Positions 1 to 64,000 of a stretch of DNA of 64,000 nt are shown here, one piece after another; the first letter of the stretch is position 1; each line of letters opens with the position of its first letter. Location of the stretch: positions 124,001-188,000 of the forward strand of contig NZ_JACXJA010000005.1 in assembly GCF_014705615.1 (NCBI RefSeq), in the 5' to 3' direction. Made by a program: the position numbers and the translations under genes. Below the pieces are notes generated by a model. The model did not search any database. It was not told the DNA's origin and saw nothing but the letters and a program-made list of their open reading frames with translations. Source of the stretch: Paenibacillus oceani. GTDB taxonomy: Bacteria; Bacillota; Bacilli; Paenibacillales; NBRC-103111.

Positions 1-1539
1 GATGCATTCGCTCAACTGGTCCGCCAATTCGGCGATATGGCCTATGCCGTCGCCTGCAATCAACTGAACGACCCTTATCTGGCCGAGGATGCGGTGCAGG
101 AATCGTTTGCCGAAGCTTTCGTTCATTTATCCCGCCTGCGCGACCCGAATGCTTTTCCCGGCTGGTTCAAGACGATTGTTACCCGCCAATGCAACCGGAT
201 TGTGCGCCGGAACCGGGAATCGTCCTTGCCGTACGAATTCGTGTCACAGCTCGCCTCCGACCAGCCCTCGCCGCACGAACTGGCGGAGAAAAGGGAATTC
301 CGCCGGATGATTCACCGGTCCGTCTCCGTCCTGCCCTACCGGCTGAGGGCCGCGGTCCAGCTGTTCTATATTCACGGGTATTCCCTCGCCGAAATTTCGG
401 CCTTTCTCGGAACGCCGGTCCCGGCCTTGAAGAAACGTTTGTTTGACGCCAGACACAAATTGAGAAGCGTGATACCGGTTGCGGATTTCGTATCCGTATT
501 CCGGGAGCTGAATGAAGGAGGAAGTAAGGTGCTGCACATTGTTAACGGCGATTCGGTAGTGGAAACTTTAAAGCAGGGGGTCGTTCAGGGGGACATTTTG
601 GTATGGCGGGAAATTTATTCGGAAGGTCCGGTATTTGCCGAGCAGGCGAATCCGGACGCCCTCGCTTTCCGGGCTTCCCGCTTGGAGCAGACGCTCGGGA
701 TTCCGCGCGATCTGTTTTTATCCGGCTGTGAGGCGCAGGAGCGGCAGCTGGCCGGATTTCGCGACTATGACGAGATCGTGTTATGGTTCGAGTACGACTT
801 GTTCGACCAGACGATGCTTTGTTACTTGCTCGACTGGTTTTCGAGACAATCGCTGGGACGGACGAAGCTGCATTTGTTATGCATCGGGTCGTTTCCCGGA
901 ATCGAGAACTTTCGGGGATTGGGCCAATTATCGTCCGGGCAATTGACATCGTTATCCGGAACGTGGAATCCGGTCAACCACTCGGAGCTGGAACTGGGCA
1001 GCCGCGCCTGGCAAGCGTTCGTTTCCCCGGACCCGCGCCCGCTGGCCGCGCTGCTTCAGGAAGACTGCTCCGCTCTGCCCTATCTCAAGGAAGCGTTTCG
1101 GTTCCACCTGTCGCGGTACCCTTCGGTGCACAACGGACTCGGAATCGTGGAGCAGTTGCTGCTGGAGCAGCTTGCCGGCGGCATCGACCGGCCGTTTGAA
1201 CTGTTCAGCCGGGTCGGAGCGAAGGTGAACTGGTTCGGCATGGGCGATATCCAGTTCTGGTCCATTCTGCGTTCGCTGGCGCAGGGACGGGAAGCCCTTC
1301 TTCGTCTGGAAGGCGCGTCCGATTTCCCCGGTCTCACAGGCCCCCCGCCGGAATTCGGCAGCAGCCGCCTTGTCCTGACCGAGACCGGCCGTAATGTGCT
1401 CGAAGGAGCGCTGGATCGGATCGCAGTGCAAGGAATCGACTGCTGGCTGGGCGGCGTCCATCTGCATGCGGGTTCCCCCGACTGGCGGTGGGACCCGGAG
1501 CGACAAACGATTGTACGGATGGAACCCGGTCCGGAGTAA
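1..1539 (+). CDS. ECF sigma factor fused to a DUF1835 domain (5' end outside window)
   Basis: The reading frame is open from base 1, so the true start lies upstream; the first in-frame ATG is at 37. Numbering from that ATG, residues 1-60 match sigma-70 region 2 (the LAEDAVQESFAEAF stretch) and about 90-150 match region 4 (LPYRLRAAVQLFYIHGYSLAEI). From about residue 165 the protein becomes a DUF1835-type domain beginning VLHIVNGDSV and running to the stop, with LWFEYDLFDQ near residue 250. The sigma part should direct RNA polymerase to a small regulon; the role of DUF1835 is unknown to me. A classical ECF sigma would end near residue 160, so this is a fusion. An excellent internal ribosome binding site precedes an in-frame GTG at 529, exactly at the domain junction, so the DUF1835 part may also be made alone. 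No anti-sigma gene is visible. Confidence 0.85.
   Translation, partial: DAFAQLVRQFGDMAYAVACNQLNDPYLAEDAVQESFAEAFVHLSRLRDPNAFPGWFKTIVTRQCNRIVRRNRESSLPYEFVSQLASDQPSPHELAEKREFRRMIHRSVSVLPYRLRAAVQLFYIHGYSLAEISAFLGTPVPALKKRLFDARHKLRSVIPVADFVSVFRELNEGGSKVLHIVNGDSVVETLKQGVVQGDILVWREIYSEGPVFAEQANPDALAFRASRLEQTLGIPRDLFLSGCEAQERQLAGFRDYDEIVLWFEYDLFDQTMLCYLLDWFSRQSLGRTKLHLLCIGSFPGIENFRGLGQLSSGQLTSLSGTWNPVNHSELELGSRAWQAFVSPDPRPLAALLQEDCSALPYLKEAFRFHLSRYPSVHNGLGIVEQLLLEQLAGGIDRPFELFSRVGAKVNWFGMGDIQFWSILRSLAQGREALLRLEGASDFPGLTGPPPEFGSSRLVLTETGRNVLEGALDRIAVQGIDCWLGGVHLHAGSPDWRWDPERQTIVRMEPGPE
515..531 (+). promoter_or_regulatory. Internal ribosome binding site and GTG start at the sigma/DUF1835 junction
   Basis: AAGGAGG at 515-521 stands 7 nt before an in-frame GTG at 529-531, whose codons read VLHIVNGD, the beginning of the DUF1835 homology. 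This is as strong as any real start in the window. It suggests two ancestral adjacent genes fused by loss of a stop codon, with possible internal initiation still active. Sequence seen directly; use inferred. Confidence 0.5.
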
Positions 1540-1580
1540 GGAGACACATGCGACACCAAAGGACTTAAAAACCGCAATTC

Positions 1581-1642
1581 GCCAACTGCCCGTTATCGTG
1601 CTGGCACGACATGTGCATCCGGCCCGAGGCGGGGCGGTTGGC
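1581..1642. repeat. Imperfect inverted repeat between convergent genes, possible terminator
   Basis: The arms GCCAACTGCCC (1581-1591) and GGGCGGTTGGC (1632-1642) are complementary with one G-U or C-A position. They enclose a second small hairpin (CGTGC/GCACG). On the minus strand a run of five T follows nine bases later, so it could end the DeoR transcript. The stem is imperfect and the loop long. Nothing else is seen in 1540-1737. Confidence 0.3.
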
Positions 1643-1737
1643 CCTTCTTCCGGCGTATGGAGCGTATCGCCGCCACGTCCCGAGCTGTCCCCGGACGCGT
1701 CTATTCGAACCGCTCGCCTCCCGCCGCCAGCCCGCAC

Positions 1738-2523
1738 TCAAAGCGCATGAATCCAGTTCACATCCAGCTCCTGCATGATCTCTCTCCACTCTTCCGGCAT
1801 ATCTACGTCGCATACGATGGTATCCACCTGCTCCAGATCGGCCATCTTATAAAAACGGGCTTCCCCCAGCTTGGAGTGGTCGGTCAGGACGACCGTCCGT
1901 CTGGAGTGTTCGATAATTTTGCGGGCGAGCTGCCCCCGTTCGGCATCGAACCCGGTAATTCCCCGCTCCGGCGTTACGCCGTCAACCGAGATGAAGGCGA
2001 TGTCCGCATAAAATTGTTCGACCGCCTGTTCCGCGATCGAACCGGATACCCGGGCGTGAGCCGCATTCACTTTGCCGCCGAGAAAATACGCTTGTCCGGT
2101 AAACAGCCCTTTGTTCATATAGTCGATCAGCAGATGGAGCGCAGGCACGGCAAATGTCAGCACGGTCACATTGCGCTTATCCGACAAATAATGGATCACC
2201 TGCTGCGTCGTCGTGCCGTCGTCGATAAAAACGACGTCGTTGTCCTCCACCAGCGTAACGCCCGCCCGGCCGATGCGTCTCTTCTCTTCGGCAAACAACA
2301 CTTCGCGGTTCAAATACGGCGGCTCCTCGCGCGACGGATTGAGCTTGACCGCTCCGCCGTACACCCGCTTCAGCTTGCGTTTGGCCTCCAGCTCCTCCAG
2401 ATATCTTCGGATCGACTCGGAGGATACGCCGAACTGCTCCACCAGCTCCTGCGTCGTCACTTTCCCCTCGCTCTCAAGCCTGTCCAGTATCCAATGTTTT
2501 CTCTCCTCGCCTGCAAGCGACAT
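1738..2523 (-). CDS. DeoR/GlpR-family transcriptional regulator
   Basis: A 261-residue DeoR-type repressor. The N-terminal winged helix-turn-helix spans about residues 1-60, with the typical VTTQELVEQFGVSSESIRRYL helix pair. The DeoR C-terminal sensor domain (about 75-235) contains the sugar-phosphate pocket signature IDDGTTTQQV and later DGV and DHSKLG motifs. These regulators usually sense phosphorylated sugar intermediates. The ATG at 2523 is chosen over one seven codons upstream because GGGAGCT precedes it at good spacing. No sugar operon is adjacent: the gene is convergent with the sigma fusion and divergent from the Rrf2 gene, so its targets cannot be named from here. Confidence 0.88.
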   Translation of the reverse strand: MSLAGEERKHWILDRLESEGKVTTQELVEQFGVSSESIRRYLEELEAKRKLKRVYGGAVKLNPSREEPPYLNREVLFAEEKRRIGRAGVTLVEDNDVVFIDDGTTTQQVIHYLSDKRNVTVLTFAVPALHLLIDYMNKGLFTGQAYFLGGKVNAAHARVSGSIAEQAVEQFYADIAFISVDGVTPERGITGFDAERGQLARKIIEHSRRTVVLTDHSKLGEARFYKMADLEQVDTIVCDVDMPEEWREIMQELDVNWIHAL

Positions 2524-2690
2524 CCGATCAGCTCCCGGAAACATATTCGTATTTTGCCATTATACCACGTTTGTCTCCACAATCTGTATACAACCGCCCT
2601 CCTGGTGGTCCGCCGGCAGACGGCAACGATAAGAAACCGCTTTTCAAATCGGACGGGAAGCGTCACAATAGAGAGGGAGGTGGAACTTGG

Positions 2691-3149
2691 ATGACGACAC
2701 CGGGCAATCAACACCCTTCAACGCCGAAAAGGCTCGGATACGCCCTGCAAACCTTAATCTTGCTGTCCAGACATCAGGACGGCGTCTGTCCCAGCTGCAA
2801 TATGGCGGAGAGCATCGAATCCCAGGCGGCGCTGCTGCGCCGTATTTTGGCGCGGCTGGCCAGCCACGGGTTGGTCGAGGCAAAGGAAGGGCGGGACGGC
2901 GGATACCGGCTCGCCAAGCCGCCTGAGGCGATTACGATCGCGGACGTCTACGTCGCTATGCAGGTCGAAGAACCGCTTACCCGCGGCTTGATCGATTCCA
3001 CCTCAAGCGGAATGTTCGGACAAGAGATGCAGGCCGTCTTCGCCGGATTGACGGAAGATTTGGAGAGACGGCTGCTGGACGGGCTTCGCCGGCAAACGGT
3101 CGCAGATCTGATCCGCTCGCTCGAATGCCATACCCGGGCCGCCAGATGA
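2691..3149 (+). CDS. Rrf2-family transcriptional regulator
   Basis: A 152-residue protein of the Rrf2 family. The winged helix is about residues 10-85, with the family signature LLRRILARLASHGLV followed by GRDGGYRLAKPPEAITIADV. A GAGGGAGGTGG ribosome binding site precedes the ATG at 2691. The IscR-like triple-cysteine iron-sulfur motif is absent; instead a CPSC pair lies near residues 33-36, in the loop before the recognition helix, and one Cys lies near the C-terminus. A thiol or metal sensor is conceivable but unproven. It is transcribed alone, divergent from the DeoR gene and followed by a hairpin terminator. Confidence 0.82.
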   Translation: MTTPGNQHPSTPKRLGYALQTLILLSRHQDGVCPSCNMAESIESQAALLRRILARLASHGLVEAKEGRDGGYRLAKPPEAITIADVYVAMQVEEPLTRGLIDSTSSGMFGQEMQAVFAGLTEDLERRLLDGLRRQTVADLIRSLECHTRAAR

Positions 3150-3226
3150 GGACCGAATCGGGGGCTGCTCCCGTACCTCATCCCCTATAAGGAAACAGCT
3201 TCGCATGATTTCCTGAGCCTGAATGA

Positions 3227-3266
3227 AGAAAAGCTTCTGCACAGGCGGCAGCTTTTCTCGTTGTTT
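3227..3266 (+). terminator. Rho-independent terminator of the Rrf2 gene
   Basis: A 9-bp perfect stem, AGAAAAGCT paired with AGCTTTTCT (3227-3235 and 3250-3258), extended by a short inner stem and followed by CGTTGTTT. It lies 77 bases after the Rrf2 stop codon. Confidence 0.6.
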
Positions 3267-3310
3267 AGGTCATGACGAGCCCCTACAACTACCAATAAGG
3301 CACTCCCTAC

Positions 3311-3368
3311 AAAAAAGAATCCCTCCTGACTTCGCATCAAGGATGCGTCCGGAACGGATTCTTTTTTT
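3311..3368. terminator. Bidirectional terminator between the Rrf2 and SulP genes
   Basis: AAAAAAGAATCC (3311-3322) pairs with GGATTCTTTTTT (3356-3367), with a second nested GCATC/GATGC stem inside. A-rich and T-rich flanks give a U-tract on both strands. It is 12 bases past the SulP stop on the minus strand. Confidence 0.8.
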
Positions 3369-3379
3369 GCTGGCGCTCG

Positions 3380-4831
3380 TTAGGGATTGGCCGGAACGGC
3401 CAGCCCCAGCTTGTCGACGAGCTGCCGGCTTTGCTCGTTAAGCCCGACGAGTTGTACCTGTTTACCCGCTTGCGCATATTTGGCCTGTACTTTGGCTATC
3501 GCCTTAACCGCCGACTGGTCCCACACATGCGAATGCGCAAAGTCGATCCGCACGATATCGGGGTCTTCCGTTACTGCAAACAAATCGGCGAACGGATACA
3601 CCGTTCCGAAGAACAGCTGCCCGTACACCGTATAGGTGCGGACGCCTTGATGCTCGGAGGCGGTCGTCCGGATCGACGCCATTTTCCACGCAAATATAAT
3701 CGCGCTTAGTACCACCCCGGCAATAACTCCTTTGGACAAATCATGAGTGACGACGACAATCGCCACGGTTGCGATCATCACGACCGCATCGCCAAGCGGA
3801 ACTTTACGAAGCTCCGTTAAGGAACGCCAGTCAAACGTGCCGATCGAGACCATAAACATGACGCCGACGAGAGCGGCCATCGGAATTTGCTTCACTACAT
3901 TCCCGAGCACGAGGATGAGAAAAAGCAGGAACATACCGGCCACGAACGTGGACAGCCTCGTTCGCCCTCCCGATTTGACGTTGATAACCGACTGTCCGAT
4001 CATCGCGCAGCCCGCCATGCCGCCGAAGAAGCCGGTCACCACGTTGGCAATGCCCTGTCCTTTGACTTCCCGGTTTTTATCGCTTGGCGTATTCGTCATC
4101 TCGTCCACAATCGTTGCCGTAAGCAGCGATTCCATAATGCCGACTAGCGCCAGCGAGAACGAATATGGCAGCACGATCCACAATGTGTCCAGCGTGACCG
4201 GAACTTGCGGAAGATGAAATACCGGCAGCGAACTGGAAATAGTCCCCATATCACCGACCGTTTTCACATCGATTCCCGTACCGATCACAATAGCCGATAT
4301 GACGATAATCGCTGCTAATGCCGAAGGGAACACCTTTGTCAATCGGGGAAGAAGATAGATGATGGCCAGCGTCGCGGCGACGAGCACATACATCAGCCAG
4401 CCCTCTCCTGCAAAATGCGTCAGTTGCGCCATAAAGATCAAAATCGCCAAAGCGTTGACAAATCCGGTTAAAACCGAATGGGGTACGAACGTAATCAGCT
4501 TGCCGATTCGCAGAACGCCCATCAACACCTGCAATATCCCGGTAACTACCGTAGCCGCGAACAAATACTCGACTCCATGCTGCTTCACCAATGTAACCAT
4601 CACAAGCGCCATCGCTCCGGTCGCCGCCGAGATCATCGCGGGCCTGCCTCCGACAAATGCGATAATGACGGCGATGCAAAACGAGGCATACAACCCGACC
4701 ATCGGGTCCACGCCCGCAATGAGCGAGAATGCGATCGCCTCCGGAATGAGCGCCAAAGCAACTGTAATGCCGGACAACACGTCTGCTCTCACGGTCGATA
4801 CGTTCCAATTATTCAATTTTCCGCCAAACAC
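3380..4831 (-). CDS. SulP-family inorganic anion transporter with C-terminal STAS domain
   Basis: About 483 residues with some ten hydrophobic segments from about residue 15 to 375, then a cytoplasmic STAS domain (about 385-480) containing [19 protein letters not shown]. The N-terminal membrane part shows the SulP pattern [21 protein letters not shown] and [15 protein letters not shown]. Family members import sulfate, bicarbonate or related anions by proton or sodium coupling; the substrate cannot be read from sequence. The GTG at 4831 is preferred to a TTG two codons earlier because GGGGGAG is 8 nt before the GTG but only 2 nt before the TTG. It stands alone, with no sulfate-assimilation or carbonic anhydrase gene nearby. 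Confidence 0.9.
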
Positions 4832-5058
4832 AGGCAAAACTCCCCCTCTTATCGTTGTATCGTTGACTTTCCACTCTCAGAAAAGTCGGGTCCGATGTTC
4901 GCCAGTAGCCATTATACATAAAACGTTCGGATGGGACGAGTCCGGCAGTGTCGAATGAAAGCGCTTGTATAATCGTTATCCTTACTAATCCTCTTGCTTA
5001 CGAATTATTTCCGACTGATTCGTCTGCACGCGTTGGCCGAGCCAGGCCAAGCACCAAT

Positions 5059-5100
5059 AGACGCTCCCCGAACCACTTCTGAAGTGGATAGGAAGCGTCT
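5059..5100. repeat. Nested hairpin in an otherwise empty 4838-5144 interval
   Basis: The outer arms AGACGCT and AGCGTCT (5059-5065, 5094-5100) enclose a tight inner hairpin CCACTT-CTG-AAGTGG (5073-5087). There is no T-run on either side, so it is not a standard terminator. The rest of 4838-5144 shows no gene; it contains the upstream region of the SulP gene. Confidence 0.45.
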
Positions 5101-5144
5101 GCCGCAGCAGTATGGACTCCAGTCGAACTTGGAGCAACTTGACC

Positions 5145-5679
5145 TCAACTCCCGGCGCCTTGTTTCCGGTCCGCCCGGGGCCTTCTCCTGCGCGCCGTAA
5201 GAAACGCCACCAAAGCGGTTATGAATCCGATCACCGCTCCCGTTACCGAAGCGACGGATACAATCATCAATCCATACCTGCGATACCCGGTATCGTACAG
5301 CAGCAGGCCCAGCGCCGTAGCGCCAAACAAAGACAACAGGACGACCGACCAATAACCGATCTTCGCCGGTCCGGATATAAATTCCGGTATACGGATCACA
5401 TCACGTCTGCTATGTATAAAAGCAACAAACACCAGCAGCTCGATCGCCATGCACTAGCTTGTGAAAAAGATAACACATCAGGATGGAAACCGGCAGCCCA
5501 ATCGTCAGCATCCCCATCGGAGAATGACCGAAACCGGTATCGGCCGGCCGGAGCACGACGAAATTCATCAAATCCGGCGCCAGCGTTCCCGCTACGAGTC
5601 CGGTTCTGTTGAATTTGTTCGGAAAAAGCTTGTCGATCGCGATAGCCGTTACCGGATGAGCGGGCGTGTAAGGCATCAA
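5145..5679 (-). pseudogene. DUF4184-family membrane protein, frameshifted and shortened
   Basis: The N-terminal frame (start at 5679) gives 89 residues beginning MMPYTPAHPVTAIAIDKLFP, with GLVAGTLAPDLMNF and ending in LFHKLVHGDRAA. This is the N-terminal pattern of DUF4184 integral membrane proteins (TPAHP, then GxxAPDxxxF, then FHxLV). It stops at 5410. A second frame overlapping it, from 5450 to 5145, encodes two further membrane segments (YWSVVLLSLFGATALGLLLY and a following one) ending in an Arg-rich tail, as a DUF4184 C-terminus would. Together they make about 180 residues against roughly 230-260 expected, so the middle appears deleted and the join is out of frame. Expression as two short proteins is possible but less likely. 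Confidence 0.6.
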
Positions 5680-5822
5680 GCACCTCCGGCAGCAAAATCG
5701 GGGACGGTATCATCAGGATAAGTCACCGATACAAAACGTATCAGATCCTGTTTTATCTGTCAAATCCGATCCGCCTCCTTATCATTGCGTCTTTAACCGC
5801 TAATCGCGCTTATCCCTAGCGG

Positions 5823-6575
5823 TCAGACAGTCAGCACTACAGGCCCCTCGCTGGTCACCACAACCGTATGCTCGAATTGCGCGACGAGACTGCCGTCCGG
5901 CGTCCGGATCGTCCAGCCGTCCTGTTCCTCCAAGACGTATTCCGCACCTGTGGACAAAAACGTTTCGATAGCGACCACGACACCGTTCTGAAGCAGCCGT
6001 CCGTCCTTTTTATTCTCAAAATTCACGATATCGCCCGGCTCCTCGTGAAGCTTTCTCCCTACACCGTGCCCGGCCAGATTGCGAATGACCGTAAACCCGC
6101 TTCGGCGGGCTTCGCGTTCGATCGCTTTGCCGATCCGGTTCAGCTTCGCCCCCGGCTTCGCTTCCGCGATTGCCAGATCCAGCGCAGTCCGCGAGCTGTC
6201 GACCAGCCGCCGCTTCAGCTCCGTATTCAAACCGTTCCCTTCAACGACGATCGTAGCTCCGGTGTCGGCGTAATACCCGTCCAGCTCGGCCGAGACGTCT
6301 ACGTTGACCATATCGCCCGTGCGGATTTTTCTGCGCCCCGGGATGCCGTGTGCGGCGACGTCGTTCAGGCTGATGCACGTCACACCCGGAAAATTATAGG
6401 TTTTGCGCGGAGCGGAGACGGCCCCGTGCTCCTTCAGCACCGATTCGCCGATCGCATCCAGCTCGGCCGTCGTCATACCGGGACGAACCGAACGCAGCAT
6501 CGAGTCGCGCGCCATCGCCACAATCCGGCCGATTCGTCTAAGTCCCGCCCAGTCTTTCTCATTCTCAACTGTCAT
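5823..6575 (-). CDS. map: Type I methionine aminopeptidase
   Basis: A 250-residue metalloprotease that removes the initiator methionine from nascent proteins. The metal ligands of the family are visible: Asp in VNVDVSAELDG and DGYYADTGAT, His in NLAGHGVGRKLHEEPG, and the glutamates in VVAIETFLSTG and AQFEHTVVV. The substrate His lies in NDVAAHGIPG. Length and motif order fit type I enzymes without an N-terminal zinc-finger extension. The ATG at 6575 follows GGGAGGG by 6 nt; an ATG five codons earlier lies inside that ribosome binding site. It is not in the usual secY-adk-map cluster, so it is probably a second, stand-alone copy like those of other Bacilli. Confidence 0.93.
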   Translation of the reverse strand: MTVENEKDWAGLRRIGRIVAMARDSMLRSVRPGMTTAELDAIGESVLKEHGAVSAPRKTYNFPGVTCISLNDVAAHGIPGRRKIRTGDMVNVDVSAELDGYYADTGATIVVEGNGLNTELKRRLVDSSRTALDLAIAEAKPGAKLNRIGKAIEREARRSGFTVIRNLAGHGVGRKLHEEPGDIVNFENKKDGRLLQNGVVVAIETFLSTGAEYVLEEQDGWTIRTPDGSLVAQFEHTVVVTSEGPVVLTV

Positions 6576-6605
6576 CGCAATCCCTCCCACTGCCTATGTT
6601 TCGGA

Positions 6606-7244
6606 TCAGGAGCTGCCTCTTTTGCGGATGATCCGGTACCCCTTGCGCAGCATGTTCAGCAGCGGATTCGGGATCGGAACCGTCACGCGCAGCAGAAGCG
6701 GCTTATAAAACAAATTATACATCCTTTTGAAATCGTCCCACATCGCACAGTGCTCGTCTTTCAGAAAATCCGATACGTCCAGAACCGCTCCGCGCCCGTC
6801 GATCATCATCACATTTTTGCCGTGAACGTCGTGCGGATTAAGCCCTTGCTTCCGCGCATAATCGAGCGCCTTATCGATATCGGTAATAACCCGCTCCGGA
6901 ATCCGGATTCCTCTTCGCAAACATTCGTACAGCGTCACTCCGGTAAGCCGCTTTAGAACGAGAAACGTATCGTCTGCATAATAACATTCCGAATAGGCCG
7001 GATGACACCCCAGTTTCCGGTATACCTGGATCTCATCGGGCAGTCCGGGACGGCCTTCGGCATAAATTTTGACGACTCTATCCGGCTCAGCCGGATGGAG
7101 CAGTACCGCCGCATAATTGCCGGCGCCAACTACCCTCCACGGCTTGGGTACGAAGACCACTTCAACCGGTTCGTACGGATCCAAACTGCGGATACTCAGC
7201 TGCGGCAACAGCTCGTCTTTCACCTGTTTCACATACGGTATCAT
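6606..7244 (-). CDS. Small serine/threonine protein kinase-like protein (YrzF-like)
   Basis: A 212-residue protein with a compact kinase-like fold: a glycine-rich strand VVGAGNYAAVLL, a candidate ATP lysine in VVKIYAEG with a following conserved Glu (DEIQVYRKLG), a catalytic-loop motif PHDVHGKNVMM matching HxDxxxxN, and a degenerate metal motif LDVSDF. It resembles the short bacterial RIO/Ser-Thr kinase-like proteins such as Bacillus YrzF, from memory. The substrate is unknown. The ATG at 7244 is chosen for its GGAGAG at moderate spacing; an in-frame ATG at 7292 is possible. The map gene follows 30 bases downstream on the same strand, so the two may be cotranscribed. Confidence 0.7.
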   Translation of the reverse strand: MIPYVKQVKDELLPQLSIRSLDPYEPVEVVFVPKPWRVVGAGNYAAVLLHPAEPDRVVKIYAEGRPGLPDEIQVYRKLGCHPAYSECYYADDTFLVLKRLTGVTLYECLRRGIRIPERVITDIDKALDYARKQGLNPHDVHGKNVMMIDGRGAVLDVSDFLKDEHCAMWDDFKRMYNLFYKPLLLRVTVPIPNPLLNMLRKGYRIIRKRGSS

Positions 7245-7384
7245 CAGCAACACACTCTCCCGGACATCACACGGCCGCCGCATGCCGGACATCCTAATCA
7301 GCTACCGGTTTCCCGGTACTAGAATTATCCGGCAAATTCGCGCTTCCGTCAATTCTCCTCCGGATAAAATGAGCGCTTGTACGG

Positions 7385-8761
7385 TTACGGCGCAGTCAAA
7401 CCGCCCGAGTCTAACGGTATCGATACGGCCACTCTCGTACCGGCGCCAAGCCGGCTTCGCACTGCAATCGTGCCCCCGTGGCGGCTCACTATATTTTTGG
7501 CGATCGACAGACCGAGCCCGAAGCCGCCGGTATGCCGTTCCCGGGCATGGTCGACCCGGTAAAACCGGTCGAAGATGTAGGGAAGCTCCTTCTCCTCAAA
7601 TCCGATCCCCCGGTCCTCCACCTCGAACCGGACCGTCTGCTCATGGGAGGCGGCCCGGATTCGTACCGGCTTGGAGCTGTACTTCACGGCGTTATCCAGC
7701 AAGATGATCAGCAGCTGTCTGAGCTTCTCCGGATCGCCGGTCATCGGGATGGACTTCGCTTCGCATTCCACCTCGATCCGCCGCTGAAACCCGATCTCCA
7801 TCGCCGCCGCCGCCGCACGGATGACGGCCAGCATGTCCATCGGCTGCGGCTTCAGCCGGTCCTCCCTTTCCGTATCGGCAAGCTGCATCAGCGCCTCTAC
7901 CAAACCTTTAAGCCGGTTCGCCTCGTCTTGAATCGCTTCCACCGCTTCGTCCCGCAGCGCGGGATCTTTGCCGCCCCATCTCCGGAGCATGTCGGCATAA
8001 CTTGCGATAATCGTCAGCGGAGTTCTCAGCTCGTGCGAAGCGTCGACGACGAATCTTTTCTGCTTGAGCACCTGCTCCTCCAGCCGGGCGATCATCTCGT
8101 TGAACGTAGTGCCGATTTTGCCAAGCTCGTCGGTTTTGTTCGTAAACCCGTCGTCGAGTTTACGGAACGTGCCGCTTTGCTGAATCATGTGCATCGTATT
8201 GTACAGCTGCCGGAGCGGTAAAAATATAAACCGGGAATAAAAAAAGCTGCCGATCACCGAGATCATAACCGCCCCGACCGAGGCGAGGACGATGGCCGAC
8301 AACAACACATCCATATAATCGTTCCACCGGTGAAGCAGCCGCCCAATCTCCAGCACGCCGATTTGTTCATTTTGGGTCTGGATCGGCACGAGCACATACA
8401 TATACCGTAGCCGGTCGATCCGCTTGATCAGAAACAGCCTGCGATCGACAACTTGAGGCGGCTTAAGCGCGATCGCCTCGTTGTTCAGCAGCTGCACCTT
8501 CACCTTGCCGTCCATGCCGACGATCCGGATCATCTCGTCGCTGACATGAAACTCGGCGAACAGCTTATTCGGACTGCGCCAGTTTTTCGGATCGAGCACC
8601 TGCTTGTTTTCGAGAATCGACTTCGCCTTGGTCAGCATCAGCTCTTTCTCGCTTTTCGTCGTAATGTTGATGACGAACCAATACAGGAACCCGCTGAACA
8701 GCACGAGGATGAACACGAGCCAGGCCGAGGATAACACCATTAACCGGACGCGGAGACTCAT
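7385..8761 (-). CDS. Membrane sensor histidine kinase (HAMP, HisKA, HATPase)
   Basis: A 458-residue OmpR-class sensor kinase. The first membrane helix is about residues 9-31, an extracytoplasmic sensor region about 32-165 contains basic and hydrophobic stretches, and a second helix spans about 166-190. HAMP follows (FLPLRQLYNTMHMI), then the H-box DASHELRTPLTIIASYADML with its phosphoacceptor His near 243, then N-box DNAVKYSS and G-boxes DRGIGF and GFGLGLSIAKNI. It overlaps the upstream response-regulator gene by 4 bases (ATGA), implying translational coupling and partnership. Overall architecture resembles ArlS or YkoH; the signal is not apparent. Confidence 0.93.
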   Translation of the reverse strand: MSLRVRLMVLSSAWLVFILVLFSGFLYWFVINITTKSEKELMLTKAKSILENKQVLDPKNWRSPNKLFAEFHVSDEMIRIVGMDGKVKVQLLNNEAIALKPPQVVDRRLFLIKRIDRLRYMYVLVPIQTQNEQIGVLEIGRLLHRWNDYMDVLLSAIVLASVGAVMISVIGSFFYSRFIFLPLRQLYNTMHMIQQSGTFRKLDDGFTNKTDELGKIGTTFNEMIARLEEQVLKQKRFVVDASHELRTPLTIIASYADMLRRWGGKDPALRDEAVEAIQDEANRLKGLVEALMQLADTEREDRLKPQPMDMLAVIRAAAAAMEIGFQRRIEVECEAKSIPMTGDPEKLRQLLIILLDNAVKYSSKPVRIRAASHEQTVRFEVEDRGIGFEEKELPYIFDRFYRVDHARERHTGGFGLGLSIAKNIVSRHGGTIAVRSRLGAGTRVAVSIPLDSGGLTAP

Positions 8762-9465
8762 GTCGTCTTCTCGCCCTCAGACGGGTCTTTCATGTAATAG
8801 CCGACCCCCCGGCTCGTCTGGATCAGCTTCGTTTTATGGCCTTCGTCCACCTTCTGCCTCAAATAACGCACGTACACATCGACCAGATTCGTATCCCCGG
8901 CGAACTCGAATCCCCAAACGTCCGCCAGTATTTGTTCCCTGGACAGAACCGTTCCCGCATACTTCATAAAATAAAGCAGCAGCTCGAACTCCCGGGGAGT
9001 CAGTTCAATGTTCGCACCGCTCCGGACTACCGTTCTCGTCTGGGCATCGAGAGTCAGATCGTCGACCCGGTACGTCTGCTCCTTTCCTTCGGCCTTCAGC
9101 CTCGAGGAGCGGATCAGTCCGCGCACCCGCGCCATCAGCTCTTCGATCGCAAACGGCTTCGTCACATAATCGTTGGCGCCGAGGTCCAGACCGCTGACCT
9201 TGTCCGGAACCGAATCCCGGGCGGTGAGCATGATGACGGGGACCGTCTTGTTCGTCTTGCGCAAGTTCTCAAGCACTTCCAGCCCGTCCATACCCGGCAG
9301 CATAATATCCAGCAGGATCATATCCCAGGCGCCTGTCTGCGCCAGCTTGAGCCCTTCCGGCCCCGTCTTGGCCAGCGTGACCTCATATTGCTCGTGCCGC
9401 AGCTCCAGCTCCAGCACCCGGGCAATTTTCTTCTCGTCTTCCACCAGCAATACTTTACCGCTCAT
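8758..9465 (-). CDS. OmpR/PhoB-family response regulator
   Basis: A 235-residue regulator. The receiver domain (residues 1-120) has acidic residues in LVEDEKK, the phosphoacceptor Asp in MILLDIMLPGMDG, Thr in MLTARD and Lys in VTKPFAIEEL. The C-terminal winged helix (about 135-228) shows LTPREFELLLYFM and VYVRYLRQKVDEG. The ATG at 9465 follows GGAGGAGCT closely. It forms an operon with the overlapping histidine kinase downstream. The PAP2 phosphatase gene lies 100 bases upstream on the same strand, which raises the possibility of a cell-envelope regulon, but no operator was recognised. Confidence 0.94.
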   Translation of the reverse strand: MSGKVLLVEDEKKIARVLELELRHEQYEVTLAKTGPEGLKLAQTGAWDMILLDIMLPGMDGLEVLENLRKTNKTVPVIMLTARDSVPDKVSGLDLGANDYVTKPFAIEELMARVRGLIRSSRLKAEGKEQTYRVDDLTLDAQTRTVVRSGANIELTPREFELLLYFMKYAGTVLSREQILADVWGFEFAGDTNLVDVYVRYLRQKVDEGHKTKLIQTSRGVGYYMKDPSEGEKTT

Positions 9466-9565
9466 AGCTCCTCCGCGATCCGTCACATGTCCTAAGAATC
9501 CCTTCCGCTTCCACTTGCAGGGTCTTATTCCCATTGTTCCCGACCGGGACGGTTGTAATTCCTGA

Positions 9566-10186
9566 TTAGGACCGTCCGGACACGGCTCCGGCACATACAA
9601 GCATCCAGGCGCCGCCTATGGCAAATCCCGCGACGATATCACTCGGATAATGGACGCCCAGATAGATCCGGCTGATGCCGATCCCCAGGATGAGCAGGAT
9701 GCCGGCCACGACGGTCGTATAAGCGGCTGCCTTGTTGCGCCTTCTCCATTGCCGGTACAGCAAATAAACGATCAGGCCGTAGAACGACGCCGACATGAGC
9801 GCATTCCCGCTCGGAAAGCTGTAGCCCGCCGCTTCGATCAAAGCGTCGGCAGTTGGACGCGGCCGCTCGAATACACTCTTCAGCCCTTTGTACAAGCCGA
9901 AGGCGACAGCCAGGTTCATGACGAGTATAAGCGGCTCGAGCCGTTTCCTGAACGTAAAGACGAACAAAGCGGCAAACACAACCAGCAAAAGCGAGAATAC
10001 CGTCGTGGACACCAGCGGGGAAAAAGCTTTGAACACGATGGTCAGACCGTCTGACCTCCAGCCTCTAATCCAGTCTCCGACCGCCTCGTCGAAGGCGGTC
10101 GGACCGTCCTTGCGCATCGTAGCCGCAATAACCGCAAACAAAACGAGCAACGCTACAGAACCGATCCAGTAGTTCCGTCCTTTCAT
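9566..10186 (-). CDS. PAP2-family membrane phosphatase with a variant C2 motif
   Basis: A 206-residue protein with five to six membrane segments. The three PAP2 motifs are present in order: C1 KSVFERPRP, C2 YSFPSGNALMS and C3 SRIYLGVHYPSD. Such enzymes hydrolyse lipid phosphates such as undecaprenyl pyrophosphate or phosphatidylglycerophosphate on the outer membrane face. The C2 motif is normally PSGH, where His acts as general acid; here the codon is AAT (Asn). The C3 nucleophile His is retained. The ATG at 10186 has AGAAGGGTTAGGA upstream. It is the first gene of a minus-strand run with the two-component system. Confidence 0.85.
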   Translation of the reverse strand: MKGRNYWIGSVALLVLFAVIAATMRKDGPTAFDEAVGDWIRGWRSDGLTIVFKAFSPLVSTTVFSLLLVVFAALFVFTFRKRLEPLILVMNLAVAFGLYKGLKSVFERPRPTADALIEAAGYSFPSGNALMSASFYGLIVYLLYRQWRRRNKAAAYTTVVAGILLILGIGISRIYLGVHYPSDIVAGFAIGGAWMLVCAGAVSGRS

Positions 10187-10341
10187 TCCTAACCCTTCTT
10201 TCTTAGTTATCCGTAAAAATTTCAACTCCATGCTATCACAGATCGGCGTCCGTGAACAGAACGGAAAAGGAGAGTGGATATCGGCTTCCTTCATGATGTA
10301 GAATAGAGTGGAACCTTAAGATGAAAGAAGGATTGTGCCGC

Positions 10342-11208
10342 ATGTTTTACGCAAACGATTGGAAAGATTACGAATTGCTGGACACCGGAGACGGGGACAA
10401 GCTTGAACGTTGGGGCGATGTCGTATTAAGACGACCGGACCCGCAAATCATATGGCCAATCCGCAAAGAGACGGGCGCCTGGAAAAACGCGGACGCTCAC
10501 TACCACCGCAGCAGCTCCGGCGGAGGACAATGGGAGACGAAGGGCGAGCTGCCGGAGCGTTGGGTGATCGGGTATGACAAGTTATCCTTTTACATAAAAC
10601 CGACCGGTTTCAAGCACACGGGACTATTTCCGGAGCAGGCGGTAAACTGGCGGTGGATGATGGACAAAATCGCATCGGCCGGCAGACCGGTCAAAGTCCT
10701 CAACCTGTTCGCCTATACGGGCGGGGCGACCGTTGCCTGCGCGTCCGCAGGCGCCGAAGTGTGTCATGTCGACGCGTCCAAGGGTGTCGTCCAGTGGGCG
10801 AAGGAGAACGTACAGCTGTCCGGACTCAGTCAGAAGCCGGTCCGGTTTATTACCGACGACGTGTTCAAATTCGTACAGCGCGAAGAACGCCGGGGCAACC
10901 GGTATGACGCCATCATTATGGACCCGCCTTCCTATGGACGAGGCCCCGGCGGCGAGACGTGGAAGCTGGAGACGAATTTGTATCCGTTCGTCGAGTTTTG
11001 CGCCGGGATCTTGTCGGACAACCCGTTGTTCTTCCTGATTAATTCCTACACGACCGGGCTGTCTCCTACCGTCATGCATAACATCTTGTCGATGACCGTC
11101 GCCCGCAAATACGGAGGGACGATCACATGCGGAGAGATCGGGCTGCCGATCACCTCGTCGAAGCTGTTCCTGCCGGCCGGCATCCTTAGCCGATGGGAAA
11201 GCAAGTAA
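10342..11208 (+). CDS. Class I SAM-dependent methyltransferase, rRNA cytosine type (COG1092-like)
   Basis: A 288-residue methyltransferase. The SAM-binding motif VLNLFAYTGGATVA is near residue 125, the acidic loop VDASKG follows, and the catalytic motif IMDPPSYGRGPGG is near 200. This order and the DPPSYG form are typical of the RlmI/RlmK-like C-terminal domain; the N-terminal PUA domain of RlmI is missing. The likely role is base methylation of rRNA, unproven. The ATG at 10342 is preferred over the ATG at 10321 because AGAAGGA lies 8-9 nt before it. Transcribed alone and followed by a strong terminator. Confidence 0.85.
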   Translation: MFYANDWKDYELLDTGDGDKLERWGDVVLRRPDPQIIWPIRKETGAWKNADAHYHRSSSGGGQWETKGELPERWVIGYDKLSFYIKPTGFKHTGLFPEQAVNWRWMMDKIASAGRPVKVLNLFAYTGGATVACASAGAEVCHVDASKGVVQWAKENVQLSGLSQKPVRFITDDVFKFVQREERRGNRYDAIIMDPPSYGRGPGGETWKLETNLYPFVEFCAGILSDNPLFFLINSYTTGLSPTVMHNILSMTVARKYGGTITCGEIGLPITSSKLFLPAGILSRWESK

Positions 11209-11221
11209 TCGCATACACAAG

Positions 11222-11266
11222 GAAAGAAGCGTACAGGGCCACTCCGCTGTGCGCTTCTTTCGTTTC
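11222..11266 (+). terminator. Rho-independent terminator of the methyltransferase gene
   Basis: AAAGAAGCG (11223-11231) pairs with CGCTTCTTT (11252-11260), the stem extending inward through TACAG/CTGTG, followed by CGTTTC. It begins 14 bases after the stop codon. Confidence 0.8.
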
Positions 11267-11335
11267 ACTGATATGGAATTCCAGACCGTCTACTTCCTTG
11301 AACATGATTTCCGGGCTAGACCGGAATAGAATGGA

Positions 11336-11749
11336 CTAATTAGCTACCTTGCCGAGCAAATACACGAGGAGCTGCTGATTATGAGACGAGATCCGGTCCA
11401 ACTGCGAGTGAATGAACTCATTGCGGAGCTCTACGCCGCGCGCGCACTCCGACTTTCCTTTCTCGGTCGGAATAATCCAGACGATCCGGCGGTCCTTCTC
11501 GTCGCGCTGACGCACGATTAGTTCGTTTTTCTCCATCCGGTCAAGCAGTGTCGTTACCGCAGCCGGGGTCGTATTCAGATGCTCCAGCAGATCGGACGGC
11601 TTCATCTGATCCTGGGCAAGCAGCACTTCAAGCACGTTTAACTGGCCTTCCGTAAGCGTCGGGGCAAGCTGCGTCTCCATGTATGTTCTCAAGTCTCTGC
11701 TGATTTTACTCCACAGCTTTACAAATTGGTTGGAATACAAATCATTCAC
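11336..11749 (-). CDS. MarR-family transcriptional regulator
   Basis: A 137-residue winged-helix regulator with the MarR core: TEGQLNVLEVLLAQDQMKPSDLLEHL, the recognition helix TTPAAVTTLLDRMEKNELI, and the wing RQRDEKDRRIVWIIPTEKG. The listed GTG start sits directly behind AGAGAG; a TTG three codons later (11740) is better spaced from GAGAGG, so the true start is uncertain by three residues. An AT-rich stretch with imperfect dyad symmetry (around 11860-11880, TTAATACTATTAATATTTT) lies upstream and could be its own operator. The target is not evident, as the neighbouring genes are a methyltransferase and a tiny unknown gene. Confidence 0.9.
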   Translation of the reverse strand: MNDLYSNQFVKLWSKISRDLRTYMETQLAPTLTEGQLNVLEVLLAQDQMKPSDLLEHLNTTPAAVTTLLDRMEKNELIVRQRDEKDRRIVWIIPTEKGKSECARGVELRNEFIHSQLDRISSHNQQLLVYLLGKVAN

Positions 11750-11991
11750 CTCTCTTCAGCTTTGCGCGGGCAAAGCCGGCATGGGAAGCGCGGGGACGAT
11801 CAACGATATCCGTTATGTTGCTACCTGTCTCTATTATAGCACCCGAGATTGTCGGATTAAAGGTTAATACTATTAATATTTTGCAACAGAAACCGGGGAA
11901 AGCTTTAACATTTTGATAGGTTTCAACATATGCTGAAGGATACGGCTCGCGGAACTTGGCGACTGGGAGCGATGAAGGAGGAATACCCGAG

Positions 11992-12162
11992 ATGGATCAG
12001 GCGCAAAAAGCGGAGATTGTCAAAAAAGCGTTAACCGAGGGCATAATAAACGACCCACAGTGGCTTCATAAGCTGGATGAGCCTATGCCCGCGTGGGCCG
12101 TTATCGAATTAATCGTCAAGCTGCTGGAAAAGCTTGATCCTCCGTACGATACGTACGATTAA
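11992..12162 (+). CDS. Small conserved-looking protein of unknown function (56 aa)
   Basis: Starts at ATG 11992, 10 nt after an AAGGAGG ribosome binding site, which is the main evidence that it is real. The 56-residue product is soluble and rich in charged residues, with an amphipathic C-terminal helix ([23 protein letters not shown]). No motif was recognised. Its TAA stop overlaps the parC stop codon on the other strand, so the two genes converge with no terminator between them. A longer frame from 11956 lacks a ribosome binding site. Confidence 0.65.
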
Positions 12163-14603
12163 AGCGGGACGGATCGTTTGATGACGGAGATAACCCGGTC
12201 CCCTTTGGCAACGGGAATCACCGGCTTGCCGGGCGATTTGCGATCCTCGATCGACGCCTCCTCGGTCGAGAAGGAGTGCTGGACGCCGCTTTGAAGAATC
12301 GCAGTCAGATGAAGCGCATGTTTGACAAAAAACACTTCCTGCAAAGCCGAACCATTCGGCTTGACCCGCTTGCCTTCCTTGAATTCGAATGTAATGATCC
12401 CTTTGCCGCCCCGCCCTTGCACCGGATAATCGAGCAGGAGCGAGCTTTTGGCATATCCCAGATCGGTGACGACCCAGATTTCGCCTTCCTCGCCTTCCAC
12501 CCACTGCGCCGCGATCACTTCGTCGTCATCCTTAAGCTGTATGCCCCTGACGCCCGCGGCCGCCCGGCCCATCGGGTTCACTTCCATTTCCTTGAACCGG
12601 ATGCTCATCCCGAGCCGGGTTACGATTAATATTTCTTTCGAGTTGTCGCTTAGCACGACATCGATCACTTCATCCGAATCGCTGAGCTTAATCGCAACGA
12701 TTCCTCCGGAGCGGTTCGTGTAATACTCTTTCAGCTCCGTCCGTTTGACTTGCCCTTTTTTGGTAAGAAAAACGAACGATTTGCCGGGATCGTCAAACGA
12801 CTTGATCGGAATGACGGAGATGATCCGGTCTTCTTTGGCAATCGGAATCACGTTCACGATCGCGGTCCCGTTCTCCTTCCATTTGTATTCCGGAATCTGA
12901 TGGACCGGGAGCAGATAAGACAACCCTTTTTGCGTAAAAATAAGCAGGCTGTCGATCGTATTCACTTCCAGCAGATGGCGGATGTAGTCGCCTTCCTTGA
13001 CGCCGGTGCTTTCGATCTCCCCGCCCGAGCGGGTAAACGACAGCATGCTCGTCCGCTTCAGGTAGCCGTCCTGTGACAATGTAACGAGCACGTCCTCCGG
13101 CGTCACCATCACTTCCAGGTTCACCTTCAGCTCCTCGATCTCTTCCTGGATATCCGATCTCCGGTTGATGCCGTACTTGTCGCGAATCTCCGTCATCTCT
13201 TCCTTGATGACAGCCATCAGCTTCTTTTCGCTCGACAGCAGGCCACGCAAATATTGAATCGTCTTCTGGATTTCCTTGAGCTCTTTCTCGAGCGACGTAA
13301 TCTCCAGATTGGTCAACCGGTATAATTGCAACGTTAGAATTGCGTCGGCTTGCCGTTCGGTAAAAGCAAACTTCTCGATCAAGTTTTTTTGTGCGTCCTG
13401 GCGGTTTTTCGAGGAACGGATCGTTTCGATGACAGCGTCGAGAATGTTCAGCGCCTTAACGAGCCCTTCCAAAATATGCGCCCGATCCTCCGCCTTCTCC
13501 AGCTCGAACTGCGAACGCCGGGTCAGCACTTCCTTCTGATGGGCGATGTACGCTTCCAGCATCTCTTTGACGCCAAGCTGCCTAGGCGTTTTGTTGACGA
13601 TCGCCACCATGTTGAAGTTGTAGGCTACTTGCAGATCCGTCTTTTTCAGCAAATACGTCAATATCCCTTGGGCATCCGCTTCCTTCTTCAGCTCGATGAC
13701 GATGCGCAGACCGTTCCGCCCGCTCTCGTCGCGCACTTCGGCGATACCCTCGATCTTTTTCTCGATCCGGATATTCTCGATCGCCGTGACGAGCTTCGAC
13801 TTCACGACCTGGTACGGAATCTCGGTAACCACAATTTGCTGACGGCCGCCCTTCATATCTTCAATCGCGGTTTTCGCGCGGATATAGATACGGCCTTTAC
13901 CGGTCTGATACGCTTCCTTGATCCCTTCCGAGCCCATAATGATGCCGCCCGTCGGGAAATCCGGACCTTTCATGATCTGCATCAGCTGCTCAAGCGTCAT
14001 GCTGGAATCGTCGATCAGAGCGATGCAAGCGTTGATGACTTCGCGAAGGTTATGGGTCGGAATTTCCGTAGCGAAACCGGAGCTGATGCCGCTGACGCCG
14101 TTCACGAGCAAGTTCGGATAACGCGACGGGAGCACGGCAGGCTCCTTGGTCGTATTGTCGAAATTGTCCTTGAACAACACAGTCCGCTTGTCGATATCCC
14201 TCAGAAGCTCCATCGCGATCTGCGACAGTCTCGCTTCGGTATACCGCATCGCCGCCGCCGGATCATCGTCAAGCGAGCCCCAGTTGCCGTGCCCGTCGAT
14301 CAGCGTATGCCCCATCTTCCACGGCTGCGCCATCCGGACCATACCTTCATAGATGGAGGAGTCTCCATGCGGGTGATAATTGCCCATGACGTCCCCGACC
14401 GTCTTGGCGGACTTGCGGTAAGGCTTGTCCGGCGTATTGCCGGCATCGTACATCGCATACAGGATGCGGCGCTGTACCGGCTTCAGACCGTCGCGGACGT
14501 CGGGAATCGCCCGGTCTTGAATAATATATTTGGAGTAGCGGCCAAACCTGTCGCCGACTACTTCTTCGAGGAATGCAGGCAAATGCTGTTCGGATGCGCT
14601 CAA
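12159..14603 (-). CDS. parC: DNA topoisomerase IV subunit A
   Basis: An 814-residue GyrA/ParC-type subunit that cuts and rejoins DNA for chromosome decatenation. The breakage-reunion domain spans about residues 1-480, with the active Tyr in [17 protein letters not shown] and the quinolone-region helix [20 protein letters not shown] long coiled-coil segment (about 360-470) precedes a C-terminal six-bladed beta-pinwheel (about 490-810). The GyrA-box of gyrase is not evident, and pairing with parE next door supports topoisomerase IV rather than gyrase. It starts at TTG 14603, with AAGGTGATC upstream. It lies 181 bases after parE on the same strand. Confidence 0.95.
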
Positions 14604-14698
14604 GCTCGGATCACCTTCCTATCGATAATTAACAAACGCAAATTGGGATGCGAAAAGGGCGGAACGTTCCGGCTGATGCCGGCAGAAACGCGGAATAA

Positions 14699-14721
14699 CT
14701 GTAAATTCGACGAATTTACAG
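14699..14721. promoter_or_regulatory. Perfect 23-bp palindrome between parE and parC
   Basis: CTGTAAATTCG is followed by a single A and then its exact reverse complement, in the 181-bp gap between the two topoisomerase genes. A one-base spacer makes it look more like a protein operator than an RNA hairpin, and no T-run follows on either side. It lies about 100 bp upstream of the parC start. I do not recognise it as a known Firmicute operator. Confidence 0.55.
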
Positions 14722-14784
14722 CAAAAGCGCGACAACCGCGACCGATCTTCAAGGAGGTCGAGAAGCCGGTCGGATGCGGGCCTC

Positions 14785-16899
14785 CTACTCCTCGTATTCC
14801 GTAAAATCTACATTTTCGATAATCCACCGTTTTCGCGGGTCCACTTTATCGCCCATCAGTGTCGATACGCGGCGTTCGGCTTTGGCCGCATCTTCGATCT
14901 GCACTTGCAGCAGCGTCCGCTGCTCGGGGTCCATCGTCGTCTCCCACAACTGATCCGGATTCATCTCGCCGAGTCCTTTGTAGCGCTGCAGCTCGACGTT
15001 TTTCCCCATTTCCTTTACAATCGCCGCGAGCTGTTCGTCGGAGTATGCGTACTTGACGACCGTCTGCTTCCCGGACTTCTTGGACACCTTGAACAGCGGC
15101 GGCTGGGCGATGTACACCCGTCCGGCATCGAGCAGCGGCTTCATATACCGGTAGAAAAACGTCAGCAGCAGCACCTGGATGTGTGCGCCGTCCGTATCGG
15201 CATCGGTCATAATAATGACTTTGCCGTAATTGATTTCTTCGAGTTCGAAGTCGGACCCGACTCCCGCGCCGATCGCCGCGATGATCGCCTTGTACTCGTC
15301 GTTCTTCAGCACGTCGGCCAGCTTCGCCTTCTCCGGATTCATCGGTTTGCCCTTCAGCGGCAGCAGCGCCTGATGGCGCGAATCGCGTCCCTGCTTGGCC
15401 GAGCCGCCGGCGGAATCACCTTCCACGATGAACAGCTCGTTGCGCATATGGTCTTTGGATTGCGCCGGCGTAAGCTTACCGCCCAGATTGGAACTTTCGC
15501 TTTTTCCTTTTTTGCCGTTGCGCACTTCTTCCCTAGCTTTGCGCGCCGCTTCCCTCGCCTTGGCGGACTGCACCGCCTTGCGGAGCAGCAATTGGGCGAC
15601 TTGCGGATTTTCCTCGAGAAAAACCGCCATCTTCTCCATCACGACGGCATCGACCGCACTGCGCGCCGATGCGCTGCCGAGCTGGTCTTTCGTCTGGCCG
15701 ACGAATTCGACCTCGCCCATCTTGATGTTGATGACGATCATCATGCCTTCGCGGAGATCGACGCCTTCCAGGTTTTTATCTTTTTCTTTCAGCAGCCCCG
15801 CTTTTCTCGCATATTCGTTCATGATCCGGGTGAAAGCGGTTTTAAAGCCCGTCTCGTGCGTACCGCCCCCGCGTGTCGGAATCGAGTTGACGAACGAAGC
15901 GATCGTCTCGGTATACCCGTCGTTATACTGGAACGCCACCTCGACCTCGATCTCGTCCTTCTCCGCCACAAAATGGATCACATCGTGCAGAACCGTCTTG
16001 TCCTCGTTCAAAAATTGGACGAACTGTTTCGCTCCGCCCGCATATTCGAACGTCTCCTCGTTGCCCGAACGTTCGTCCTTCAGATGGACTTTCAGTCCGG
16101 AGTTCAGGAAAGCGATCTCCTGCAGCCGCTCCGATAACGTATCGTAATTAATCGTCGTCCCGCTCTGAAACACCCGTTTGTCCGGCTTGAACGTAATCTG
16201 CGTGCCGGAACGGTTCGTATTGCCGAGCATCTGCAGGCCGGTTACCGGCTCTCCCACATGCTCCTTGCCCGATTCGTCCACCCAATACTCGAACCGCTGC
16301 CGGTGCGTCTTGCCGTCACGCCATATTTCCACTTCCAGCCATTCGGACAACGCGTTCGTAACCGAAGCGCCGACGCCGTGAAGCCCCCCGGATTTCTTAT
16401 ATCCGCTGCCGCCGAACTTGCCGCCCGCATGCAGAATCGTAAATACGACCTGCGGAGTCGGTATCCCGGTCTTATGCATGCCTGTAGGAATTCCGCGGCC
16501 GTTATCGCGAACGGTTACGGACTGATCTTTATGTATAATGACATCGATCTTCGAGCAAAACTTCGCGAGATGCTCGTCAACCGCGTTGTCGACGATTTCC
16601 CAGATCAAATGGTGAAGCCCGGAAGCGCTTGTGCTCCCGATATACATGCCCGGCCTTTTGCGGACAGCCGTTAGCCCCTCGAGTACCTGAATATCGTCCG
16701 CATCGTAACCGGAAGAAAGCACGTCCGATGACGCGCCTGCGGCCGGCTGTTTATTCGTGGCAGCCTTAGCGCTTCCCGCTTGTTTCTCTGCGGAAGCTTT
16801 GCCGCCGTTACCCGATTTGCCGCCCGGCGAAGCAGGCGCCGTTTTTTTACCGTCCGATGACGCCGGTGCCGAAAACAAGTCCAACTGCTGCTCTGACAA
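14785..16899 (-). CDS. parE: DNA topoisomerase IV subunit B
   Basis: A 704-residue ATPase subunit. The GHKL ATP-binding region begins near residue 68 with VLEGLTAVRKRPGMYIGST, followed by EIVDNAVDEHLAKFC and DNGRGIPTGMHK. The TOPRIM domain includes EGDSAGGSAKQGRDSRHQA and MTDADTDGAHI. The protein carries an extra N-terminal segment of about 65 residues, rich in Ala, Gly, Lys and Ser, before the conserved start, which is unusual for ParE. It begins at TTG 16899 with GGGGG 8 nt upstream. If the TTG is wrong, the next start would lie after the extension, so the extension is probable rather than certain. Confidence 0.95.
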   Translation of the reverse strand: MSEQQLDLFSAPASSDGKKTAPASPGGKSGNGGKASAEKQAGSAKAATNKQPAAGASSDVLSSGYDADDIQVLEGLTAVRKRPGMYIGSTSASGLHHLIWEIVDNAVDEHLAKFCSKIDVIIHKDQSVTVRDNGRGIPTGMHKTGIPTPQVVFTILHAGGKFGGSGYKKSGGLHGVGASVTNALSEWLEVEIWRDGKTHRQRFEYWVDESGKEHVGEPVTGLQMLGNTNRSGTQITFKPDKRVFQSGTTINYDTLSERLQEIAFLNSGLKVHLKDERSGNEETFEYAGGAKQFVQFLNEDKTVLHDVIHFVAEKDEIEVEVAFQYNDGYTETIASFVNSIPTRGGGTHETGFKTAFTRIMNEYARKAGLLKEKDKNLEGVDLREGMMIVINIKMGEVEFVGQTKDQLGSASARSAVDAVVMEKMAVFLEENPQVAQLLLRKAVQSAKAREAARKAREEVRNGKKGKSESSNLGGKLTPAQSKDHMRNELFIVEGDSAGGSAKQGRDSRHQALLPLKGKPMNPEKAKLADVLKNDEYKAIIAAIGAGVGSDFELEEINYGKVIIMTDADTDGAHIQVLLLTFFYRYMKPLLDAGRVYIAQPPLFKVSKKSGKQTVVKYAYSDEQLAAIVKEMGKNVELQRYKGLGEMNPDQLWETTMDPEQRTLLQVQIEDAAKAERRVSTLMGDKVDPRKRWIIENVDFTEYEE

Positions 16900-16946
16900 T
16901 CCGCGTGCCCCCTATTCTTTCGTTTCTTTTGTGTCAGCTATTATGC

Positions 16947-16975
16947 ATTATACTCAAAGCGGGCCGCTTTTACCA
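16947..16975 (-). promoter_or_regulatory. Candidate sigma-A promoter of parE
   Basis: On the minus strand a perfect TATAAT (16947-16952) stands 17 bases from a weak -35, TGGTAA (16970-16975). The expected start of transcription is about 40 bases before the parE TTG. The -35 lies inside a 9-bp hairpin. Confidence 0.45.
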
Positions 16976-16994
16976 TGCCCGCCTGAAAAGCGGC
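16963..16994 (-). terminator. Hairpin after the ABC permease, overlapping the parE promoter
   Basis: GCCGCTTTT and AAAAGCGGC form a perfect 9-bp stem with a 14-base loop, 15 bases beyond the permease stop codon. No clear U-tract follows, so termination would be inefficient. Its loop-proximal arm contains the candidate parE -35. Confidence 0.4.
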
Positions 16995-17008
16995 TCCGCC
17001 TGCAACTC

Positions 17009-18007
17009 CTAGTTCAAAATATCTTTTTTGGTGAATACCCAAAACGACACGATCAGCGACGCGATTCCCCATACCGCTAGAACGGTCATCGAGAAGGCGA
17101 GATCCATCCCCTCGATCGGCGGCAGCCTGCCGGACAAGTAGTCGGTCAGGGTCAGATTGACCATAAACAAATATTTGGCCGTCTCCCAGGACGATACCAT
17201 GTTCGTCAAAATGTTGCCGGCGATCAGCACCGCCAGCATAATCCCCATCCCCGCCGCCGTGCTTCGCACGAGAACCGATACCATCAGCGACATGAATCCG
17301 ACGATCAGCGCCGCGAACCAGACGAGTCCCATCTCCATGATGAGATAGAGCCATTGCGGCACGGGATGCACGTTCGACGCGTCGACCTCGGAACCGACGA
17401 TCTTGAAGCCGGTAAACGACGGGAGCTGCCAGCCTCCGTAGCCGAATACGAGACCGGATATGAGATACGCCAGCAAAGCCGTCGCCAGAACGGTCAGCGA
17501 TATGTAAAAGATGAGCGCGATATATTTGCTCGCCAGCACTTTCCATCTCTGGACCGGCCTCGTCAGCAGCAGTTTGATCGTCCCGGCGGAATGCTCCGAG
17601 GAGACGAGATCGGACGCGATCACCATCACCATCAGCGGGATGAACAGCCCGATCGCATTGGCAACGAACGTAGTCGTGAAGGTAACTCCGTTCGGTGCCT
17701 TCGGATCGACGTTTTTGTCCAAATAATATTGCAGCACCTTCACCTGGACGCGGATGTACTTTTTCCATTCCTCCGGCACCCGGTTGCTGGCCAGCCGGTT
17801 CGTATAGTCCTGAATTTGCTGCTGAGTAACGAGTCTCCAGTCTTGGGAGCCGAACTGCTTCTGGTTGTTTTGAGCCACTTTCATCTGTGCATACGTAAAC
17901 ATTGGAATAAGAGCAGCCAGCAGAAGCAATATGACGAGAAACCGTTTTTTCTTCCATATCTTGATCGTTTCGTTCTGAACCAATGGCAAGAGTCCGATGC
18001 TATTCAA
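17009..18007 (-). CDS. ABC-2 type transporter permease
   Basis: A 332-residue integral membrane protein with a first helix at about residues 23-42 (FLVILLLLAALIPMFTYAQM), a large extracytoplasmic loop to about 108, then five helices to the C-terminus, the ABC-2 export permease pattern. It should form the membrane part of an exporter with the ATPase encoded immediately upstream, whose gene it overlaps by 8 bases. It begins at TTG 18007, 5 nt after GGGGGAGA. The substrate is not identifiable; relatives export antibiotics, lipids or peptides. Confidence 0.88.
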   Translation of the reverse strand: MNSIGLLPLVQNETIKIWKKKRFLVILLLLAALIPMFTYAQMKVAQNNQKQFGSQDWRLVTQQQIQDYTNRLASNRVPEEWKKYIRVQVKVLQYYLDKNVDPKAPNGVTFTTTFVANAIGLFIPLMVMVIASDLVSSEHSAGTIKLLLTRPVQRWKVLASKYIALIFYISLTVLATALLAYLISGLVFGYGGWQLPSFTGFKIVGSEVDASNVHPVPQWLYLIMEMGLVWFAALIVGFMSLMVSVLVRSTAAGMGIMLAVLIAGNILTNMVSSWETAKYLFMVNLTLTDYLSGRLPPIEGMDLAFSMTVLAVWGIASLIVSFWVFTKKDILN

Positions 18008-18965
18008 TGTTCTCCCCCTCCGTCAAACGCAAGAACAGCTCCTCCAGCGTCGGATGATGGATGCCGATCGAATAGACGAGAACGCGCGCCGCCACGAGTT
18101 TCTCGTTCCACTCGGGTATCCGCTCCTGCTCCATCCGCACGGTCAGCTTGCGTCCTCCCGCCGAATCCTCTCCGTCAAGCTCCGGATCAAGCCGGGCGGA
18201 ATCGAGCACTTGAACGGACGGATCAGAAGCCAAAATCTCTCGCGCGCGTTCATACGGCTCGACATGCCAAACGATCGTGCTTCCCGACTGCTGAAGCAGC
18301 TCGTCCACTTCTCCGACGGCGATCACTTCACCGTGGCTGATGATCGCCACCCGATCGCACATTTGCTGGATCTCGCTTAACAGATGGCTGGATACGAACA
18401 AGCTTAGCCCTTCCGAGGCAAGCCTGCGGATAAACTCGCGCATTTCTTTGATTCCTTGCGGATCGAGGCCGTTGGTCGGTTCATCGAGAATGAGGAGGCT
18501 GGGCTGGCCCAGCAGAGCTTGCGCGATGCCGAGCCGCTGGCGCATGCCCAGCGAATACGTCTTGACCTTATCGTGGATGCGCTGGCCGAGTCCGACGATA
18601 TCGGTAACCTCGCGAATCCGCTGTGCTCCGACGCCGGGAAGCATCCGGGCAAAATGCTCAAGATTCTCCCAGCCGGTCATATACGAATACAACTCGGGAT
18701 TTTCGACGATACAGCCTACGTGTCTCAATGCGTCCGTTGGCTGCCTGGCTACATCGTAGCCGCCAAGCGTGATGCTCCCTTCGGTCGGTTTGATCAGCCC
18801 GACCAGCATCCGGATCGTAGTCGTTTTGCCGGAACCGTTCGGCCCAAGAAATCCGAATATTTCGCCGCGCCTGACATCGAACGATATCCCTTTAATAATG
18901 AGCCGGTTTTTAATCTTTTTCTTCAATTGATGGACGGACAGTACGACAGACGAATCCTGGCTCAT
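18000..18965 (-). CDS. ABC transporter ATP-binding protein (BcrA/drug-exporter type)
   Basis: A 321-residue ATPase. Walker A is GPNGSGKTTTIRML near residue 40, the Q-loop follows, the signature is YSLGMRQRLGIAQALL, Walker B is SLLILDEPTNGLDPQG and the switch His is in VSSHLL. A C-terminal extension of about 80 residues after residue 230 is typical of the DUF4162-bearing export ATPases. It is in one operon with the permease (8-base overlap) and with the GDSL hydrolase gene 12 bases upstream. Confidence 0.92.
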   Translation of the reverse strand: MSQDSSVVLSVHQLKKKIKNRLIIKGISFDVRRGEIFGFLGPNGSGKTTTIRMLVGLIKPTEGSITLGGYDVARQPTDALRHVGCIVENPELYSYMTGWENLEHFARMLPGVGAQRIREVTDIVGLGQRIHDKVKTYSLGMRQRLGIAQALLGQPSLLILDEPTNGLDPQGIKEMREFIRRLASEGLSLFVSSHLLSEIQQMCDRVAIISHGEVIAVGEVDELLQQSGSTIVWHVEPYERAREILASDPSVQVLDSARLDPELDGEDSAGGRKLTVRMEQERIPEWNEKLVAARVLVYSIGIHHPTLEELFLRLTEGENIE

Positions 18966-18977
18966 GACCGGACCTCC

Positions 18978-19778
18978 CTATTCAAGCGCCTGCACGACGC
19001 GGTCTGCGATTCGCACATACCCTTCCTGGTTCGGGTGGAAGTGGTCGGTGTACATATACTTGTCGAATTGAAGCTGAAACAGGTCCATCGTCGGTACAAA
19101 CACCATATTGGGGTACTTGTTCGCTACCCGGAACGCCGCATCGTTCCACTCCTGAATATGGACGGAAGCCGGGCGCATCTCCGGCAGATCATAAAACGGG
19201 TTGTACACGCCGACATACACGATCGTCGCCTTCGGATTCAGCTCCGCCAGCCGGGTTAAAATGTGCTCCAGCCGTTTTTGCGGCTCCGGCATCCGCTCCC
19301 GGATCTTGACCGGATCGAGCTCGTCCGTCTGCGAATTCATCACATCCCGGCCGATCGCGAACAGATCGTTGCCGCCCATCGTCAGCAGGACGATATCGGC
19401 CCGTTCGATGCCGTAAGGCACGCCTTTGGCGTTTTGCAGATCGTTAAGCAGCTGCCCGGTTGTGTACCCGTTAACGGCGTAATTGCCGATTACATTTACC
19501 TGTTTCTTCGTAGCGGCCGCCAGCTTGTCCTTCACGTTCTGGACATACCCTTTCCCGCTGACGTCACCGGTCCCGACCGTAAGCGAATCGCCGAGCGCCA
19601 CGATATCCACTGTCGTCTTCGCCTCCGCCGCCGGCTGCTGCTGCGGCTGCTGAACGAAGTCGGCCGGCTTCGGGTTCATAATATCGTTCATCGCATACAC
19701 GAGACCGCCGGCCATCAGAAGAGTGGATATCGCCGCCGTCGTGCCGATCGTTCTCCATAACGTTCGCGTCGATTTCAA
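18978..19778 (-). CDS. Membrane-anchored or secreted SGNH/GDSL hydrolase (YpmR-like)
   Basis: A 266-residue esterase/lipase of the SGNH superfamily. An N-terminal hydrophobic signal or anchor (about residues 8-30) and a Pro/Gln-rich linker precede the catalytic domain. The nucleophile Ser is in VALGDSLTVGTG, the oxyanion Asn in TMGGNDLF, and the Asp/His pair in YTDHFHPNQEGY. Bacillus YpmR is similar from memory. The TTG at 19778 is chosen as start because GGGAGG lies 7-8 nt before it; a second TTG five codons upstream overlaps the ribosome binding site. As first gene of the ABC operon it may process a lipid or cell-wall substrate handled by the exporter. Confidence 0.88.
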   Translation of the reverse strand: MKSTRTLWRTIGTTAAISTLLMAGGLVYAMNDIMNPKPADFVQQPQQQPAAEAKTTVDIVALGDSLTVGTGDVSGKGYVQNVKDKLAAATKKQVNVIGNYAVNGYTTGQLLNDLQNAKGVPYGIERADIVLLTMGGNDLFAIGRDVMNSQTDELDPVKIRERMPEPQKRLEHILTRLAELNPKATIVYVGVYNPFYDLPEMRPASVHIQEWNDAAFRVANKYPNMVFVPTMDLFQLQFDKYMYTDHFHPNQEGYVRIADRVVQALE

Positions 19779-19863
19779 GACGACCCCTCCCAAATAATAC
19801 GCGCGAAAAATGGTGTTAACTTTAGAGTAAAGGTTCCGACTTTATTTTGCAAATCAAGCCTTT

Positions 19864-19901
19864 GAAAAAAAGCTTTCCCGGATAAGGTCCGGAAAAGCTT
19901 T
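19864..19901 (-). terminator. Rho-independent terminator of the GH18 gene
   Basis: On the minus strand AAAGCTTTTCCGGA and TCCGGGAAAGCTTT pair over 14 positions with one G-U, a 5-base loop, and a following run of T. It begins 40 bases after the stop. Confidence 0.85.
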
Positions 19902-19940
19902 ACGCCAATACGATTTGTGAACGGGCCTCGTTGCCCGAAT

Positions 19941-21224
19941 TTATTTAAGCGACTTGATCGTAAAATTCGCTTCGAGCAGCGCCCAATTTTGCGGGAAGCT
20001 TTGGCCGAGCACCCAATAGCTGATCCCGCGCAGCCCGTATTCCTTGATCAGGTCGAACTTCGCCTGCATGCTGCGCGCATCCTCGAACCAGACGATATGC
20101 TCCTTCGCATCGTTGTCATAATACGAGAAGTGAGGAGCTTGAGCGGTATAATCGTACTGGATATAGGCGCCGACATCCCGGGCCAGCTCGACGGCCGCCT
20201 TCGGACTTAAGGTCGGGGCGAACTTGCCTCCTTTGACATACGGAAGCGTCCAATTGTAACCGTACAAAGGCGCGCCCATCATGATCTTGCCCGCCGGTAT
20301 AACTGAGAGGGCGTATTCGAGCACGCTGCGTACTTGCGGGATCGGGGCTACAGCCATAGGCGGTCCGCCGGACCAGCCCCATTCGTAAGTCATAATGATG
20401 ACGAAATCAACGATTTCGCCGTGCGCCGGATAATCGTGAGCTTCGTACCATTGCCCGGCCTGTTCCGCGCTGGTCTTCGGGGCAAGTGCCGTGGAGACGA
20501 GTTTTCCTTCCGCGTGAACGCGAGCCGTTATTTCTCTCAGGAAGGCGTTATACTTCTCCCGGTCGGCCGGATACATATGCTCGAAGTCGATATTCAGCGC
20601 ATAAAACGACTTTCGTTTCATCGTCGCTATTACGTTGTCGATCAGGTTTTGCCGCGCTTCCGCATTATCGAATATCGCCCGCGCAGTATCGGGGGTGAAC
20701 GTCCCGCCTTCGAAGTTGGTGATGACCATCATCGGCACCGATGGGGTCGGCCGGATCGCAGCGAGCGCCGCTTCGTCGTTCGGAGCTTGGAGCGTCCCGT
20801 CCTTCTGGACGATATATTGGAAGATGCTGAAGTATGTAAGATAGTTTGCCGTCTCCGCTACGATGCCCCGGTCCTTCTCCGCATTCGACGGCTGCAAGTA
20901 ACCGTTCGTCTCGATTACCGGCCTGACCGGCTCCCCCGGGACGCGAAGACGCTGGCCGATATATAATCGGGACGGGTCGGTTATTTGGTTCGCTCTCATC
21001 AGCTGATCGACAGAAGTGCCGTACTTGCGGGCAATCGTCCACAACGACTCTCCGGGCGCTACGACATGGACCCGATCTTTCGTCGGAATGACGAGCGCCT
21101 GACCGGCGACCAGTCTCGTCGGATCTTCGATTCCGTTTATTCGGGCGACTTCGTCCGCCGTCACTCCATAACGTTTCGCAATCGCCCATAACGAATCGCC
21201 CGGCTTGACCACCTCGATTAACAT
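19941..21224 (-). CDS. sleL: LysM-GH18 spore cortex-lytic glucosaminidase (YaaH/SleL type)
   Basis: A 427-residue protein, the same length as Bacillus YaaH as I recall it. Two LysM repeats lie at about residues 1-47 (VKPGDSLWAIAKRYGV) and 50-96 (VAPGESLWTIARKYGT), followed by a GH18 TIM barrel to the end. The catalytic motif is FYALNIDFEHMYPADR, with the proton-donor Glu in DFE. SleL-type enzymes act on cortex muropeptides containing muramic lactam during germination. There is no signal peptide, as expected for a protein deposited by the mother cell on the forespore. The ATG at 21224 follows GGAGGAGATCT. Transcribed alone, with a strong terminator downstream. Confidence 0.88.
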   Translation of the reverse strand: MLIEVVKPGDSLWAIAKRYGVTADEVARINGIEDPTRLVAGQALVIPTKDRVHVVAPGESLWTIARKYGTSVDQLMRANQITDPSRLYIGQRLRVPGEPVRPVIETNGYLQPSNAEKDRGIVAETANYLTYFSIFQYIVQKDGTLQAPNDEAALAAIRPTPSVPMMVITNFEGGTFTPDTARAIFDNAEARQNLIDNVIATMKRKSFYALNIDFEHMYPADREKYNAFLREITARVHAEGKLVSTALAPKTSAEQAGQWYEAHDYPAHGEIVDFVIIMTYEWGWSGGPPMAVAPIPQVRSVLEYALSVIPAGKIMMGAPLYGYNWTLPYVKGGKFAPTLSPKAAVELARDVGAYIQYDYTAQAPHFSYYDNDAKEHIVWFEDARSMQAKFDLIKEYGLRGISYWVLGQSFPQNWALLEANFTIKSLK

Positions 21225-21817
21225 AGATCTCCTCCCTCTTGTTCCGCGCTTTCAACTGCCGCAGTTTCCGCTCTAAGGCAAGCGTATTCGAAAGAGGCTC
21301 CGATATTGCCAGTCCTAATAAAAATAAATCAGGCGAAAGATAAGAAAGCTTGCAAACGAAGCCTTTTCCACGATGCTAACGCTAGCTGGCGCTAACTAGC
21401 CTTGATAGCGACGCTTGCTAACACTTGCAAACCCAATAAGAGTCTTTGGCACCTTCTATTTTCGGCAAATGGAGAAAACAGGGACGAATAGAGGCGATTT
21501 GCACCCCTTAGTTCAACCGACTGATGGGATGCGCACCCCTTTTGCGGATTTTAACAGTTTCAAACCGCTCTTATTCCGTCGACAGGCCGGGTTTCGGACA
21601 AAATAGAGGATACAAACCACTCCTATTCGCTTCCCTCTGGACTATAGGCGGACACATCAAGTCAAAGCTGCCATGATCGACAGCCACGGCGCTTGCTGGC
21701 ACATTCAGAAAAACATTTAAACGAAGCTTTGCCGCGATGCGATGTATGACCCTGCGTTAGTTGTTGCTTGTCTTGCGAGCAGAAGGCACCCGTTTCTCCC
21801 GAATCGTATACTATCGA
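21225..21817. repeat. Gene-free interval with degenerate dispersed repeats
   Basis: No open frame here has a ribosome binding site or protein-like composition. Between about 21400 and 21640 short related strings recur: CAAACCGCTCTTATTCC (about 21561), CAAACCACTCCTATTCG (about 21616), GCACCCCTTAGTTC and GCACCCCTTTTGCGG. Around 21363-21425 GCTAACGCTAGCTGGCGCTAAC forms small overlapping palindromes. One piece, GAATAGAGGCGATTTGCA, resembles GAATAAGAGCGATTTGCA in the gap near 25930. These look like decayed intergenic repeat units. Confidence 0.4.
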
Positions 21818-21863
21818 TTAAAAATAATCCGCCGCCGCTTCTCGGAGGAAGCGGCGGCGGATT
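21818..21863 (-). terminator. Strong rho-independent terminator of the ABC exporter operon
   Basis: A perfect 15-bp stem, AATCCGCCGCCGCTT (21826-21840) with AAGCGGCGGCGGATT (21849-21863), an 8-base loop, and an ATTTTTAA tail on the minus strand. It begins 14 bases after the stop codon. Confidence 0.92.
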
Positions 21864-21877
21864 GGCCTGACGGAAGC

Positions 21878-23749
21878 TTAGACAGCTTCGCTTAAAAATT
21901 TGTATTGGGCCTGCACGAGTCCGTGATAAATGCCTTCCAGCCGCATCAGCTCGTCGTGATTGCCTTCTTCCATTATATTACCGTGATCCAGCACGACGAT
22001 TTTGTCGGCCCCCCTGATCGTGGACAACCGGTGAGCGATAATAAACGAGGTACGGCCGATCAGCAGCGTCTTCAGCGCTTCCTGGATTTTCAGCTCGGTT
22101 TCCGTATCGATGCTCGCTGTCGCCTCGTCGAGAATTAATACCCGCGGGTTGGCCAGCAGCGCCCGGGCAAACGAGAGCAGCTGGCGCTGTCCCATCGACA
22201 GCATATTGCCCCGCTCCTCCACCTGAGTGTCGTAGCCGTCAGGCAGCTTGCTGATGAAATCGTGGGCGTGCACGGCTTTGGCCGCCGCCTGGATCTCATC
22301 GTTGGTCGCGTCCAGCCGTCCGAAGCGGATATTATCCCGGATCGAGCCGGAGAAAATAAACGTATCCTGCAGGACGATTCCGACTTGCGAACGCAAGCTT
22401 TGCAGCGATACGTCGCGGATATCGTGGCCGTCCACCAGCACGCGTCCTTCGACCGGATCGTAGAACCGGCACAGCAGGTTCATAATCGTACTTTTGCCCG
22501 ATCCCGTATGCCCGACCAGCGCCACCGATTCGCCCGCCTTCGCTTCCAGGCTGATTCCTTTCAACGCCGGACGGCCGCGCTCATATTCGAATACGATATT
22601 TTCGAACCGGACATCGCCCTTGATCGGCGGCAACATCTTCGGCTCGGCTTTCTCCGCCACATTCGGCTTTTCGTCCAAAAACTCGAATATCCGTTCCGAC
22701 GAAGCCATCGCCACCAGCATCTGGTTGTACATCTGCCCGAGACGATTGATCGGCTCCCAGAAGTTGCCGATATAGCTGGCAAAGGCGACCAGCATCCCGA
22801 TCGTAAGCTCCTTGGATTCGATCAAATAACTGCCGTACCAGAACAAGATACACGTACCGATGGCTGCGGTCAGCTCGATAATCGGTCCGAACGCCTGGTT
22901 GAGCATCGACGCCCGGTCCCACGATTTTTTGTTGATCGTATTCATGTCATCGAAATATTTAATGTTTTCCTTTTCTTGCGTAAAAGCTTGAGTGACGCGG
23001 ATGCCCTGTATCGATTCGGCCAAATGCGAGTTAATCCGGGACTGCTTCATGCGGACGTCCTGCCAGGCTCTTCGAATCCGTTTACGCAGCGATGTCGATA
23101 CGATGAACATCAGCGGTACCGTAATAATAATCGCGATTCCGAGCTTCGGACTAAGCGTAAGCAGGATGATGACGATACCGACGAGCTGCACGCAGTCGAT
23201 CATCAGGTTGACGACGCCGTTCGTAAACAAGTCCTGCAGCGAGTTCACGTCATTCGTAATCCGGACCAGCACCGACCCGGCCGGACGCTTGTCAAAAAAG
23301 CGGAACGACAGCTGCTGAATGTGTCTGAATAATGCATACCGCAAATCGAACAGCACTTTCTGCCCGATCACGTTAATATACCGGATCCGGTATACGTTGA
23401 CGAGCCACTGCACTACATACAGGGCAAGCATCGTCGATGCATAGATGAGCAGCAGATTGCCGTCGCCGTTAAAGATTGCCTTGTCGATCGCAAGACTGAT
23501 CAAGTAAGGGATGGCGAGCTTGGACAGCGTACCAAGTATCATCGTAACGAGTATAATCGGCAGCAATTCCCGGGAATACGGCTTCAAATATTCCCCCATC
23601 CGCTTCAGCTGACTCCAGTCGAACGCCTTCTCCATCTTGTCGTCGTCCTGGTAGATGAAACGCTCCTGCGAATTCGAATTTCGGCCCGCCGTTTTAGGCG
23701 TAGTATCGGATTTTGGGTTAGTATCGGAATATTCCTTGGACTGGCTCAA
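21878..23749 (-). CDS. bmrD: ABC exporter half-transporter, catalytic-site subunit (BmrD/YheH-like)
   Basis: A 623-residue protein: about 65 N-terminal polar residues, six membrane helices (about 65-360) and an ATPase domain. Walker A is VGHTGSGKSTIMNLL, Walker B is VLILDEATASID with the catalytic Glu intact, and the switch is IIAHRLSTI. Its signature motif is LSMGQ instead of LSGGQ. The companion subunit has the reverse defect, a catalytic Asp but a normal signature, so together they form one competent and one degenerate ATP site, as in BmrC/BmrD-type multidrug exporters. It begins at TTG 23749, overlapping the bmrC stop by 4 bases. The symbol is by analogy. Confidence 0.85.
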   Translation of the reverse strand: MSQSKEYSDTNPKSDTTPKTAGRNSNSQERFIYQDDDKMEKAFDWSQLKRMGEYLKPYSRELLPIILVTMILGTLSKLAIPYLISLAIDKAIFNGDGNLLLIYASTMLALYVVQWLVNVYRIRYINVIGQKVLFDLRYALFRHIQQLSFRFFDKRPAGSVLVRITNDVNSLQDLFTNGVVNLMIDCVQLVGIVIILLTLSPKLGIAIIITVPLMFIVSTSLRKRIRRAWQDVRMKQSRINSHLAESIQGIRVTQAFTQEKENIKYFDDMNTINKKSWDRASMLNQAFGPIIELTAAIGTCILFWYGSYLIESKELTIGMLVAFASYIGNFWEPINRLGQMYNQMLVAMASSERIFEFLDEKPNVAEKAEPKMLPPIKGDVRFENIVFEYERGRPALKGISLEAKAGESVALVGHTGSGKSTIMNLLCRFYDPVEGRVLVDGHDIRDVSLQSLRSQVGIVLQDTFIFSGSIRDNIRFGRLDATNDEIQAAAKAVHAHDFISKLPDGYDTQVEERGNMLSMGQRQLLSFARALLANPRVLILDEATASIDTETELKIQEALKTLLIGRTSFIIAHRLSTIRGADKIVVLDHGNIMEEGNHDELMRLEGIYHGLVQAQYKFLSEAV

Positions 23750-25518
23750 TTGGCCACCCTCCGTTCTTCCTTGTGCGAGGTAAAATCCGGATGATCCGAA
23801 TATTGGATTTTGTAAGTTTCAAAATACGCTCCCGACTGCTTCAGAAGCGACTCGTGCGTTCCGCGCTGGACGATACGTCCTTCATCGAGTACGAGTATTT
23901 CATCGGCATGCTTCAGAGAAGAGATCCGGTGCGCGATAATAAAAGTCGTACGGCCCTTCATCAGTTCCTGGAAACCGGCTTGGATTTCGTGTTCCGTCTC
24001 CATATCGACCGCGCTCGTCGCATCGTCCAGTATTAATATTTTCGGGTCTTTGATCAGCGCTCTGGCGATGGCGATTCGCTGTTTCTGACCGCCGGACAGC
24101 CCCATACCGCGTTCGCCGACCACCGTATCGTAACCGAGCGGCAGCTCCATTATGAAATCATGCGCTTTCGCCAGCTTCGAGGCGCGGATGATCTCTTCGT
24201 CAGATACATCCTTGCGGCCGTATGCGATATTGTTGCGAATCGTCGAGGAGAACAGGAACGTCTCCTGGAAGACAAGCGCGATCTGCTGACGCAGCGTCTC
24301 GATTTTAATGTCGCGAATGTCCTTGCCGTCGAGCAGGATACGGCCTTCCTTAATATTGTAAGCCCGCAGCATCAGCTGGATTACCGTCGACTTGCCCGAT
24401 CCGGTTCCCCCGAGCAATCCGATTACGGAGCCTGCGGGCGCATCCAGATCAAACTTCGTAAGCGCCGGCTGCTTGTCGGGATACGCGAAGGTCACCTCGT
24501 CGAAGCGGATCGAGCCGGATACTTGCTCCGGTCGGAGCGCGACTGCATTATCCTTGTCTTTTACATGTACGTATTGATTCAATATTTCCAATACGCGTTC
24601 GCCGGAAGCCTTTGATTGCGTGTAGTTGTTAATATGGAAGCCGATATCTCTCATCGGTGCGATAATGTACCAGATAAAGCTGAAAAATGCGACCAGTTCG
24701 CCGATCGACATCGAACCGTTGATGACGAACATACCGCCCGTGACGAGCAGGATAGCGACGCATACAGAGGACAGCAGTTCCATCATCGGGAAATAGTTCG
24801 CCCACGTTTGCGACAAATGAATGTTGCTTCCTTTATACTCCTCGTTGCGGACTGTGAACTTCTCCACCTCGTAAGGCTCGCGCGCAAACGATTTGACCGT
24901 TCGCATGCCGTTGATATTCTCCTGTACTGCCGTCGTTAAGTTGCTGTTGGCAAGTCGGATCGCCCGGAACCCCGGATGAATTTTGCGCTCCAGACGAAGT
25001 GCGGTGAAGACGAGAAACGGCATCGTCACAAAGGTAACCAGCGTCAGTTTCCAGTCCATCAGGAGCATCGTAATGGTGCCGAACGTAAACATGATGAACA
25101 CGTTCAAAATTTGCGCAAATCCGAATCCGATAAACTGGCGGATCGCTTCCAAGTCGGCCGTCAGCCTGGACATCAGGTCGCCCGTCTTGGCTCTGTCGTA
25201 ATATTGAAACGACAAGTATTGCAGCTTCTCGTACAAGGCGTTACGCATGTTAAAAGCGACGCGGTTGCCGAGTCTTCCTCCGGAGAAGCCGTGCAGGAAA
25301 GCGAAGGTCGCTTTGACCGCCACTACGGCGACAACGGTAAGCGCCAGATAGGGCACCCACTGATATTGCTCCTGCCTAATGACATCGTCAATCAGAAATC
25401 GGAGCAAATGAGGGTAAACGAGCCCGAGTGCAGTGGAACACATCAAACAGACAATCGATGCGAACAGCAAGTAACGATCTTTCCAGTAAAATTGCTTCAA
25501 TTGCTTTAATACGTTCAT
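23746..25518 (-). CDS. bmrC: ABC exporter half-transporter, degenerate-site subunit (BmrC/YheI-like)
   Basis: A 590-residue protein with six membrane helices (about 16-310) and an ATPase domain. Walker A is LGGTGSGKSTVIQLM, the signature LSGGQKQRIAIARAL is canonical, and Walker B reads ILILDDATSAVD, so the catalytic Glu is replaced by Asp. This is the substitution known in BmrC-like subunits. Gene order (this gene first, bmrD-like gene second, 4-base overlap) is that of Bacillus bmrCD. Likely role: efflux of lipophilic drugs or lipids. The ATG at 25518 has GGGAGGG 5 nt upstream. A short upstream frame overlaps the start codon. Confidence 0.87.
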   Translation of the reverse strand: MNVLKQLKQFYWKDRYLLFASIVCLMCSTALGLVYPHLLRFLIDDVIRQEQYQWVPYLALTVVAVVAVKATFAFLHGFSGGRLGNRVAFNMRNALYEKLQYLSFQYYDRAKTGDLMSRLTADLEAIRQFIGFGFAQILNVFIMFTFGTITMLLMDWKLTLVTFVTMPFLVFTALRLERKIHPGFRAIRLANSNLTTAVQENINGMRTVKSFAREPYEVEKFTVRNEEYKGSNIHLSQTWANYFPMMELLSSVCVAILLVTGGMFVINGSMSIGELVAFFSFIWYIIAPMRDIGFHINNYTQSKASGERVLEILNQYVHVKDKDNAVALRPEQVSGSIRFDEVTFAYPDKQPALTKFDLDAPAGSVIGLLGGTGSGKSTVIQLMLRAYNIKEGRILLDGKDIRDIKIETLRQQIALVFQETFLFSSTIRNNIAYGRKDVSDEEIIRASKLAKAHDFIMELPLGYDTVVGERGMGLSGGQKQRIAIARALIKDPKILILDDATSAVDMETEHEIQAGFQELMKGRTTFIIAHRISSLKHADEILVLDEGRIVQRGTHESLLKQSGAYFETYKIQYSDHPDFTSHKEERRVAN

Positions 25519-25571
25519 GGTCGCCCTCCCAGCCGGCCGCTTTCCAATTTCTTAATGAATCTTATCACCAT
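25515..25571 (-). CDS. Possible 18-residue leader peptide upstream of bmrC
   Basis: A minimal frame begins ATG-GTG directly behind AGGAGGG, encodes MVIRFIKKLESGRLGGRP, and its TGA overlaps the bmrC ATG (ATGA). Bacillus bmrCD is preceded by the leader gene bmrB, which controls the operon by attenuation, so a leader here would make sense. Against it, GGAGG lies only 1 nt from the ATG and 4 nt from the GTG, the peptide is unrelated in length to BmrB, and no terminator hairpin was found in the interval. Confidence 0.3.
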   Translation of the reverse strand: MVIRFIKKLESGRLGGRP

Positions 25572-26160
25572 CCCTCCTATCGAGCAATCGGGCGAATCGG
25601 GTAAAACGATCAATATCACCCTAAAACCCACAAAAAGAGACGAAAACGGGAAGGAATCCATGCGATTCTTCCGAATCATCGCTTTATGAACCTATGGATG
25701 CGCTTTCTTGAAAGTTGTGAAGATTGGGTGAAAATGTCGGGGAATTCTGGCGAGAGATACCGGTCAAAGCTTCCGGAATGTGGGATTTTTTGTCCGTTGG
25801 AATAGGCCCCGGCCGTTGCTCCAGGCTGTCAGATAAGCGGACAGGCTCCCCCCATTTTCGTGAAACAAGAGCGTTGAGCTTGGCAAACCATGTAGGCTTA
25901 TGGTAACTATTGGAAGCTATTCTGAATAAGAGCGATTTGCAGCTTTGTTGCTGGCTGTCCAGATATACGGGGAGCCGCGAGCACAGGCAAGACCGAGCTT
26001 ATGCGAGGAGCGTCCGTCCTGCTCCAAAATAAACGTTTTGCTGCGTGCAGCCGCATCCGTTCAGCTTGGCCAACCCGAACTGGCTCGAACCGCTCAAGCA
26101 AGCAAGGGAGGGATCGTAGCGGGTTCGTCAAGTTAAGCACAAGCATCCACATTCGCGAAT
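25572..26160. other. Gene-free interval upstream of the exporter operon
   Basis: No convincing coding frame. It contains repeat-like fragments such as GAATAAGAGCGATTTGCAGC near 25922, similar to a string at about 21489, and GGACAGGCTCCCCC near 25840. The exporter promoter should lie at the low-coordinate end but no clear -10/-35 pair was identified. Confidence 0.4.
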
Positions 26161-26187
26161 AAACAAAAAACCGGAACCAGTTCCGGT
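26161..26187 (-). terminator. Rho-independent terminator of the unknown gene ending at 26187
   Basis: ACCGGAAC and GTTCCGGT form a perfect 8-bp stem with a 2-base apparent loop (opening to 4), followed by TTTTTTGTTT on the minus strand. The stem overlaps the stop codon. Confidence 0.85.
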
Positions 26188-27245
26188 CAAATCATCTCAT
26201 AATGGAACGTGCCGATTTTCCAGCGGCCATCCTCGTACTCCAGCTCGCAGATCAGTCTCGCATCGCTTACTCCAGTCACGATCCAGTCGGCTGTCAGCAA
26301 GTAGCTCCCGTCTTCTTGCTCCGCCAGCTTCATGCTGCCGACTTCTTGTATAATCACGGGTGGAATCAGTCCCGAAGAACCGCCTACGATTAAATAGCCG
26401 CCGTCGACGGCCGGTACGTGTGAATCCGCCAACTGCTCCGTCGCAGTGTCTGTAAACGCCTCCGCCAGCCAGCTTTTGACTCGTTCGCGCTGCGCCTCGC
26501 TGATCCGTTTGCCGTTATAAGCCAGCCCATAAAACGACCGGTGGACGCCCTCGATCCACTCGTATACCGGTTCGGGACTGCCGAGCGCCTTCTGCGGTGT
26601 TATCGTCAAGACCGGGAAAGGCTTCATCTCTTTATCAAAGTCGGGGTTACTCTCTTCCGGGCTGCTCGGTGCAATCACATTCAGCGCTTTCACTTCGGTC
26701 AAGCTCGCCTTGTCCGAGGTTCCTTCGAGAATATCGGCATAAACAGCCAAGTAATCCGATATGACGATCGAACCGGTTCCCGTCGAGCCGGCCGAACCGA
26801 ACTTCGCCTTGTCCGTTTCATTGGCAAATTTCAAAACGAAATGATTCGGCACCTCGTGAAACCGTATAGGCTTCGGCAGACTGGTCGCCGACTTGTTGTC
26901 CACATAAAAGATAACGTCTCCCGGGTTATATGGCTGTGTTTCCTGATCCATTACTTCAAACCGTCCGCTAATCTCCTTGGTGCCTTGAAACGTAACGGCG
27001 ACCGACTGCAGTCCATACGTGCCGGATCGGATCTCCTGTGCGGTCATTCCCGCCACCCGGTCGCCTGGGCGAATCGAGGCCGGATCAAACATCTGAGAAT
27101 CGCCGGATGGGGTCTGGATAGCGGGCTCTGACGAAGGGGCCGCCGAAGACTCCGGGTTACTCGAATCGTATAGCGACAATCCGGCCAGAAGCAATGCGGC
27201 TCCTGTCAGTACCATTGTATATCGGATGGAAGTGCGTCGTTTCAT
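26187..27245 (-). CDS. Membrane-anchored extracytoplasmic protein of unknown function
   Basis: A 352-residue protein. Residues 1-30 contain a basic start and one hydrophobic segment (YTMVLTGAALLLAGLSLY) without a lipobox Cys, so an uncleaved anchor or signal peptide. A Ser/Pro-rich linker (about 30-55) leads to a mixed alpha/beta region with IRPGDRVAGMTAQEIRSGTYG and SIVISDYLAVYADIL. The C-terminal 100 residues (LTADWIVTGVSDARLICELEYEDGRWK when split at the turn) resemble beta-rich NTF2-like or lipoprotein folds, which I cannot prove. The ATG at 27245 follows GGGAAGGGGAGC; the frame is open further upstream but without a ribosome binding site. Not recognised by family. Confidence 0.7.
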   Translation of the reverse strand: MKRRTSIRYTMVLTGAALLLAGLSLYDSSNPESSAAPSSEPAIQTPSGDSQMFDPASIRPGDRVAGMTAQEIRSGTYGLQSVAVTFQGTKEISGRFEVMDQETQPYNPGDVIFYVDNKSATSLPKPIRFHEVPNHFVLKFANETDKAKFGSAGSTGTGSIVISDYLAVYADILEGTSDKASLTEVKALNVIAPSSPEESNPDFDKEMKPFPVLTITPQKALGSPEPVYEWIEGVHRSFYGLAYNGKRISEAQRERVKSWLAEAFTDTATEQLADSHVPAVDGGYLIVGGSSGLIPPVIIQEVGSMKLAEQEDGSYLLTADWIVTGVSDARLICELEYEDGRWKIGTFHYEMI

Positions 27246-27476
27246 ACCTAAGCTCCCCTTCCCTTCATACTCATATAGACGCCAAATTCCGGCAATTGTT
27301 GCGGCTTCGCAGACGAATCCGACATGAATTCCATCATTTGGTTCTAGCGACCTACATCGCGCGTATTTACATCCGGTAGAAAATGGAGCGGGGAGCCATC
27401 CTTCGTAAGAACCAGCTTTTCTTAGGGGCAGAATACCTTCTGTTTCGCTGAACACATAGCCGTTCCCGCCTCTACA

Positions 27477-27511
27477 CAAAAGAGACGCTTCGCATATAGC
27501 GATAGCGTCCC
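27477..27511 (-). terminator. Rho-independent terminator of dynA
   Basis: On the minus strand GGGACGCT pairs with AGCGTCTC (one G-U), with an inner TCGC/GCGA stem, followed by TTTTGTG. It begins 15 bases after the dynA stop. Confidence 0.75.
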
Positions 27512-27525
27512 TCAAATGGCAAATC

Positions 27526-30500
27526 TTATGCATTCATAAGCGACTGCAGCTTCTCCCGGGTCGATGCCAGACGAGCCAGATCGACCTTCATCTCGAGCGC
27601 AGCCACCATTCCTTCCGCATGCTCGTTCAGCAGCAGGTAGAGCCGCTCCTGAACCGCGCCGACCCGCTCCCTGTATGCTGCGGCGTACTCGGACTCGAAG
27701 AGCGCTCTGTGACGTTCCGCATAATCCGCGACCGGCTGGGTCAACGTTTTCTCGAGCGATTCTTTCAGTTGGCTTTTGCCGGGCCCCTCGAAAAAGTGTT
27801 TGCCGTTTTTGTAAAAACCCGCAAGCCACTTGTCATCTGCAGAAGCTTCCATCGCTTCCTCTACGTTCGGCGTCCGGAAAGGCAGCGCCTCGTAGCTGCC
27901 TCCTTCGAATCCGTCCAGAAGCGAGCTGATCTGGCTTATCTTGTCGGCCTGTCTTTTCTGCGCCAGACGGTTCAGCTGGTTCTCGATCCGCAGCGTAGTC
28001 GCGTACAGCTCCTGAGACAAATCGTAAGAGATCAGCCGCAGCAAATCCATCCATGCCGCGCGCATCGAGCTGCGGATCGCCCCGGCATCCTCGCGCAGCG
28101 ACGCTGGGTTGAACGCGTACTGGAACAGCTCGCCATAACGGTACGTAAGACGCTGCTTGACGTAATACAGCAGCTCCTGAATCTCTTTGCCAATCTCGCG
28201 CTCCTCCGTAGCCGTATCCGAGTCTTGCAGAAGCACAGCCGCTTGCTTCCAGGATTCCCGGACGATCTCCAGTCTGCGCTTCCGCTGTTCCTCGCCCTCG
28301 CGTGCCCCGGCTATCCATTGTCCGAGCAGCGAAGCCGAACGCTCCAGCTCCTGTCCGGCCGACCTCACGGCGATGCCCGCCAGCTCGCCGACCGCGAACC
28401 GGACGAAGTCCCGTTCGAACCGGACGATTCCGCTATTCGCGGCAAGCGCCGCATCACGCTGCAACTTGCCGTCCAGCGCCATGAGACTGGACACCGGATA
28501 GATGCGCGGATTGCGAATCCCGTAACGAAGCAGATTGTCGGCCACGTGGCCAACGACGCCGCTCAGCTCTTGTTCGCTGGCTGCGAGGTCCGCCGCGTTA
28601 ACGAGGAAAAACATTTTATCGAGCTCGAAGCTGTCCTTCACCCTTCCCAACTGCAGCAGAAACTCCCGGTCCGCCTGCGAGAAGGCATGGTTGTAATACG
28701 TTACGAATAAGACCGCATCGGCGTTTTTGATATAATTAAAAGCTACGCCCGTATGCCTTGCGTTGATTGAATCCGCTCCCGGCGTATCGACCAAAATCAT
28801 CCCTTGATCGGTCAGCGGACAGCTGTAGTAAAGCTCGATATATTCGACGAAGCAAGATTTGCTCTCTTCCGCCACGTACGCGCGGAACATCTCCAGATCG
28901 ACCCGAAGCTGTGTCCCGATGATATCCTTGGCTTCGCTCCACCCTTTGCCGACCGCTTTGAGGAACGTGTAATGCGGCTTACCGCTAGGTCCTACACGAT
29001 CCGGAGACAACCGGTCGATCTGCGACAAAGCCGAATCCAGGTCGGCCGCCTGGACACCCAGGACGTTCAAGGAATACAAAACGTCTTCGCGGATCGCATC
29101 GGCTGACTTCATCTGCACCTTTACGGCACCGTGAGGCCAAGCATCCGTTGGAGGCATAATTTTGTTTATGGCGGCCGTCGTCGGATTCGGCGATACCGGC
29201 AATACCGATTCTCCCATCAGCGAGTTGGCAAAAGACGACTTGCCTGCGCTGAACGCACCGAACAGCGCAATCGTAAAGTTGCTCTGCGCGAGCCGTTCTG
29301 ACTTTTCCTTCATCGACCGGACGATCGATTGCATCGAAGGAATCGGCTCGAGAAGCGCGCACGCCTCATTCAGCTTCGAAGCCGTATGCGCCATTGTCGC
29401 CCGAAAACTGCCGTCGCCGCTCCCGTCAGCCTTATAACCTTGCTCCGTTTCCTTGCCAAGCGCTACGGACCACCGCTCGCCCGACGAAGACGCAGAGCCG
29501 TGTTCTCCTTCAGCCTGTGCCGTTCCCTGTCTCGTCTCGTCCGTTGTATACGACTGCGGGTCCGGCAGCTTACCGGCAAGATCGGGCGCCCGCTCCGGAA
29601 AACGGACTAGCAGCGATTCCGCGTGCAACCGCTCTTCGGTTTCCAGCGCCTGCAGCTGGCGGTACGCGGTCAGACGTTCTGCAAGCTGCTCCTTCTCCTG
29701 TGTCAGCTCGAATACTTCGCGGTCGGCCCGGCTCGACAGCACCCGGACGATGTCACCGATCAGCTCGAAGCCGGCACGGCGGAATATCGTTTTGGCCTCG
29801 GCAGCGATCTGCCTCGAATAGTTCAGCGTATATTCGTTCGAAGCGATGGCGCCCGCCTGAACCTGCCCGCTTAGCCACTCTTCGCCTATGGAACGGACCG
29901 TGCGGCTTAATGCTTCATCGACGGCCTCGGGGCCTATTCCATACGGCTCGCCGGTTTGAATGAGCAGCTGGCGCAAATGCCAGACGATATTCGCCTCTAC
30001 CTTCTCCACGAATTCCGAGCTGAACGCGCTCAACCGGCTCTCGATTTCTTTGGCGGTCGTGGACGCGCGTGCAAATAACCCGGCTTTGAATCCGGGCTTC
30101 CGGCTTTGCAAGTAATGATGGGCCAAATCGCGCGTAGTCGCAGGCGTAATATTGGCATTTTCGAGCAGATGAGCGGTTTCCTTCCTCAGCTCGTTCTGCA
30201 GCTTCTCTCCGGCGTTCTTCCGTTCCTCGATCCGAACCTCCAACGATTCGTAACGCTCCGGGAGACCTTCGCCCCCCTCCCGCTCGAACTGTTCACGAAG
30301 CGCCATCTTCGCCGCCTCGTTGTACTCCGACAACCATACTCCGTGCTCGCCGATCAGATGGACGACCGACTTCGCCAGGCTGTTGTCCCGCAGCATATCG
30401 GCAATGCCGCTCAAGTCACCGATCAGCCGGGCCAGCTTCACCCATTCGTTGTTCGGATGATCCGGCTGCTTCACCGAAGTAAACAAGATGCCGTCCGGCT

Positions 30501-31194
30501 CGATATGCCAGCTCTCGAAAGCATGCGCCACACTGTCCCGGTATTCCGTGAAAGGAAGCTCGCGCTCTCGGTGCTTGTCGATCATATTTACGATCAGGTA
30601 AAGCGGCTTGCCCCATTCCTTCAGCCTTTTCGTAAAGGCGAAGTTAATCTCCGACTGGACGTGGTTATAATCCATCACATAAAAGACGACGTCCGCCATA
30701 TGCAGCGCCGATTCGGTCGCCATCATATGAGCGCTGTCCGTCGAATCGATGCCCGGCGTGTCCAGCAGGGCGGCCCGCTCTCCGAGGAACGGAATCGGGT
30801 AACGAATCTGAACCGATTCGATTTCCTCGCCGTTTTTGCAATATTCGTCCAACCGGTCCAGCTCAATCTCGGCAAATTCGCCGCTGCCCCCGCCTCTGGC
30901 GGCATGTTTGACGATCGCTCCGGCGGGGCCGTTCTGAATCGTCACGACGTTGGCGCTGGTCGGGATCGGACTCGATGGCAGGAGCTGATGCCCGCATAAT
31001 TTATTAATCAAGCTTGACTTGCCTGCGGAAAAGTGACCGCAAAACGCGATATTCAGCGCCTGATCCGCCGCTTTGCCGGCAAGCTGCTCCAGTTTCTCCG
31101 CATGATTGCGATCCCCGGCCTCGGCCATCGCCCGGCCGATCGCCCGAATGGACTTCTCTGCGTTGGTCATCCCCCGGATGTCTACTGCACTCAT
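27526..31194 (-). CDS. dynA: Double-headed bacterial dynamin-like GTPase
   Basis: A 1222-residue protein with two complete dynamin-like modules in tandem. The first P-loop is GHFSAGKSSLINKL near residue 52 with switch LLDTPGIDSTD near 140 and NMIDKH; the second is GAFSAGKSSFANSL near 640 with LVDTPGADSIN near 815. Each GTPase is followed by long helical stretches that form the stalk and membrane-binding paddle. Bacillus DynA has this two-headed form and similar length; it tethers and fuses membranes, helps repair membrane damage and limits phage lysis. The ATG at 31194 follows GGGGAGATAGG. It is monocistronic with its own terminator. Confidence 0.93.
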   Translation of the reverse strand: MSAVDIRGMTNAEKSIRAIGRAMAEAGDRNHAEKLEQLAGKAADQALNIAFCGHFSAGKSSLINKLCGHQLLPSSPIPTSANVVTIQNGPAGAIVKHAARGGGSGEFAEIELDRLDEYCKNGEEIESVQIRYPIPFLGERAALLDTPGIDSTDSAHMMATESALHMADVVFYVMDYNHVQSEINFAFTKRLKEWGKPLYLIVNMIDKHRERELPFTEYRDSVAHAFESWHIEPDGILFTSVKQPDHPNNEWVKLARLIGDLSGIADMLRDNSLAKSVVHLIGEHGVWLSEYNEAAKMALREQFEREGGEGLPERYESLEVRIEERKNAGEKLQNELRKETAHLLENANITPATTRDLAHHYLQSRKPGFKAGLFARASTTAKEIESRLSAFSSEFVEKVEANIVWHLRQLLIQTGEPYGIGPEAVDEALSRTVRSIGEEWLSGQVQAGAIASNEYTLNYSRQIAAEAKTIFRRAGFELIGDIVRVLSSRADREVFELTQEKEQLAERLTAYRQLQALETEERLHAESLLVRFPERAPDLAGKLPDPQSYTTDETRQGTAQAEGEHGSASSSGERWSVALGKETEQGYKADGSGDGSFRATMAHTASKLNEACALLEPIPSMQSIVRSMKEKSERLAQSNFTIALFGAFSAGKSSFANSLMGESVLPVSPNPTTAAINKIMPPTDAWPHGAVKVQMKSADAIREDVLYSLNVLGVQAADLDSALSQIDRLSPDRVGPSGKPHYTFLKAVGKGWSEAKDIIGTQLRVDLEMFRAYVAEESKSCFVEYIELYYSCPLTDQGMILVDTPGADSINARHTGVAFNYIKNADAVLFVTYYNHAFSQADREFLLQLGRVKDSFELDKMFFLVNAADLAASEQELSGVVGHVADNLLRYGIRNPRIYPVSSLMALDGKLQRDAALAANSGIVRFERDFVRFAVGELAGIAVRSAGQELERSASLLGQWIAGAREGEEQRKRRLEIVRESWKQAAVLLQDSDTATEEREIGKEIQELLYYVKQRLTYRYGELFQYAFNPASLREDAGAIRSSMRAAWMDLLRLISYDLSQELYATTLRIENQLNRLAQKRQADKISQISSLLDGFEGGSYEALPFRTPNVEEAMEASADDKWLAGFYKNGKHFFEGPGKSQLKESLEKTLTQPVADYAERHRALFESEYAAAYRERVGAVQERLYLLLNEHAEGMVAALEMKVDLARLASTREKLQSLMNA

Positions 31195-31257
31195 AAACCT
31201 ATCTCCCCACAGCTGCTATAAATGTCGGACCTGTCCGTCAAAAATAACGGTCCGAAA

Positions 31258-31283
31258 AAGAAAAAACCGAATTTCTCCGGTTT
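31258..31283 (-). terminator. Rho-independent terminator after the 90-residue protein gene
   Basis: AAACCG and CGGTTT form a 6-bp stem around an 8-base loop, followed on the minus strand by TTTTTTCTTTTTC. It lies directly after the stop codon. Confidence 0.7.
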
Positions 31284-31556
31284 CTAGTGTACCACATTTT
31301 CGGTTTCGGGTATAAATATTTCAAACACTTCGCCATGCTGCAAAATCGTTATGTCCTTGTCTCTTACTTTCATGACGACGACATCGGGTTTGATCCGCAT
31401 CCGGTCGATATAATGGTCGGGCACGTCGCCGGACTCGCTGATCATGACGCCTTCCACTTCTTTTTCCTCATTCTCGGCAAGAGGAGTGCTGATGACTTTC
31501 TCATAGATGTCGGAAAACACTTCAAAGTCGTTTGTATACACCGCTATGCATTTCAT
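31284..31556 (-). CDS. Small soluble protein of unknown function (90 aa)
   Basis: Begins at ATG 31556 with AAGGTGG about 9 nt upstream; a start four codons earlier would also be possible. The product MKCIAVYTNDFEVFSDIYEK is followed by an acidic segment (ENEEKEVEGV) and a short beta-rich end (DITILQHGEVFEIFIPE). No catalytic motif. It lies 38 bases downstream of nth on the same strand with no terminator between, so it is probably cotranscribed with endonuclease III. I do not recognise the family. Confidence 0.7.
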   Translation of the reverse strand: MKCIAVYTNDFEVFSDIYEKVISTPLAENEEKEVEGVMISESGDVPDHYIDRMRIKPDVVVMKVRDKDITILQHGEVFEIFIPETENVVH

Positions 31557-31594
31557 GCTGGTTCCCACCTTCGATTATTGGCTGGTAAAATCAT

Positions 31595-32260
31595 CTACTT
31601 TATAGATTTCCTCTTTACGACCGTTTTTAAACGTAATTTGCCTTCGCCGCACTTGTCAAGCAACGGGCATACGCCGCACCCCGGGTTTTGGGCTTTGCAA
31701 TGATACCTACCGAAAAAAATAAGCCGGTGATGCGTCTGCGTCCATTCTTCGCGAGGCACTTTCTTCATCAGCTTCTGCTCCACCTGAAGCACCGTATCGT
31801 CCGGATCCGCCAACCCAAGCCGTTTCGAGACCCGTTCCACATGAGTATCGACTGCAATGGCCGGTACGTCGAACGCGTTCGACATCACCACATTGGCCGT
31901 CTTCCGTCCGACACCGGGCAACTCTACGAGCTGCTCGTGCTTGCGGGGTATCTCGCCGTCGTATTTTTCCAGCAGCAGCCTGCATAAGCTTTGAATGTTT
32001 TTGGCTTTGTTCCGGAATAGTCCGATCCGGCGAATATCCTGCTCCAGCTCCTCCAGCGAAACGGCTATGTAGTCTTCCGGCTTGTTGTATTTGCGAAATA
32101 AATCGGCCGTCACCTTGTTAACCGTCTCGTCCGTGCACTGGGCGGAAAGCAGAACTGCAATCGTTAATTCGAACGGATTGGAATGGTGCAGCTCGCAATG
32201 GGCATCCGGGTACATCCCGGCGATCGTGTCGAGAATATGCCGCACTCTTTTGCCCGTCAT
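31595..32260 (-). CDS. nth: Endonuclease III
   Basis: A 221-residue DNA glycosylase/AP lyase that removes oxidised pyrimidines. The helix-hairpin-helix is LPGVGRKTANVVMSNAF with the catalytic Lys, the catalytic Asp is in VDTHVERVSKRLGL, and the [4Fe-4S] loop is CKAQNPGCGVCPLLDKC (spacing C-X6-C-X2-C-X5-C, exactly that of the family). The ATG at 32260 is chosen because AAGGTGG precedes it by 8 nt; a GTG four codons upstream lies inside that site. Confidence 0.95.
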   Translation of the reverse strand: MTGKRVRHILDTIAGMYPDAHCELHHSNPFELTIAVLLSAQCTDETVNKVTADLFRKYNKPEDYIAVSLEELEQDIRRIGLFRNKAKNIQSLCRLLLEKYDGEIPRKHEQLVELPGVGRKTANVVMSNAFDVPAIAVDTHVERVSKRLGLADPDDTVLQVEQKLMKKVPREEWTQTHHRLIFFGRYHCKAQNPGCGVCPLLDKCGEGKLRLKTVVKRKSIK

Positions 32261-32307
32261 GATTGTCGCCACCTTGTCCGATAGTCGGTTTCGTTCATTT
32301 TACACGC

Positions 32308-32346
32308 AAAAACGCCGCCAGCGCAAGCTTTTGCCTGCTGCCGGCG
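32308..32346 (-). terminator. Rho-independent terminator of the SLH-protein gene
   Basis: CGCCGGCAGC pairs with GCTGGCGGCG (one mismatch) around a 14-base loop that itself can pair GCAAAAGCTTGC, followed by TTTTTGCG on the minus strand. Confidence 0.75.
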
Positions 32347-32377
32347 ACGCTAACCGTATCCAATCGTGAACGCTTCG

Positions 32378-35140
32378 TTACGGCTTTGCGATTTCTACAA
32401 CTTTGTCGTTCACGAAATAAACCGTTACCCGGTCTCCCGGATTAAGCGCAGTCGGCTGAATGATCTGCGTTCCCTGGGAGATATAGGCTTTTTCGTGAAG
32501 CAAATATTTGACCTTGTCGTTCAAATTGCGGCGTTCGAACGTCATCTCGCGGGTCGAGGCGTCATAGGAATAAATGCCTCTCTGCTCGCCGGTAATGATC
32601 CGGATCGTCGTGGCGCCTGCCGTATCCTTCACAATCTCTACCCGGTCATCCGCTTTGAGAGCGGCCAGCGTGTACGTATTGGCGCCGTTTTTGACGACAG
32701 CGCTCGTACCCGCCTCTACAACGCGGGAGATGCCCGTGTAATCCGTGACGGTGACTTTACCGGAAGCGGCGTCGACGGCCGTTACTTTACCGCGGACCGT
32801 ATCGAGAACTTGAACGTTCTCCAGCGTCCTGCCGATAAACGTAACCTGCAGCGGCTCGTCCACCGCGATACCGGCCACGCCTACCGCCAGCCCGTTCCGA
32901 TGGACCGGAATACCGAACATCGAATACGAGGAAGTGTTGCCCGCGCTGTCCCGGATCGTAATCCGCGAGCCGTCGGCTTCCTTCGAGACCGTATGGACGA
33001 TAAGGCTTTCCCGTACGGATAAACCTACTACGGTTTCCTGAGTCGCATCGAAAAACCCGCGGACAAAGTCGCCTTGTCTGAGATCCGACAGCTTCGCGTT
33101 CGGCAAGCTGTATTTATCCACTCCGGCATAACTCATCGTTTTGTACGTTTGGATGGCTCCGCTGGCCGTCTTGACCGTAATATCCCCGCTAGTAGAGCTT
33201 ACAGAGGTGATGGTGCCTTCCATTCTTGTTGCGACTTGAACGGACAAGAGCGTACCTTCGGAAGCGACGATATTGACTCGTTTGCCCTTGACGAAGTTTG
33301 ACTGGAAGCTGGCGAGCGGAATCTCGTTATTATCGAACAAAAGTCGGGTTTTGTCCGTCAGTTTGTAGATCATCGGTTTGCCGAGCTCGTCGATTACGGT
33401 CAAAAACTTCGTGTCGGCATCATAGCCGTGTACGGTTGCCAGCGTAAAGTTTTGAATGCTACGGCTTTGCACTGCAATTTTGTCGATTTTGTTTTGATTG
33501 ATTTCCAGCTTCAGATCGTCGCCGGGCATCAGGTCGCGGACGGAACCGAACTGACTGCCTTCCATCAGTACGATGACGCGGTCGGATACTTTGTAGGAAG
33601 CGAGTTCGTCACCCGTCTTTTGGATCGTCACAATCGTCTTGTCGTCGCTTACTGTGACGAGTCTGCCCTGATCGCGCTTTTCCACGAGCTGCTGAACGAC
33701 CTCTACGGAAATGACCACACTGTTCTTGATCTGAACGCGTACGATGTCGCCCTCGAACAAATTCGCCGGATCGAAATATTTGTCCCCTTGAACAAATGCC
33801 GAGCGGTCGGAAATTTCGTAAGTCTCGATTAAACCCGTATCCTTGTCGGTAACCGTTACGGTCAGTGCAGCCGGATCGAAGGATTGGAACGAGCCGTTAA
33901 ACGTTTTGTTGAGCGGAACCTGCTTCACGATAATTTGCGATATTTTGGCGTCCTCGATCAATGCGTGCTTTTTCAGCTCAAGGACGGAGTTATCCAAAAG
34001 CGAGCCAAGGCTGATTCCGGCCCCGTTCAGATCGCGGATCGTCACATTGGAAGCGAGGTCGTATGTATAATATTTACCGTCGACTTCAAGCGAAGCGGTC
34101 AAATCGTTAATATTCACGCTGACCAGCTTGCCGGTAATGCTGGACATCGGGATCTCGTCGTTCGTCACTTCGATGAAATAGGCGGTACCCTGATTTTGCA
34201 AAATGTACACTTCGTTGTACAGCTTCACATCAGAGGAGGTAAGCTTGGCCGTATCATCCTTGAACGTATAAAACGATGCGTTCGAATGAAGCTGAACGTC
34301 TCTTTTTTGCCCGTTTTTCTCCAGAATCGTCAACCGGTTGCCGGAGATGGACGTAATCGTGCCGACCATCACTTTATCGGACGGATTCACCAAATATTTC
34401 TCGGCTCTGCTCAGGAAGGTCGCCATCTGCGCCCTCGTTACGCTGCCTTCGGGACGGAATGTATTGTCTTCGAACCCGTTGACGATGCCGAGTGAGATCG
34501 CTTCGTTTATGTAGCCGAGCGTCGACGAGGAGATGCTGGTATTGTCCGCGAATCCGGTAGGCAGGTTCGATTTGTTGAGCGCTTCCTGCTTTTTGCCGAC
34601 AGCGCGGATAACAATTTTGGCTACCCATTCGCGGGAAGCGTCCTGATTGCCCCACTTCATCCCCCCGGCCACTTCTTCCTGAAGATCGATCAGCCCTTTA
34701 TTGATCGCGTATGCGACATAGGGGCGCGCATCGGTACGGACGTCCTCGAACGGCAGCGCGATCGTCGTTTTGTTGTCGAGAGCTTCCTTCTCGAAGCCCA
34801 TCATCCGGATCGCCATAATGATCGCGTCCTGCTGATTGACCGAATTTTCCGGATTGAACTTGCCCTGATCGTCCCCCTGAACGATGCCGATCAAGGCCAG
34901 CTTGGATACGTGCTTGATCGCCCAATGGCTGGAGGGCACGTCCGGGAAGCCCAATCGTATATTCGAGTTGCTATTCGAATTCGTATTGGAGTTGGTATTC
35001 GAATTGCTGCTTGACTGCGATGTGCCGGTATTCGTCTTATTGTCGTTAATCTCCGCATAAGCGGGGGCAGCCAGCACCATCGTAGATACGATGGAGTATA
35101 CGACCGCCTGCTTCAAAGTTTTCTTCATCTTGCGCTTCAT
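32378..35140 (-). CDS. S-layer homology (SLH) domain surface protein
   Basis: A 920-residue exported protein. A signal peptide (about 1-29, ending APAYAE) is followed by a Ser/Asn/Thr low-complexity spacer (about 30-58) and three SLH domains at about 60-115, 130-185 and 195-255 (GFPDVPSSHWAIKHVSKLAL; PFEDVRTDARPYVAYAINKG; GFADNTSISSSTLGYINEAI). These anchor the protein to pyruvylated secondary cell-wall polymer. The remaining 650 residues are about eight repeated beta-rich units of 65-90 residues, each with a pattern like GTITSISGNRLTILEKNGQ, VRGKVTAVDAASGKVTVTD or GRLVTVSDDKTIVTIQK. No catalytic domain was seen; a structural or adhesive role is likely. It follows the GerMN gene by 52 bases on the same strand. 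Confidence 0.9.
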   Translation of the reverse strand: MKRKMKKTLKQAVVYSIVSTMVLAAPAYAEINDNKTNTGTSQSSSNSNTNSNTNSNSNSNIRLGFPDVPSSHWAIKHVSKLALIGIVQGDDQGKFNPENSVNQQDAIIMAIRMMGFEKEALDNKTTIALPFEDVRTDARPYVAYAINKGLIDLQEEVAGGMKWGNQDASREWVAKIVIRAVGKKQEALNKSNLPTGFADNTSISSSTLGYINEAISLGIVNGFEDNTFRPEGSVTRAQMATFLSRAEKYLVNPSDKVMVGTITSISGNRLTILEKNGQKRDVQLHSNASFYTFKDDTAKLTSSDVKLYNEVYILQNQGTAYFIEVTNDEIPMSSITGKLVSVNINDLTASLEVDGKYYTYDLASNVTIRDLNGAGISLGSLLDNSVLELKKHALIEDAKISQIIVKQVPLNKTFNGSFQSFDPAALTVTVTDKDTGLIETYEISDRSAFVQGDKYFDPANLFEGDIVRVQIKNSVVISVEVVQQLVEKRDQGRLVTVSDDKTIVTIQKTGDELASYKVSDRVIVLMEGSQFGSVRDLMPGDDLKLEINQNKIDKIAVQSRSIQNFTLATVHGYDADTKFLTVIDELGKPMIYKLTDKTRLLFDNNEIPLASFQSNFVKGKRVNIVASEGTLLSVQVATRMEGTITSVSSTSGDITVKTASGAIQTYKTMSYAGVDKYSLPNAKLSDLRQGDFVRGFFDATQETVVGLSVRESLIVHTVSKEADGSRITIRDSAGNTSSYSMFGIPVHRNGLAVGVAGIAVDEPLQVTFIGRTLENVQVLDTVRGKVTAVDAASGKVTVTDYTGISRVVEAGTSAVVKNGANTYTLAALKADDRVEIVKDTAGATTIRIITGEQRGIYSYDASTREMTFERRNLNDKVKYLLHEKAYISQGTQIIQPTALNPGDRVTVYFVNDKVVEIAKP

Positions 35141-35192
35141 ACCGCTTCTCCCTCCGCTAATTCCGATGCTTGTCCCGTGCGTTCCCTATGCG

Positions 35193-35723
35193 TTAGTTCC
35201 GTTTAATCGGATGCGGGAGGCTGACGTGACCCATCATACTTTCCGTCTTTTTCCCGTCCACCAATATTTCGATCGTTTTGACTTCCGTAAATTGAAACAT
35301 GGAATTCCGGATCGATTCGACCAGCAAATCTTCCCCCGGAGCGCCGAGCCTTCCGTCGCTTGCGATGGACAGATCGATCGTCAGATTTCCGCTGTCCAGC
35401 TTGGCCGAACGGTAAGTAATTCCTTTGCTCAGCGGGAACAGCTTCGCATCCGGCGACGTCTTCAGCGCATCCAGAGCCGCCTTGTACTTATCGGAGTCAG
35501 CCGTATACGTGATGTTCACTTCCCGTTCGAACAGCTTGTCGAGATTGTCGTCCGTGTAAAACGTTTTGACTTTTAATTGCTTGGCAGCCGGAGTCTCGAC
35601 TGGGGTTCCGCCGCCCTGGGTTTCGTTTGTCGGATTGTTTGGCTTCGTGTTGGCGCAGCCGGTCACGGCAATCGATAGGGTTAAACCGAGAAGTATGTGC
35701 TTGTAACCGAATCTTCGCTTCAT
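35193..35723 (-). CDS. GerMN-domain lipoprotein
   Basis: A 176-residue lipoprotein. A type II signal peptide ends in the lipobox AVTGC (Cys near residue 22), followed by a Pro/Thr-rich linker and one GerMN (spore-germination GerM-type) domain at about 50-170, with KTFYTDDNLDKLF, LFPLSKGITYRSAKLDSGNL and VESIRNSMFQFTEVKTIEIL. GerM proteins act at the sporulating cell envelope in peptidoglycan processing; the family also includes non-sporulation lipoproteins. The ATG at 35723 follows TAGGAGTG. Its position between an amidase and an SLH protein points to cell-wall work. Confidence 0.85.
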   Translation of the reverse strand: MKRRFGYKHILLGLTLSIAVTGCANTKPNNPTNETQGGGTPVETPAAKQLKVKTFYTDDNLDKLFEREVNITYTADSDKYKAALDALKTSPDAKLFPLSKGITYRSAKLDSGNLTIDLSIASDGRLGAPGEDLLVESIRNSMFQFTEVKTIEILVDGKKTESMMGHVSLPHPIKRN

Positions 35724-35738
35724 CGAATCACTCCTAAG

Positions 35739-35858
35739 AACTTTGCCGAAGGCAAAGTTTTCTTCGTAAGCATTACCGAACTTTGCCGAAGGCAAAGTTT
35801 TCTTCGTAAGCATTACCGAACTTTGCCGGGGGCAAAGTTTTCTTCGTACGTATTACCA
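35739..35858. repeat. Three contiguous 40-bp tandem repeats, each with a terminator-like hairpin
   Basis: Copies at 35739-35778, 35779-35818 and 35819-35858. The first two are identical; the third differs at four positions (GGG for GAA in the loop, two changes in TAAGC, and the last base). Each carries AACTTTGCC-GAA-GGCAAAGTT followed by TTTC, a 9-bp stem with a 3-base loop. They fill the gap between the amidase stop (35877) and the ribosome binding site of the GerMN gene, so the minus-strand transcript must cross three hairpins. Confidence 0.9.
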
Positions 35859-35876
35859 GCACTTCGCCGTGTCCGA

Positions 35877-37736
35877 TTATTTGACGGATTGGGCCGTCTT
35901 CGAATCGGATTGGGCGGATTTGTCAGCTGTCTGCGTTTGCGCTTTGGACGTATCGGATTTGGTGTAATCGGACTTGGACGCATCAGACTTGGAAGTATCC
36001 GATGTCGTTGTACCCGGCTTAGACGTACCCGCCTTCGCTCCGTCCGATTTGGCAGTATCCGCCTTGTCCGTACCCGGCGCCGCCGCCTTAACCGGATTCG
36101 ACTTGTCCGTCTCGCCGGTCCCTGACGGCTTATTCGCGCTATTGGACTCGACTGCCTTCTTGGCACCCGCTTCGCTGCCGATCTGGAGCTGCTCCTTGAT
36201 TCCGGCCACAATCGCTTCGGCCACTTTATCTTGAAACTGCTGACTGTACATTTGGGCTTCGTCACTATCATTGGATAAATACCCGATCTCCAGCAATACA
36301 GCCGGCATCGTCGTCTCGCGGATTACTTTAAAATCCGATTTGCGGACGCTGCGATCGGGAAGTCCTGCCGCTGCGATCACGTGACGGTGCATAATATTGG
36401 CAAACGCCAGGCTGTCCGGACGGGAATAATACGTCTCCGTTCCGCTGATCGAAGGCTTGAAGGAATTGCCGTGAATCGAGACGAACAGATCGACTTTTTT
36501 GCCATTGGCCAAATCGACGCGCTCCTGAAGTGTCGGGTATGTATCGTCCTTACGCGTCATAATCGTCTTGATGGACGGCACTTTTTGCAGCAGCTTGTAC
36601 ACTTTATTCGCTACCGCTAGTGTAAAATCCTTTTCGCTTCGCGAATTTATCGAGCCGGCGCCCGGGTCTGACCCACCGTGACCGGCGTCAATTACGACGC
36701 TGAACTGCTTGTCCGTAAAGGAAATAGACCATTGCTTGGTCGTTTTATTTTCCGTTAAATGGTAATCGGAATTTTGCTTCATATCGAATACGATACGTAC
36801 CGTTGACGGATTGTCGGAAAATTGGGCATAGCGAACTTTGTCAATTTTCGGATGCTGAATCGGCACTTCCACCACTTGACCCGGGCCGGCCGGCTTCACA
36901 AATGAACCGAGTCCCGTATTCGGCAAATCGATCACGATCCGGAACGGATCTCTCAGTGTAAACGATGCCGGCTTCACGGCCGCGCTCGTTTGAATAACGA
37001 TCTCGTCCTTTACCGCTTCCAGCTTCGTCAGAACGGCAAGGACGCTCTCTTCGGCAGAGCTGCCGCCTTCCGGCTTTTTGGTATCCGTAGGCTTTTCTGA
37101 GCCCCCGCTTCCTGACGTACCAGTCGACGGTTTACCGTCTCCGGAGCTTCCGGACGTACCGTTACCGTTGCCATTCCCGTTGCCAGACGGCTCCTGCGGC
37201 TTGCCGCCTTCTCCGGGTTTGCCGGACGTATCTCCGCCGCTATTCGGATCGTTGGAACCTTCGGGGGCTTGTCCGTCCTTACCGGTCTCGGTCGACTCCT
37301 GCGCCAGCTTAAACAACATAACCGACTGGGTCACCTGATCCCAGCCGACCATTAGGCCTAGCTGTTCGGCAATAAACCGGATCGGTACCAGCGTATTCCC
37401 ATCTACGATCATCGGGGCTTCTTCAAGCTCTTCGCTCTTCCCGTTCACCTTGACGACCTTGTCGTCAATTTTCATTTCGATCACTTTCTCGCCTTGCTCT
37501 ACCTTTACCTTGCGTTCCTGATCGTTCCAATCGACCTTGGCCCCAAGCTCCTGCGAGACGATTCTGACGGGAACCACCGTAACTCCGGCGCCAATGATCT
37601 TGGGCGGCACCTCCGGTTCCAGCTTCTTCGAGTTCAGGTACAATTGGATCGGGTTGTCCGCGGCGTTAGCCTGGACGGGAATCATAAACAATAGGGCGAC
37701 CAACAAAACCGGCAGCAACACTTTTACGTACTTCAT
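35877..37736 (-). CDS. N-acetylmuramoyl-L-alanine amidase (copper-amine-oxidase-like N domain, AMIN, Amidase_3)
   Basis: A 619-residue exported amidase. Signal peptide about 1-25 (MIPVQANA); a copper amine oxidase N-terminal-like stalk domain at about 28-143 (VPVRIVSQELGAKVDW, LVPIRFIAEQLGLMVGW); a Gly/Ser/Pro-rich linker about 150-225; an AMIN domain about 228-345; and Amidase_3 about 350-535. Zinc ligands and catalytic residues are His in VIDAGHGGSDPGA, Glu in SEKDFTLAVA, His in FVSIHGNSF and Glu in LLEIGYLSND. The last 70 residues are a degenerate tandem of DTSKSDASKSD-like units, Lys/Ser/Asp rich, perhaps for wall binding. It cleaves the amide bond between MurNAc and L-Ala. First of three envelope genes on the minus strand. 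Confidence 0.92.
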   Translation of the reverse strand: MKYVKVLLPVLLVALLFMIPVQANAADNPIQLYLNSKKLEPEVPPKIIGAGVTVVPVRIVSQELGAKVDWNDQERKVKVEQGEKVIEMKIDDKVVKVNGKSEELEEAPMIVDGNTLVPIRFIAEQLGLMVGWDQVTQSVMLFKLAQESTETGKDGQAPEGSNDPNSGGDTSGKPGEGGKPQEPSGNGNGNGNGTSGSSGDGKPSTGTSGSGGSEKPTDTKKPEGGSSAEESVLAVLTKLEAVKDEIVIQTSAAVKPASFTLRDPFRIVIDLPNTGLGSFVKPAGPGQVVEVPIQHPKIDKVRYAQFSDNPSTVRIVFDMKQNSDYHLTENKTTKQWSISFTDKQFSVVIDAGHGGSDPGAGSINSRSEKDFTLAVANKVYKLLQKVPSIKTIMTRKDDTYPTLQERVDLANGKKVDLFVSIHGNSFKPSISGTETYYSRPDSLAFANIMHRHVIAAAGLPDRSVRKSDFKVIRETTMPAVLLEIGYLSNDSDEAQMYSQQFQDKVAEAIVAGIKEQLQIGSEAGAKKAVESNSANKPSGTGETDKSNPVKAAAPGTDKADTAKSDGAKAGTSKPGTTTSDTSKSDASKSDYTKSDTSKAQTQTADKSAQSDSKTAQSVK

Positions 37737-38076
37737 CGTTCACCTCTGCGTTCATTCGGTATCGTAGCCGTTCCGGCCCATCCGCGTCAGATCGCGCCCC
37801 TCCTCTACCAAACGGGAAATTCGGACAGCAATCTGCATAGATTTGCCATGTTAGACATACGTATAGACGCCGCAAAACTAGCAAAAGTTGCGATAAAAAT
37901 ACAAAAAAGATGATTCAGCAGACAAAAAAGTTGCGAAACAGCCAAAAAGAGAGGCAACGCTCCGGTTTTTGCCGATCTTCGCCGAATTTCGCTTTCATTT
38001 CCAGCTGTGGAGGCTGTCTATTACACTTCGGTCATAAGTTGGAAGATTCGCCAGTTTCATAGAAACCGTCTACCAA
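37737..38076. other. Gene-free interval
   Basis: AT-richer than its surroundings, with several A-tracts at about 37890-37960 (AAAAATACAAAAAAGATG). It should hold the amidase promoter, but no clear -10/-35 pair was recognised. No open frame with a ribosome binding site. Confidence 0.4.
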
Positions 38077-38118
38077 AAACAAAAAGCCCGCCGGTTCCTG
38101 GTAAGGTCCGTACGGGCA
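38077..38118 (-). terminator. Rho-independent terminator of leuCD
   Basis: On the minus strand GCCCG pairs with CGGGC with a long, partly paired loop, followed by TTTTTGTTTTTGG. It lies about 60 bases after the leuD stop codon. Confidence 0.65.
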
Positions 38119-38176
38119 GGCTGAATGCCGGATTCAGTTAGCTAGACTAGAAATTTGCTTGAAGCATAGCGGCTGA

Positions 38177-38770
38177 TTAGTTCGCGGCGCGCTTCGCCTC
38201 GTAAGCGGAGATCAGGTCTTCATGCTGCAAAGTCAGGCCGATATCGTCCAGACCGAGCAGAAGGAATTGACGACGGTGTTCGTCCAGATCGAACGCGATG
38301 CTGAGACCTTGTCCGTCCGTAATCGTCTTGTTCTCCAGATCGACGGTCAGCTTGTAGCCGACGTTGGCAGCCGTACGCTGGAACAGATCTTCCACCTGCT
38401 CTTCGCTCAGCTTGATCGGCAGAATGCCGTTTTTGAAACAGTTGTTATAGAAAATATCGGCAAACGACGGAGCGATTACGACTTTGAAGCCGTAGTCCAT
38501 GATCGCCCATGGAGCATGCTCCCGGGACGATCCGCAGCCGAAGTTCGCGCGGGAGATCAATACCGACGAACCGGCATAGCGCTCTTTGTTCAGATCGAAG
38601 TTCGGATTCACATTGCCTTGCTCGTCGAAGCGCCATTCGAAGAACAGAAACTGGCCGAAGCCGGTCCGCTCGATCCGCTTCAAAAATTGTTTAGGAATAA
38701 TTGCGTCCGTATCGACATTAACCCGGTCCACAGGACCTACGAGACCGGTATGCTGTTTAAATGCTTCCAT
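38177..38770 (-). CDS. leuD: 3-isopropylmalate dehydratase small subunit
   Basis: A 197-residue swivel-domain subunit that, with LeuC, isomerises 2-isopropylmalate to 3-isopropylmalate in leucine synthesis. Diagnostic stretches are [20 protein letters not shown] at the start and [15 protein letters not shown], whose Ser and Arg bind substrate. Length is normal for the family. The ATG at 38770 follows GGAGAGGGT. It lies 34 bases after leuC. No leuA, leuB or ilv gene occurs in this window, so leuCD is split from the rest of the pathway or the others lie elsewhere. Confidence 0.96.
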
Positions 38771-38804
38771 CGGTTACCCTCTCCTTATCGGTTGTCGCCT
38801 TGGA

Positions 38805-40226
38805 TCAAACGCCCGCTTCGACTTTGAATTTCCAGTCGCGGACGTCGACGAAACGTCCTTCGATCGCTGCTGCCGCGGCCATGGCCGGCGACACCAGATG
38901 CGTACGTCCGCCGCGGCCTTGACGGCCTTCGAAGTTCCGGTTGGACGTCGACGCGCAGCGCTCGCCCGGGCTCAGGACGTCCGGATTCATCGCCAGACAC
39001 ATGCTGCAGCCCGCATCGCGCCATTCGAAGCCTGCATCGGAGAAAATTTTGTCCAGACCTTCCTTCTCCGCTTGCAGCTTCACGCGTCCGGAACCCGGTA
39101 CGACAATCGCATTAACGTGCGAAGCAACCTTGTAGCCTTTGGCAACTTCGGCAGCCGCGCGCAAATCCTCGATCCGGCCGTTCGTGCAGGAACCGATAAA
39201 GACGCGGTCCACCTTCAGCTCGGTCATCGGAGTACCCGGAGTAAGCCCCATATATTCGATCGCTTTTTCAGCGGCTTTGCGATCATTTTCAGTCGTCATG
39301 TCTTTCGGGTCCGGCACAAGCGCCGTAACGTCCGTGCCCATCCCCGGGCTCGTTCCCCAAGTAACTTGCGGGATCAGCGACTCGGCGTCGAACTCGACAA
39401 CCGTATCGAACTCAGCGCCTTCATCCGTTACGAGCTTCTTCCACTCTTCCACGGCTGCATCGTACGCTTCGCCTTGCGGCACATAGTCGCGGCCGCGCAA
39501 GTAGTCGAACGTCGTCTGGTCCGGAGCGATCATCCCTGCTCTCGCACCCGCCTCGATGGACATGTTGCAGACGGTCATCCGCTCTTCCATCGTCAAACTG
39601 CGGATCGACTCGCCCGTATACTCGATAACGTATCCCGTAGCGAAATCGGTGCCGTATTTGGCGATGATGCCGAGAATCAGGTCTTTCGCGGTAATGCCCG
39701 GCTTCAGCTTGCCGAGAACGCGAACTTCCATCGTCTTAGGCTTCGACTGCTGCAAGCATTGGGTAGCGAGCACGTGCTCGACTTCGCTCGTTCCGATCCC
39801 GAACGCAAGCGCGCCGAAAGCGCCGTGCGTCGAAGTATGGCTGTCGCCGCAAACGATCGTTTTGCCCGGATGAGTCAGACCGACTTCAGGACCCATGACG
39901 TGGACGACGCCTTGGTCGACGTGATTCAGGTCGAACAGCATAACGTCGAAATCCGCGCAGTTTTTGGACAGCGTGTCGATCTGCTGCTTGGAGATCGGAT
40001 CTTTAATATTGAACCGGTCTTTTGTAGGTACGTTATGGTCCATCGTGGCGAATGTCAGGTCCGGACGGCGTACTTTGCGGTTCCCCAGGCGAAGCCCTTC
40101 AAACGCTTGAGGCGACGTAACTTCGTGCACCAGGTGAAGGTCGATGTAGATGATACTCGGTTTTCCTTGCTCCTGATAAATAACGTGATTGTCCCAAATT
40201 TTCTCGAACAACGTTCTCTTTGCCAT
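38805..40226 (-). CDS. leuC: 3-isopropylmalate dehydratase large subunit
   Basis: A 473-residue aconitase-family subunit carrying the [4Fe-4S] cluster. Cluster cysteines lie in [14 protein letters not shown] and in [13 protein letters not shown]; the conserved [12 protein letters not shown] and [19 protein letters not shown] motifs are intact. The ATG at 40226 is chosen because GGAGAGGTG lies 6 nt upstream; an ATG eleven codons earlier has none. It forms an operon with leuD and has a good promoter upstream. No T-box leader was found: the untranslated region is too short. Confidence 0.96.
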
Positions 40227-40254
40227 AAGATTCACCTCTCCGATCTTTGTTACG

Positions 40255-40284
40255 ATCATACCACGTCGTCCTTCATTGCTCCAA
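40255..40284 (-). promoter_or_regulatory. Candidate sigma-A promoter of leuCD
   Basis: On the minus strand TTGGAG (40279-40284) and TATGAT (40255-40260) are separated by 18 bases. Transcription would begin about 20 bases before the leuC start codon, leaving a very short leader that contains only the ribosome binding site. Confidence 0.55.
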
Positions 40285-40351
40285 GATATAATTTCTATAG
40301 ACCCGATAGGCGAAGACTATAACCGTATGAGCGGCTTGCGCCGGAAAGTAC

Positions 40352-40390
40352 AAAAAAACCGCCCGCAGTTCCACATGAGGAACCGCGGGC
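40352..40390 (-). terminator. Rho-independent terminator of the SBP1-DUF4838 operon
   Basis: GCCCGCGGTTCC pairs with GGAACTGCGGGC (one mismatch) around a 6-base loop, followed by GGTTTTTTT on the minus strand. It lies 23 bases after the DUF4838 gene stop. Confidence 0.88.
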
Positions 40391-40412
40391 AGGCACTCTT
40401 ACCTGGGGTGAG

Positions 40413-43400
40413 TTATGATTTGGCCACGCTGTAAAATTTGACGTCGTCGATGTACACTTCGACAGGCTCGATACTGGATACAAGGACGATCAATCGTGCT
40501 TGCCTGACCTGCTTACCGCTGAGGATCTGCGGAATTTCTCCGTCCAGACGCGCCTCCAGCCATTGAGATTCCGCATCCGCAATAGAAGTGACCGGGGAGC
40601 GCACCGTGCTGAAGTTGATCCATTCTCCCTGGTCGTCAAGCAGATCGAAGCCCCATTGGATGCTGCCGGCCGTGTTCCCGCCCTGCGGAATATGGTAACG
40701 GAAGCTCATGCTTGCCAGCCCTGGCTCTACGGCGATTACCTGGCTGGGGCCGCCCCATCCTTTCCCGTACACCTCCATGCTGACTGTACCGGCAAAGGCC
40801 GTCCCTTCCGCCCGCCGAACGGAACGGGTCGATGTGGAACGCGACAGCAGCTCCCATGGCGGAGCCGACTCGTCGCCGTCCTCGAAGGATGGATTCTGCA
40901 CCGCCGACTGGAGGGACAATGCCTGCAGCATCAGCGCGGCGTACTGTCTGCCCTCGGGCGAAGGATGCGTCGAGGCCAGCTCTGACGCCCGAAGCCGCAC
41001 CGGCCCGCCGGTATTCTCCTGCTCCCTCATGTAATCGACCAGTGTCCAAAACTCCGGCGCATTCCAACCGGACCAGATGAGCTGATTGAACTTTCTCGCA
41101 TCCATCTGCTGCAGAAGGGCCGGATTCGACTTGAAATCGTCCAGGAGCGCGAACCGCTTCCCGGCCATCTCGATCCGCTCCCCGAACAGCTCGACCGAAT
41201 GCTCCAGGAGGGCAAGCGCCGAAGACGTTTCTGCCGGCCGCTCGCCGATCCGCGGATAGCTCAGAGCGGACGCTTCATAATACTCGAAGGCACGCAGGAG
41301 CAGATGGGCCCTTGCCTTCTGCGGAGCCGTTTCCGCAGAGGCGACAACGGCTTCCAGCCATTCGCGGCTAAGCGATAGGTCTTCCTCCGTGACCGCATTC
41401 AAATAACTAGGGTCGGCAAAGTTTTGATAAATGGTGCCGGGCAAAAACCACGGCTCGAGGATGGCGCGCTGCGTCCAAAAGTTTTCCCAATACTCGTAAT
41501 ATACCTTCAGATACGTCGCCGCCGTCACGCCGACCGCGCGCGAATACCATTCCTGCTGCAGCGCCTCGACGTCTTGTTCGGGATTCCAGAGCAGCTTGGA
41601 CGCCACCCATGCCTTCGGCCCCTCGCCCCAATTCGGATACAGCTCGGCGTAATACGAGCCGATTCCTTGCTCGTGCGCATGCAGGAGCGTTTCCGCCATT
41701 TGGTGTGGGTACACGCGGGGAACGAGATACGGGCTGCCGTAAATGTAATCGTAGTAGCCGATCTGGCCAGCCGCCTGCAGCCAGCTTTCCTCTTCCGCGT
41801 AGCCGAGAGTTTTGGCGTCCGGATCGACCCAAGCCATCCGGTCCTTGGTTAGAAAAGGAATGACACGCGGGTTCAGCGGAAACGACGGTGGACGGATGAC
41901 CGACTGATAGGCGAGAAGACCGAACCATTTGTCGGGGTAAACGGCCAACACTCGCTCCACGACCTGATTGACCCAATTGTAGTAGACCGGAATCGGATCG
42001 CTTTCACAGTAACCGTTCCCGTCGTTGATCCCGAGCGAGTACGACTGCGCATCCAGGTTGTTCTGAAAATAAGCCAAAATTTCCACGACGGCCGCGTCCA
42101 CCGTATCGGGATTCGAGAAGCACGGCTGCCATCCGGAGATCGAATTCGCCGCAGGCGGCTGCCCGTTCGGATAAAACTCCGGATGCGTCGCCCCGAATTT
42201 GGACACCGCAAACAGGTTGTACATATTGTGATGGAAGCTGACGGGAGCGTTATAAAACCCTTGCAGCTTGTTTTGCTGCGCCCATAGGTGCAACTGCTGG
42301 TACACATCCGCACCGTTGTCCGGCTTCCCGTGCAGCGGACTAAACACCCGGAATCCGAAGGCCGGTTGTTCCCGGACGATGGTCCGACCCGCCGACAAGT
42401 CGCTTATTTTCGGCACATCCTCGCCGTTTGGTCCCGGCATCAGCCAACGAATATTGGCATATCGTTCCAGAAAACTATATACGCCGTTCACCGTCCCCCA
42501 GACGGTGGTACCGGCGATCGTAACTGTTTGGCCTTGCGGGTAGATAACGAACCCGTCGCCGTCCAAGTCGGCGAGCAGTGCATCAAGCGCGGGCGCGTTT
42601 CCGTAGACGCTATCCGTCGTGCCGATACGAATGACGACTTGGTCCGGCCCGCCGCCCCCGCCAGCCCCGGCACTGTATTCAGGCTCGGTCATGATCGGCA
42701 GAAGCGCGCCCGTCGATTTCCGCACGTAGTCGACCAGCGTTTCGGCCGGCCCTCTCCTGACCGGAGTTAGCGGTTCGAAGCCCGGATTGGCCAGCGGCAC
42801 CTCGTTCCCGGTGACCGACCTCAACCGGATATCGTCAAAATAAACGGTTGCCTGCGGGATGCCGGTATAAAGTCCCGCAGCGGCATAAGCGGCCTGTGCG
42901 GGCGCTGTCCCCGTTACGGACGCCTCGGTCCAGAAGGCGCCGGTTCCGGTTACCCGGAGCCAGGGCTGGCTGCCGATACGCGCCTTGTTCTGGTCGTAAT
43001 ACCGGATAAAGATTTGCGGATCGTCGCCTGATTCGCGATACACCATCGCAGAGACGGTGTAGGTTTCGCCTCCGCTGATCTCGACGAGATCGCTTAACAC
43101 CCCGTAGGCGGAGCCGTCGTCATCGTTGAAGTGCAGGCTGTAATTGCCCGTATGGCTGACGGCATCGGTCACGGCAATGTTGCCGGTCCCGTACGCCTGC
43201 GTCCACCCGCGAATACCGTTCGGTACCGGTCCGGGGGCCGTCTCGTCCGGATAAACCGTATCGTCGACGACCACGACCGCATTCGCCTGTCCGTCTAACA
43301 CGATGTCCAGCGAGGATGCTCCTTGGTTCTCCGGGGGGGAGACTGCGGCTATCCGGTCAAGCGCCGGGGGATGCGGCTCTGCGCCGCCGCCATTCGTCCT

Positions 43401-43610
43401 CTGTTGCTCCCCCAAATTCAAAGTCGTTCCGTCCCGATTCATTCTCACGTCCCCTTCTGCAGCGAAGGCGGACTCGCCTTCCGCCTGGCGGCCGCTTCCG
43501 TAAACCATACCGTTTGCCGGGAAACCGCCGATCGGCAGGCCCGCGGCCAATATTGCCAAAATGAGAAGCTTTGCCCACATGCGCCGGGCATTCCGGTTGC
43601 CAACATTCAC
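40413..43610 (-). CDS. Large secreted DUF4838 protein with carbohydrate-binding modules
   Basis: A 1065-residue protein. Signal peptide about 1-33 (LLILAILAAGLPIGGFPANG). A CBM-like beta-sandwich at about 95-265 (NYSLHFNDDDGSAYGVLSDL; TVYFDDIRLRSV) precedes a GH67-type N-terminal region (about 280-400; TVWGTVNGVYSFLERYANIRWLMPG when split) and a DUF4838 TIM-barrel-like domain (about 400-750; FHHNMYNLF, SLGINDGNGYCESDP, VNQVVERV). A second CBM-like sandwich is at about 920-1062 (NPSFEDGDESAPPW; VEVYIDDVKFYSV). DUF4838 proteins resemble alpha-glucuronidases but their activity is not established as far as I know. It starts at GTG 43610 after GGGGGAGG, 25 bases downstream of the SBP1 gene, so it is the second gene of that operon. 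Confidence 0.85.
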   Translation of the reverse strand: MNVGNRNARRMWAKLLILAILAAGLPIGGFPANGMVYGSGRQAEGESAFAAEGDVRMNRDGTTLNLGEQQRTNGGGAEPHPPALDRIAAVSPPENQGASSLDIVLDGQANAVVVVDDTVYPDETAPGPVPNGIRGWTQAYGTGNIAVTDAVSHTGNYSLHFNDDDGSAYGVLSDLVEISGGETYTVSAMVYRESGDDPQIFIRYYDQNKARIGSQPWLRVTGTGAFWTEASVTGTAPAQAAYAAAGLYTGIPQATVYFDDIRLRSVTGNEVPLANPGFEPLTPVRRGPAETLVDYVRKSTGALLPIMTEPEYSAGAGGGGGPDQVVIRIGTTDSVYGNAPALDALLADLDGDGFVIYPQGQTVTIAGTTVWGTVNGVYSFLERYANIRWLMPGPNGEDVPKISDLSAGRTIVREQPAFGFRVFSPLHGKPDNGADVYQQLHLWAQQNKLQGFYNAPVSFHHNMYNLFAVSKFGATHPEFYPNGQPPAANSISGWQPCFSNPDTVDAAVVEILAYFQNNLDAQSYSLGINDGNGYCESDPIPVYYNWVNQVVERVLAVYPDKWFGLLAYQSVIRPPSFPLNPRVIPFLTKDRMAWVDPDAKTLGYAEEESWLQAAGQIGYYDYIYGSPYLVPRVYPHQMAETLLHAHEQGIGSYYAELYPNWGEGPKAWVASKLLWNPEQDVEALQQEWYSRAVGVTAATYLKVYYEYWENFWTQRAILEPWFLPGTIYQNFADPSYLNAVTEEDLSLSREWLEAVVASAETAPQKARAHLLLRAFEYYEASALSYPRIGERPAETSSALALLEHSVELFGERIEMAGKRFALLDDFKSNPALLQQMDARKFNQLIWSGWNAPEFWTLVDYMREQENTGGPVRLRASELASTHPSPEGRQYAALMLQALSLQSAVQNPSFEDGDESAPPWELLSRSTSTRSVRRAEGTAFAGTVSMEVYGKGWGGPSQVIAVEPGLASMSFRYHIPQGGNTAGSIQWGFDLLDDQGEWINFSTVRSPVTSIADAESQWLEARLDGEIPQILSGKQVRQARLIVLVSSIEPVEVYIDDVKFYSVAKS

Positions 43611-43635
43611 ATGGCCTCCCCCTCTACTGTACGGG

Positions 43636-44991
43636 TTATTGGTTTTTCAGCTCCGCGATTTTTTTGTCCGCCCGCTCCTCGGCTTCCCGGAGCGCCGTAT
43701 TCGTATCTTTCCGGCCGCCGACGACTTCGTTGAACGCTTGGATCAGCTCAGCCCTTGCCGCAATGTAGTACTTGTCCTTCACATTCATTTCGCCGTAGTT
43801 GGGCGGAACGAGCGCCTTGGCGTTCTTTCCTTTCAGCTCCGGAATGCCGCTGCCGAGCAAATCCATATAATCGGCCTTTTGCAGCGGCGGCGTAAATCCG
43901 TTTTTCACCTGATCCCGCTGGATGTCGTCTGAGAGAAGCTGGGTGACCGCCGCAAACGCTTCTTCCCGGTGCTTGCTGCCGTTTGCGATCAAATAATAGC
44001 GCGTGCTGGGCTGCGGTCCTTCCTTCGGCGCGTTTTTGAAGGCGGGAAACGGCGAGATCTCCCAGTTCAGATCCCATTTCTCGCTGGCCGCGCGGACGCC
44101 GGCATCGTTGATGCCGAGCAAGATCGCCGCCCGCTTTTCCTTCAGGAATAAATCTCTCGACTTGCTCAGGCTCGTCAGCAAGGCGGGGTCCGGAATATCC
44201 GGAAGCATGGTGAAAAGTGGCACGGTCCGGTCGAACTTTCGTTTCCAATACTCGCTGTTCAACGTGGCCTTCAAGTTTTTCGCATCCACATATTGGGGCG
44301 CACGCTCGTTCATATCGAGCAGTGCGATAATATCTGCGGCGAAGCCGTAATATTGCATGCCGCCGTCGGACCGGGTAAGCTTTTTCGACGTTTCCAATAT
44401 GTCTTCCCACGTCATCTTGTCGTTCAAATAAGGTACGCCGAACTTGTCGAACAAGTCCTTGTTGTAATACAGCGTATACGAGCTCACTCGGCCGGGAAGT
44501 CCGAGCACCTTGCCGCCGGCCAACTGTTTCATCATATCGATCGTAACCGGGATGAACCGGCTCAGATTGTAGTTGTGCTTCTTAATCAGATCGGAAATAT
44601 CCGAATCGAGACCCACGTCGATGACTTGCTGCAGGTCGGGAGACGAAATAATAATATCGATCGGCGTTTTTGCCGCGACGATATCCCGCAGAGTGGTCCC
44701 CGTCCCCGGCAGCATATAGTTGAACTTGAAATTCGGATACTTCTTCTGAATGTACTGCCCTTCCGAGCTCATAAATCCTTCGTAATTGCCGCCAAGCAGC
44801 GAATATACGGTCAACTCTACCTCTTTGTTCGGATCGACCGCCTCCGCCGTTTTTCCGGTTTCGCCGGGCAGAACCGGCTCCCCGGCTGTTCCCCCGCCGC
44901 CTCCTTCTTTGCCGCAAGCGGCCAATAGCAACAATGCCGACATCGCCGCCGCGCCAAGCCACCTTTTATTCGTTCCGCTCATCTTCGACAT
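43636..44991 (-). CDS. Extracellular solute-binding lipoprotein, family 1 (SBP1)
   Basis: A 451-residue ABC-type sugar-binding lipoprotein. Lipobox LLAAC at about residues 21-25; a Gly-rich tether follows; then the bilobal domain with VELTVYSLLGGNYEGFMSSE, TPIDIIISSPDLQQVIDVG, YTLYYNKDLFDKFGVPYLND and STRYYLIANGSKHREEAFAA. It is a close paralogue of SBP2 at 52303-53661 throughout its length. No ABC permease or ATPase gene for sugar uptake is near, so it is an orphan binding protein in this window. Start ATG 44991 (GAGAGGGG immediately before it) or ATG 44982. It heads an operon with the DUF4838 gene, driven by a promoter with adjacent AraC-type half-sites. Confidence 0.92.
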   Translation of the reverse strand: MSKMSGTNKRWLGAAAMSALLLLAACGKEGGGGGTAGEPVLPGETGKTAEAVDPNKEVELTVYSLLGGNYEGFMSSEGQYIQKKYPNFKFNYMLPGTGTTLRDIVAAKTPIDIIISSPDLQQVIDVGLDSDISDLIKKHNYNLSRFIPVTIDMMKQLAGGKVLGLPGRVSSYTLYYNKDLFDKFGVPYLNDKMTWEDILETSKKLTRSDGGMQYYGFAADIIALLDMNERAPQYVDAKNLKATLNSEYWKRKFDRTVPLFTMLPDIPDPALLTSLSKSRDLFLKEKRAAILLGINDAGVRAASEKWDLNWEISPFPAFKNAPKEGPQPSTRYYLIANGSKHREEAFAAVTQLLSDDIQRDQVKNGFTPPLQKADYMDLLGSGIPELKGKNAKALVPPNYGEMNVKDKYYIAARAELIQAFNEVVGGRKDTNTALREAEERADKKIAELKNQ

Positions 44992-45067
44992 GCCCCTCTC
45001 AACTGCTTATTTGCGGAGCAGGTAGCTCGCAAAGAAATGACAACGCTTTCGCCTGCCCACAGCTTTG

Positions 45068-45097
45068 ATTATAGCGGTCCGCATTTTTCTCCAACAA
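45068..45097 (-). promoter_or_regulatory. Promoter of the SBP1 operon
   Basis: On the minus strand TTGTTG (45092-45097) and TATAAT (45068-45073) are separated by 18 bases. Its -35 is directly preceded by a GTCATGA half-site. The SBP2 promoter has the same -35, -10 and upstream element. Confidence 0.75.
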
Positions 45098-45098
45098 G

Positions 45099-45134
45099 AA
45101 ATCCTCATGACTTCATATCGGATTTTCGTTACTT
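45099..45134 (-). promoter_or_regulatory. Tandem AraC-type half-sites upstream of the SBP1 promoter
   Basis: Read on the minus strand: GAAGTCATGAGGATTT (45099-45114), abutting the -35, and AAGTAACGAAAATCCGAT (45117-45134). Their equivalent bases are exactly 21 bp apart. The second matches the consensus GTCATGAAAATACC at GT.A.GAAAAT.C. Direct repeats two helical turns apart next to a -35 are the arrangement used by AraC-family activators. The binding protein is inferred to be one of the GH31-AraC fusions. Confidence 0.6.
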
Positions 45135-45174
45135 ATGGACGCAGCGTCTTCCCGATCTGCCGAATCGTCCATTA

Positions 45175-45243
45175 AAGGACATCAAAATACCGTCTCGCAC
45201 CAAAGGTCATGAAAATACCGTCCAAGGTCATGAAGTTCATAGG
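45175..45243 (+). promoter_or_regulatory. Three direct-repeat half-sites upstream of the first GH31-AraC gene
   Basis: Half-sites AAGGACATCAAAATACCGTC (45175-45194), AAGGTCATGAAAATACCGTC (45203-45222) and AAGGTCATGAAGTTCATAGG (45224-45243). Spacings are 28 and 21 bp. The first two differ at only two positions. They lie in the intergenic region between SBP1 and the fusion gene and about 45 bp or more upstream of the fusion gene's -10, consistent with autoregulation. Confidence 0.65.
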
Positions 45244-45288
45244 GTCCGCTCCAGTATGCGGCTGCAATTCCTGGAGGTCTAATACATG

Positions 45289-45297
45289 TGTTAAAAT
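45289..45297 (+). promoter_or_regulatory. Extended -10 promoter of the first GH31-AraC gene
   Basis: TG-T-TAAAAT followed by ATAGAAAAC. The second GH31-AraC gene has TG-C-TAAAAT followed by GTAGAAAAC at the same distance from its start (about 60 bases). No good -35 is present, fitting an extended -10 promoter. Confidence 0.55.
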
Positions 45298-45359
45298 ATA
45301 GAAAACTTTGGGCTGGATAGCTTCCGTTTTCTTCCGGCGCATCATGAGGAGGCGTTTCT

Positions 45360-48287
45360 GTGAGCAGCACCCGCGCGGCTGTAGTCGTACAAACCCCGAA
45401 CGGATTACACGTGTGCATCGAACCGATAGCGCCGCATACGTTTCATGTCCGGTTGAATCGGACAGGCCGTTTCGAGGAACCCGCTCCGCTGGCCCGTCTC
45501 GGAGTTGTCGCCCCTTCCCCTTTGCCGGTATGCTGGGAAACGAAAACGCGAGGCGAAGAAATGGACGTGAGCACGGACTCCGCCTCTATCCGGCTAGACC
45601 GCCATTCCGGACAACTGTCGCTGTACGGCGAAGCCGGAACGCTGCTCACCCGGCAAAACCGCCCGCCTCGCGTGGGCTGCGGGACACTGTCCGGTCCCGG
45701 CGGCGCTGCTGCCGGAACGTCCGAAGACGGCTTCGAGACGCAGTTTGCGCTCGCTGCAGAAGAACGCATATACGGGTTGGGCGACCAGCACGATACGCCT
45801 CTAATGAAACGGGGCTGTAAAATTTCAATATGCTTTCACGTCGGCAAAGAGGTACACGCCCCGGTCCCGCTACTCCTGTCGAGCGAAGGGTGGGGGCTGC
45901 TGATGGATACGGACCGCCGGCACGAGTTCGACGTCGGCAGTTCCTCGCCGGATGTTGTGCGGATACGCGGAAGGCGCGGGGAGCTGGCGTTTTACTTGTT
46001 CGCAAGCGACGGGCTTGCCGGATTGCTGCAGAAATACTCGGAGCTGACCGGCCCCGCGGCGCTGCTCCCCGTCTGGGCTTACGGGCTTGCTTACAACTGC
46101 AACCAGCAGACGACGGCCCGCGATATGCTTGAGGATGCGCTGAAATTCCGGCGGGAGGGCATTCCGTGCGATATGATCGGCCTCGAGCCGACCTGGATGG
46201 ACCGGCCGTTCGATTACGACGCGCCCGTCGATTGGCACCCGGACCGTTTCTACAATCCGCAGTGGCTGCCGCAAGGCGCTCACACGTTCATGGGCGCTTT
46301 GCACACGGCCGGATTCAAGCTGACCCTCGGCCTATATTTGCAGGATAACGGCGAAGCGGGGCAGCAACGCAATTTGCCCGAGGATTGGTACAATTATTTG
46401 AAGCCGTTCGTCGCACAAGGCGTGCTGGGCTTCAACCTGTGCACCAAAATCCCGGTCCGGGAGATGGCGAACGTTCCTGTTGCCGCGGACGACAGTGCTC
46501 TCGACACGGAAAACTTGCCGCATTCGACCTTGGTCGGCCGCTCGATCCGGGAAGGCTTCGCCACTCAGACCGGACAGCGGCCGATGATCTATACTCCTGT
46601 CGGGTATACCGGCATTCAGAAATATGCCGCCGTCTGGTCGGGCGGGAGGACGCGCGCCCACTTGTCCGTGCTCGGGCTCGGACTCTCCGGCATCCCGCAC
46701 ATGGCCGTCGATATGGAGCTGCACACCGCCGCGGGCATCCACTTCGGGTTTTTCCAGCCTTGGTCGAAGGTGAACAGCTGGGCGTATTGGCGGCACCCTC
46801 TTCTGCTCGACCCGGAACTGCTGCGGCTGTTCAAGACGTACGCCAAGCTCCGCTACCGGCTGCTGCCGTACATTTATTCCGCGGCCCACGTCGCTTCACG
46901 CACCGGACTGCCGATCGCCAGGGCGATGCCGCTCGTCTTCCCCGACGATCCGCACGCCGTCACACAGCAAAACCAATACATGTTCGGGGATGCCTTCCTG
47001 GTCGCGGTATTTACCGACCGGGTATACTTGCCAGCCGGGGAATGGCATGACTATTGGACCGGGGAAAAGTTCGCCGGCCCTGCCGATATCCCGTACCACC
47101 TTCCCAAGCAGGCCGGCGGCCCGCTCTTCGTCCGCGCCGGCGCGATCGTGCCGATGTGGCCGGATACGGAGTACGCAGGACAGCGGCCGCCCGACCGGCT
47201 GGAGCTGCACCTGTACCCGGGCGGCGACGGTGAATGTACGCTGTATGAGGACGACGGGAGGACGTACGGCTACTTGCACGGGGAAATGGCAGAGACGAGC
47301 ATTGTCTGCCGGGACGACGGGCGCGTCTTCAGCGCCGAGATCGGGCTTCGCATAGGCCGCTACCCCGATATGCCCGAGAGGCGGGCGTGGGACGTCGTCC
47401 TTCATACGCTTGACAAGCCTTCGGCCGTCAAGGTGGACGGCCAGTCATGGCGCGAGACGAACGGCTCTCACAAGGAACCGCCCCCGGCTTCCTGGTCGTA
47501 CTACAGAAAAACCGGCACGCTTCGGCTGCTCGTCCCCGATGCCGCCGAAAGGCAGGCCTCGCTCCGGCTCGAATTCGTCCGCTCCGACGGCCGCGAAGTT
47601 CAGCGGATGTCCGGAAGACGGCAGCGCTCGTTGCCCTGCCCGAGCAGCGACCGGCGAACGGCGGGCGAACTGGAGAAAGATATCGAGGTCGGGCTAGCGA
47701 CGGAGAGTACGGTCAAGGCGTTGTCCACGCTCGAACGCTGGTGGGCCGTGCGGATGGCCGAATCGGACTCGGTTGAAGACGTGCGCGAGCATTGGCTGGC
47801 TATGAACGGCCTGTTCGTCAGGACGGCCGAGCGGAAAGGACGGACGCTTCACGAGATCGCCGGAGGCGACCCTCTGCTCCGTACCCGGCTTCAGCCGCCC
47901 GATAACGCGGAGGATGCTTACAGCTCGCTCGCCTTTATCGCGGCGCGCCTCATCGAATACGGCAAGCGCCGCGGCGATCCACACGGCATCGTCCGTCAGG
48001 CGACTGACATCATCATGAGCGAGATCGACCAAGAGCTGTCGCTGCAAGCGGTCGCCGACCGGCTCCATCTCAGCTCCTCCTACTTAAGCCGCAAGTTCAA
48101 GCATGTTATCGGCCTCGCCTTCTCCGATTATGTGCTCGAAAAAAAGATGGAGCTCGCCAAGGAGCTTCTGCTGGCCGGCTCGACCGTCGCCGCCAGCGCG
48201 GAGCAGACCGGCTTCAAGGACACCAGCTACTTCATCCGCGTCTTTCGTAAATATTGGGGCGTCACTCCGGGGGAAATGAGGTCGTGA
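45360..48287 (+). CDS. GH31-like pseudo-glycosidase fused to YesN-type AraC regulator (copy 1)
   Basis: A 975-residue protein beginning at GTG 45360 behind GAGGAGGC. Residues about 1-215 form the GH31 N-terminal beta domain (ERIYGLGDQHDTPLMKRG); about 215-560 the TIM barrel (PVWAYGLAYNCNQ, CDMIGLEPTWMD, VNSWAYWRHPLLLD); about 560-740 the C-terminal beta domains (LELHLYPGGDGECTLYEDDG). A helical segment (about 760-875; RTAGELEKDIEVGL) of the YesN type follows, then a double AraC helix-turn-helix (about 885-973; LSLQAVADRLHLSSSYLSRK, FKDTSYFIRVFRKYWG). At the nucleophile site the sequence is GFNLCTK (Cys361 where Asp is expected), and the acid/base site WSGD reads WSGG (Gly429). There is no signal peptide. 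It is best explained as a cytoplasmic transcription factor that binds a glycoside with an inactive enzyme domain. It is close to copy 2 over its full length. Confidence 0.9.
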   Translation: MSSTRAAVVVQTPNGLHVCIEPIAPHTFHVRLNRTGRFEEPAPLARLGVVAPSPLPVCWETKTRGEEMDVSTDSASIRLDRHSGQLSLYGEAGTLLTRQNRPPRVGCGTLSGPGGAAAGTSEDGFETQFALAAEERIYGLGDQHDTPLMKRGCKISICFHVGKEVHAPVPLLLSSEGWGLLMDTDRRHEFDVGSSSPDVVRIRGRRGELAFYLFASDGLAGLLQKYSELTGPAALLPVWAYGLAYNCNQQTTARDMLEDALKFRREGIPCDMIGLEPTWMDRPFDYDAPVDWHPDRFYNPQWLPQGAHTFMGALHTAGFKLTLGLYLQDNGEAGQQRNLPEDWYNYLKPFVAQGVLGFNLCTKIPVREMANVPVAADDSALDTENLPHSTLVGRSIREGFATQTGQRPMIYTPVGYTGIQKYAAVWSGGRTRAHLSVLGLGLSGIPHMAVDMELHTAAGIHFGFFQPWSKVNSWAYWRHPLLLDPELLRLFKTYAKLRYRLLPYIYSAAHVASRTGLPIARAMPLVFPDDPHAVTQQNQYMFGDAFLVAVFTDRVYLPAGEWHDYWTGEKFAGPADIPYHLPKQAGGPLFVRAGAIVPMWPDTEYAGQRPPDRLELHLYPGGDGECTLYEDDGRTYGYLHGEMAETSIVCRDDGRVFSAEIGLRIGRYPDMPERRAWDVVLHTLDKPSAVKVDGQSWRETNGSHKEPPPASWSYYRKTGTLRLLVPDAAERQASLRLEFVRSDGREVQRMSGRRQRSLPCPSSDRRTAGELEKDIEVGLATESTVKALSTLERWWAVRMAESDSVEDVREHWLAMNGLFVRTAERKGRTLHEIAGGDPLLRTRLQPPDNAEDAYSSLAFIAARLIEYGKRRGDPHGIVRQATDIIMSEIDQELSLQAVADRLHLSSSYLSRKFKHVIGLAFSDYVLEKKMELAKELLLAGSTVAASAEQTGFKDTSYFIRVFRKYWGVTPGEMRS

Positions 48288-48294
48288 GACAAAC

Positions 48295-48331
48295 AAGCCG
48301 CCGGCTATAACCGGCGGCTTCCTGCTTTTTT
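48295..48331. terminator. Bidirectional terminator between fusion gene 1 and heparinase gene 1
   Basis: AAGCCGCCGG and CCGGCGGCTT form a perfect 10-bp stem with a 6-base loop, followed by CCTGCTTTTTT on the plus strand and GTTTGT on the minus strand. Confidence 0.88.
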
Positions 48332-48397
48332 ACCAGTGGCTTGCTGCGGACAAACCCGGGCAACCCCTTATCGTGTCGGCTTGCCCATCCCGGCCGG

Positions 48398-51300
48398 TTA
48401 CGGCGCCAGACGGTTAACAGAGTCAATCCGGAACGTATGCGTCCCGTTCCATGTTGTCCCCGGGAAGTAATGCAAGCGCGAAGGCCGGTCAGCTGTCACG
48501 GCTTCACTCGTATAGTCGAAGCCCGGGTCCATGTCGACCGCGATAACGGTTTCGCCCGCCGCTTCGTTGCGGGTAACCCCCGTAATCCGGTAGGCATGCG
48601 TCGTCTGATCCGGATGATCGACCACGATGTAATGTCCGGCAACCGATGGCGGTACGATGGCCGGGGTAACGAAACCGTTCGTCTCTCCCGGAAGCTGCGC
48701 GCGCAATACGCGATGGATGTCCCCCGAGAAGACACCTTCGCCGTTCAGCGTCTCGCTTCCTTTTTGCAGCAGCGTGCCGCCTGCAAGGTACATCGCCTTG
48801 ACGGCGCCGTTCTCCAGCCGGATGAAGCCCATCTTGCCGATCATCGTCAGATCGCCGGCCGTCAGCGGCTGGCCGTCGTTATCCGGAGAGCTGAGGATAA
48901 TGTCCGTGATGCTGCCGTAAGATACGGCGACGATCGCTTCCCTGGATTCCGCGTCCGATCGCAACACCTGGACATTCCCGATCTTCGGTACGGCTCCTCC
49001 GGCATAAGGCTCGATGACGTGAACGAATTGACTGCTCAGATCCGCGCCTTCTTTGCGCAGCACGAATTTGGGCATCGTATAGGCGACGGCCTGCGCATTC
49101 GTATCGGCGCTCAGGCCGGTTACGCGCGTCGCTCTCAGCGAAGGCGCTTCGCCGATAAACAACCGGTTGTCGCCCGCCCCGGCGAAGCCGAACACCTTCA
49201 TGCCCGCAAGATCTGCATTGCCGCTGCTCGTCGTCATCGTCAGCTTATAGGAACCTCCCGGCACATCGGCGGTTTGGACATCGCGTACGTAAATGTAGCC
49301 GTAATACTGGTTGTCGCTCGTTCCGCCGGTGTCGGTCTCCTGGGCAGGGTGAATGATCGTCGGATTGCCTTCCACCAGATACGGACCGTACGGCGTAAGC
49401 GGCACATCCGCCGTGATCGCGGCATCGCGGTTCGCGTCGCCGTTCAGCGTATACTCGTGCTTCGCGCCCCCGCTTACCCGGAACAGGTCAAGCACGTACC
49501 CTTCCCCGCCGGCCGCCCCGTCAAACCCGACGAACCACGGCTCCCTGCTGTAATGGTCCAGCCCCGGATAGGCGTTCTCCTGGTGTGCCCGCATCGCTTG
49601 CACGTCGCCCGAAGCCGACAGCCGGACGAAGGCGGACAAAGTCCCTCCCCGCTTGCCGTCTTCCTTGATCGACGCATCCTTGCCGTCTACGACGACCGTG
49701 TTATGGCCCAAGGTGGATAACGTCCATTGCCGGTAAAACGTATGCGTGTATCCGATATCCGGAAGCAGCTCCTGACCTTCCGCATATAAAGCCAGGTTGA
49801 GCGGATCTTTATGATCGTGGCCGTATTTCGGCGAGAATGTCATGTACAGCTGCGACTGGCCGGCTCCTTGTCCGCGGATCAGCTTAGCGATACCGGCCCC
49901 CGGCATAAGCAGCGACGAAACGTTTTGCGGCGCCGTCGCCTTTTGGAACGCCCAAGTGTCGTTGATCGGGTAATAATAACCGTTCGGATAAGCGAGCAAA
50001 TTCGGTACGTTCAGCAAGGCGCCGAGCTGCGGCACCGATACGGACGGATCGAAGTTATCGAACCGCTGTCCGGTGATGGAGGATAAATATCCGGGAGGGT
50101 CCGTCCATCCGGCGGCGTAGCCGGTCGTACCGCGCAGGCCGTTGCTCGTCTGATTGTGATAGGACAACGTAATCTCTTTCCAGAATCCGTCCATATAAAA
50201 TCCGCTCTCGGCAAAATCGGCCATCCGCTTCACCGCTTCATGAATGTATTGCGGCTCCTTCAGCGCTTTGCCAAGCTGGATCAGGCCGATCCAGTTCGAA
50301 TATTCGATATTATGGTTCAAGGTCGGATACGAGAACACCTCCTTCAGAGACGGAAGCAGCATCCCGTCTACGATTTTGCTGCGGACATCAACTCCGGTTT
50401 CGACGCTCAGCAGCTCGAACGCGTCCGTTTTATCGACCTCGGCGAAAGCGTCGGCGAGCGGACGCAGAGCGACAAGCTCCTGCAGCGTCCATCGTTCCCA
50501 GATGCCGCCGAAATACGGGTAAGGCGGAGCGGCGCTGCCGGCCAGCGGATACTGAATCCAGACCGTATCGTTAATCCGCACCCAGCCGGGATACGCCTGA
50601 CTGAACCGGTACAGCAGCCTCGCTGCGCCGAGCGGGTCCGCCGCCGCCAGTTCCTTGGTCCGCTTCACCGCATGCTGCCGCTGATAATGCCACAAATGGG
50701 CGGACAAGAAGTACCGTTTGCCCGAGCTGTCCGTATAATACGGATACTCCACCTGCTGGCCCAGTTTGTTCGTTACCGTAAGCGTATCCGTCTCCGGATA
50801 CTGCTCGTTCGGATAATCGAGCTTCTGCGTATCCGCGGACGTAATCTTCCACGGATTGGCGGCGCTCCACGTATAGTTCGCCGAGCGGAATCCGAGCTGC
50901 GTATTGTGAGGGATGCCGGCGGCGAAAAACCCGACCTTGTCCGGAATAAGCTGCAGCAGCTGTTGCACTTCTGCAGTCGGCGGCGCGTAGGTGACCGACG
51001 TGACGGGAGCGCCCGGCGCCGGAACGCGATACATGTGTTCGCCGGCCTGGATCAGACTGTTGCGGTCGAATGAAAAGTCGGCGAGTTTGACGGCTCCGCT
51101 TCCCGGTCCGAAGGCCGCCAACTGCAGCCGGTACTGTCCGTCCTCCAGCGGCGCAGGGTGTGAGAATTCGATCGTGTAATCGGACTTGATCTTGCTCAGC
51201 GCCACATCGTCCAGAACCGTGCGTTCACCGGACGGAGTCGTCCAGACGAGACGCAGCTCGGCATGCTTTAATTGGGGAAAGCTGGACTTCTTGAACATCA

Positions 51301-52207
51301 GCACTTTCTCGCCGAAGCTTTTGAACTTCAGGCGGGGCTGCTGCGTCTGCCACGGCTCCGCCAATCCGGCCGAATCGGGAATCGGCGGTCCGGCGAGATA
51401 CAAGCTGCCCATTCGTCCTTCATTGGTAATCCCGGCATGGAGGATGAATCCCCGCTGCGCCAGCGGACGGTTGCGGTCGTCGTCGATCAGCGCCGATGTG
51501 CGGACCGGCGACCAGGCGCTCGCCGGGTGCGAGGAATCCGGCCCATAGTAACGGACCGCATTCAGCCGCAATTCGGTTCCCGGCGCAAGCTGCGGGCTAC
51601 CCAGCGCACTCCACGGGATCGTCATTTCCGCCGTCCAGCTGCCGTCCGGCTGCTTCGCCACGACAGGCGCGACCTTTTGAGTTAACACGAGATTAACGAA
51701 TGTTTGCCGGCTGTCCTGCGGGTCCTGACCGGTCCAGTTGTTGAAGTTGATCGAGACGGGATGCGAGTCGGTCGTGATGTTGACGGGAATCATGTAGTAC
51801 TTATACTCGTCATCCGGCGTGCCCAGCAGCACAAATACCCGTTCCGCCTGCGGCGCCGCATCATAGCCGAGCGGGCTTTGCAGCGCAATATACAAGTTTT
51901 CGGCATCATAAACGGCTTTCATGATCGTATCGCGCTCCGCCGGCTGCACGTCGAAAAACGTGCGGAACTGCCCCATCCCGGGCGCTCCCGCCCATGCGGC
52001 CTCGTTCAGCAGCCCGTCGGCCGCAATCGCCCCGCCGCCGAGCGGCAAGGCAATCCCGAAGCGGTCATCCAGCAGCTCAACATCCGGATAGGCGTCCGGA
52101 TCGGGAACCTGATTGGCGGCATACAGGCCGGGCACAGCGGCGGCAAGCAGCACGATCAGGAACAGGATCGACCAAGCCGTCTTACCGTCGCGAATAAGCT
52201 TTATCAT
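48398..52207 (-). CDS. Secreted CBM9-like/heparinase II-III-family protein
   Basis: A 1269-residue protein with a signal peptide (about 1-31; SILFLIVLLAAAVPGLYA). A CBM9/DOMON-like sandwich is at about 50-245 (AADGLLNEAAWAGAP; WTAEMTIPWSALGS), an Ig-like segment at about 285-385, a helical toroid at about 430-790 (HLWHYQRQHAV; NHNIEYSNWIGLIQLGKAL), and the heparinase II/III beta domain from about 790 (MTFSPKYGHDHKDPLNLALY; TLSTLGHNTVVVDGKD). The GHDHKD and GHNTVV histidines are those usually found in heparinase II/III and PL15/PL17-like lyases. It should cleave an acidic or amino-sugar polysaccharide outside the cell. It begins at ATG 52207 after GGAGTGAT and is cotranscribed with SBP2. Confidence 0.85.
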   Translation of the reverse strand: MIKLIRDGKTAWSILFLIVLLAAAVPGLYAANQVPDPDAYPDVELLDDRFGIALPLGGGAIAADGLLNEAAWAGAPGMGQFRTFFDVQPAERDTIMKAVYDAENLYIALQSPLGYDAAPQAERVFVLLGTPDDEYKYYMIPVNITTDSHPVSINFNNWTGQDPQDSRQTFVNLVLTQKVAPVVAKQPDGSWTAEMTIPWSALGSPQLAPGTELRLNAVRYYGPDSSHPASAWSPVRTSALIDDDRNRPLAQRGFILHAGITNEGRMGSLYLAGPPIPDSAGLAEPWQTQQPRLKFKSFGEKVLMFKKSSFPQLKHAELRLVWTTPSGERTVLDDVALSKIKSDYTIEFSHPAPLEDGQYRLQLAAFGPGSGAVKLADFSFDRNSLIQAGEHMYRVPAPGAPVTSVTYAPPTAEVQQLLQLIPDKVGFFAAGIPHNTQLGFRSANYTWSAANPWKITSADTQKLDYPNEQYPETDTLTVTNKLGQQVEYPYYTDSSGKRYFLSAHLWHYQRQHAVKRTKELAAADPLGAARLLYRFSQAYPGWVRINDTVWIQYPLAGSAAPPYPYFGGIWERWTLQELVALRPLADAFAEVDKTDAFELLSVETGVDVRSKIVDGMLLPSLKEVFSYPTLNHNIEYSNWIGLIQLGKALKEPQYIHEAVKRMADFAESGFYMDGFWKEITLSYHNQTSNGLRGTTGYAAGWTDPPGYLSSITGQRFDNFDPSVSVPQLGALLNVPNLLAYPNGYYYPINDTWAFQKATAPQNVSSLLMPGAGIAKLIRGQGAGQSQLYMTFSPKYGHDHKDPLNLALYAEGQELLPDIGYTHTFYRQWTLSTLGHNTVVVDGKDASIKEDGKRGGTLSAFVRLSASGDVQAMRAHQENAYPGLDHYSREPWFVGFDGAAGGEGYVLDLFRVSGGAKHEYTLNGDANRDAAITADVPLTPYGPYLVEGNPTIIHPAQETDTGGTSDNQYYGYIYVRDVQTADVPGGSYKLTMTTSSGNADLAGMKVFGFAGAGDNRLFIGEAPSLRATRVTGLSADTNAQAVAYTMPKFVLRKEGADLSSQFVHVIEPYAGGAVPKIGNVQVLRSDAESREAIVAVSYGSITDIILSSPDNDGQPLTAGDLTMIGKMGFIRLENGAVKAMYLAGGTLLQKGSETLNGEGVFSGDIHRVLRAQLPGETNGFVTPAIVPPSVAGHYIVVDHPDQTTHAYRITGVTRNEAAGETVIAVDMDPGFDYTSEAVTADRPSRLHYFPGTTWNGTHTFRIDSVNRLAP

Positions 52208-52254
52208 CGTATCACTCCTTCAACTATGGATGATCCGGCCGGCTCCTGCTGTCA

Positions 52255-52295
52255 CTTCCGCAGCGATGACCGCTGCCGGCGCTTCGCTGCGGAAG
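52255..52295 (-). repeat. Stable intercistronic hairpin between SBP2 and heparinase 1
   Basis: CTTCCGCAGCGA (52255-52266) and TCGCTGCGGAAG (52284-52295) are perfect 12-bp arms with a 17-base loop, 7 bases after the SBP2 stop. No T-run follows. Such hairpins after binding-protein genes commonly protect the upstream mRNA or partly terminate transcription, giving more binding protein than enzyme. Confidence 0.75.
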
Positions 52296-52302
52296 AAGAA
52301 GG

Positions 52303-53661
52303 CTACTTGTTCTTCAATTCCTCGATCTTTTTGTTCGCGCGCTCCTCCGCTTCGCGAAGCGCCGTATTGACGTCCTTCTGGCCGCCGGCCGCCTGGTTGA
52401 ACGAGGCGATCAGCTCCGCCCTTGCGGCGATATAATATTGATCCTTCACATTCATTTCCCCGTAGTTCGGCGGGACGAGCGCCTTTACATTTTTCCCCTT
52501 CAGCTCGGGAATGCCGCTGCCGAGCGAGTCGATGTAACCGATCTTTTGCAAGGGAGGCGTTGCCGCCGCCGCAACCAGTTCCTTCTGAATGTCGTCGGAT
52601 ACGAAATGGGTAATAGCCGCAAAAGCTTCTTCCCGGTGCTTGCTGCCCGAAGAGATCAAATAGTAGCGGGTGCTCGGCTGAGGTCCTTCTTTCGGCGATC
52701 CTTTAAAGGAGGGAAACGGCGCAATATCCCAGTTCATATCCCACTTCTCGGCGACCGCCCTGGTGCCGGCGTCGTTGACGCCGATCACGATCGCCACATT
52801 TTTGTCCTTGGTAAACATCGACCTCGATTGGGTCAGATTCGTCAGCTTGGGCACAAGCGTTTTGTCGGAGACGATGTCGTAGAGCGGAAGCGTCCGGTCG
52901 AAGATCCGCTTCCAATAATCGGTGTTGAGCGTCGCCTTGACCGTCTTCGGATCGACGTATTGCGGAGCGCGCTCATTCATGTCCAGAAGCGAGATAATAT
53001 CTCCCGCGAAACCGATGTACTGCACGCCCCCCTCGACCCGGGTGAGCCGTCTGGCCGTCTCCAGAATATCTTCCCACGTCATCTTGTCATTCAGATACGG
53101 CACGCCGAACTTATCGAACAGATCCTTGTTGTAATACAGCGTGTACGAGCTTACCCGGACGGGAAGACCGGGCACCTTGCCCCCGGCGATCTGCTTCATC
53201 ATGTCGATCGTAACCGGGATGAAGCGGTTCAGGTCATAGTTGTATTTCCCGACCAGATCGGAAATGTCCGACAGGAGCCCGACGTCGATGATCGGCTGCA
53301 GGTCCGGGGTCGAGATAATAATATCGATCGGCGTCTTGGACGTAACAACATCGTTCAGCGAGGTGCCGGGCCCGGGCGCGATAAATTTAAATTTGAAATT
53401 GGGATATTTCCGCTGGATATACTTTCCTTCCGACTCCATAAATCCTTCATAATTGCCGCTTAGCATCGAATAAACCGTCAATTCCGCCACTTTGTTCGGA
53501 TCGACCGGCTCCGCCTTGACACTGCCGGGAGCTTTCGTCCCTTCCGGCGTCTTCTCCGGCTGCACCGCGTCTCCTCCGCTTTTGCCGCATCCGGCCAATA
53601 GCAGAAATGCCGCTGTCGCCGCCGCCGTCGTACCGATCCACGCTTTGTTCCTTTTTCTCAT
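52303..53661 (-). CDS. Extracellular solute-binding lipoprotein, family 1 (SBP2)
   Basis: A 452-residue lipoprotein: signal peptide with lipobox LLLAGC (Cys near 25), a charged tether, then the two-lobed sugar-binding fold. Shared blocks with SBP1 include AELTVYSMLSGNYEGFMESE, SSYTLYYNKDLFDKFGVPYL and ALVPPNYGEMNVKDQYYIAA. The lobe regions around residues 85-120 and 240-300 differ most, which may change the ligand. The ATG at 53661 follows GAGAGGGGC. First gene of an operon with heparinase 1. No permease gene is present in the locus. Confidence 0.92.
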   Translation of the reverse strand: MRKRNKAWIGTTAAATAAFLLLAGCGKSGGDAVQPEKTPEGTKAPGSVKAEPVDPNKVAELTVYSMLSGNYEGFMESEGKYIQRKYPNFKFKFIAPGPGTSLNDVVTSKTPIDIIISTPDLQPIIDVGLLSDISDLVGKYNYDLNRFIPVTIDMMKQIAGGKVPGLPVRVSSYTLYYNKDLFDKFGVPYLNDKMTWEDILETARRLTRVEGGVQYIGFAGDIISLLDMNERAPQYVDPKTVKATLNTDYWKRIFDRTLPLYDIVSDKTLVPKLTNLTQSRSMFTKDKNVAIVIGVNDAGTRAVAEKWDMNWDIAPFPSFKGSPKEGPQPSTRYYLISSGSKHREEAFAAITHFVSDDIQKELVAAAATPPLQKIGYIDSLGSGIPELKGKNVKALVPPNYGEMNVKDQYYIAARAELIASFNQAAGGQKDVNTALREAEERANKKIEELKNK

Positions 53662-53774
53662 TTCGGCTTCGCCCCTCTCAGGTTACTGTTGGTTGGAACG
53701 GGCGTGCTCCGCATATCCCATCATATCGGGAAGTTTTGTCGCTTGGTAACGTTTTCACCCGTTCGTTGCTTCCG

Positions 53775-53803
53775 ATTATACGGACTGCCCGTAAGCCCAA
53801 CAA
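53775..53803 (-). promoter_or_regulatory. Promoter of the SBP2 operon
   Basis: On the minus strand TTGTTG (53798-53803) and TATAAT (53775-53780) are separated by 17 bases. A GAAGTCAT half-site directly precedes the -35, as at SBP1. Confidence 0.78.
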
Positions 53804-53807
53804 GAAA

Positions 53808-53838
53808 GCTTTATGACTTCGGATAGTAATTTGATTGC
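53808..53838 (-). promoter_or_regulatory. Tandem AraC-type half-sites upstream of the SBP2 promoter
   Basis: Minus-strand half-sites GAAGTCATAAAGC (53808-53820) and GCAATCAAATTAC (53826-53838) have equivalent bases 21 bp apart. The distal one matches GTCATGAAAATAC at 9 of 13 positions. The layout relative to the -35 equals that at SBP1. Confidence 0.5.
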
Positions 53839-53881
53839 CTCTCGGCGCCTTCTGCACCCGAATTTGCCAAATCCGGACGAC

Positions 53882-53921
53882 AAGGTCATGAGAATACCAT
53901 TACATGTCATCAGACTTGCTT
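53882..53921 (+). promoter_or_regulatory. Tandem AraC-type half-sites upstream of the FAD oxidoreductase gene
   Basis: AAGGTCATGAGAATACCATT (53882-53901) and ACATGTCATCAGACTTGC (53903-53920), with their GTCAT cores 21 bp apart. The first copy matches the best half-site at the other locus at 17 of 20 positions. Confidence 0.65.
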
Positions 53922-53948
53922 ATCCCGGGCCCGGTTCCAAGCTACCAT
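53920..53948 (+). promoter_or_regulatory. Weak, probably activator-dependent promoter of the FAD oxidoreductase gene
   Basis: TTATCC (53920-53925) and TACCAT (53943-53948) are separated by 17 bases. Both are poor matches, but the distance from the nearest GTCAT core to the -35 (14 bases) equals that at the SBP promoters. Chosen partly by this geometry. Confidence 0.35.
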
Positions 53949-53985
53949 GAATAAGAATTCACTATCCACCCTGGAGGTATGTAGG

Positions 53986-55581
53986 ATGATACATGAAATG
54001 AAAGCGGACATCGTCATTATCGGGGGGAGCCTGGGCGGCTGCGCCGCCGCGCTCGCCGCCGCAAGACTCGGCAAAACCGTCGTGATGACCGAAGAAACGG
54101 AATGGATCGGGGGACAATTGACTAGTCAGGCGGTTCCTCCCGACGAGCACCACTGGATTGAGACGTTCGGATGTACGGCCAGCTACCGGCAGTTCCGCAA
54201 CGGAGTCCGCAATTATTACCGGCAGCACGTTCCGCTTAGTCTAGAGGCGGCGGCGCTCCCCCATTTCAATCCGGGCAACGCCAAAGTGAGCCGGATCAGC
54301 CACGATCCGCGCGTCGCCCTCGCTGTATTGCTGGAAATGCTGGCTCCGTACACGCTATCCGGCCGGGTGGTCGTCCTAACCCGCTGCCGCCCCGAATCGG
54401 CCGAGACGGACGGGGACCGCGTCCGTTCGGTCACGGTGCGGCATAGCCTGACGGACAGCCGGACGGTGTTGTCCGCGCCTTATTTTCTGGACGCGACCGA
54501 TTGCGGGGATCTGCTGCCGCTCACCGGTACGGAATATGTCACCGGAGCGGAGTCCCAGTCGGAGACGAACGAAAGACATGCGCTGGTAGGACCGGCCAAT
54601 CCGCAAGACATGCAGGCCATTACGCACTGCTTCGTCGTCGATTATCTCGAAGGCGAGACACATACGATCGACAAGCCGAACGATTACGCCTTCTGGCGTT
54701 CGTACCGTCCCGACTTTTGGCCCGATCAGTTTCTCAGCCTCTCTGGCGTCCGGCCGTCCACGCTCGAACCGGTCCGCTACGATCTGTTCCCGGGCAAGCA
54801 AGGGCTGACGTTCTGGGAAGGGTTCTCGCTCGTCTCTTACCGGCGTCTGGCAGACAAAACCTTTTTCGCTGACGGCACGTTTGCGGGCGATGTGACGGTC
54901 GTCAATTGGCCGCAGAACGATTACTTTCTCGGCTCGATCATCGATGTCGACGAAGCGGAAAAAGCCCGCAATCTGCAGCGGGCCAAGGAACTCAGCCTAT
55001 CCTTGCTTTACTGGCTGCAGACGGAGGCTCCGCGTCCGGACGGCGGCTGCGGTTACCCCGGATTCCGGCTGCGCAGGGACGTATTCGGCACCGAGGACGG
55101 GATGGCCCTGTATCCGTATATTCGCGAGTCACGCCGGATCAAGGCGGAATTTACGCTGCTGGAGCAGCACGTCAACCCGCTGGACCGTCCGGACGGCCGC
55201 GCGGAGACGTTCGCCGATTCCGTCGGAATCGGACACTACGGGATCGACCTTCATCCGAGCACGGGCAACCGACACTATATCCACCTGTCTGCCCTGCCGT
55301 TCCAAATTCCGCTCGGCAGCCTGATTCCGATCCGGATGAACAATTTGCTGCCTGCTTGCAAAAATATCGGGACGACGCATGTTACGAACGGCTGCTACCG
55401 GCTGCATCCGGTGGAATGGAATATCGGCGAAGCCGCCGGCGCTTTGGCCGCCTTCTGCCTCGACCGCGGCGAAAGCCCGCGTGCCGTGCGGAATAACGCA
55501 GCGCTCCTGGAGGAGTTCCAGCACGTCCTGCAATCGCAAGGAGTCGAGCTCGCCTGGCCGGAGCCTGCCGTCTCCCGCTGA
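53986..55581 (+). CDS. FAD-dependent oxidoreductase (FAD_oxidored family)
   Basis: A 531-residue soluble flavoprotein. The N-terminal dinucleotide-binding fold is ADIVIIGGSLGGCAAALAAA near residue 8, with the ribose-binding acidic end of strand 2 at MTEETEWIGGQ and the second conserved LDATDCGDLLPLTG near 165. The C-terminal motif NLLPACKNIGTTHVTNGCYR followed by EWNIGEAAGALAAFC closes the FAD site. Members of this group are often encoded with glycoside hydrolases and polysaccharide lyases and are presumed to oxidise sugars or derivatives; the substrate is unknown. The ATG at 53986 has GGAGG 8 nt upstream; an ATG at 53947 has none. It lies 155 bases upstream of GH31-AraC copy 2 and divergent from SBP2. 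Confidence 0.85.
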   Translation: MIHEMKADIVIIGGSLGGCAAALAAARLGKTVVMTEETEWIGGQLTSQAVPPDEHHWIETFGCTASYRQFRNGVRNYYRQHVPLSLEAAALPHFNPGNAKVSRISHDPRVALAVLLEMLAPYTLSGRVVVLTRCRPESAETDGDRVRSVTVRHSLTDSRTVLSAPYFLDATDCGDLLPLTGTEYVTGAESQSETNERHALVGPANPQDMQAITHCFVVDYLEGETHTIDKPNDYAFWRSYRPDFWPDQFLSLSGVRPSTLEPVRYDLFPGKQGLTFWEGFSLVSYRRLADKTFFADGTFAGDVTVVNWPQNDYFLGSIIDVDEAEKARNLQRAKELSLSLLYWLQTEAPRPDGGCGYPGFRLRRDVFGTEDGMALYPYIRESRRIKAEFTLLEQHVNPLDRPDGRAETFADSVGIGHYGIDLHPSTGNRHYIHLSALPFQIPLGSLIPIRMNNLLPACKNIGTTHVTNGCYRLHPVEWNIGEAAGALAAFCLDRGESPRAVRNNAALLEEFQHVLQSQGVELAWPEPAVSR

Positions 55582-55669
55582 TCGCCCGGGGCCGGTGCTT
55601 CCGGCCGCCAATCAGACTGACCGGCAGCGATGCCGCGTAAGGCTCCCCTCCCTGCACGGCTCCGGATTA

Positions 55670-55678
55670 TGCTAAAAT
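55670..55678 (+). promoter_or_regulatory. Extended -10 promoter of the second GH31-AraC gene
   Basis: TG-C-TAAAAT followed by GTAGAAAAC, nearly the same as the element before copy 1. No GTCATGAAAATACC half-site lies nearby, so this copy may be expressed constitutively or by read-through from the FAD gene. Confidence 0.5.
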
Positions 55679-55736
55679 GTAGAAAACCAGAAGCAGGGCC
55701 GATCCGTCTTGACCCGGCTCATCCGAGGGGGCATCC

Positions 55737-58649
55737 ATGTTGAGCATCGCTGCAACTTCCGTAATCGTCCATACCCCGGACGGCTTGTATATTCGCATCG
55801 AACCGGTCGCTCCGCATACGTTTCATATTCGGGCGAACCGAACGGGAACGTTCCGGGAACCCGCTCCGCTCGCCCGGCTCGGCATCGTCGCGACTCCCGC
55901 CTCGCCGGCTCTCCGGGAGACGGAGGAAGCCGGCGATGATCTGCGCGTCGTTACGGAGACGGCGGCTCTCCGAATCAACCGCCTTAGCGGAGAGATGTCG
56001 CTTTCCGGCATCGACGGAAAGCCGCTGACCCGGTTCACCCGGCCTCCGCTCGTCGGCGGACAAACCTCCGGTCCGGACGGCGTCCGGGACCGATTCGAGG
56101 TCCAGTTCGCGCTGGCCAAAGAGGAACGGCTGTACGGTCTGGGCGACCATTACGAGACGCCACTGATGAAGAGAGGATATCGCGTCGACATCCGTCTGCT
56201 CGGGCGGGTGCACGCTCCCGTCCCGCTGCTTCTGTCAAGCGAAGGGTGGGCGCTCTTGATGGACACGGACCGGGAGCACGCCTTCGATGTCGGCTGCTCC
56301 GAACCGGATCGTATGAGCGTGTGCGGCAGCGGAGACGAGCTGGCGTTTTACTGGATCGCAGGCGGCAATCTGGCCGAACTGCTGGAGAAATATACCCTCT
56401 TAACCGGCCCCTCCGCGCTGCTGCCCATCTGGGCTTACGGTCTGACTTTCAACTGCAACCAGCAGGCGACGGCGCGCGATATGATCGAGGACGCCCTGAA
56501 GTTCCGGCGGGAAGGCATTCCGTGCGATATGATCGGACTGGAGCCGACCTGGATGGACCGCAGCTTCGACTATGACGCCCCCGTGGACTGGCACCCCGAC
56601 CGGTTTTACATTCCGCAATGGATGCCGGAAGGCGCGCATACGTTCATGGGCGTTTTGCGCACGATGGGTTTCAAGCTTACGCTCGGCCTTTATTTGCGCG
56701 ACCAGGAAGGTACCGCGGCGCATCCCGATGCCGATTTGCAGTGGTACGACTATTTGAAGCCGTTCGTCACACAAGGGGTGCAGGGATTCAATCTGTGCAC
56801 CCGGCGTCCGGTGCAGGAGCAAGTGAGCACGGCCGATTCCCCGGACGGCGCCGGACCGGACCGGTCCATCCTGCCCCAATCGACCGTACTCGGACGCGTC
56901 ATCCAGGAAGGCTTCGCCGCCCAGACCGGGCGGCGCCCTTTAATCTGCACGCCTGTCGGGTATACCGGTATTCAGAAATACGCGGCAATCTGGTCGGGAG
57001 GACGGCCGAAGTCTCATTTATCCGTGCTCAGTCTCGGCTTGTCGGGTATCCCGCATATGGCCGCCGATATGAATCTGCACACCGCAGCTGGCATCCACTG
57101 CGGCTTCTTCCAACCTTGGTCGAAAGTGAACAGCTGGGCGTACTGGAGACATCCGCTCCTGCTAGATTCGGGCCTGCTGCGACTGTTCAAAATGTACGCC
57201 AAGCTGCGCTACCGGCTGCTGCCTTACATTTATTCCGCAGCCCACGTCGCCGTGCGCACAGGACTTCCGATCGCCAGGGCGATGCCGCTGGCATATCCCG
57301 ACGACCCTCAGGCCGTCGTCCTGGACAATCAATACATGTTCGGGGACGACTTCCTGGTGGCGGTGTTTACCGAGCAGGTTTATTTGCCCGCAGGGGAATG
57401 GATCGATTACTGGAGCGGCAAAGCGTATTCCGGCCCGGCCGAGATCGCATACCGCACTCCCGAACAGGCAGGCGGCCCTCTCTTCGTGCGGGCGGGAGCA
57501 ATCGTGCCGATGTGGCCGGACATGCAATACGCGGGACAGCAACCGGCCGTACGGCTGGAGTTGCACCTGTATCCGGGGGGAAGCCGCGAATATGCGTTCA
57601 ACGAGGATGACGGGGCGACGTTCGGCTATAGGAGCGGGGAATGGGCGACGACCCGTATCGCCTGTCAAGAGGACAGACGAGGATTCAGCGTCGAGATCGC
57701 GGCTCCCGCCGGTTCTTATACCGGCATGCCGGAGAACCGGACATGGGACATCGTCATTCACTGCAACGATAAGCCGGCGGCGGTCAAAGTCGACGGCGAG
57801 GATTGGCGAGAGAGCGCAGGCTGGGCAGGCTCCCGCAAAGACCCGCCCCCGTCCTCCTGGTCGTATCACCGAAAAACCGGCACGATCCGGCTGATCGTGC
57901 AAGTGGACGCCGGACGGTTGTCTCCGGCCCGGATTGAGGTGAACCGGTCCGGCAAGGCGGAAACGCGGCACACCTCCGTCCGGTCGCAGCCGTCGCGGCC
58001 GAGCGGCACAATGCGTACGGCGGGCGAGCTGGAAAAAGATATTGAGGTCGGGCTGGAGACGGGCAATGCAGCCAAGGCGTTGTCCGCCTTGGAGGATTGG
58101 TGGAACATCCGGATAGCCAGGTCGGACGCCGCCGAAGACGTGCGCGAGCATTGGCTGGCCATGAACGGCTTGTTCGTCAGAGCGGCGGAACGCAAAGGGC
58201 GGACTCTCCACGAGATCGCGGAGGAGGATCCGCGCTTCGGCTCCAGCCGCCAACCGCCGGACAACGCGGAAGAAGCTTACGCTTCACTAGCGCAAGCGGT
58301 CTCGCTCATTATCGAATCCAACAACCGGCAGCCCGGCAAAACGAATGAAATCGTCCGCCAGGCTACGGATATTATCCGAAGCGAGCTGGACCGCGAGCTT
58401 TCCTTACACGCGGTCGCAGACCGCCTCCATCTCAATTCCTCGTACCTGAGCCGTAGATTCAAGCGGGAAATCGGGCTGTCCTTCTCCGACTACGTGCTGG
58501 AGAAAAAAATGGAGCTCGCAAAGGAGCTCCTCCTGGCCGGCTCGACGGTCAGTGCCGCCGCGGAACATACCGGCTTCAAGGACACAAGTTACTTTATCCG
58601 CGTGTTCCGCAAATACTGGGGCGTCAGGCCGGGGGAAATGAAGCCTTAA
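55737..58649 (+). CDS. GH31-like pseudo-glycosidase fused to YesN-type AraC regulator (copy 2)
   Basis: A 970-residue paralogue of copy 1 with the same layout: GH31 beta domain, TIM barrel, C-terminal beta domains, YesN-type helical linker and AraC double helix-turn-helix (about 880-968). The nucleophile site again reads GFNLCT (Cys354) and the acid/base site WSGG (Gly422). The second DNA-recognition helix (FKDTSYFIRVFRKYWG) is identical to copy 1, so both probably read the same half-site. Differences concentrate in the barrel loops after GFNLCT and in the linker, where ligand choice or dimerisation could diverge. The ATG at 55737 follows GAGGGGG. Its 3' end overlaps the convergent heparinase 2 gene by 26 bases. 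Confidence 0.9.
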   Translation: MLSIAATSVIVHTPDGLYIRIEPVAPHTFHIRANRTGTFREPAPLARLGIVATPASPALRETEEAGDDLRVVTETAALRINRLSGEMSLSGIDGKPLTRFTRPPLVGGQTSGPDGVRDRFEVQFALAKEERLYGLGDHYETPLMKRGYRVDIRLLGRVHAPVPLLLSSEGWALLMDTDREHAFDVGCSEPDRMSVCGSGDELAFYWIAGGNLAELLEKYTLLTGPSALLPIWAYGLTFNCNQQATARDMIEDALKFRREGIPCDMIGLEPTWMDRSFDYDAPVDWHPDRFYIPQWMPEGAHTFMGVLRTMGFKLTLGLYLRDQEGTAAHPDADLQWYDYLKPFVTQGVQGFNLCTRRPVQEQVSTADSPDGAGPDRSILPQSTVLGRVIQEGFAAQTGRRPLICTPVGYTGIQKYAAIWSGGRPKSHLSVLSLGLSGIPHMAADMNLHTAAGIHCGFFQPWSKVNSWAYWRHPLLLDSGLLRLFKMYAKLRYRLLPYIYSAAHVAVRTGLPIARAMPLAYPDDPQAVVLDNQYMFGDDFLVAVFTEQVYLPAGEWIDYWSGKAYSGPAEIAYRTPEQAGGPLFVRAGAIVPMWPDMQYAGQQPAVRLELHLYPGGSREYAFNEDDGATFGYRSGEWATTRIACQEDRRGFSVEIAAPAGSYTGMPENRTWDIVIHCNDKPAAVKVDGEDWRESAGWAGSRKDPPPSSWSYHRKTGTIRLIVQVDAGRLSPARIEVNRSGKAETRHTSVRSQPSRPSGTMRTAGELEKDIEVGLETGNAAKALSALEDWWNIRIARSDAAEDVREHWLAMNGLFVRAAERKGRTLHEIAEEDPRFGSSRQPPDNAEEAYASLAQAVSLIIESNNRQPGKTNEIVRQATDIIRSELDRELSLHAVADRLHLNSSYLSRRFKREIGLSFSDYVLEKKMELAKELLLAGSTVSAAAEHTGFKDTSYFIRVFRKYWGVRPGEMKP

Positions 58650-61600
58650 CCGCGTTGTCGATATGGAACGTATGAGGGCCGGTCCACACAGTCTGAGGAA
58701 AACAGGTCATCCGCGACGCCCTTCCCGCTTCGGAACTTTGACCGGAGGCGGCGTCCGTATAGGCAAACCCGGGGTCCTCATCGAGTTCAATCCGGGTTTG
58801 TCCCGTTATCCCGCAGCGGCAGATCGAGGCGATCGGATATACCGAAGTGGCCGAATCGGGATGCGTGACCACGATGTGCGGACCCGTAATGTCCGGCGGA
58901 AGCACCGACTTGGGAATCAGCACATGTCTCCCGCCCTCCCGGTCGGGCTGAAGCACGTCCGCGATCGTGCCGGACACCGGTCCGGAGCCGCTCAGCGTCC
59001 GGCCCTCCGCCGCTAGCCGCGTCCCCCCGATCAGCGCCATATGCCGGATGGCTCCGTTCACCATACGGATGATGCCGGCTTTGCCTTCCAGTTCCCATTC
59101 CCCCGCCCGCAAAGGCTCGCCGCTGTAGCGCGGCGCGCTCATCACAATATCGGTAACGGCCCCGTACGTTACGGCCACTACAGCCCGCTGCGAAGCCTCA
59201 TCGGACAACAGCACGTCCATCCGTCCGATCCGGGGCGCGCTGCCGGCTGCGCACGGCTCCATCACATGGACGAACTGGCTGTTCAGCGCCTCCCCGTCCG
59301 CAGGTTCCCTGCGCACGATCCATTTGGGCAGCTCGTACCGGACCGCTTCGCTGTTGCGGTCCCCGGCCAGCCCGTTCAGCCGGGTCGACCGGAGGGAAGG
59401 CGCGCGTCCAAGAAACACCCGGTTGTTCCCCGGTCCGGCATAACCGTGCACCTGCATGCCGGACTGTTGTCCGTCTGCGCCGCTCGTCGTCATTTCCATC
59501 ACATAAGCGCCGTCCGGCAGCTCCGCGGTCCGGACATCTTTTACATACGTATAAGCATAATACTGGTTGTCACTCGTTCCCCCGGTATCGGTTTCCTGCT
59601 TCGGCAGGATAATTTCCGGATGTCCCTCGATCAGATGCGGCCCGTATTCCGCCAGCGTCAGGTTTGCGCTCATGACCGCATCCCGGTTCGCAACCCCGTT
59701 TAACGCGTACTCGTGACGCGTCCCGCCGCAGACGCGGAACAGATCGAGCACGTAACCTTCGGCGCCCTCAGCATCTTCGAATCCTACAAACCACAGCTCC
59801 CGCTCATATACGGACACTTCTTCATAAGCGTGCTCCTGCCGGGCGCGAACGGTCTGCACGTCCAGCGGCCCGGCCAGCCGGGAGAACAACTCGAGATTGC
59901 CCCCGCCCCGGGCGCGGCCGATGACCGACGCGTCCCGGCCGTTTACGGTTACCGTATTGTGGCCCAGCGTCGACAACGTCCACTGCCGGTAAAACGTGTG
60001 CGTATACCCGAGATCCGGCAAAAGCTCCTGCCCCTCCGCATACAGCGACAGCTGCAGCGGATCTTTGTGATCGTGCCCGTTGTACGGGGAGAAGGTCAAA
60101 TACAGCTGGGCCTGGTCAGCACCGGCTCCCCGCGTCAGCTTGACGATTCCCGCAGCCGGCATACATAGCGATTCCGTGCACAACGGCTGCTCCGCTTTCT
60201 GGGACGCCCACGTATCGTTGACGGGCACACAGGTACCGTCCGGATACGCAAGCAAGCCGGGCACGCGGATCATTCGCCCGAACAGCGGCAGCACGGCTTC
60301 CGGGTCGAACGAATCGAAGCGCCGTCCGTCGCGCGGAGAGACGTATCCCGGCGGATCGCTCCAGCCCTGAAGATGCCGGATCGTTTGCCGGATGCCGTTA
60401 ATCGTCTGCAGATGATAAGAAAGTGTAATTTCTTTCCAGAACCCGTCCGGCAAAAAGGAGCATTCCGCAAACTTCGCCATCCGCTCGACCGCTTCATGCA
60501 CATACTGCGGCTCGCCAAGCGCCTTGCCCAGCAGGATCAAGCCGATCCAGTTCGGATAATCGACGTTGTGCTGCAGCACCGGATACGTCAGCGCCGATTC
60601 CAGAGACGGGCGGAGCATGCCGTTGATGATCGCACTGCGGACATCTTCCCCGGCTTCCCCGCTCAGTACCTCGAACGCATCCGTCCGCTCGACCTCCAGA
60701 AACGCTTCCAGCAGCGGCAGCAAGCCGTGCAGATCCATCAGACTCCAGCGGTCCCACATGCCGCCGAAATACGGGTACGGCGGACCTGCGCGCCCGTCGA
60801 TCGGATGCTGCACCCAGACCGAGTCGTTCATGCGCACCCATCCTTCGTACCGGCGCGCAAACCGGTACAGCAGCCTCGCCGCGCCCAGCGGGTCCTCCGA
60901 TGCGAGGCGGGCCGTCTCGCGAACGGCATGCTTGCGCTGAAAATGCCACAAGTGGGCGGACAAAAAATAGCGCCTTCCTTCGCCGTCCTCGTAATACGGA
61001 TAATCGACGGATTCCCCGCGCTTGTTCCGTACGGTCAGCGCCTTCGACTCCGGATACCGGTCATTCGGATACGCCATGCCGTCATCATCCACGGAACGGA
61101 TCGACCAGGGCGACTCGGGACTCCACGTAAAATTGGTGGAACGGAAGCCGAGCAGCGGACGATGCGGCACCCCGGAGCCGAAAAATCCGATGCGCTCCGG
61201 AATCAGACGCTCCAGAAACAGCACTTCGCCGGAAGGGGGCGCATACGGTACCGCCATCCGCATCCGCCCGGCCCGGCCTTGTGCCAAAGGCCGGACGGCC
61301 CGTTCTCCCGCTGCGATCAGATCGCACCGGTCGAACATCAGTAAGGCGAATGGCGCGGCGCTCCCGTCGCTTTTTTCCGCCGGCAGCCGGATCTGGTACA
61401 GGCCGTCAGCCAGCGGCTCGGGATGGACGAAGTCGAGCTTGCATTCCGCACCTTGCCGGTGTATGGCTGTCGCCTCAACCGGTGTTTCCCTGCCGAGCGG
61501 GTCGACCCAGACGATGGTCGTCGTCCGTGCAGCGGGACTCTCCAGCGAACCGTTATCGTGCAACACGAGCGTTTTGCGCGTAAAACTCCGAACCTTCAAA

Positions 61601-62406
61601 GAGGCGGATAAGCCGGCGGACGGCTCTGCAGTCGACATCCCAGGCCCGGCAGTTTGCCCTCCGGCAGGAGAACGATCGACAAAAACGGAACCGAGCCGGC
61701 CTTCGTTCGCAACGAACACTTGCAGGCGGAATACCCGTTGTTCCAGAGGCCGATGAATATCGTCCATCAGGACCGTGCCGGTCCGAATCGGAATCCAGGA
61801 GCATAACGGCTCGGAAGTGTCCGGACCGCAGTAGCGGATGATGTTAAATCTCCATTCCGCGCCGGATTGTACGTCCTGCGATCCGAGCGTGTTCAGCGGA
61901 ATGGCGATCTCCGCACTCCAGCTTCCGTCCGTCCGGTTCGATACCGCTTGCCTGACGCCGTGTCCGCTCCCAAGCTCGATGAATTGCTGCCGCCTGTCCG
62001 TGAGCTCAGCCCCCGTCCAATTGTTGTAGCCGATCACGATCGGATGCGAGCCTTGCCTCACAACGACAGGAACCGAGTAAAATACATCGCGCTCCGAAGG
62101 CGTGCCGAACAGGAGGAATACGTTCTCCGCTTCGGGAACCGCCGCTGGGTATGAAGCGCTCTCAAGCGCTATGTATAGATGGCGGTCATCGTACAGCAGC
62201 TTGGCACGCATGTCCCTTCCGGCAAGTTCGTTGTGAAACATCGTCACAAATCCATTCAACGCCGGTGCCTGCTCCCATTCCCGCTCCACCAGCTCCCCGT
62301 CGATTTGCGGAGCCGAATCCGCTTTCGCCATAACCGCCCATCTATCCGTATATAACCGGACCGCCGGTTCCGCGGCGTTTTCGCTTGCCGTTCCCAATCG
62401 ACCCAC
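58624..62406 (-). CDS. Cytoplasmic CBM9-like/heparinase II-III-family protein
   Basis: A 1260-residue paralogue of heparinase 1, but without a signal peptide: after GTG 62406 (GGGAGGG 6 nt upstream) the protein goes almost directly into the CBM9-like domain (QIDGELVEREWEQAPAL; WSAEIAIPLNTLGS). The helical toroid (about 425-785) and the heparinase beta domain (LTFSPYNGHDHKDPLQLSLY; TLSTLGHNTVTVNGRD) keep the same histidines. It is third in an operon with two Gfo/Idh/MocA oxidoreductases, 19 bases after the second. Likely role: intracellular breakdown of imported oligosaccharides. Its last 26 bases overlap the end of GH31-AraC copy 2 on the other strand. Confidence 0.83.
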   Translation of the reverse strand: MGRLGTASENAAEPAVRLYTDRWAVMAKADSAPQIDGELVEREWEQAPALNGFVTMFHNELAGRDMRAKLLYDDRHLYIALESASYPAAVPEAENVFLLFGTPSERDVFYSVPVVVRQGSHPIVIGYNNWTGAELTDRRQQFIELGSGHGVRQAVSNRTDGSWSAEIAIPLNTLGSQDVQSGAEWRFNIIRYCGPDTSEPLCSWIPIRTGTVLMDDIHRPLEQRVFRLQVFVANEGRLGSVFVDRSPAGGQTAGPGMSTAEPSAGLSASLKVRSFTRKTLVLHDNGSLESPAARTTTIVWVDPLGRETPVEATAIHRQGAECKLDFVHPEPLADGLYQIRLPAEKSDGSAAPFALLMFDRCDLIAAGERAVRPLAQGRAGRMRMAVPYAPPSGEVLFLERLIPERIGFFGSGVPHRPLLGFRSTNFTWSPESPWSIRSVDDDGMAYPNDRYPESKALTVRNKRGESVDYPYYEDGEGRRYFLSAHLWHFQRKHAVRETARLASEDPLGAARLLYRFARRYEGWVRMNDSVWVQHPIDGRAGPPYPYFGGMWDRWSLMDLHGLLPLLEAFLEVERTDAFEVLSGEAGEDVRSAIINGMLRPSLESALTYPVLQHNVDYPNWIGLILLGKALGEPQYVHEAVERMAKFAECSFLPDGFWKEITLSYHLQTINGIRQTIRHLQGWSDPPGYVSPRDGRRFDSFDPEAVLPLFGRMIRVPGLLAYPDGTCVPVNDTWASQKAEQPLCTESLCMPAAGIVKLTRGAGADQAQLYLTFSPYNGHDHKDPLQLSLYAEGQELLPDLGYTHTFYRQWTLSTLGHNTVTVNGRDASVIGRARGGGNLELFSRLAGPLDVQTVRARQEHAYEEVSVYERELWFVGFEDAEGAEGYVLDLFRVCGGTRHEYALNGVANRDAVMSANLTLAEYGPHLIEGHPEIILPKQETDTGGTSDNQYYAYTYVKDVRTAELPDGAYVMEMTTSGADGQQSGMQVHGYAGPGNNRVFLGRAPSLRSTRLNGLAGDRNSEAVRYELPKWIVRREPADGEALNSQFVHVMEPCAAGSAPRIGRMDVLLSDEASQRAVVAVTYGAVTDIVMSAPRYSGEPLRAGEWELEGKAGIIRMVNGAIRHMALIGGTRLAAEGRTLSGSGPVSGTIADVLQPDREGGRHVLIPKSVLPPDITGPHIVVTHPDSATSVYPIASICRCGITGQTRIELDEDPGFAYTDAASGQSSEAGRASRMTCFPQTVWTGPHTFHIDNAVKASFPPA

Positions 62407-62425
62407 TCCGATCCCTCCCGCACCA

Positions 62426-63442
62426 TTAGTCCCCGTTAGAGGGAATTGCGACGATTTTCCGCTCGGCTGCCGACAGATAAGCGGCTTCCATCAGCTGCGT
62501 CAGCGCCAGCCCGTGCCCGATCGGAATCGCCGTCGGCTTGTCATACAAAACGTAGTCGACCCACTGGTCGAGCGGCGCCGGCATACCCGCAGGCAGCCTC
62601 TCCGGCTTGATCCAGCCCGGACAAGGACCGGACGGCAGAAGCGAGCTCCGAATCTCCGCGTCCTTGCCGATCAGGAGACAACCCTCCGTGCCGTATATTT
62701 CCACCAGTCCGGGGGAATGCCGGCTCGCAAACCCTGCTTCCACAACCGCCATGCAGCCGTCCCGGTATTGCATCGTAACGACGGCGTTGTCCTCCACTTC
62801 CCTGCCGGTCACATAGCCGAACTGGGCGGATACCGATTCGGGCATCCCGAGAAAATGATAAACCAGCACCATCGGATGTGCGCCAAGATCGATCAGCGCC
62901 CCGCCTCCGCTGGATTCCCGGTCGACAAAATGCGGAGGCAGCCAGCCAGCCGGAGCACCTTCCCGCGGCAGCAGCCCGTCGTGGGCCAGACGTATCCGAA
63001 CATACGTGATCCGTCCGAGCAGCTCCTGCTCCAGCACCTGCTTGGCGTACAGCGTCTTCTCATCGCCAAGCTTCGGCAGCGAGACGGTCAGCTTTACGCC
63101 CCTCCGCCCCGCTGCGGCTATGATCCGGTCCGCTTCCTCGGTTCGCAGAGCCAGCACTTTCTCAGTGAAGATATGTTTCCCGGCTTCAGCCGCAGCGATG
63201 ATCACTTCCGGATGTTTGGTAGTCGGAGCGTTTACAACAACCGCATCCACTTCCTCGCTTGCAAGAACCTCATCCAGATCACTGTAATAAGGCACGTTCA
63301 GCTGTTCGGCGAACCGGCTGCCGCGGGCGGCGTCCTCGTCCCAGACCGCGACGATGGAGCAATCGGTCCTCTCCGACAATTTTTTGGCGTAACCTGGCGC
63401 ATGTACGTGCCAGAAGCTGAGTATGGCGATCCGAAGCTTCAT
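62426..63442 (-). CDS. Gfo/Idh/MocA-family NAD(P)-dependent oxidoreductase
   Basis: A 338-residue dehydrogenase. The Rossmann half (about 1-120) includes LRIAILSFWHVHAPGYAKKL, a variant of the usual GxGxxG, and AGKHIFTEKVLALRTEEADR, where EKV replaces the common EKP. The C-terminal half has SGGGALIDLGAHPMVLVYHF. Family members oxidise or epimerise sugars such as inositol, glucose or N-acetyl sugars. The ATG at 63442 follows GGAAGGTG and overlaps the upstream gene's stop by 4 bases. Cotranscribed with heparinase 2, so it probably handles the released monosaccharide. Confidence 0.9.
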   Translation of the reverse strand: MKLRIAILSFWHVHAPGYAKKLSERTDCSIVAVWDEDAARGSRFAEQLNVPYYSDLDEVLASEEVDAVVVNAPTTKHPEVIIAAAEAGKHIFTEKVLALRTEEADRIIAAAGRRGVKLTVSLPKLGDEKTLYAKQVLEQELLGRITYVRIRLAHDGLLPREGAPAGWLPPHFVDRESSGGGALIDLGAHPMVLVYHFLGMPESVSAQFGYVTGREVEDNAVVTMQYRDGCMAVVEAGFASRHSPGLVEIYGTEGCLLIGKDAEIRSSLLPSGPCPGWIKPERLPAGMPAPLDQWVDYVLYDKPTAIPIGHGLALTQLMEAAYLSAAERKIVAIPSNGD

Positions 63443-64000
63443 GACGACACCTTCCTTCCCAGATCGGTTCGATCGGCCGAACCGGGTTCGTACCCCGCCG
63501 CCTCATAGATCGCCTCGGTAAACTTCACGACTTTCAGTGCGTACTCGCCGGACACCATCACTTCGCGCCGGCCGAGTATCGCATCGACAAAGCTGCTGTC
63601 GGGATCGGTCTCGGCTTCGGGAAGCCGGGGCTGGACCGGATCTTCTCCGTACCGGTGCAGCGTAATGACACCGTTGTCATAAAAGATCCCGCCCGACTCG
63701 CCAATAAAGGCATAGGTTTCCTTCAGCTTCTGCAGCGGCGCGTATCCGATAATAGTCATCGTTCCGATAACGCCCTGATCGTAGCGGATGCTGGTCAGCG
63801 TATCGACTTCCACCGGAGACCCGTAACACTCCAACTGAACCGTCACCGACTGCGGCGTCAAATTCGTCGTCCACAGCAGGACATCGATTATATGGCTGCC
63901 GGAATCCATCAGCATGCCGCCCCCGGACAGCGCAGGATTTTGCCTCCACGTCCCTTCCTGGGACTTCTTCCAATTTTGGTACAACGCCGCCTGTACGCTC
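63439..64000 (-). CDS. Gfo/Idh/MocA-family oxidoreductase, C-terminal part (start outside window)
   Basis: The frame is open to the end of the window and encodes 186 residues of the C-terminal domain: LYQNWKKSQEGTWRQNP, the substrate-side motif GGGMLMDSGSHIIDVLLW with the conserved Asp and His, and YALKVVKFTEAIYEAAGY near the end. The N-terminal Rossmann domain must lie beyond base 64000. It is a different subfamily from its neighbour at 62426 and is coupled to it by a 4-base overlap. Confidence 0.88.
   Translation of the reverse strand, partial: SVQAALYQNWKKSQEGTWRQNPALSGGGMLMDSGSHIIDVLLWTTNLTPQSVTVQLECYGSPVEVDTLTSIRYDQGVIGTMTIIGYAPLQKLKETYAFIGESGGIFYDNGVITLHRYGEDPVQPRLPEAETDPDSSFVDAILGRREVMVSGEYALKVVKFTEAIYEAAGYEPGSADRTDLGRKVSS

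Follow-up and report, generated by a model that had tools for sequence, protein, structure and literature searches.

What would a bacterium do with a protein that starts as a glycosidase and ends as a transcription factor? The question is raised by an open reading frame at positions 45360–48287 (+ strand) of the window, by which we mean the whole 64,000-nucleotide stretch of DNA from the soil bacterium Paenibacillus oceani that was analysed. The frame is single and unbroken, runs from a GTG start at 45360, preceded by AGGAGG, to a TGA at 48287, and encodes 975 amino acids. The initial annotation had read it as a complete GH31 glycosidase domain joined to an AraC/YesN DNA-binding domain, in effect a response regulator whose receiver had been replaced by a glycosidase fold, and had proposed that it is a one-component sugar sensor. 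The protein divides into three parts:

45360–47585, + strand: GH31 pseudo-glycosidase domain (residues 1–742), from Pfam, alignments to solved structures, fold search and alignment of the catalytic site
47586–47990, + strand: linker (about residues 743–877), first disordered and then helical, homologous to the YesN response regulator linker
47991–48284, + strand: AraC/XylS-type double helix-turn-helix (HTH; about residues 878–975), an HTH_18 domain that matches solved AraC-type domains

Every Pfam match in the protein exceeds its curated cut-off. Gal_mutarotas_2 at residues 18–191 corresponds to the GH31 N-terminal sandwich; the GH31 TIM barrel is recovered in two stretches, the best at 388–508, and is followed by the GH31 C-terminal domain (516–597, 6e-19) and DUF5110 (614–683). 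With a beta-sandwich, barrel and C-terminal domains present in order, the protein belongs to the GH31 fold family, and the double HTH of ∼100 residues (HTH_18 at 899–974, 2.9e-19; 69.6 bits against a cut-off of 33.6) with its C-terminal signature places it in the AraC/XylS family as well. Pfam detects no cupin-type AraC_binding sensor domain, the GH31 fold standing in its place, and no Response_reg match, so the protein does not qualify as a receiver protein with a phosphoryl-accepting Asp. No signal peptide or membrane segment is apparent.

Structure prediction agrees with this division. An AlphaFold2 model built from 35 fusion sequences has a mean pLDDT of 84 and a pTM of 0.73, with a poorly ordered stretch (744–764, pLDDT < 50) between the GH31 part and the linker helices (768–871). 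In a fold search with the model GH31 enzymes rank first, led by the dextranase FjDex31A (6jr6; E 1.8e-55, TM 0.76 on target) and then CjAgd31B. The HTH matches the solved AraC-type domains 3lsg (YesN), 2k9s (AraC) and 1bl0 (MarA). The C-terminal ∼205 residues, linker and HTH together, are 42–46% identical to the linker–HTH of 530-residue REC–YesN regulators from the same family, and both of the relatives scanned by Pfam (L025 and L038) carry a Response_reg domain. Because linker and HTH are homologous to those of REC–linker–HTH regulators, the picture of a glycosidase substituted for the receiver is close to literal. The architecture is thus shown: a GH31 fold without catalytic aspartates is fused to an AraC-type DNA-binding domain through a YesN-type linker.

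The fusion is not peculiar to one assembly. Orthologues 78–84% identical to it occur in P. ginsengarvi, P. mesophilus and P. hemerocallicola with the frame continuous across the junction, and the junction is also unbroken in paralogues at 35–67% identity. In total we found 40 distinct proteins with the same unbroken GH31–AraC architecture. The window's own genome contains ten intact fusions and one decayed copy (C19) with an internal TGA, and one of the intact copies lies in the window itself:

55737–58649, + strand: second pseudo-GH31–AraC fusion, 970 aa, 67% identical to the first, with Cys also at the nucleophile position

Two outcomes had been named as refuting the fusion, a frameshift at about 47640–47700 that would split it into two genes and the absence of the architecture from relatives; the first failed against the unbroken orthologues and paralogues, and the architecture is present in all three named species. 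The initial annotation therefore held on the fusion itself, supported by the single frame, the Pfam domains, the fold match and these relatives, and almost literally on the replaced receiver.

Within the Paenibacillaceae, 8 of the 105 genomes searched have a family match. Each of the four Paenibacillus species of the clade has at least ten matches, mostly fusions, and four further genera of the Paenibacillaceae contribute members (G007, G016, G102 and, truncated, G062); another species of the same genus, G008, gave no match in this search. Outside the family no fusion was found among 200 genomes sampled from the order and 299 from the phylum, both partial samples, where matches at E ≤ 1e-90 look, by open-frame length, like ordinary GH31 genes of ∼800 aa. 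A wide distribution of the fusion was rejected on these samples, partial as they are, and as found the fusions are restricted to the Paenibacillaceae. A partial GH31 frame adjoins one fusion (L089:10039-11067), and in the window's genome a fusion at L095:6277-8310 has decayed and carries an internal TGA; these suggest a family that is gaining and losing copies.

We then asked whether the glycosidase could still be an enzyme. The fused domains are most closely related to stand-alone GH31 proteins (∼750–810 residues) from the same genomes, whose genes often adjoin a fusion. Catalytic positions were fixed by aligning a profile of seven of these end to end with FjDex31A (6jr6) and with its D412A mutant, 6jr8. 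The aspartate of the stand-alone FK(L/M)D motif falls on the FjDex31A nucleophile D412, the residue changed in 6jr8, and that of the WAGD motif falls on the acid/base of FjDex31A WSGD. All seven keep both residues. In the window fusion the nucleophile site reads GFNLCTK, with Cys361 at the catalytic position, and the acid/base site reads WSGGR instead of WAGDT, with Gly in place of Asp. The protein therefore lacks the Asp nucleophile and Asp acid/base of an active GH31 enzyme; the second fusion in the window also has neither, and activity was rejected for both copies.

The same holds across the family. The nucleophile Asp is lost in 34 of 36 fusions, replaced by Ser, Cys, Ile, Pro, Val, Thr or Leu; an Asp close to the acid/base position is seen in two of the 36 at most, and no fusion combines the two residues. 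All fusions also lack a loop containing EQD that never varies among the stand-alone proteins. Proteins found after this rule had been seen obey it, with both aspartates in three of three stand-alone enzymes (L113, L138 and L144) and neither in four of four fusions (L141, L142, L143 and L145). The final tally is 10/10 closest stand-alone GH31 proteins with both catalytic residues against 0/40 fusions; a plain Fisher test gives 1e-10, which is too optimistic given the relatedness of the proteins, although the separation is complete. Loss of the catalytic residues is shown, and that the domain is a pseudoenzyme is inferred from sequence alone. The initial annotation's “complete GH31” thus held in part, for the domains and not for the active site; the catalytic death, the 40-member family and the second copy in the same window had gone unnoticed.

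Two fusions, L071:6463-9573 and L073:6788-9823, keep the nucleophile Asp without the acid/base, and a third, L017:1375-4374, has the acid/base Asp but not that of the nucleophile. These may be intermediate stages of catalytic loss. In the tree the stand-alone group is placed inside the fusions. Either one or two changes of state are compatible with it; a single change is obtained in 18% of bootstrap trees.

Loss of catalysis has not been accompanied by loss of constraint. The GH31 part is shown to be under purifying selection between species (dN/dS 0.16–0.26), about as strong as that acting on the HTH at locus 1 and more stringent than on the linker, and residues invariant in the stand-alone group are on average ∼73% kept in the fusions. 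A GH31 pocket without its nucleophile can bind sugar, as 6jr8, by its title the FjDex31A D412A mutant with isomaltotriose, still holds its ligand. Which sugar that would be here cannot be deduced, because some classical GH31 active-site residues differ even in the stand-alone relatives.

The likely target of the fusion protein lies next to its gene. The relevant genes of the window are:

43636–44991, − strand: SBP1, an extracellular solute-binding lipoprotein (SBP_bac_1, 6.7e-20, Pfam), the divergent putative target gene
40413–43610, − strand: secreted DUF4838 protein (DUF4838, 7.2e-41, Pfam), probable second gene of the target operon
52303–53661, − strand: SBP2, 69% identical to SBP1, the probable target of a second operator
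48398–52207, − strand: heparinase II/III-like gene following SBP2

The first fusion gene stands back to back with the sugar-type SBP1 gene, and the SBP–DUF4838 order beside the fusion is kept in the orthologous loci of four species, so that gene order too is shown. Both SBP1 and the DUF4838 protein begin with signal-like sequences. Of 36 fusion loci, 26 have a divergent gene as their nearest upstream neighbour. SBP genes occur as neighbours more often than any other type, others being beta-helix pectate-lyase-like proteins, GFO/IDH/MocA oxidoreductases, and GH109-like and heparinase II/III-like proteins. Regulator (67%), SBP (69%) and operator have been duplicated together at 52303–58649. The larger duplicated module, window 48398–62406, comprises SBP2, heparinase II/III-like proteins at 48398–52207 and 58624–62406 (52% identical to each other), an FAD-dependent oxidoreductase at 53947–55581 and the second fusion. 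Neither SBP gene has permease genes alongside, and the two proteins therefore probably share a transporter encoded elsewhere. Elsewhere in the window, 27526–31194 (− strand) encodes a 1222-residue protein with two dynamin-type GTPase stretches.

The intergenic DNA contains operator-like repeats and promoters:

45177–45193, + strand: operator-like repeat GGACATCAAAATACCGT, conserved in orthologues
45205–45221, + strand: operator-like repeat GGTCATGAAAATACCGT, the sole perfect match in the 8-Mb genome
45226–45242, + strand: operator-like half repeat GGTCATGAAG..., 21 bp from the GGTCATGAAAATACCGT repeat
45117–45133, − strand: distal activator-type repeat AGTAACGAAAATCCGAT, on the SBP1 gene strand
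45096–45112, − strand: proximal repeat AGTCATGAGGATTTCTT, 21 bp from the distal repeat and overlapping the −35 box by 2 bp
45068–45097, − strand: SBP1 promoter TTGTTG-N18-TATAAT, conserved; one match in the window, 0 expected
53802–53921: second operator, with repeats at 53802–53818 (−), 53823–53839 (−), 53884–53900 (+) and 53905–53921 (+) and an adjoining promoter TTGTTG-N17-TATAAT

AraC at araI1/I2 binds 21-bp direct repeats of which the proximal one overlaps the −35, and the fusion loci show the same layout. At all eight loci compared (two paralogues in each of four species), the proximal repeat on the SBP strand begins 15 bp before TTGTTG-N17/18-TATAAT and overlaps the −35 by 2 bp; its distal partner, a further 21 bp upstream, is recovered by the scan at six of these loci. 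A further group of repeats at these loci is oriented the other way and lies nearer the fusion gene. The initial annotation had pointed to 45175–45243 as candidate target DNA, and this segment does carry direct repeats conserved in orthologues; beyond it, the second pair at 45096–45133 is the one that overlaps the neighbouring promoter's −35. The operator geometry is shown, and by sequence it is that of an AraC/XylS regulator, a direct-repeat operator overlapping the −35 of a neighbour. Binding of the protein to this DNA is inferred, no protein-binding data being available.

The motif GGTCATGAAAATACCGT at ≤ 2 mismatches occurs at four sites in the 8-Mb genome. A genome-wide regulon was rejected on this count, and because three of the four sites are at the window's two fusion loci the regulon looks local. 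An operator common to all fusions was not found in 15 more distant divergent regions. There 21 bp is the best repeat offset, but the signal is weak (mean 9.7 of 16 matches versus 8.6, sd 0.34; 9.5 without the window); versions with separate operators would give such a result, which nevertheless falls short of proof. The motif has also not been tied to the fusion experimentally, and another AraC-type regulator could conceivably use it.

The reading that we consider likely is that the fusion acts in the cytoplasm as a one-component, AraC-like activator whose dead GH31 pocket receives an imported oligosaccharide, although no ligand, DNA-binding or expression data exist. In this model the secreted enzymes of the operon would release oligosaccharides, which the SBP would hand to an importer. 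The imported sugar, probably a product of those enzymes, would occupy the former active site uncut and switch the linker–HTH between DNA-binding states, and a dimer contacting both repeats would recruit polymerase at the SBP promoter and activate the SBP–DUF4838 operon. The paralogue at 55737–58649 would do the same for the SBP–heparinase-like operon. Autoregulation or looping may be the role of the second repeat pair, which lies closer to the fusion gene and faces the other way. Sugar binding, the ligand and the direction of regulation are all inferred. The sensor reading first proposed for this protein is supported by every test run, and loss of catalysis strengthens it; binding of a sugar has not been demonstrated.

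Among the alternatives, the one that survives best, although unlikely, is that the GH31 part serves for docking or oligomerisation and senses the state of the active GH31 enzyme or of a transporter, not free sugar. Pseudoenzymes often work through protein contacts, and some fusions adjoin an active GH31 sibling (L067, L068, L073, L076, L084, L085 and L087). However, no such sibling lies beside most fusions, including both in the window, and residues shared with the stand-alone relatives are well conserved, at an average of 73% for columns invariant in those relatives. A trigger enzyme that still cleaves or transglycosylates sugar while regulating is much harder to sustain. The GH31 fold is mostly retained, two of 36 fusions (L071 and L073) keep the nucleophile and L017 still has the acid/base Asp, but no fusion of 40 has both residues, both window copies have neither, and the EQD-containing loop of the stand-alone relatives is gone. 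An even less probable reading is that the GH31 part is an inert relic in front of an HTH that regulates constitutively: catalytic residues are lost and one copy in the genome has decayed (C19, internal TGA), whereas purifying selection on the GH31 part is similar to that on the HTH at locus 1 and exceeds that on the linker, and tens of full-length copies have been kept. An artefact, two genes merged by frameshift or assembly error, has no support and is excluded, because the identical unbroken junction is seen in four species assembled independently and in tens of paralogues.

The preferred reading, a sugar-sensing activator, can be set against known systems. The YesN/AraC response regulators (REC–linker–HTH_18) are homologous to the fusion over the ∼205 residues of linker and HTH, but have a receiver where the fusion has a GH31 fold. 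The AraC/XylS sugar regulators, such as E. coli AraC and MelR, share the DNA-binding domain and the divergent target gene; their sensor is a cupin of ∼150 residues instead of a GH31 domain of ∼740, and motif and operon differ. The GH31 enzymes (FjDex31A, 6jr6; CjAgd31B, 4b9y) and the stand-alone relatives share the fold and full-length domain order, whereas the fusion has lost the catalytic Asp pair and one loop and been joined to a regulator. Bacteroidetes hybrid two-component systems and SusR are, as we propose for the fusion, local oligosaccharide sensors that control polysaccharide-use loci, but they are membrane-bound and their sensor domains are unrelated.

Enzyme folds have been recruited as sensors before. 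AdpA, GbdR and CdhR are AraC regulators with enzyme-derived GATase1/DJ-1-like N-terminal domains, and the ROK/NagC and SorC/DeoR regulators derive from sugar-binding enzymes. These provide precedent for an enzyme fold as the sensor of a transcription factor, although the folds differ from that of the fusion, and to our knowledge none of these enzyme-derived regulators uses a glycosidase fold. The claim that no characterised regulator has this design stands as far as we could establish: no GH31–AraC or other glycosidase–AraC regulator is described in the open-access literature searched, subscription papers and preprints being outside its scope. The novelty lies in the unusual sensor and its unusual expansion, since enzyme-derived AraC sensors as such are already known. 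A 596-residue frame at L067:13657-15447 joins ECF sigma factor domains (26–170) to SBP_bac_1 (211–494) with no obvious membrane segment between them, and may be another regulator with a fused sugar-binding sensor.

A bolder version of the sugar-sensor model, which we consider more likely than not, is that the fusions form an expanded class confined to this lineage. About ten regulators of one design per genome would recognise glycans in their dead GH31 pockets without hydrolysing them, each suited to a different oligosaccharide and each controlling the uptake locus that it adjoins. If the model is correct, this would be, as far as we found, the first glycosidase fold to serve as the ligand-binding part of a transcription factor, and a clear case of catalysis lost with a regulatory role kept, for which the active-looking stand-alone siblings in the same genomes provide a natural control. 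The family offers tens of natural sensors of ∼970 residues whose pockets come from enzymes of a well-studied structural family, and ligand prediction, pocket swapping and sugar biosensors therefore become testable. The fusions could also help to assign functions to the many unassigned polysaccharide loci of the Paenibacillaceae, and would point to a new means by which bacteria could detect complex sugars and induce the corresponding genes.
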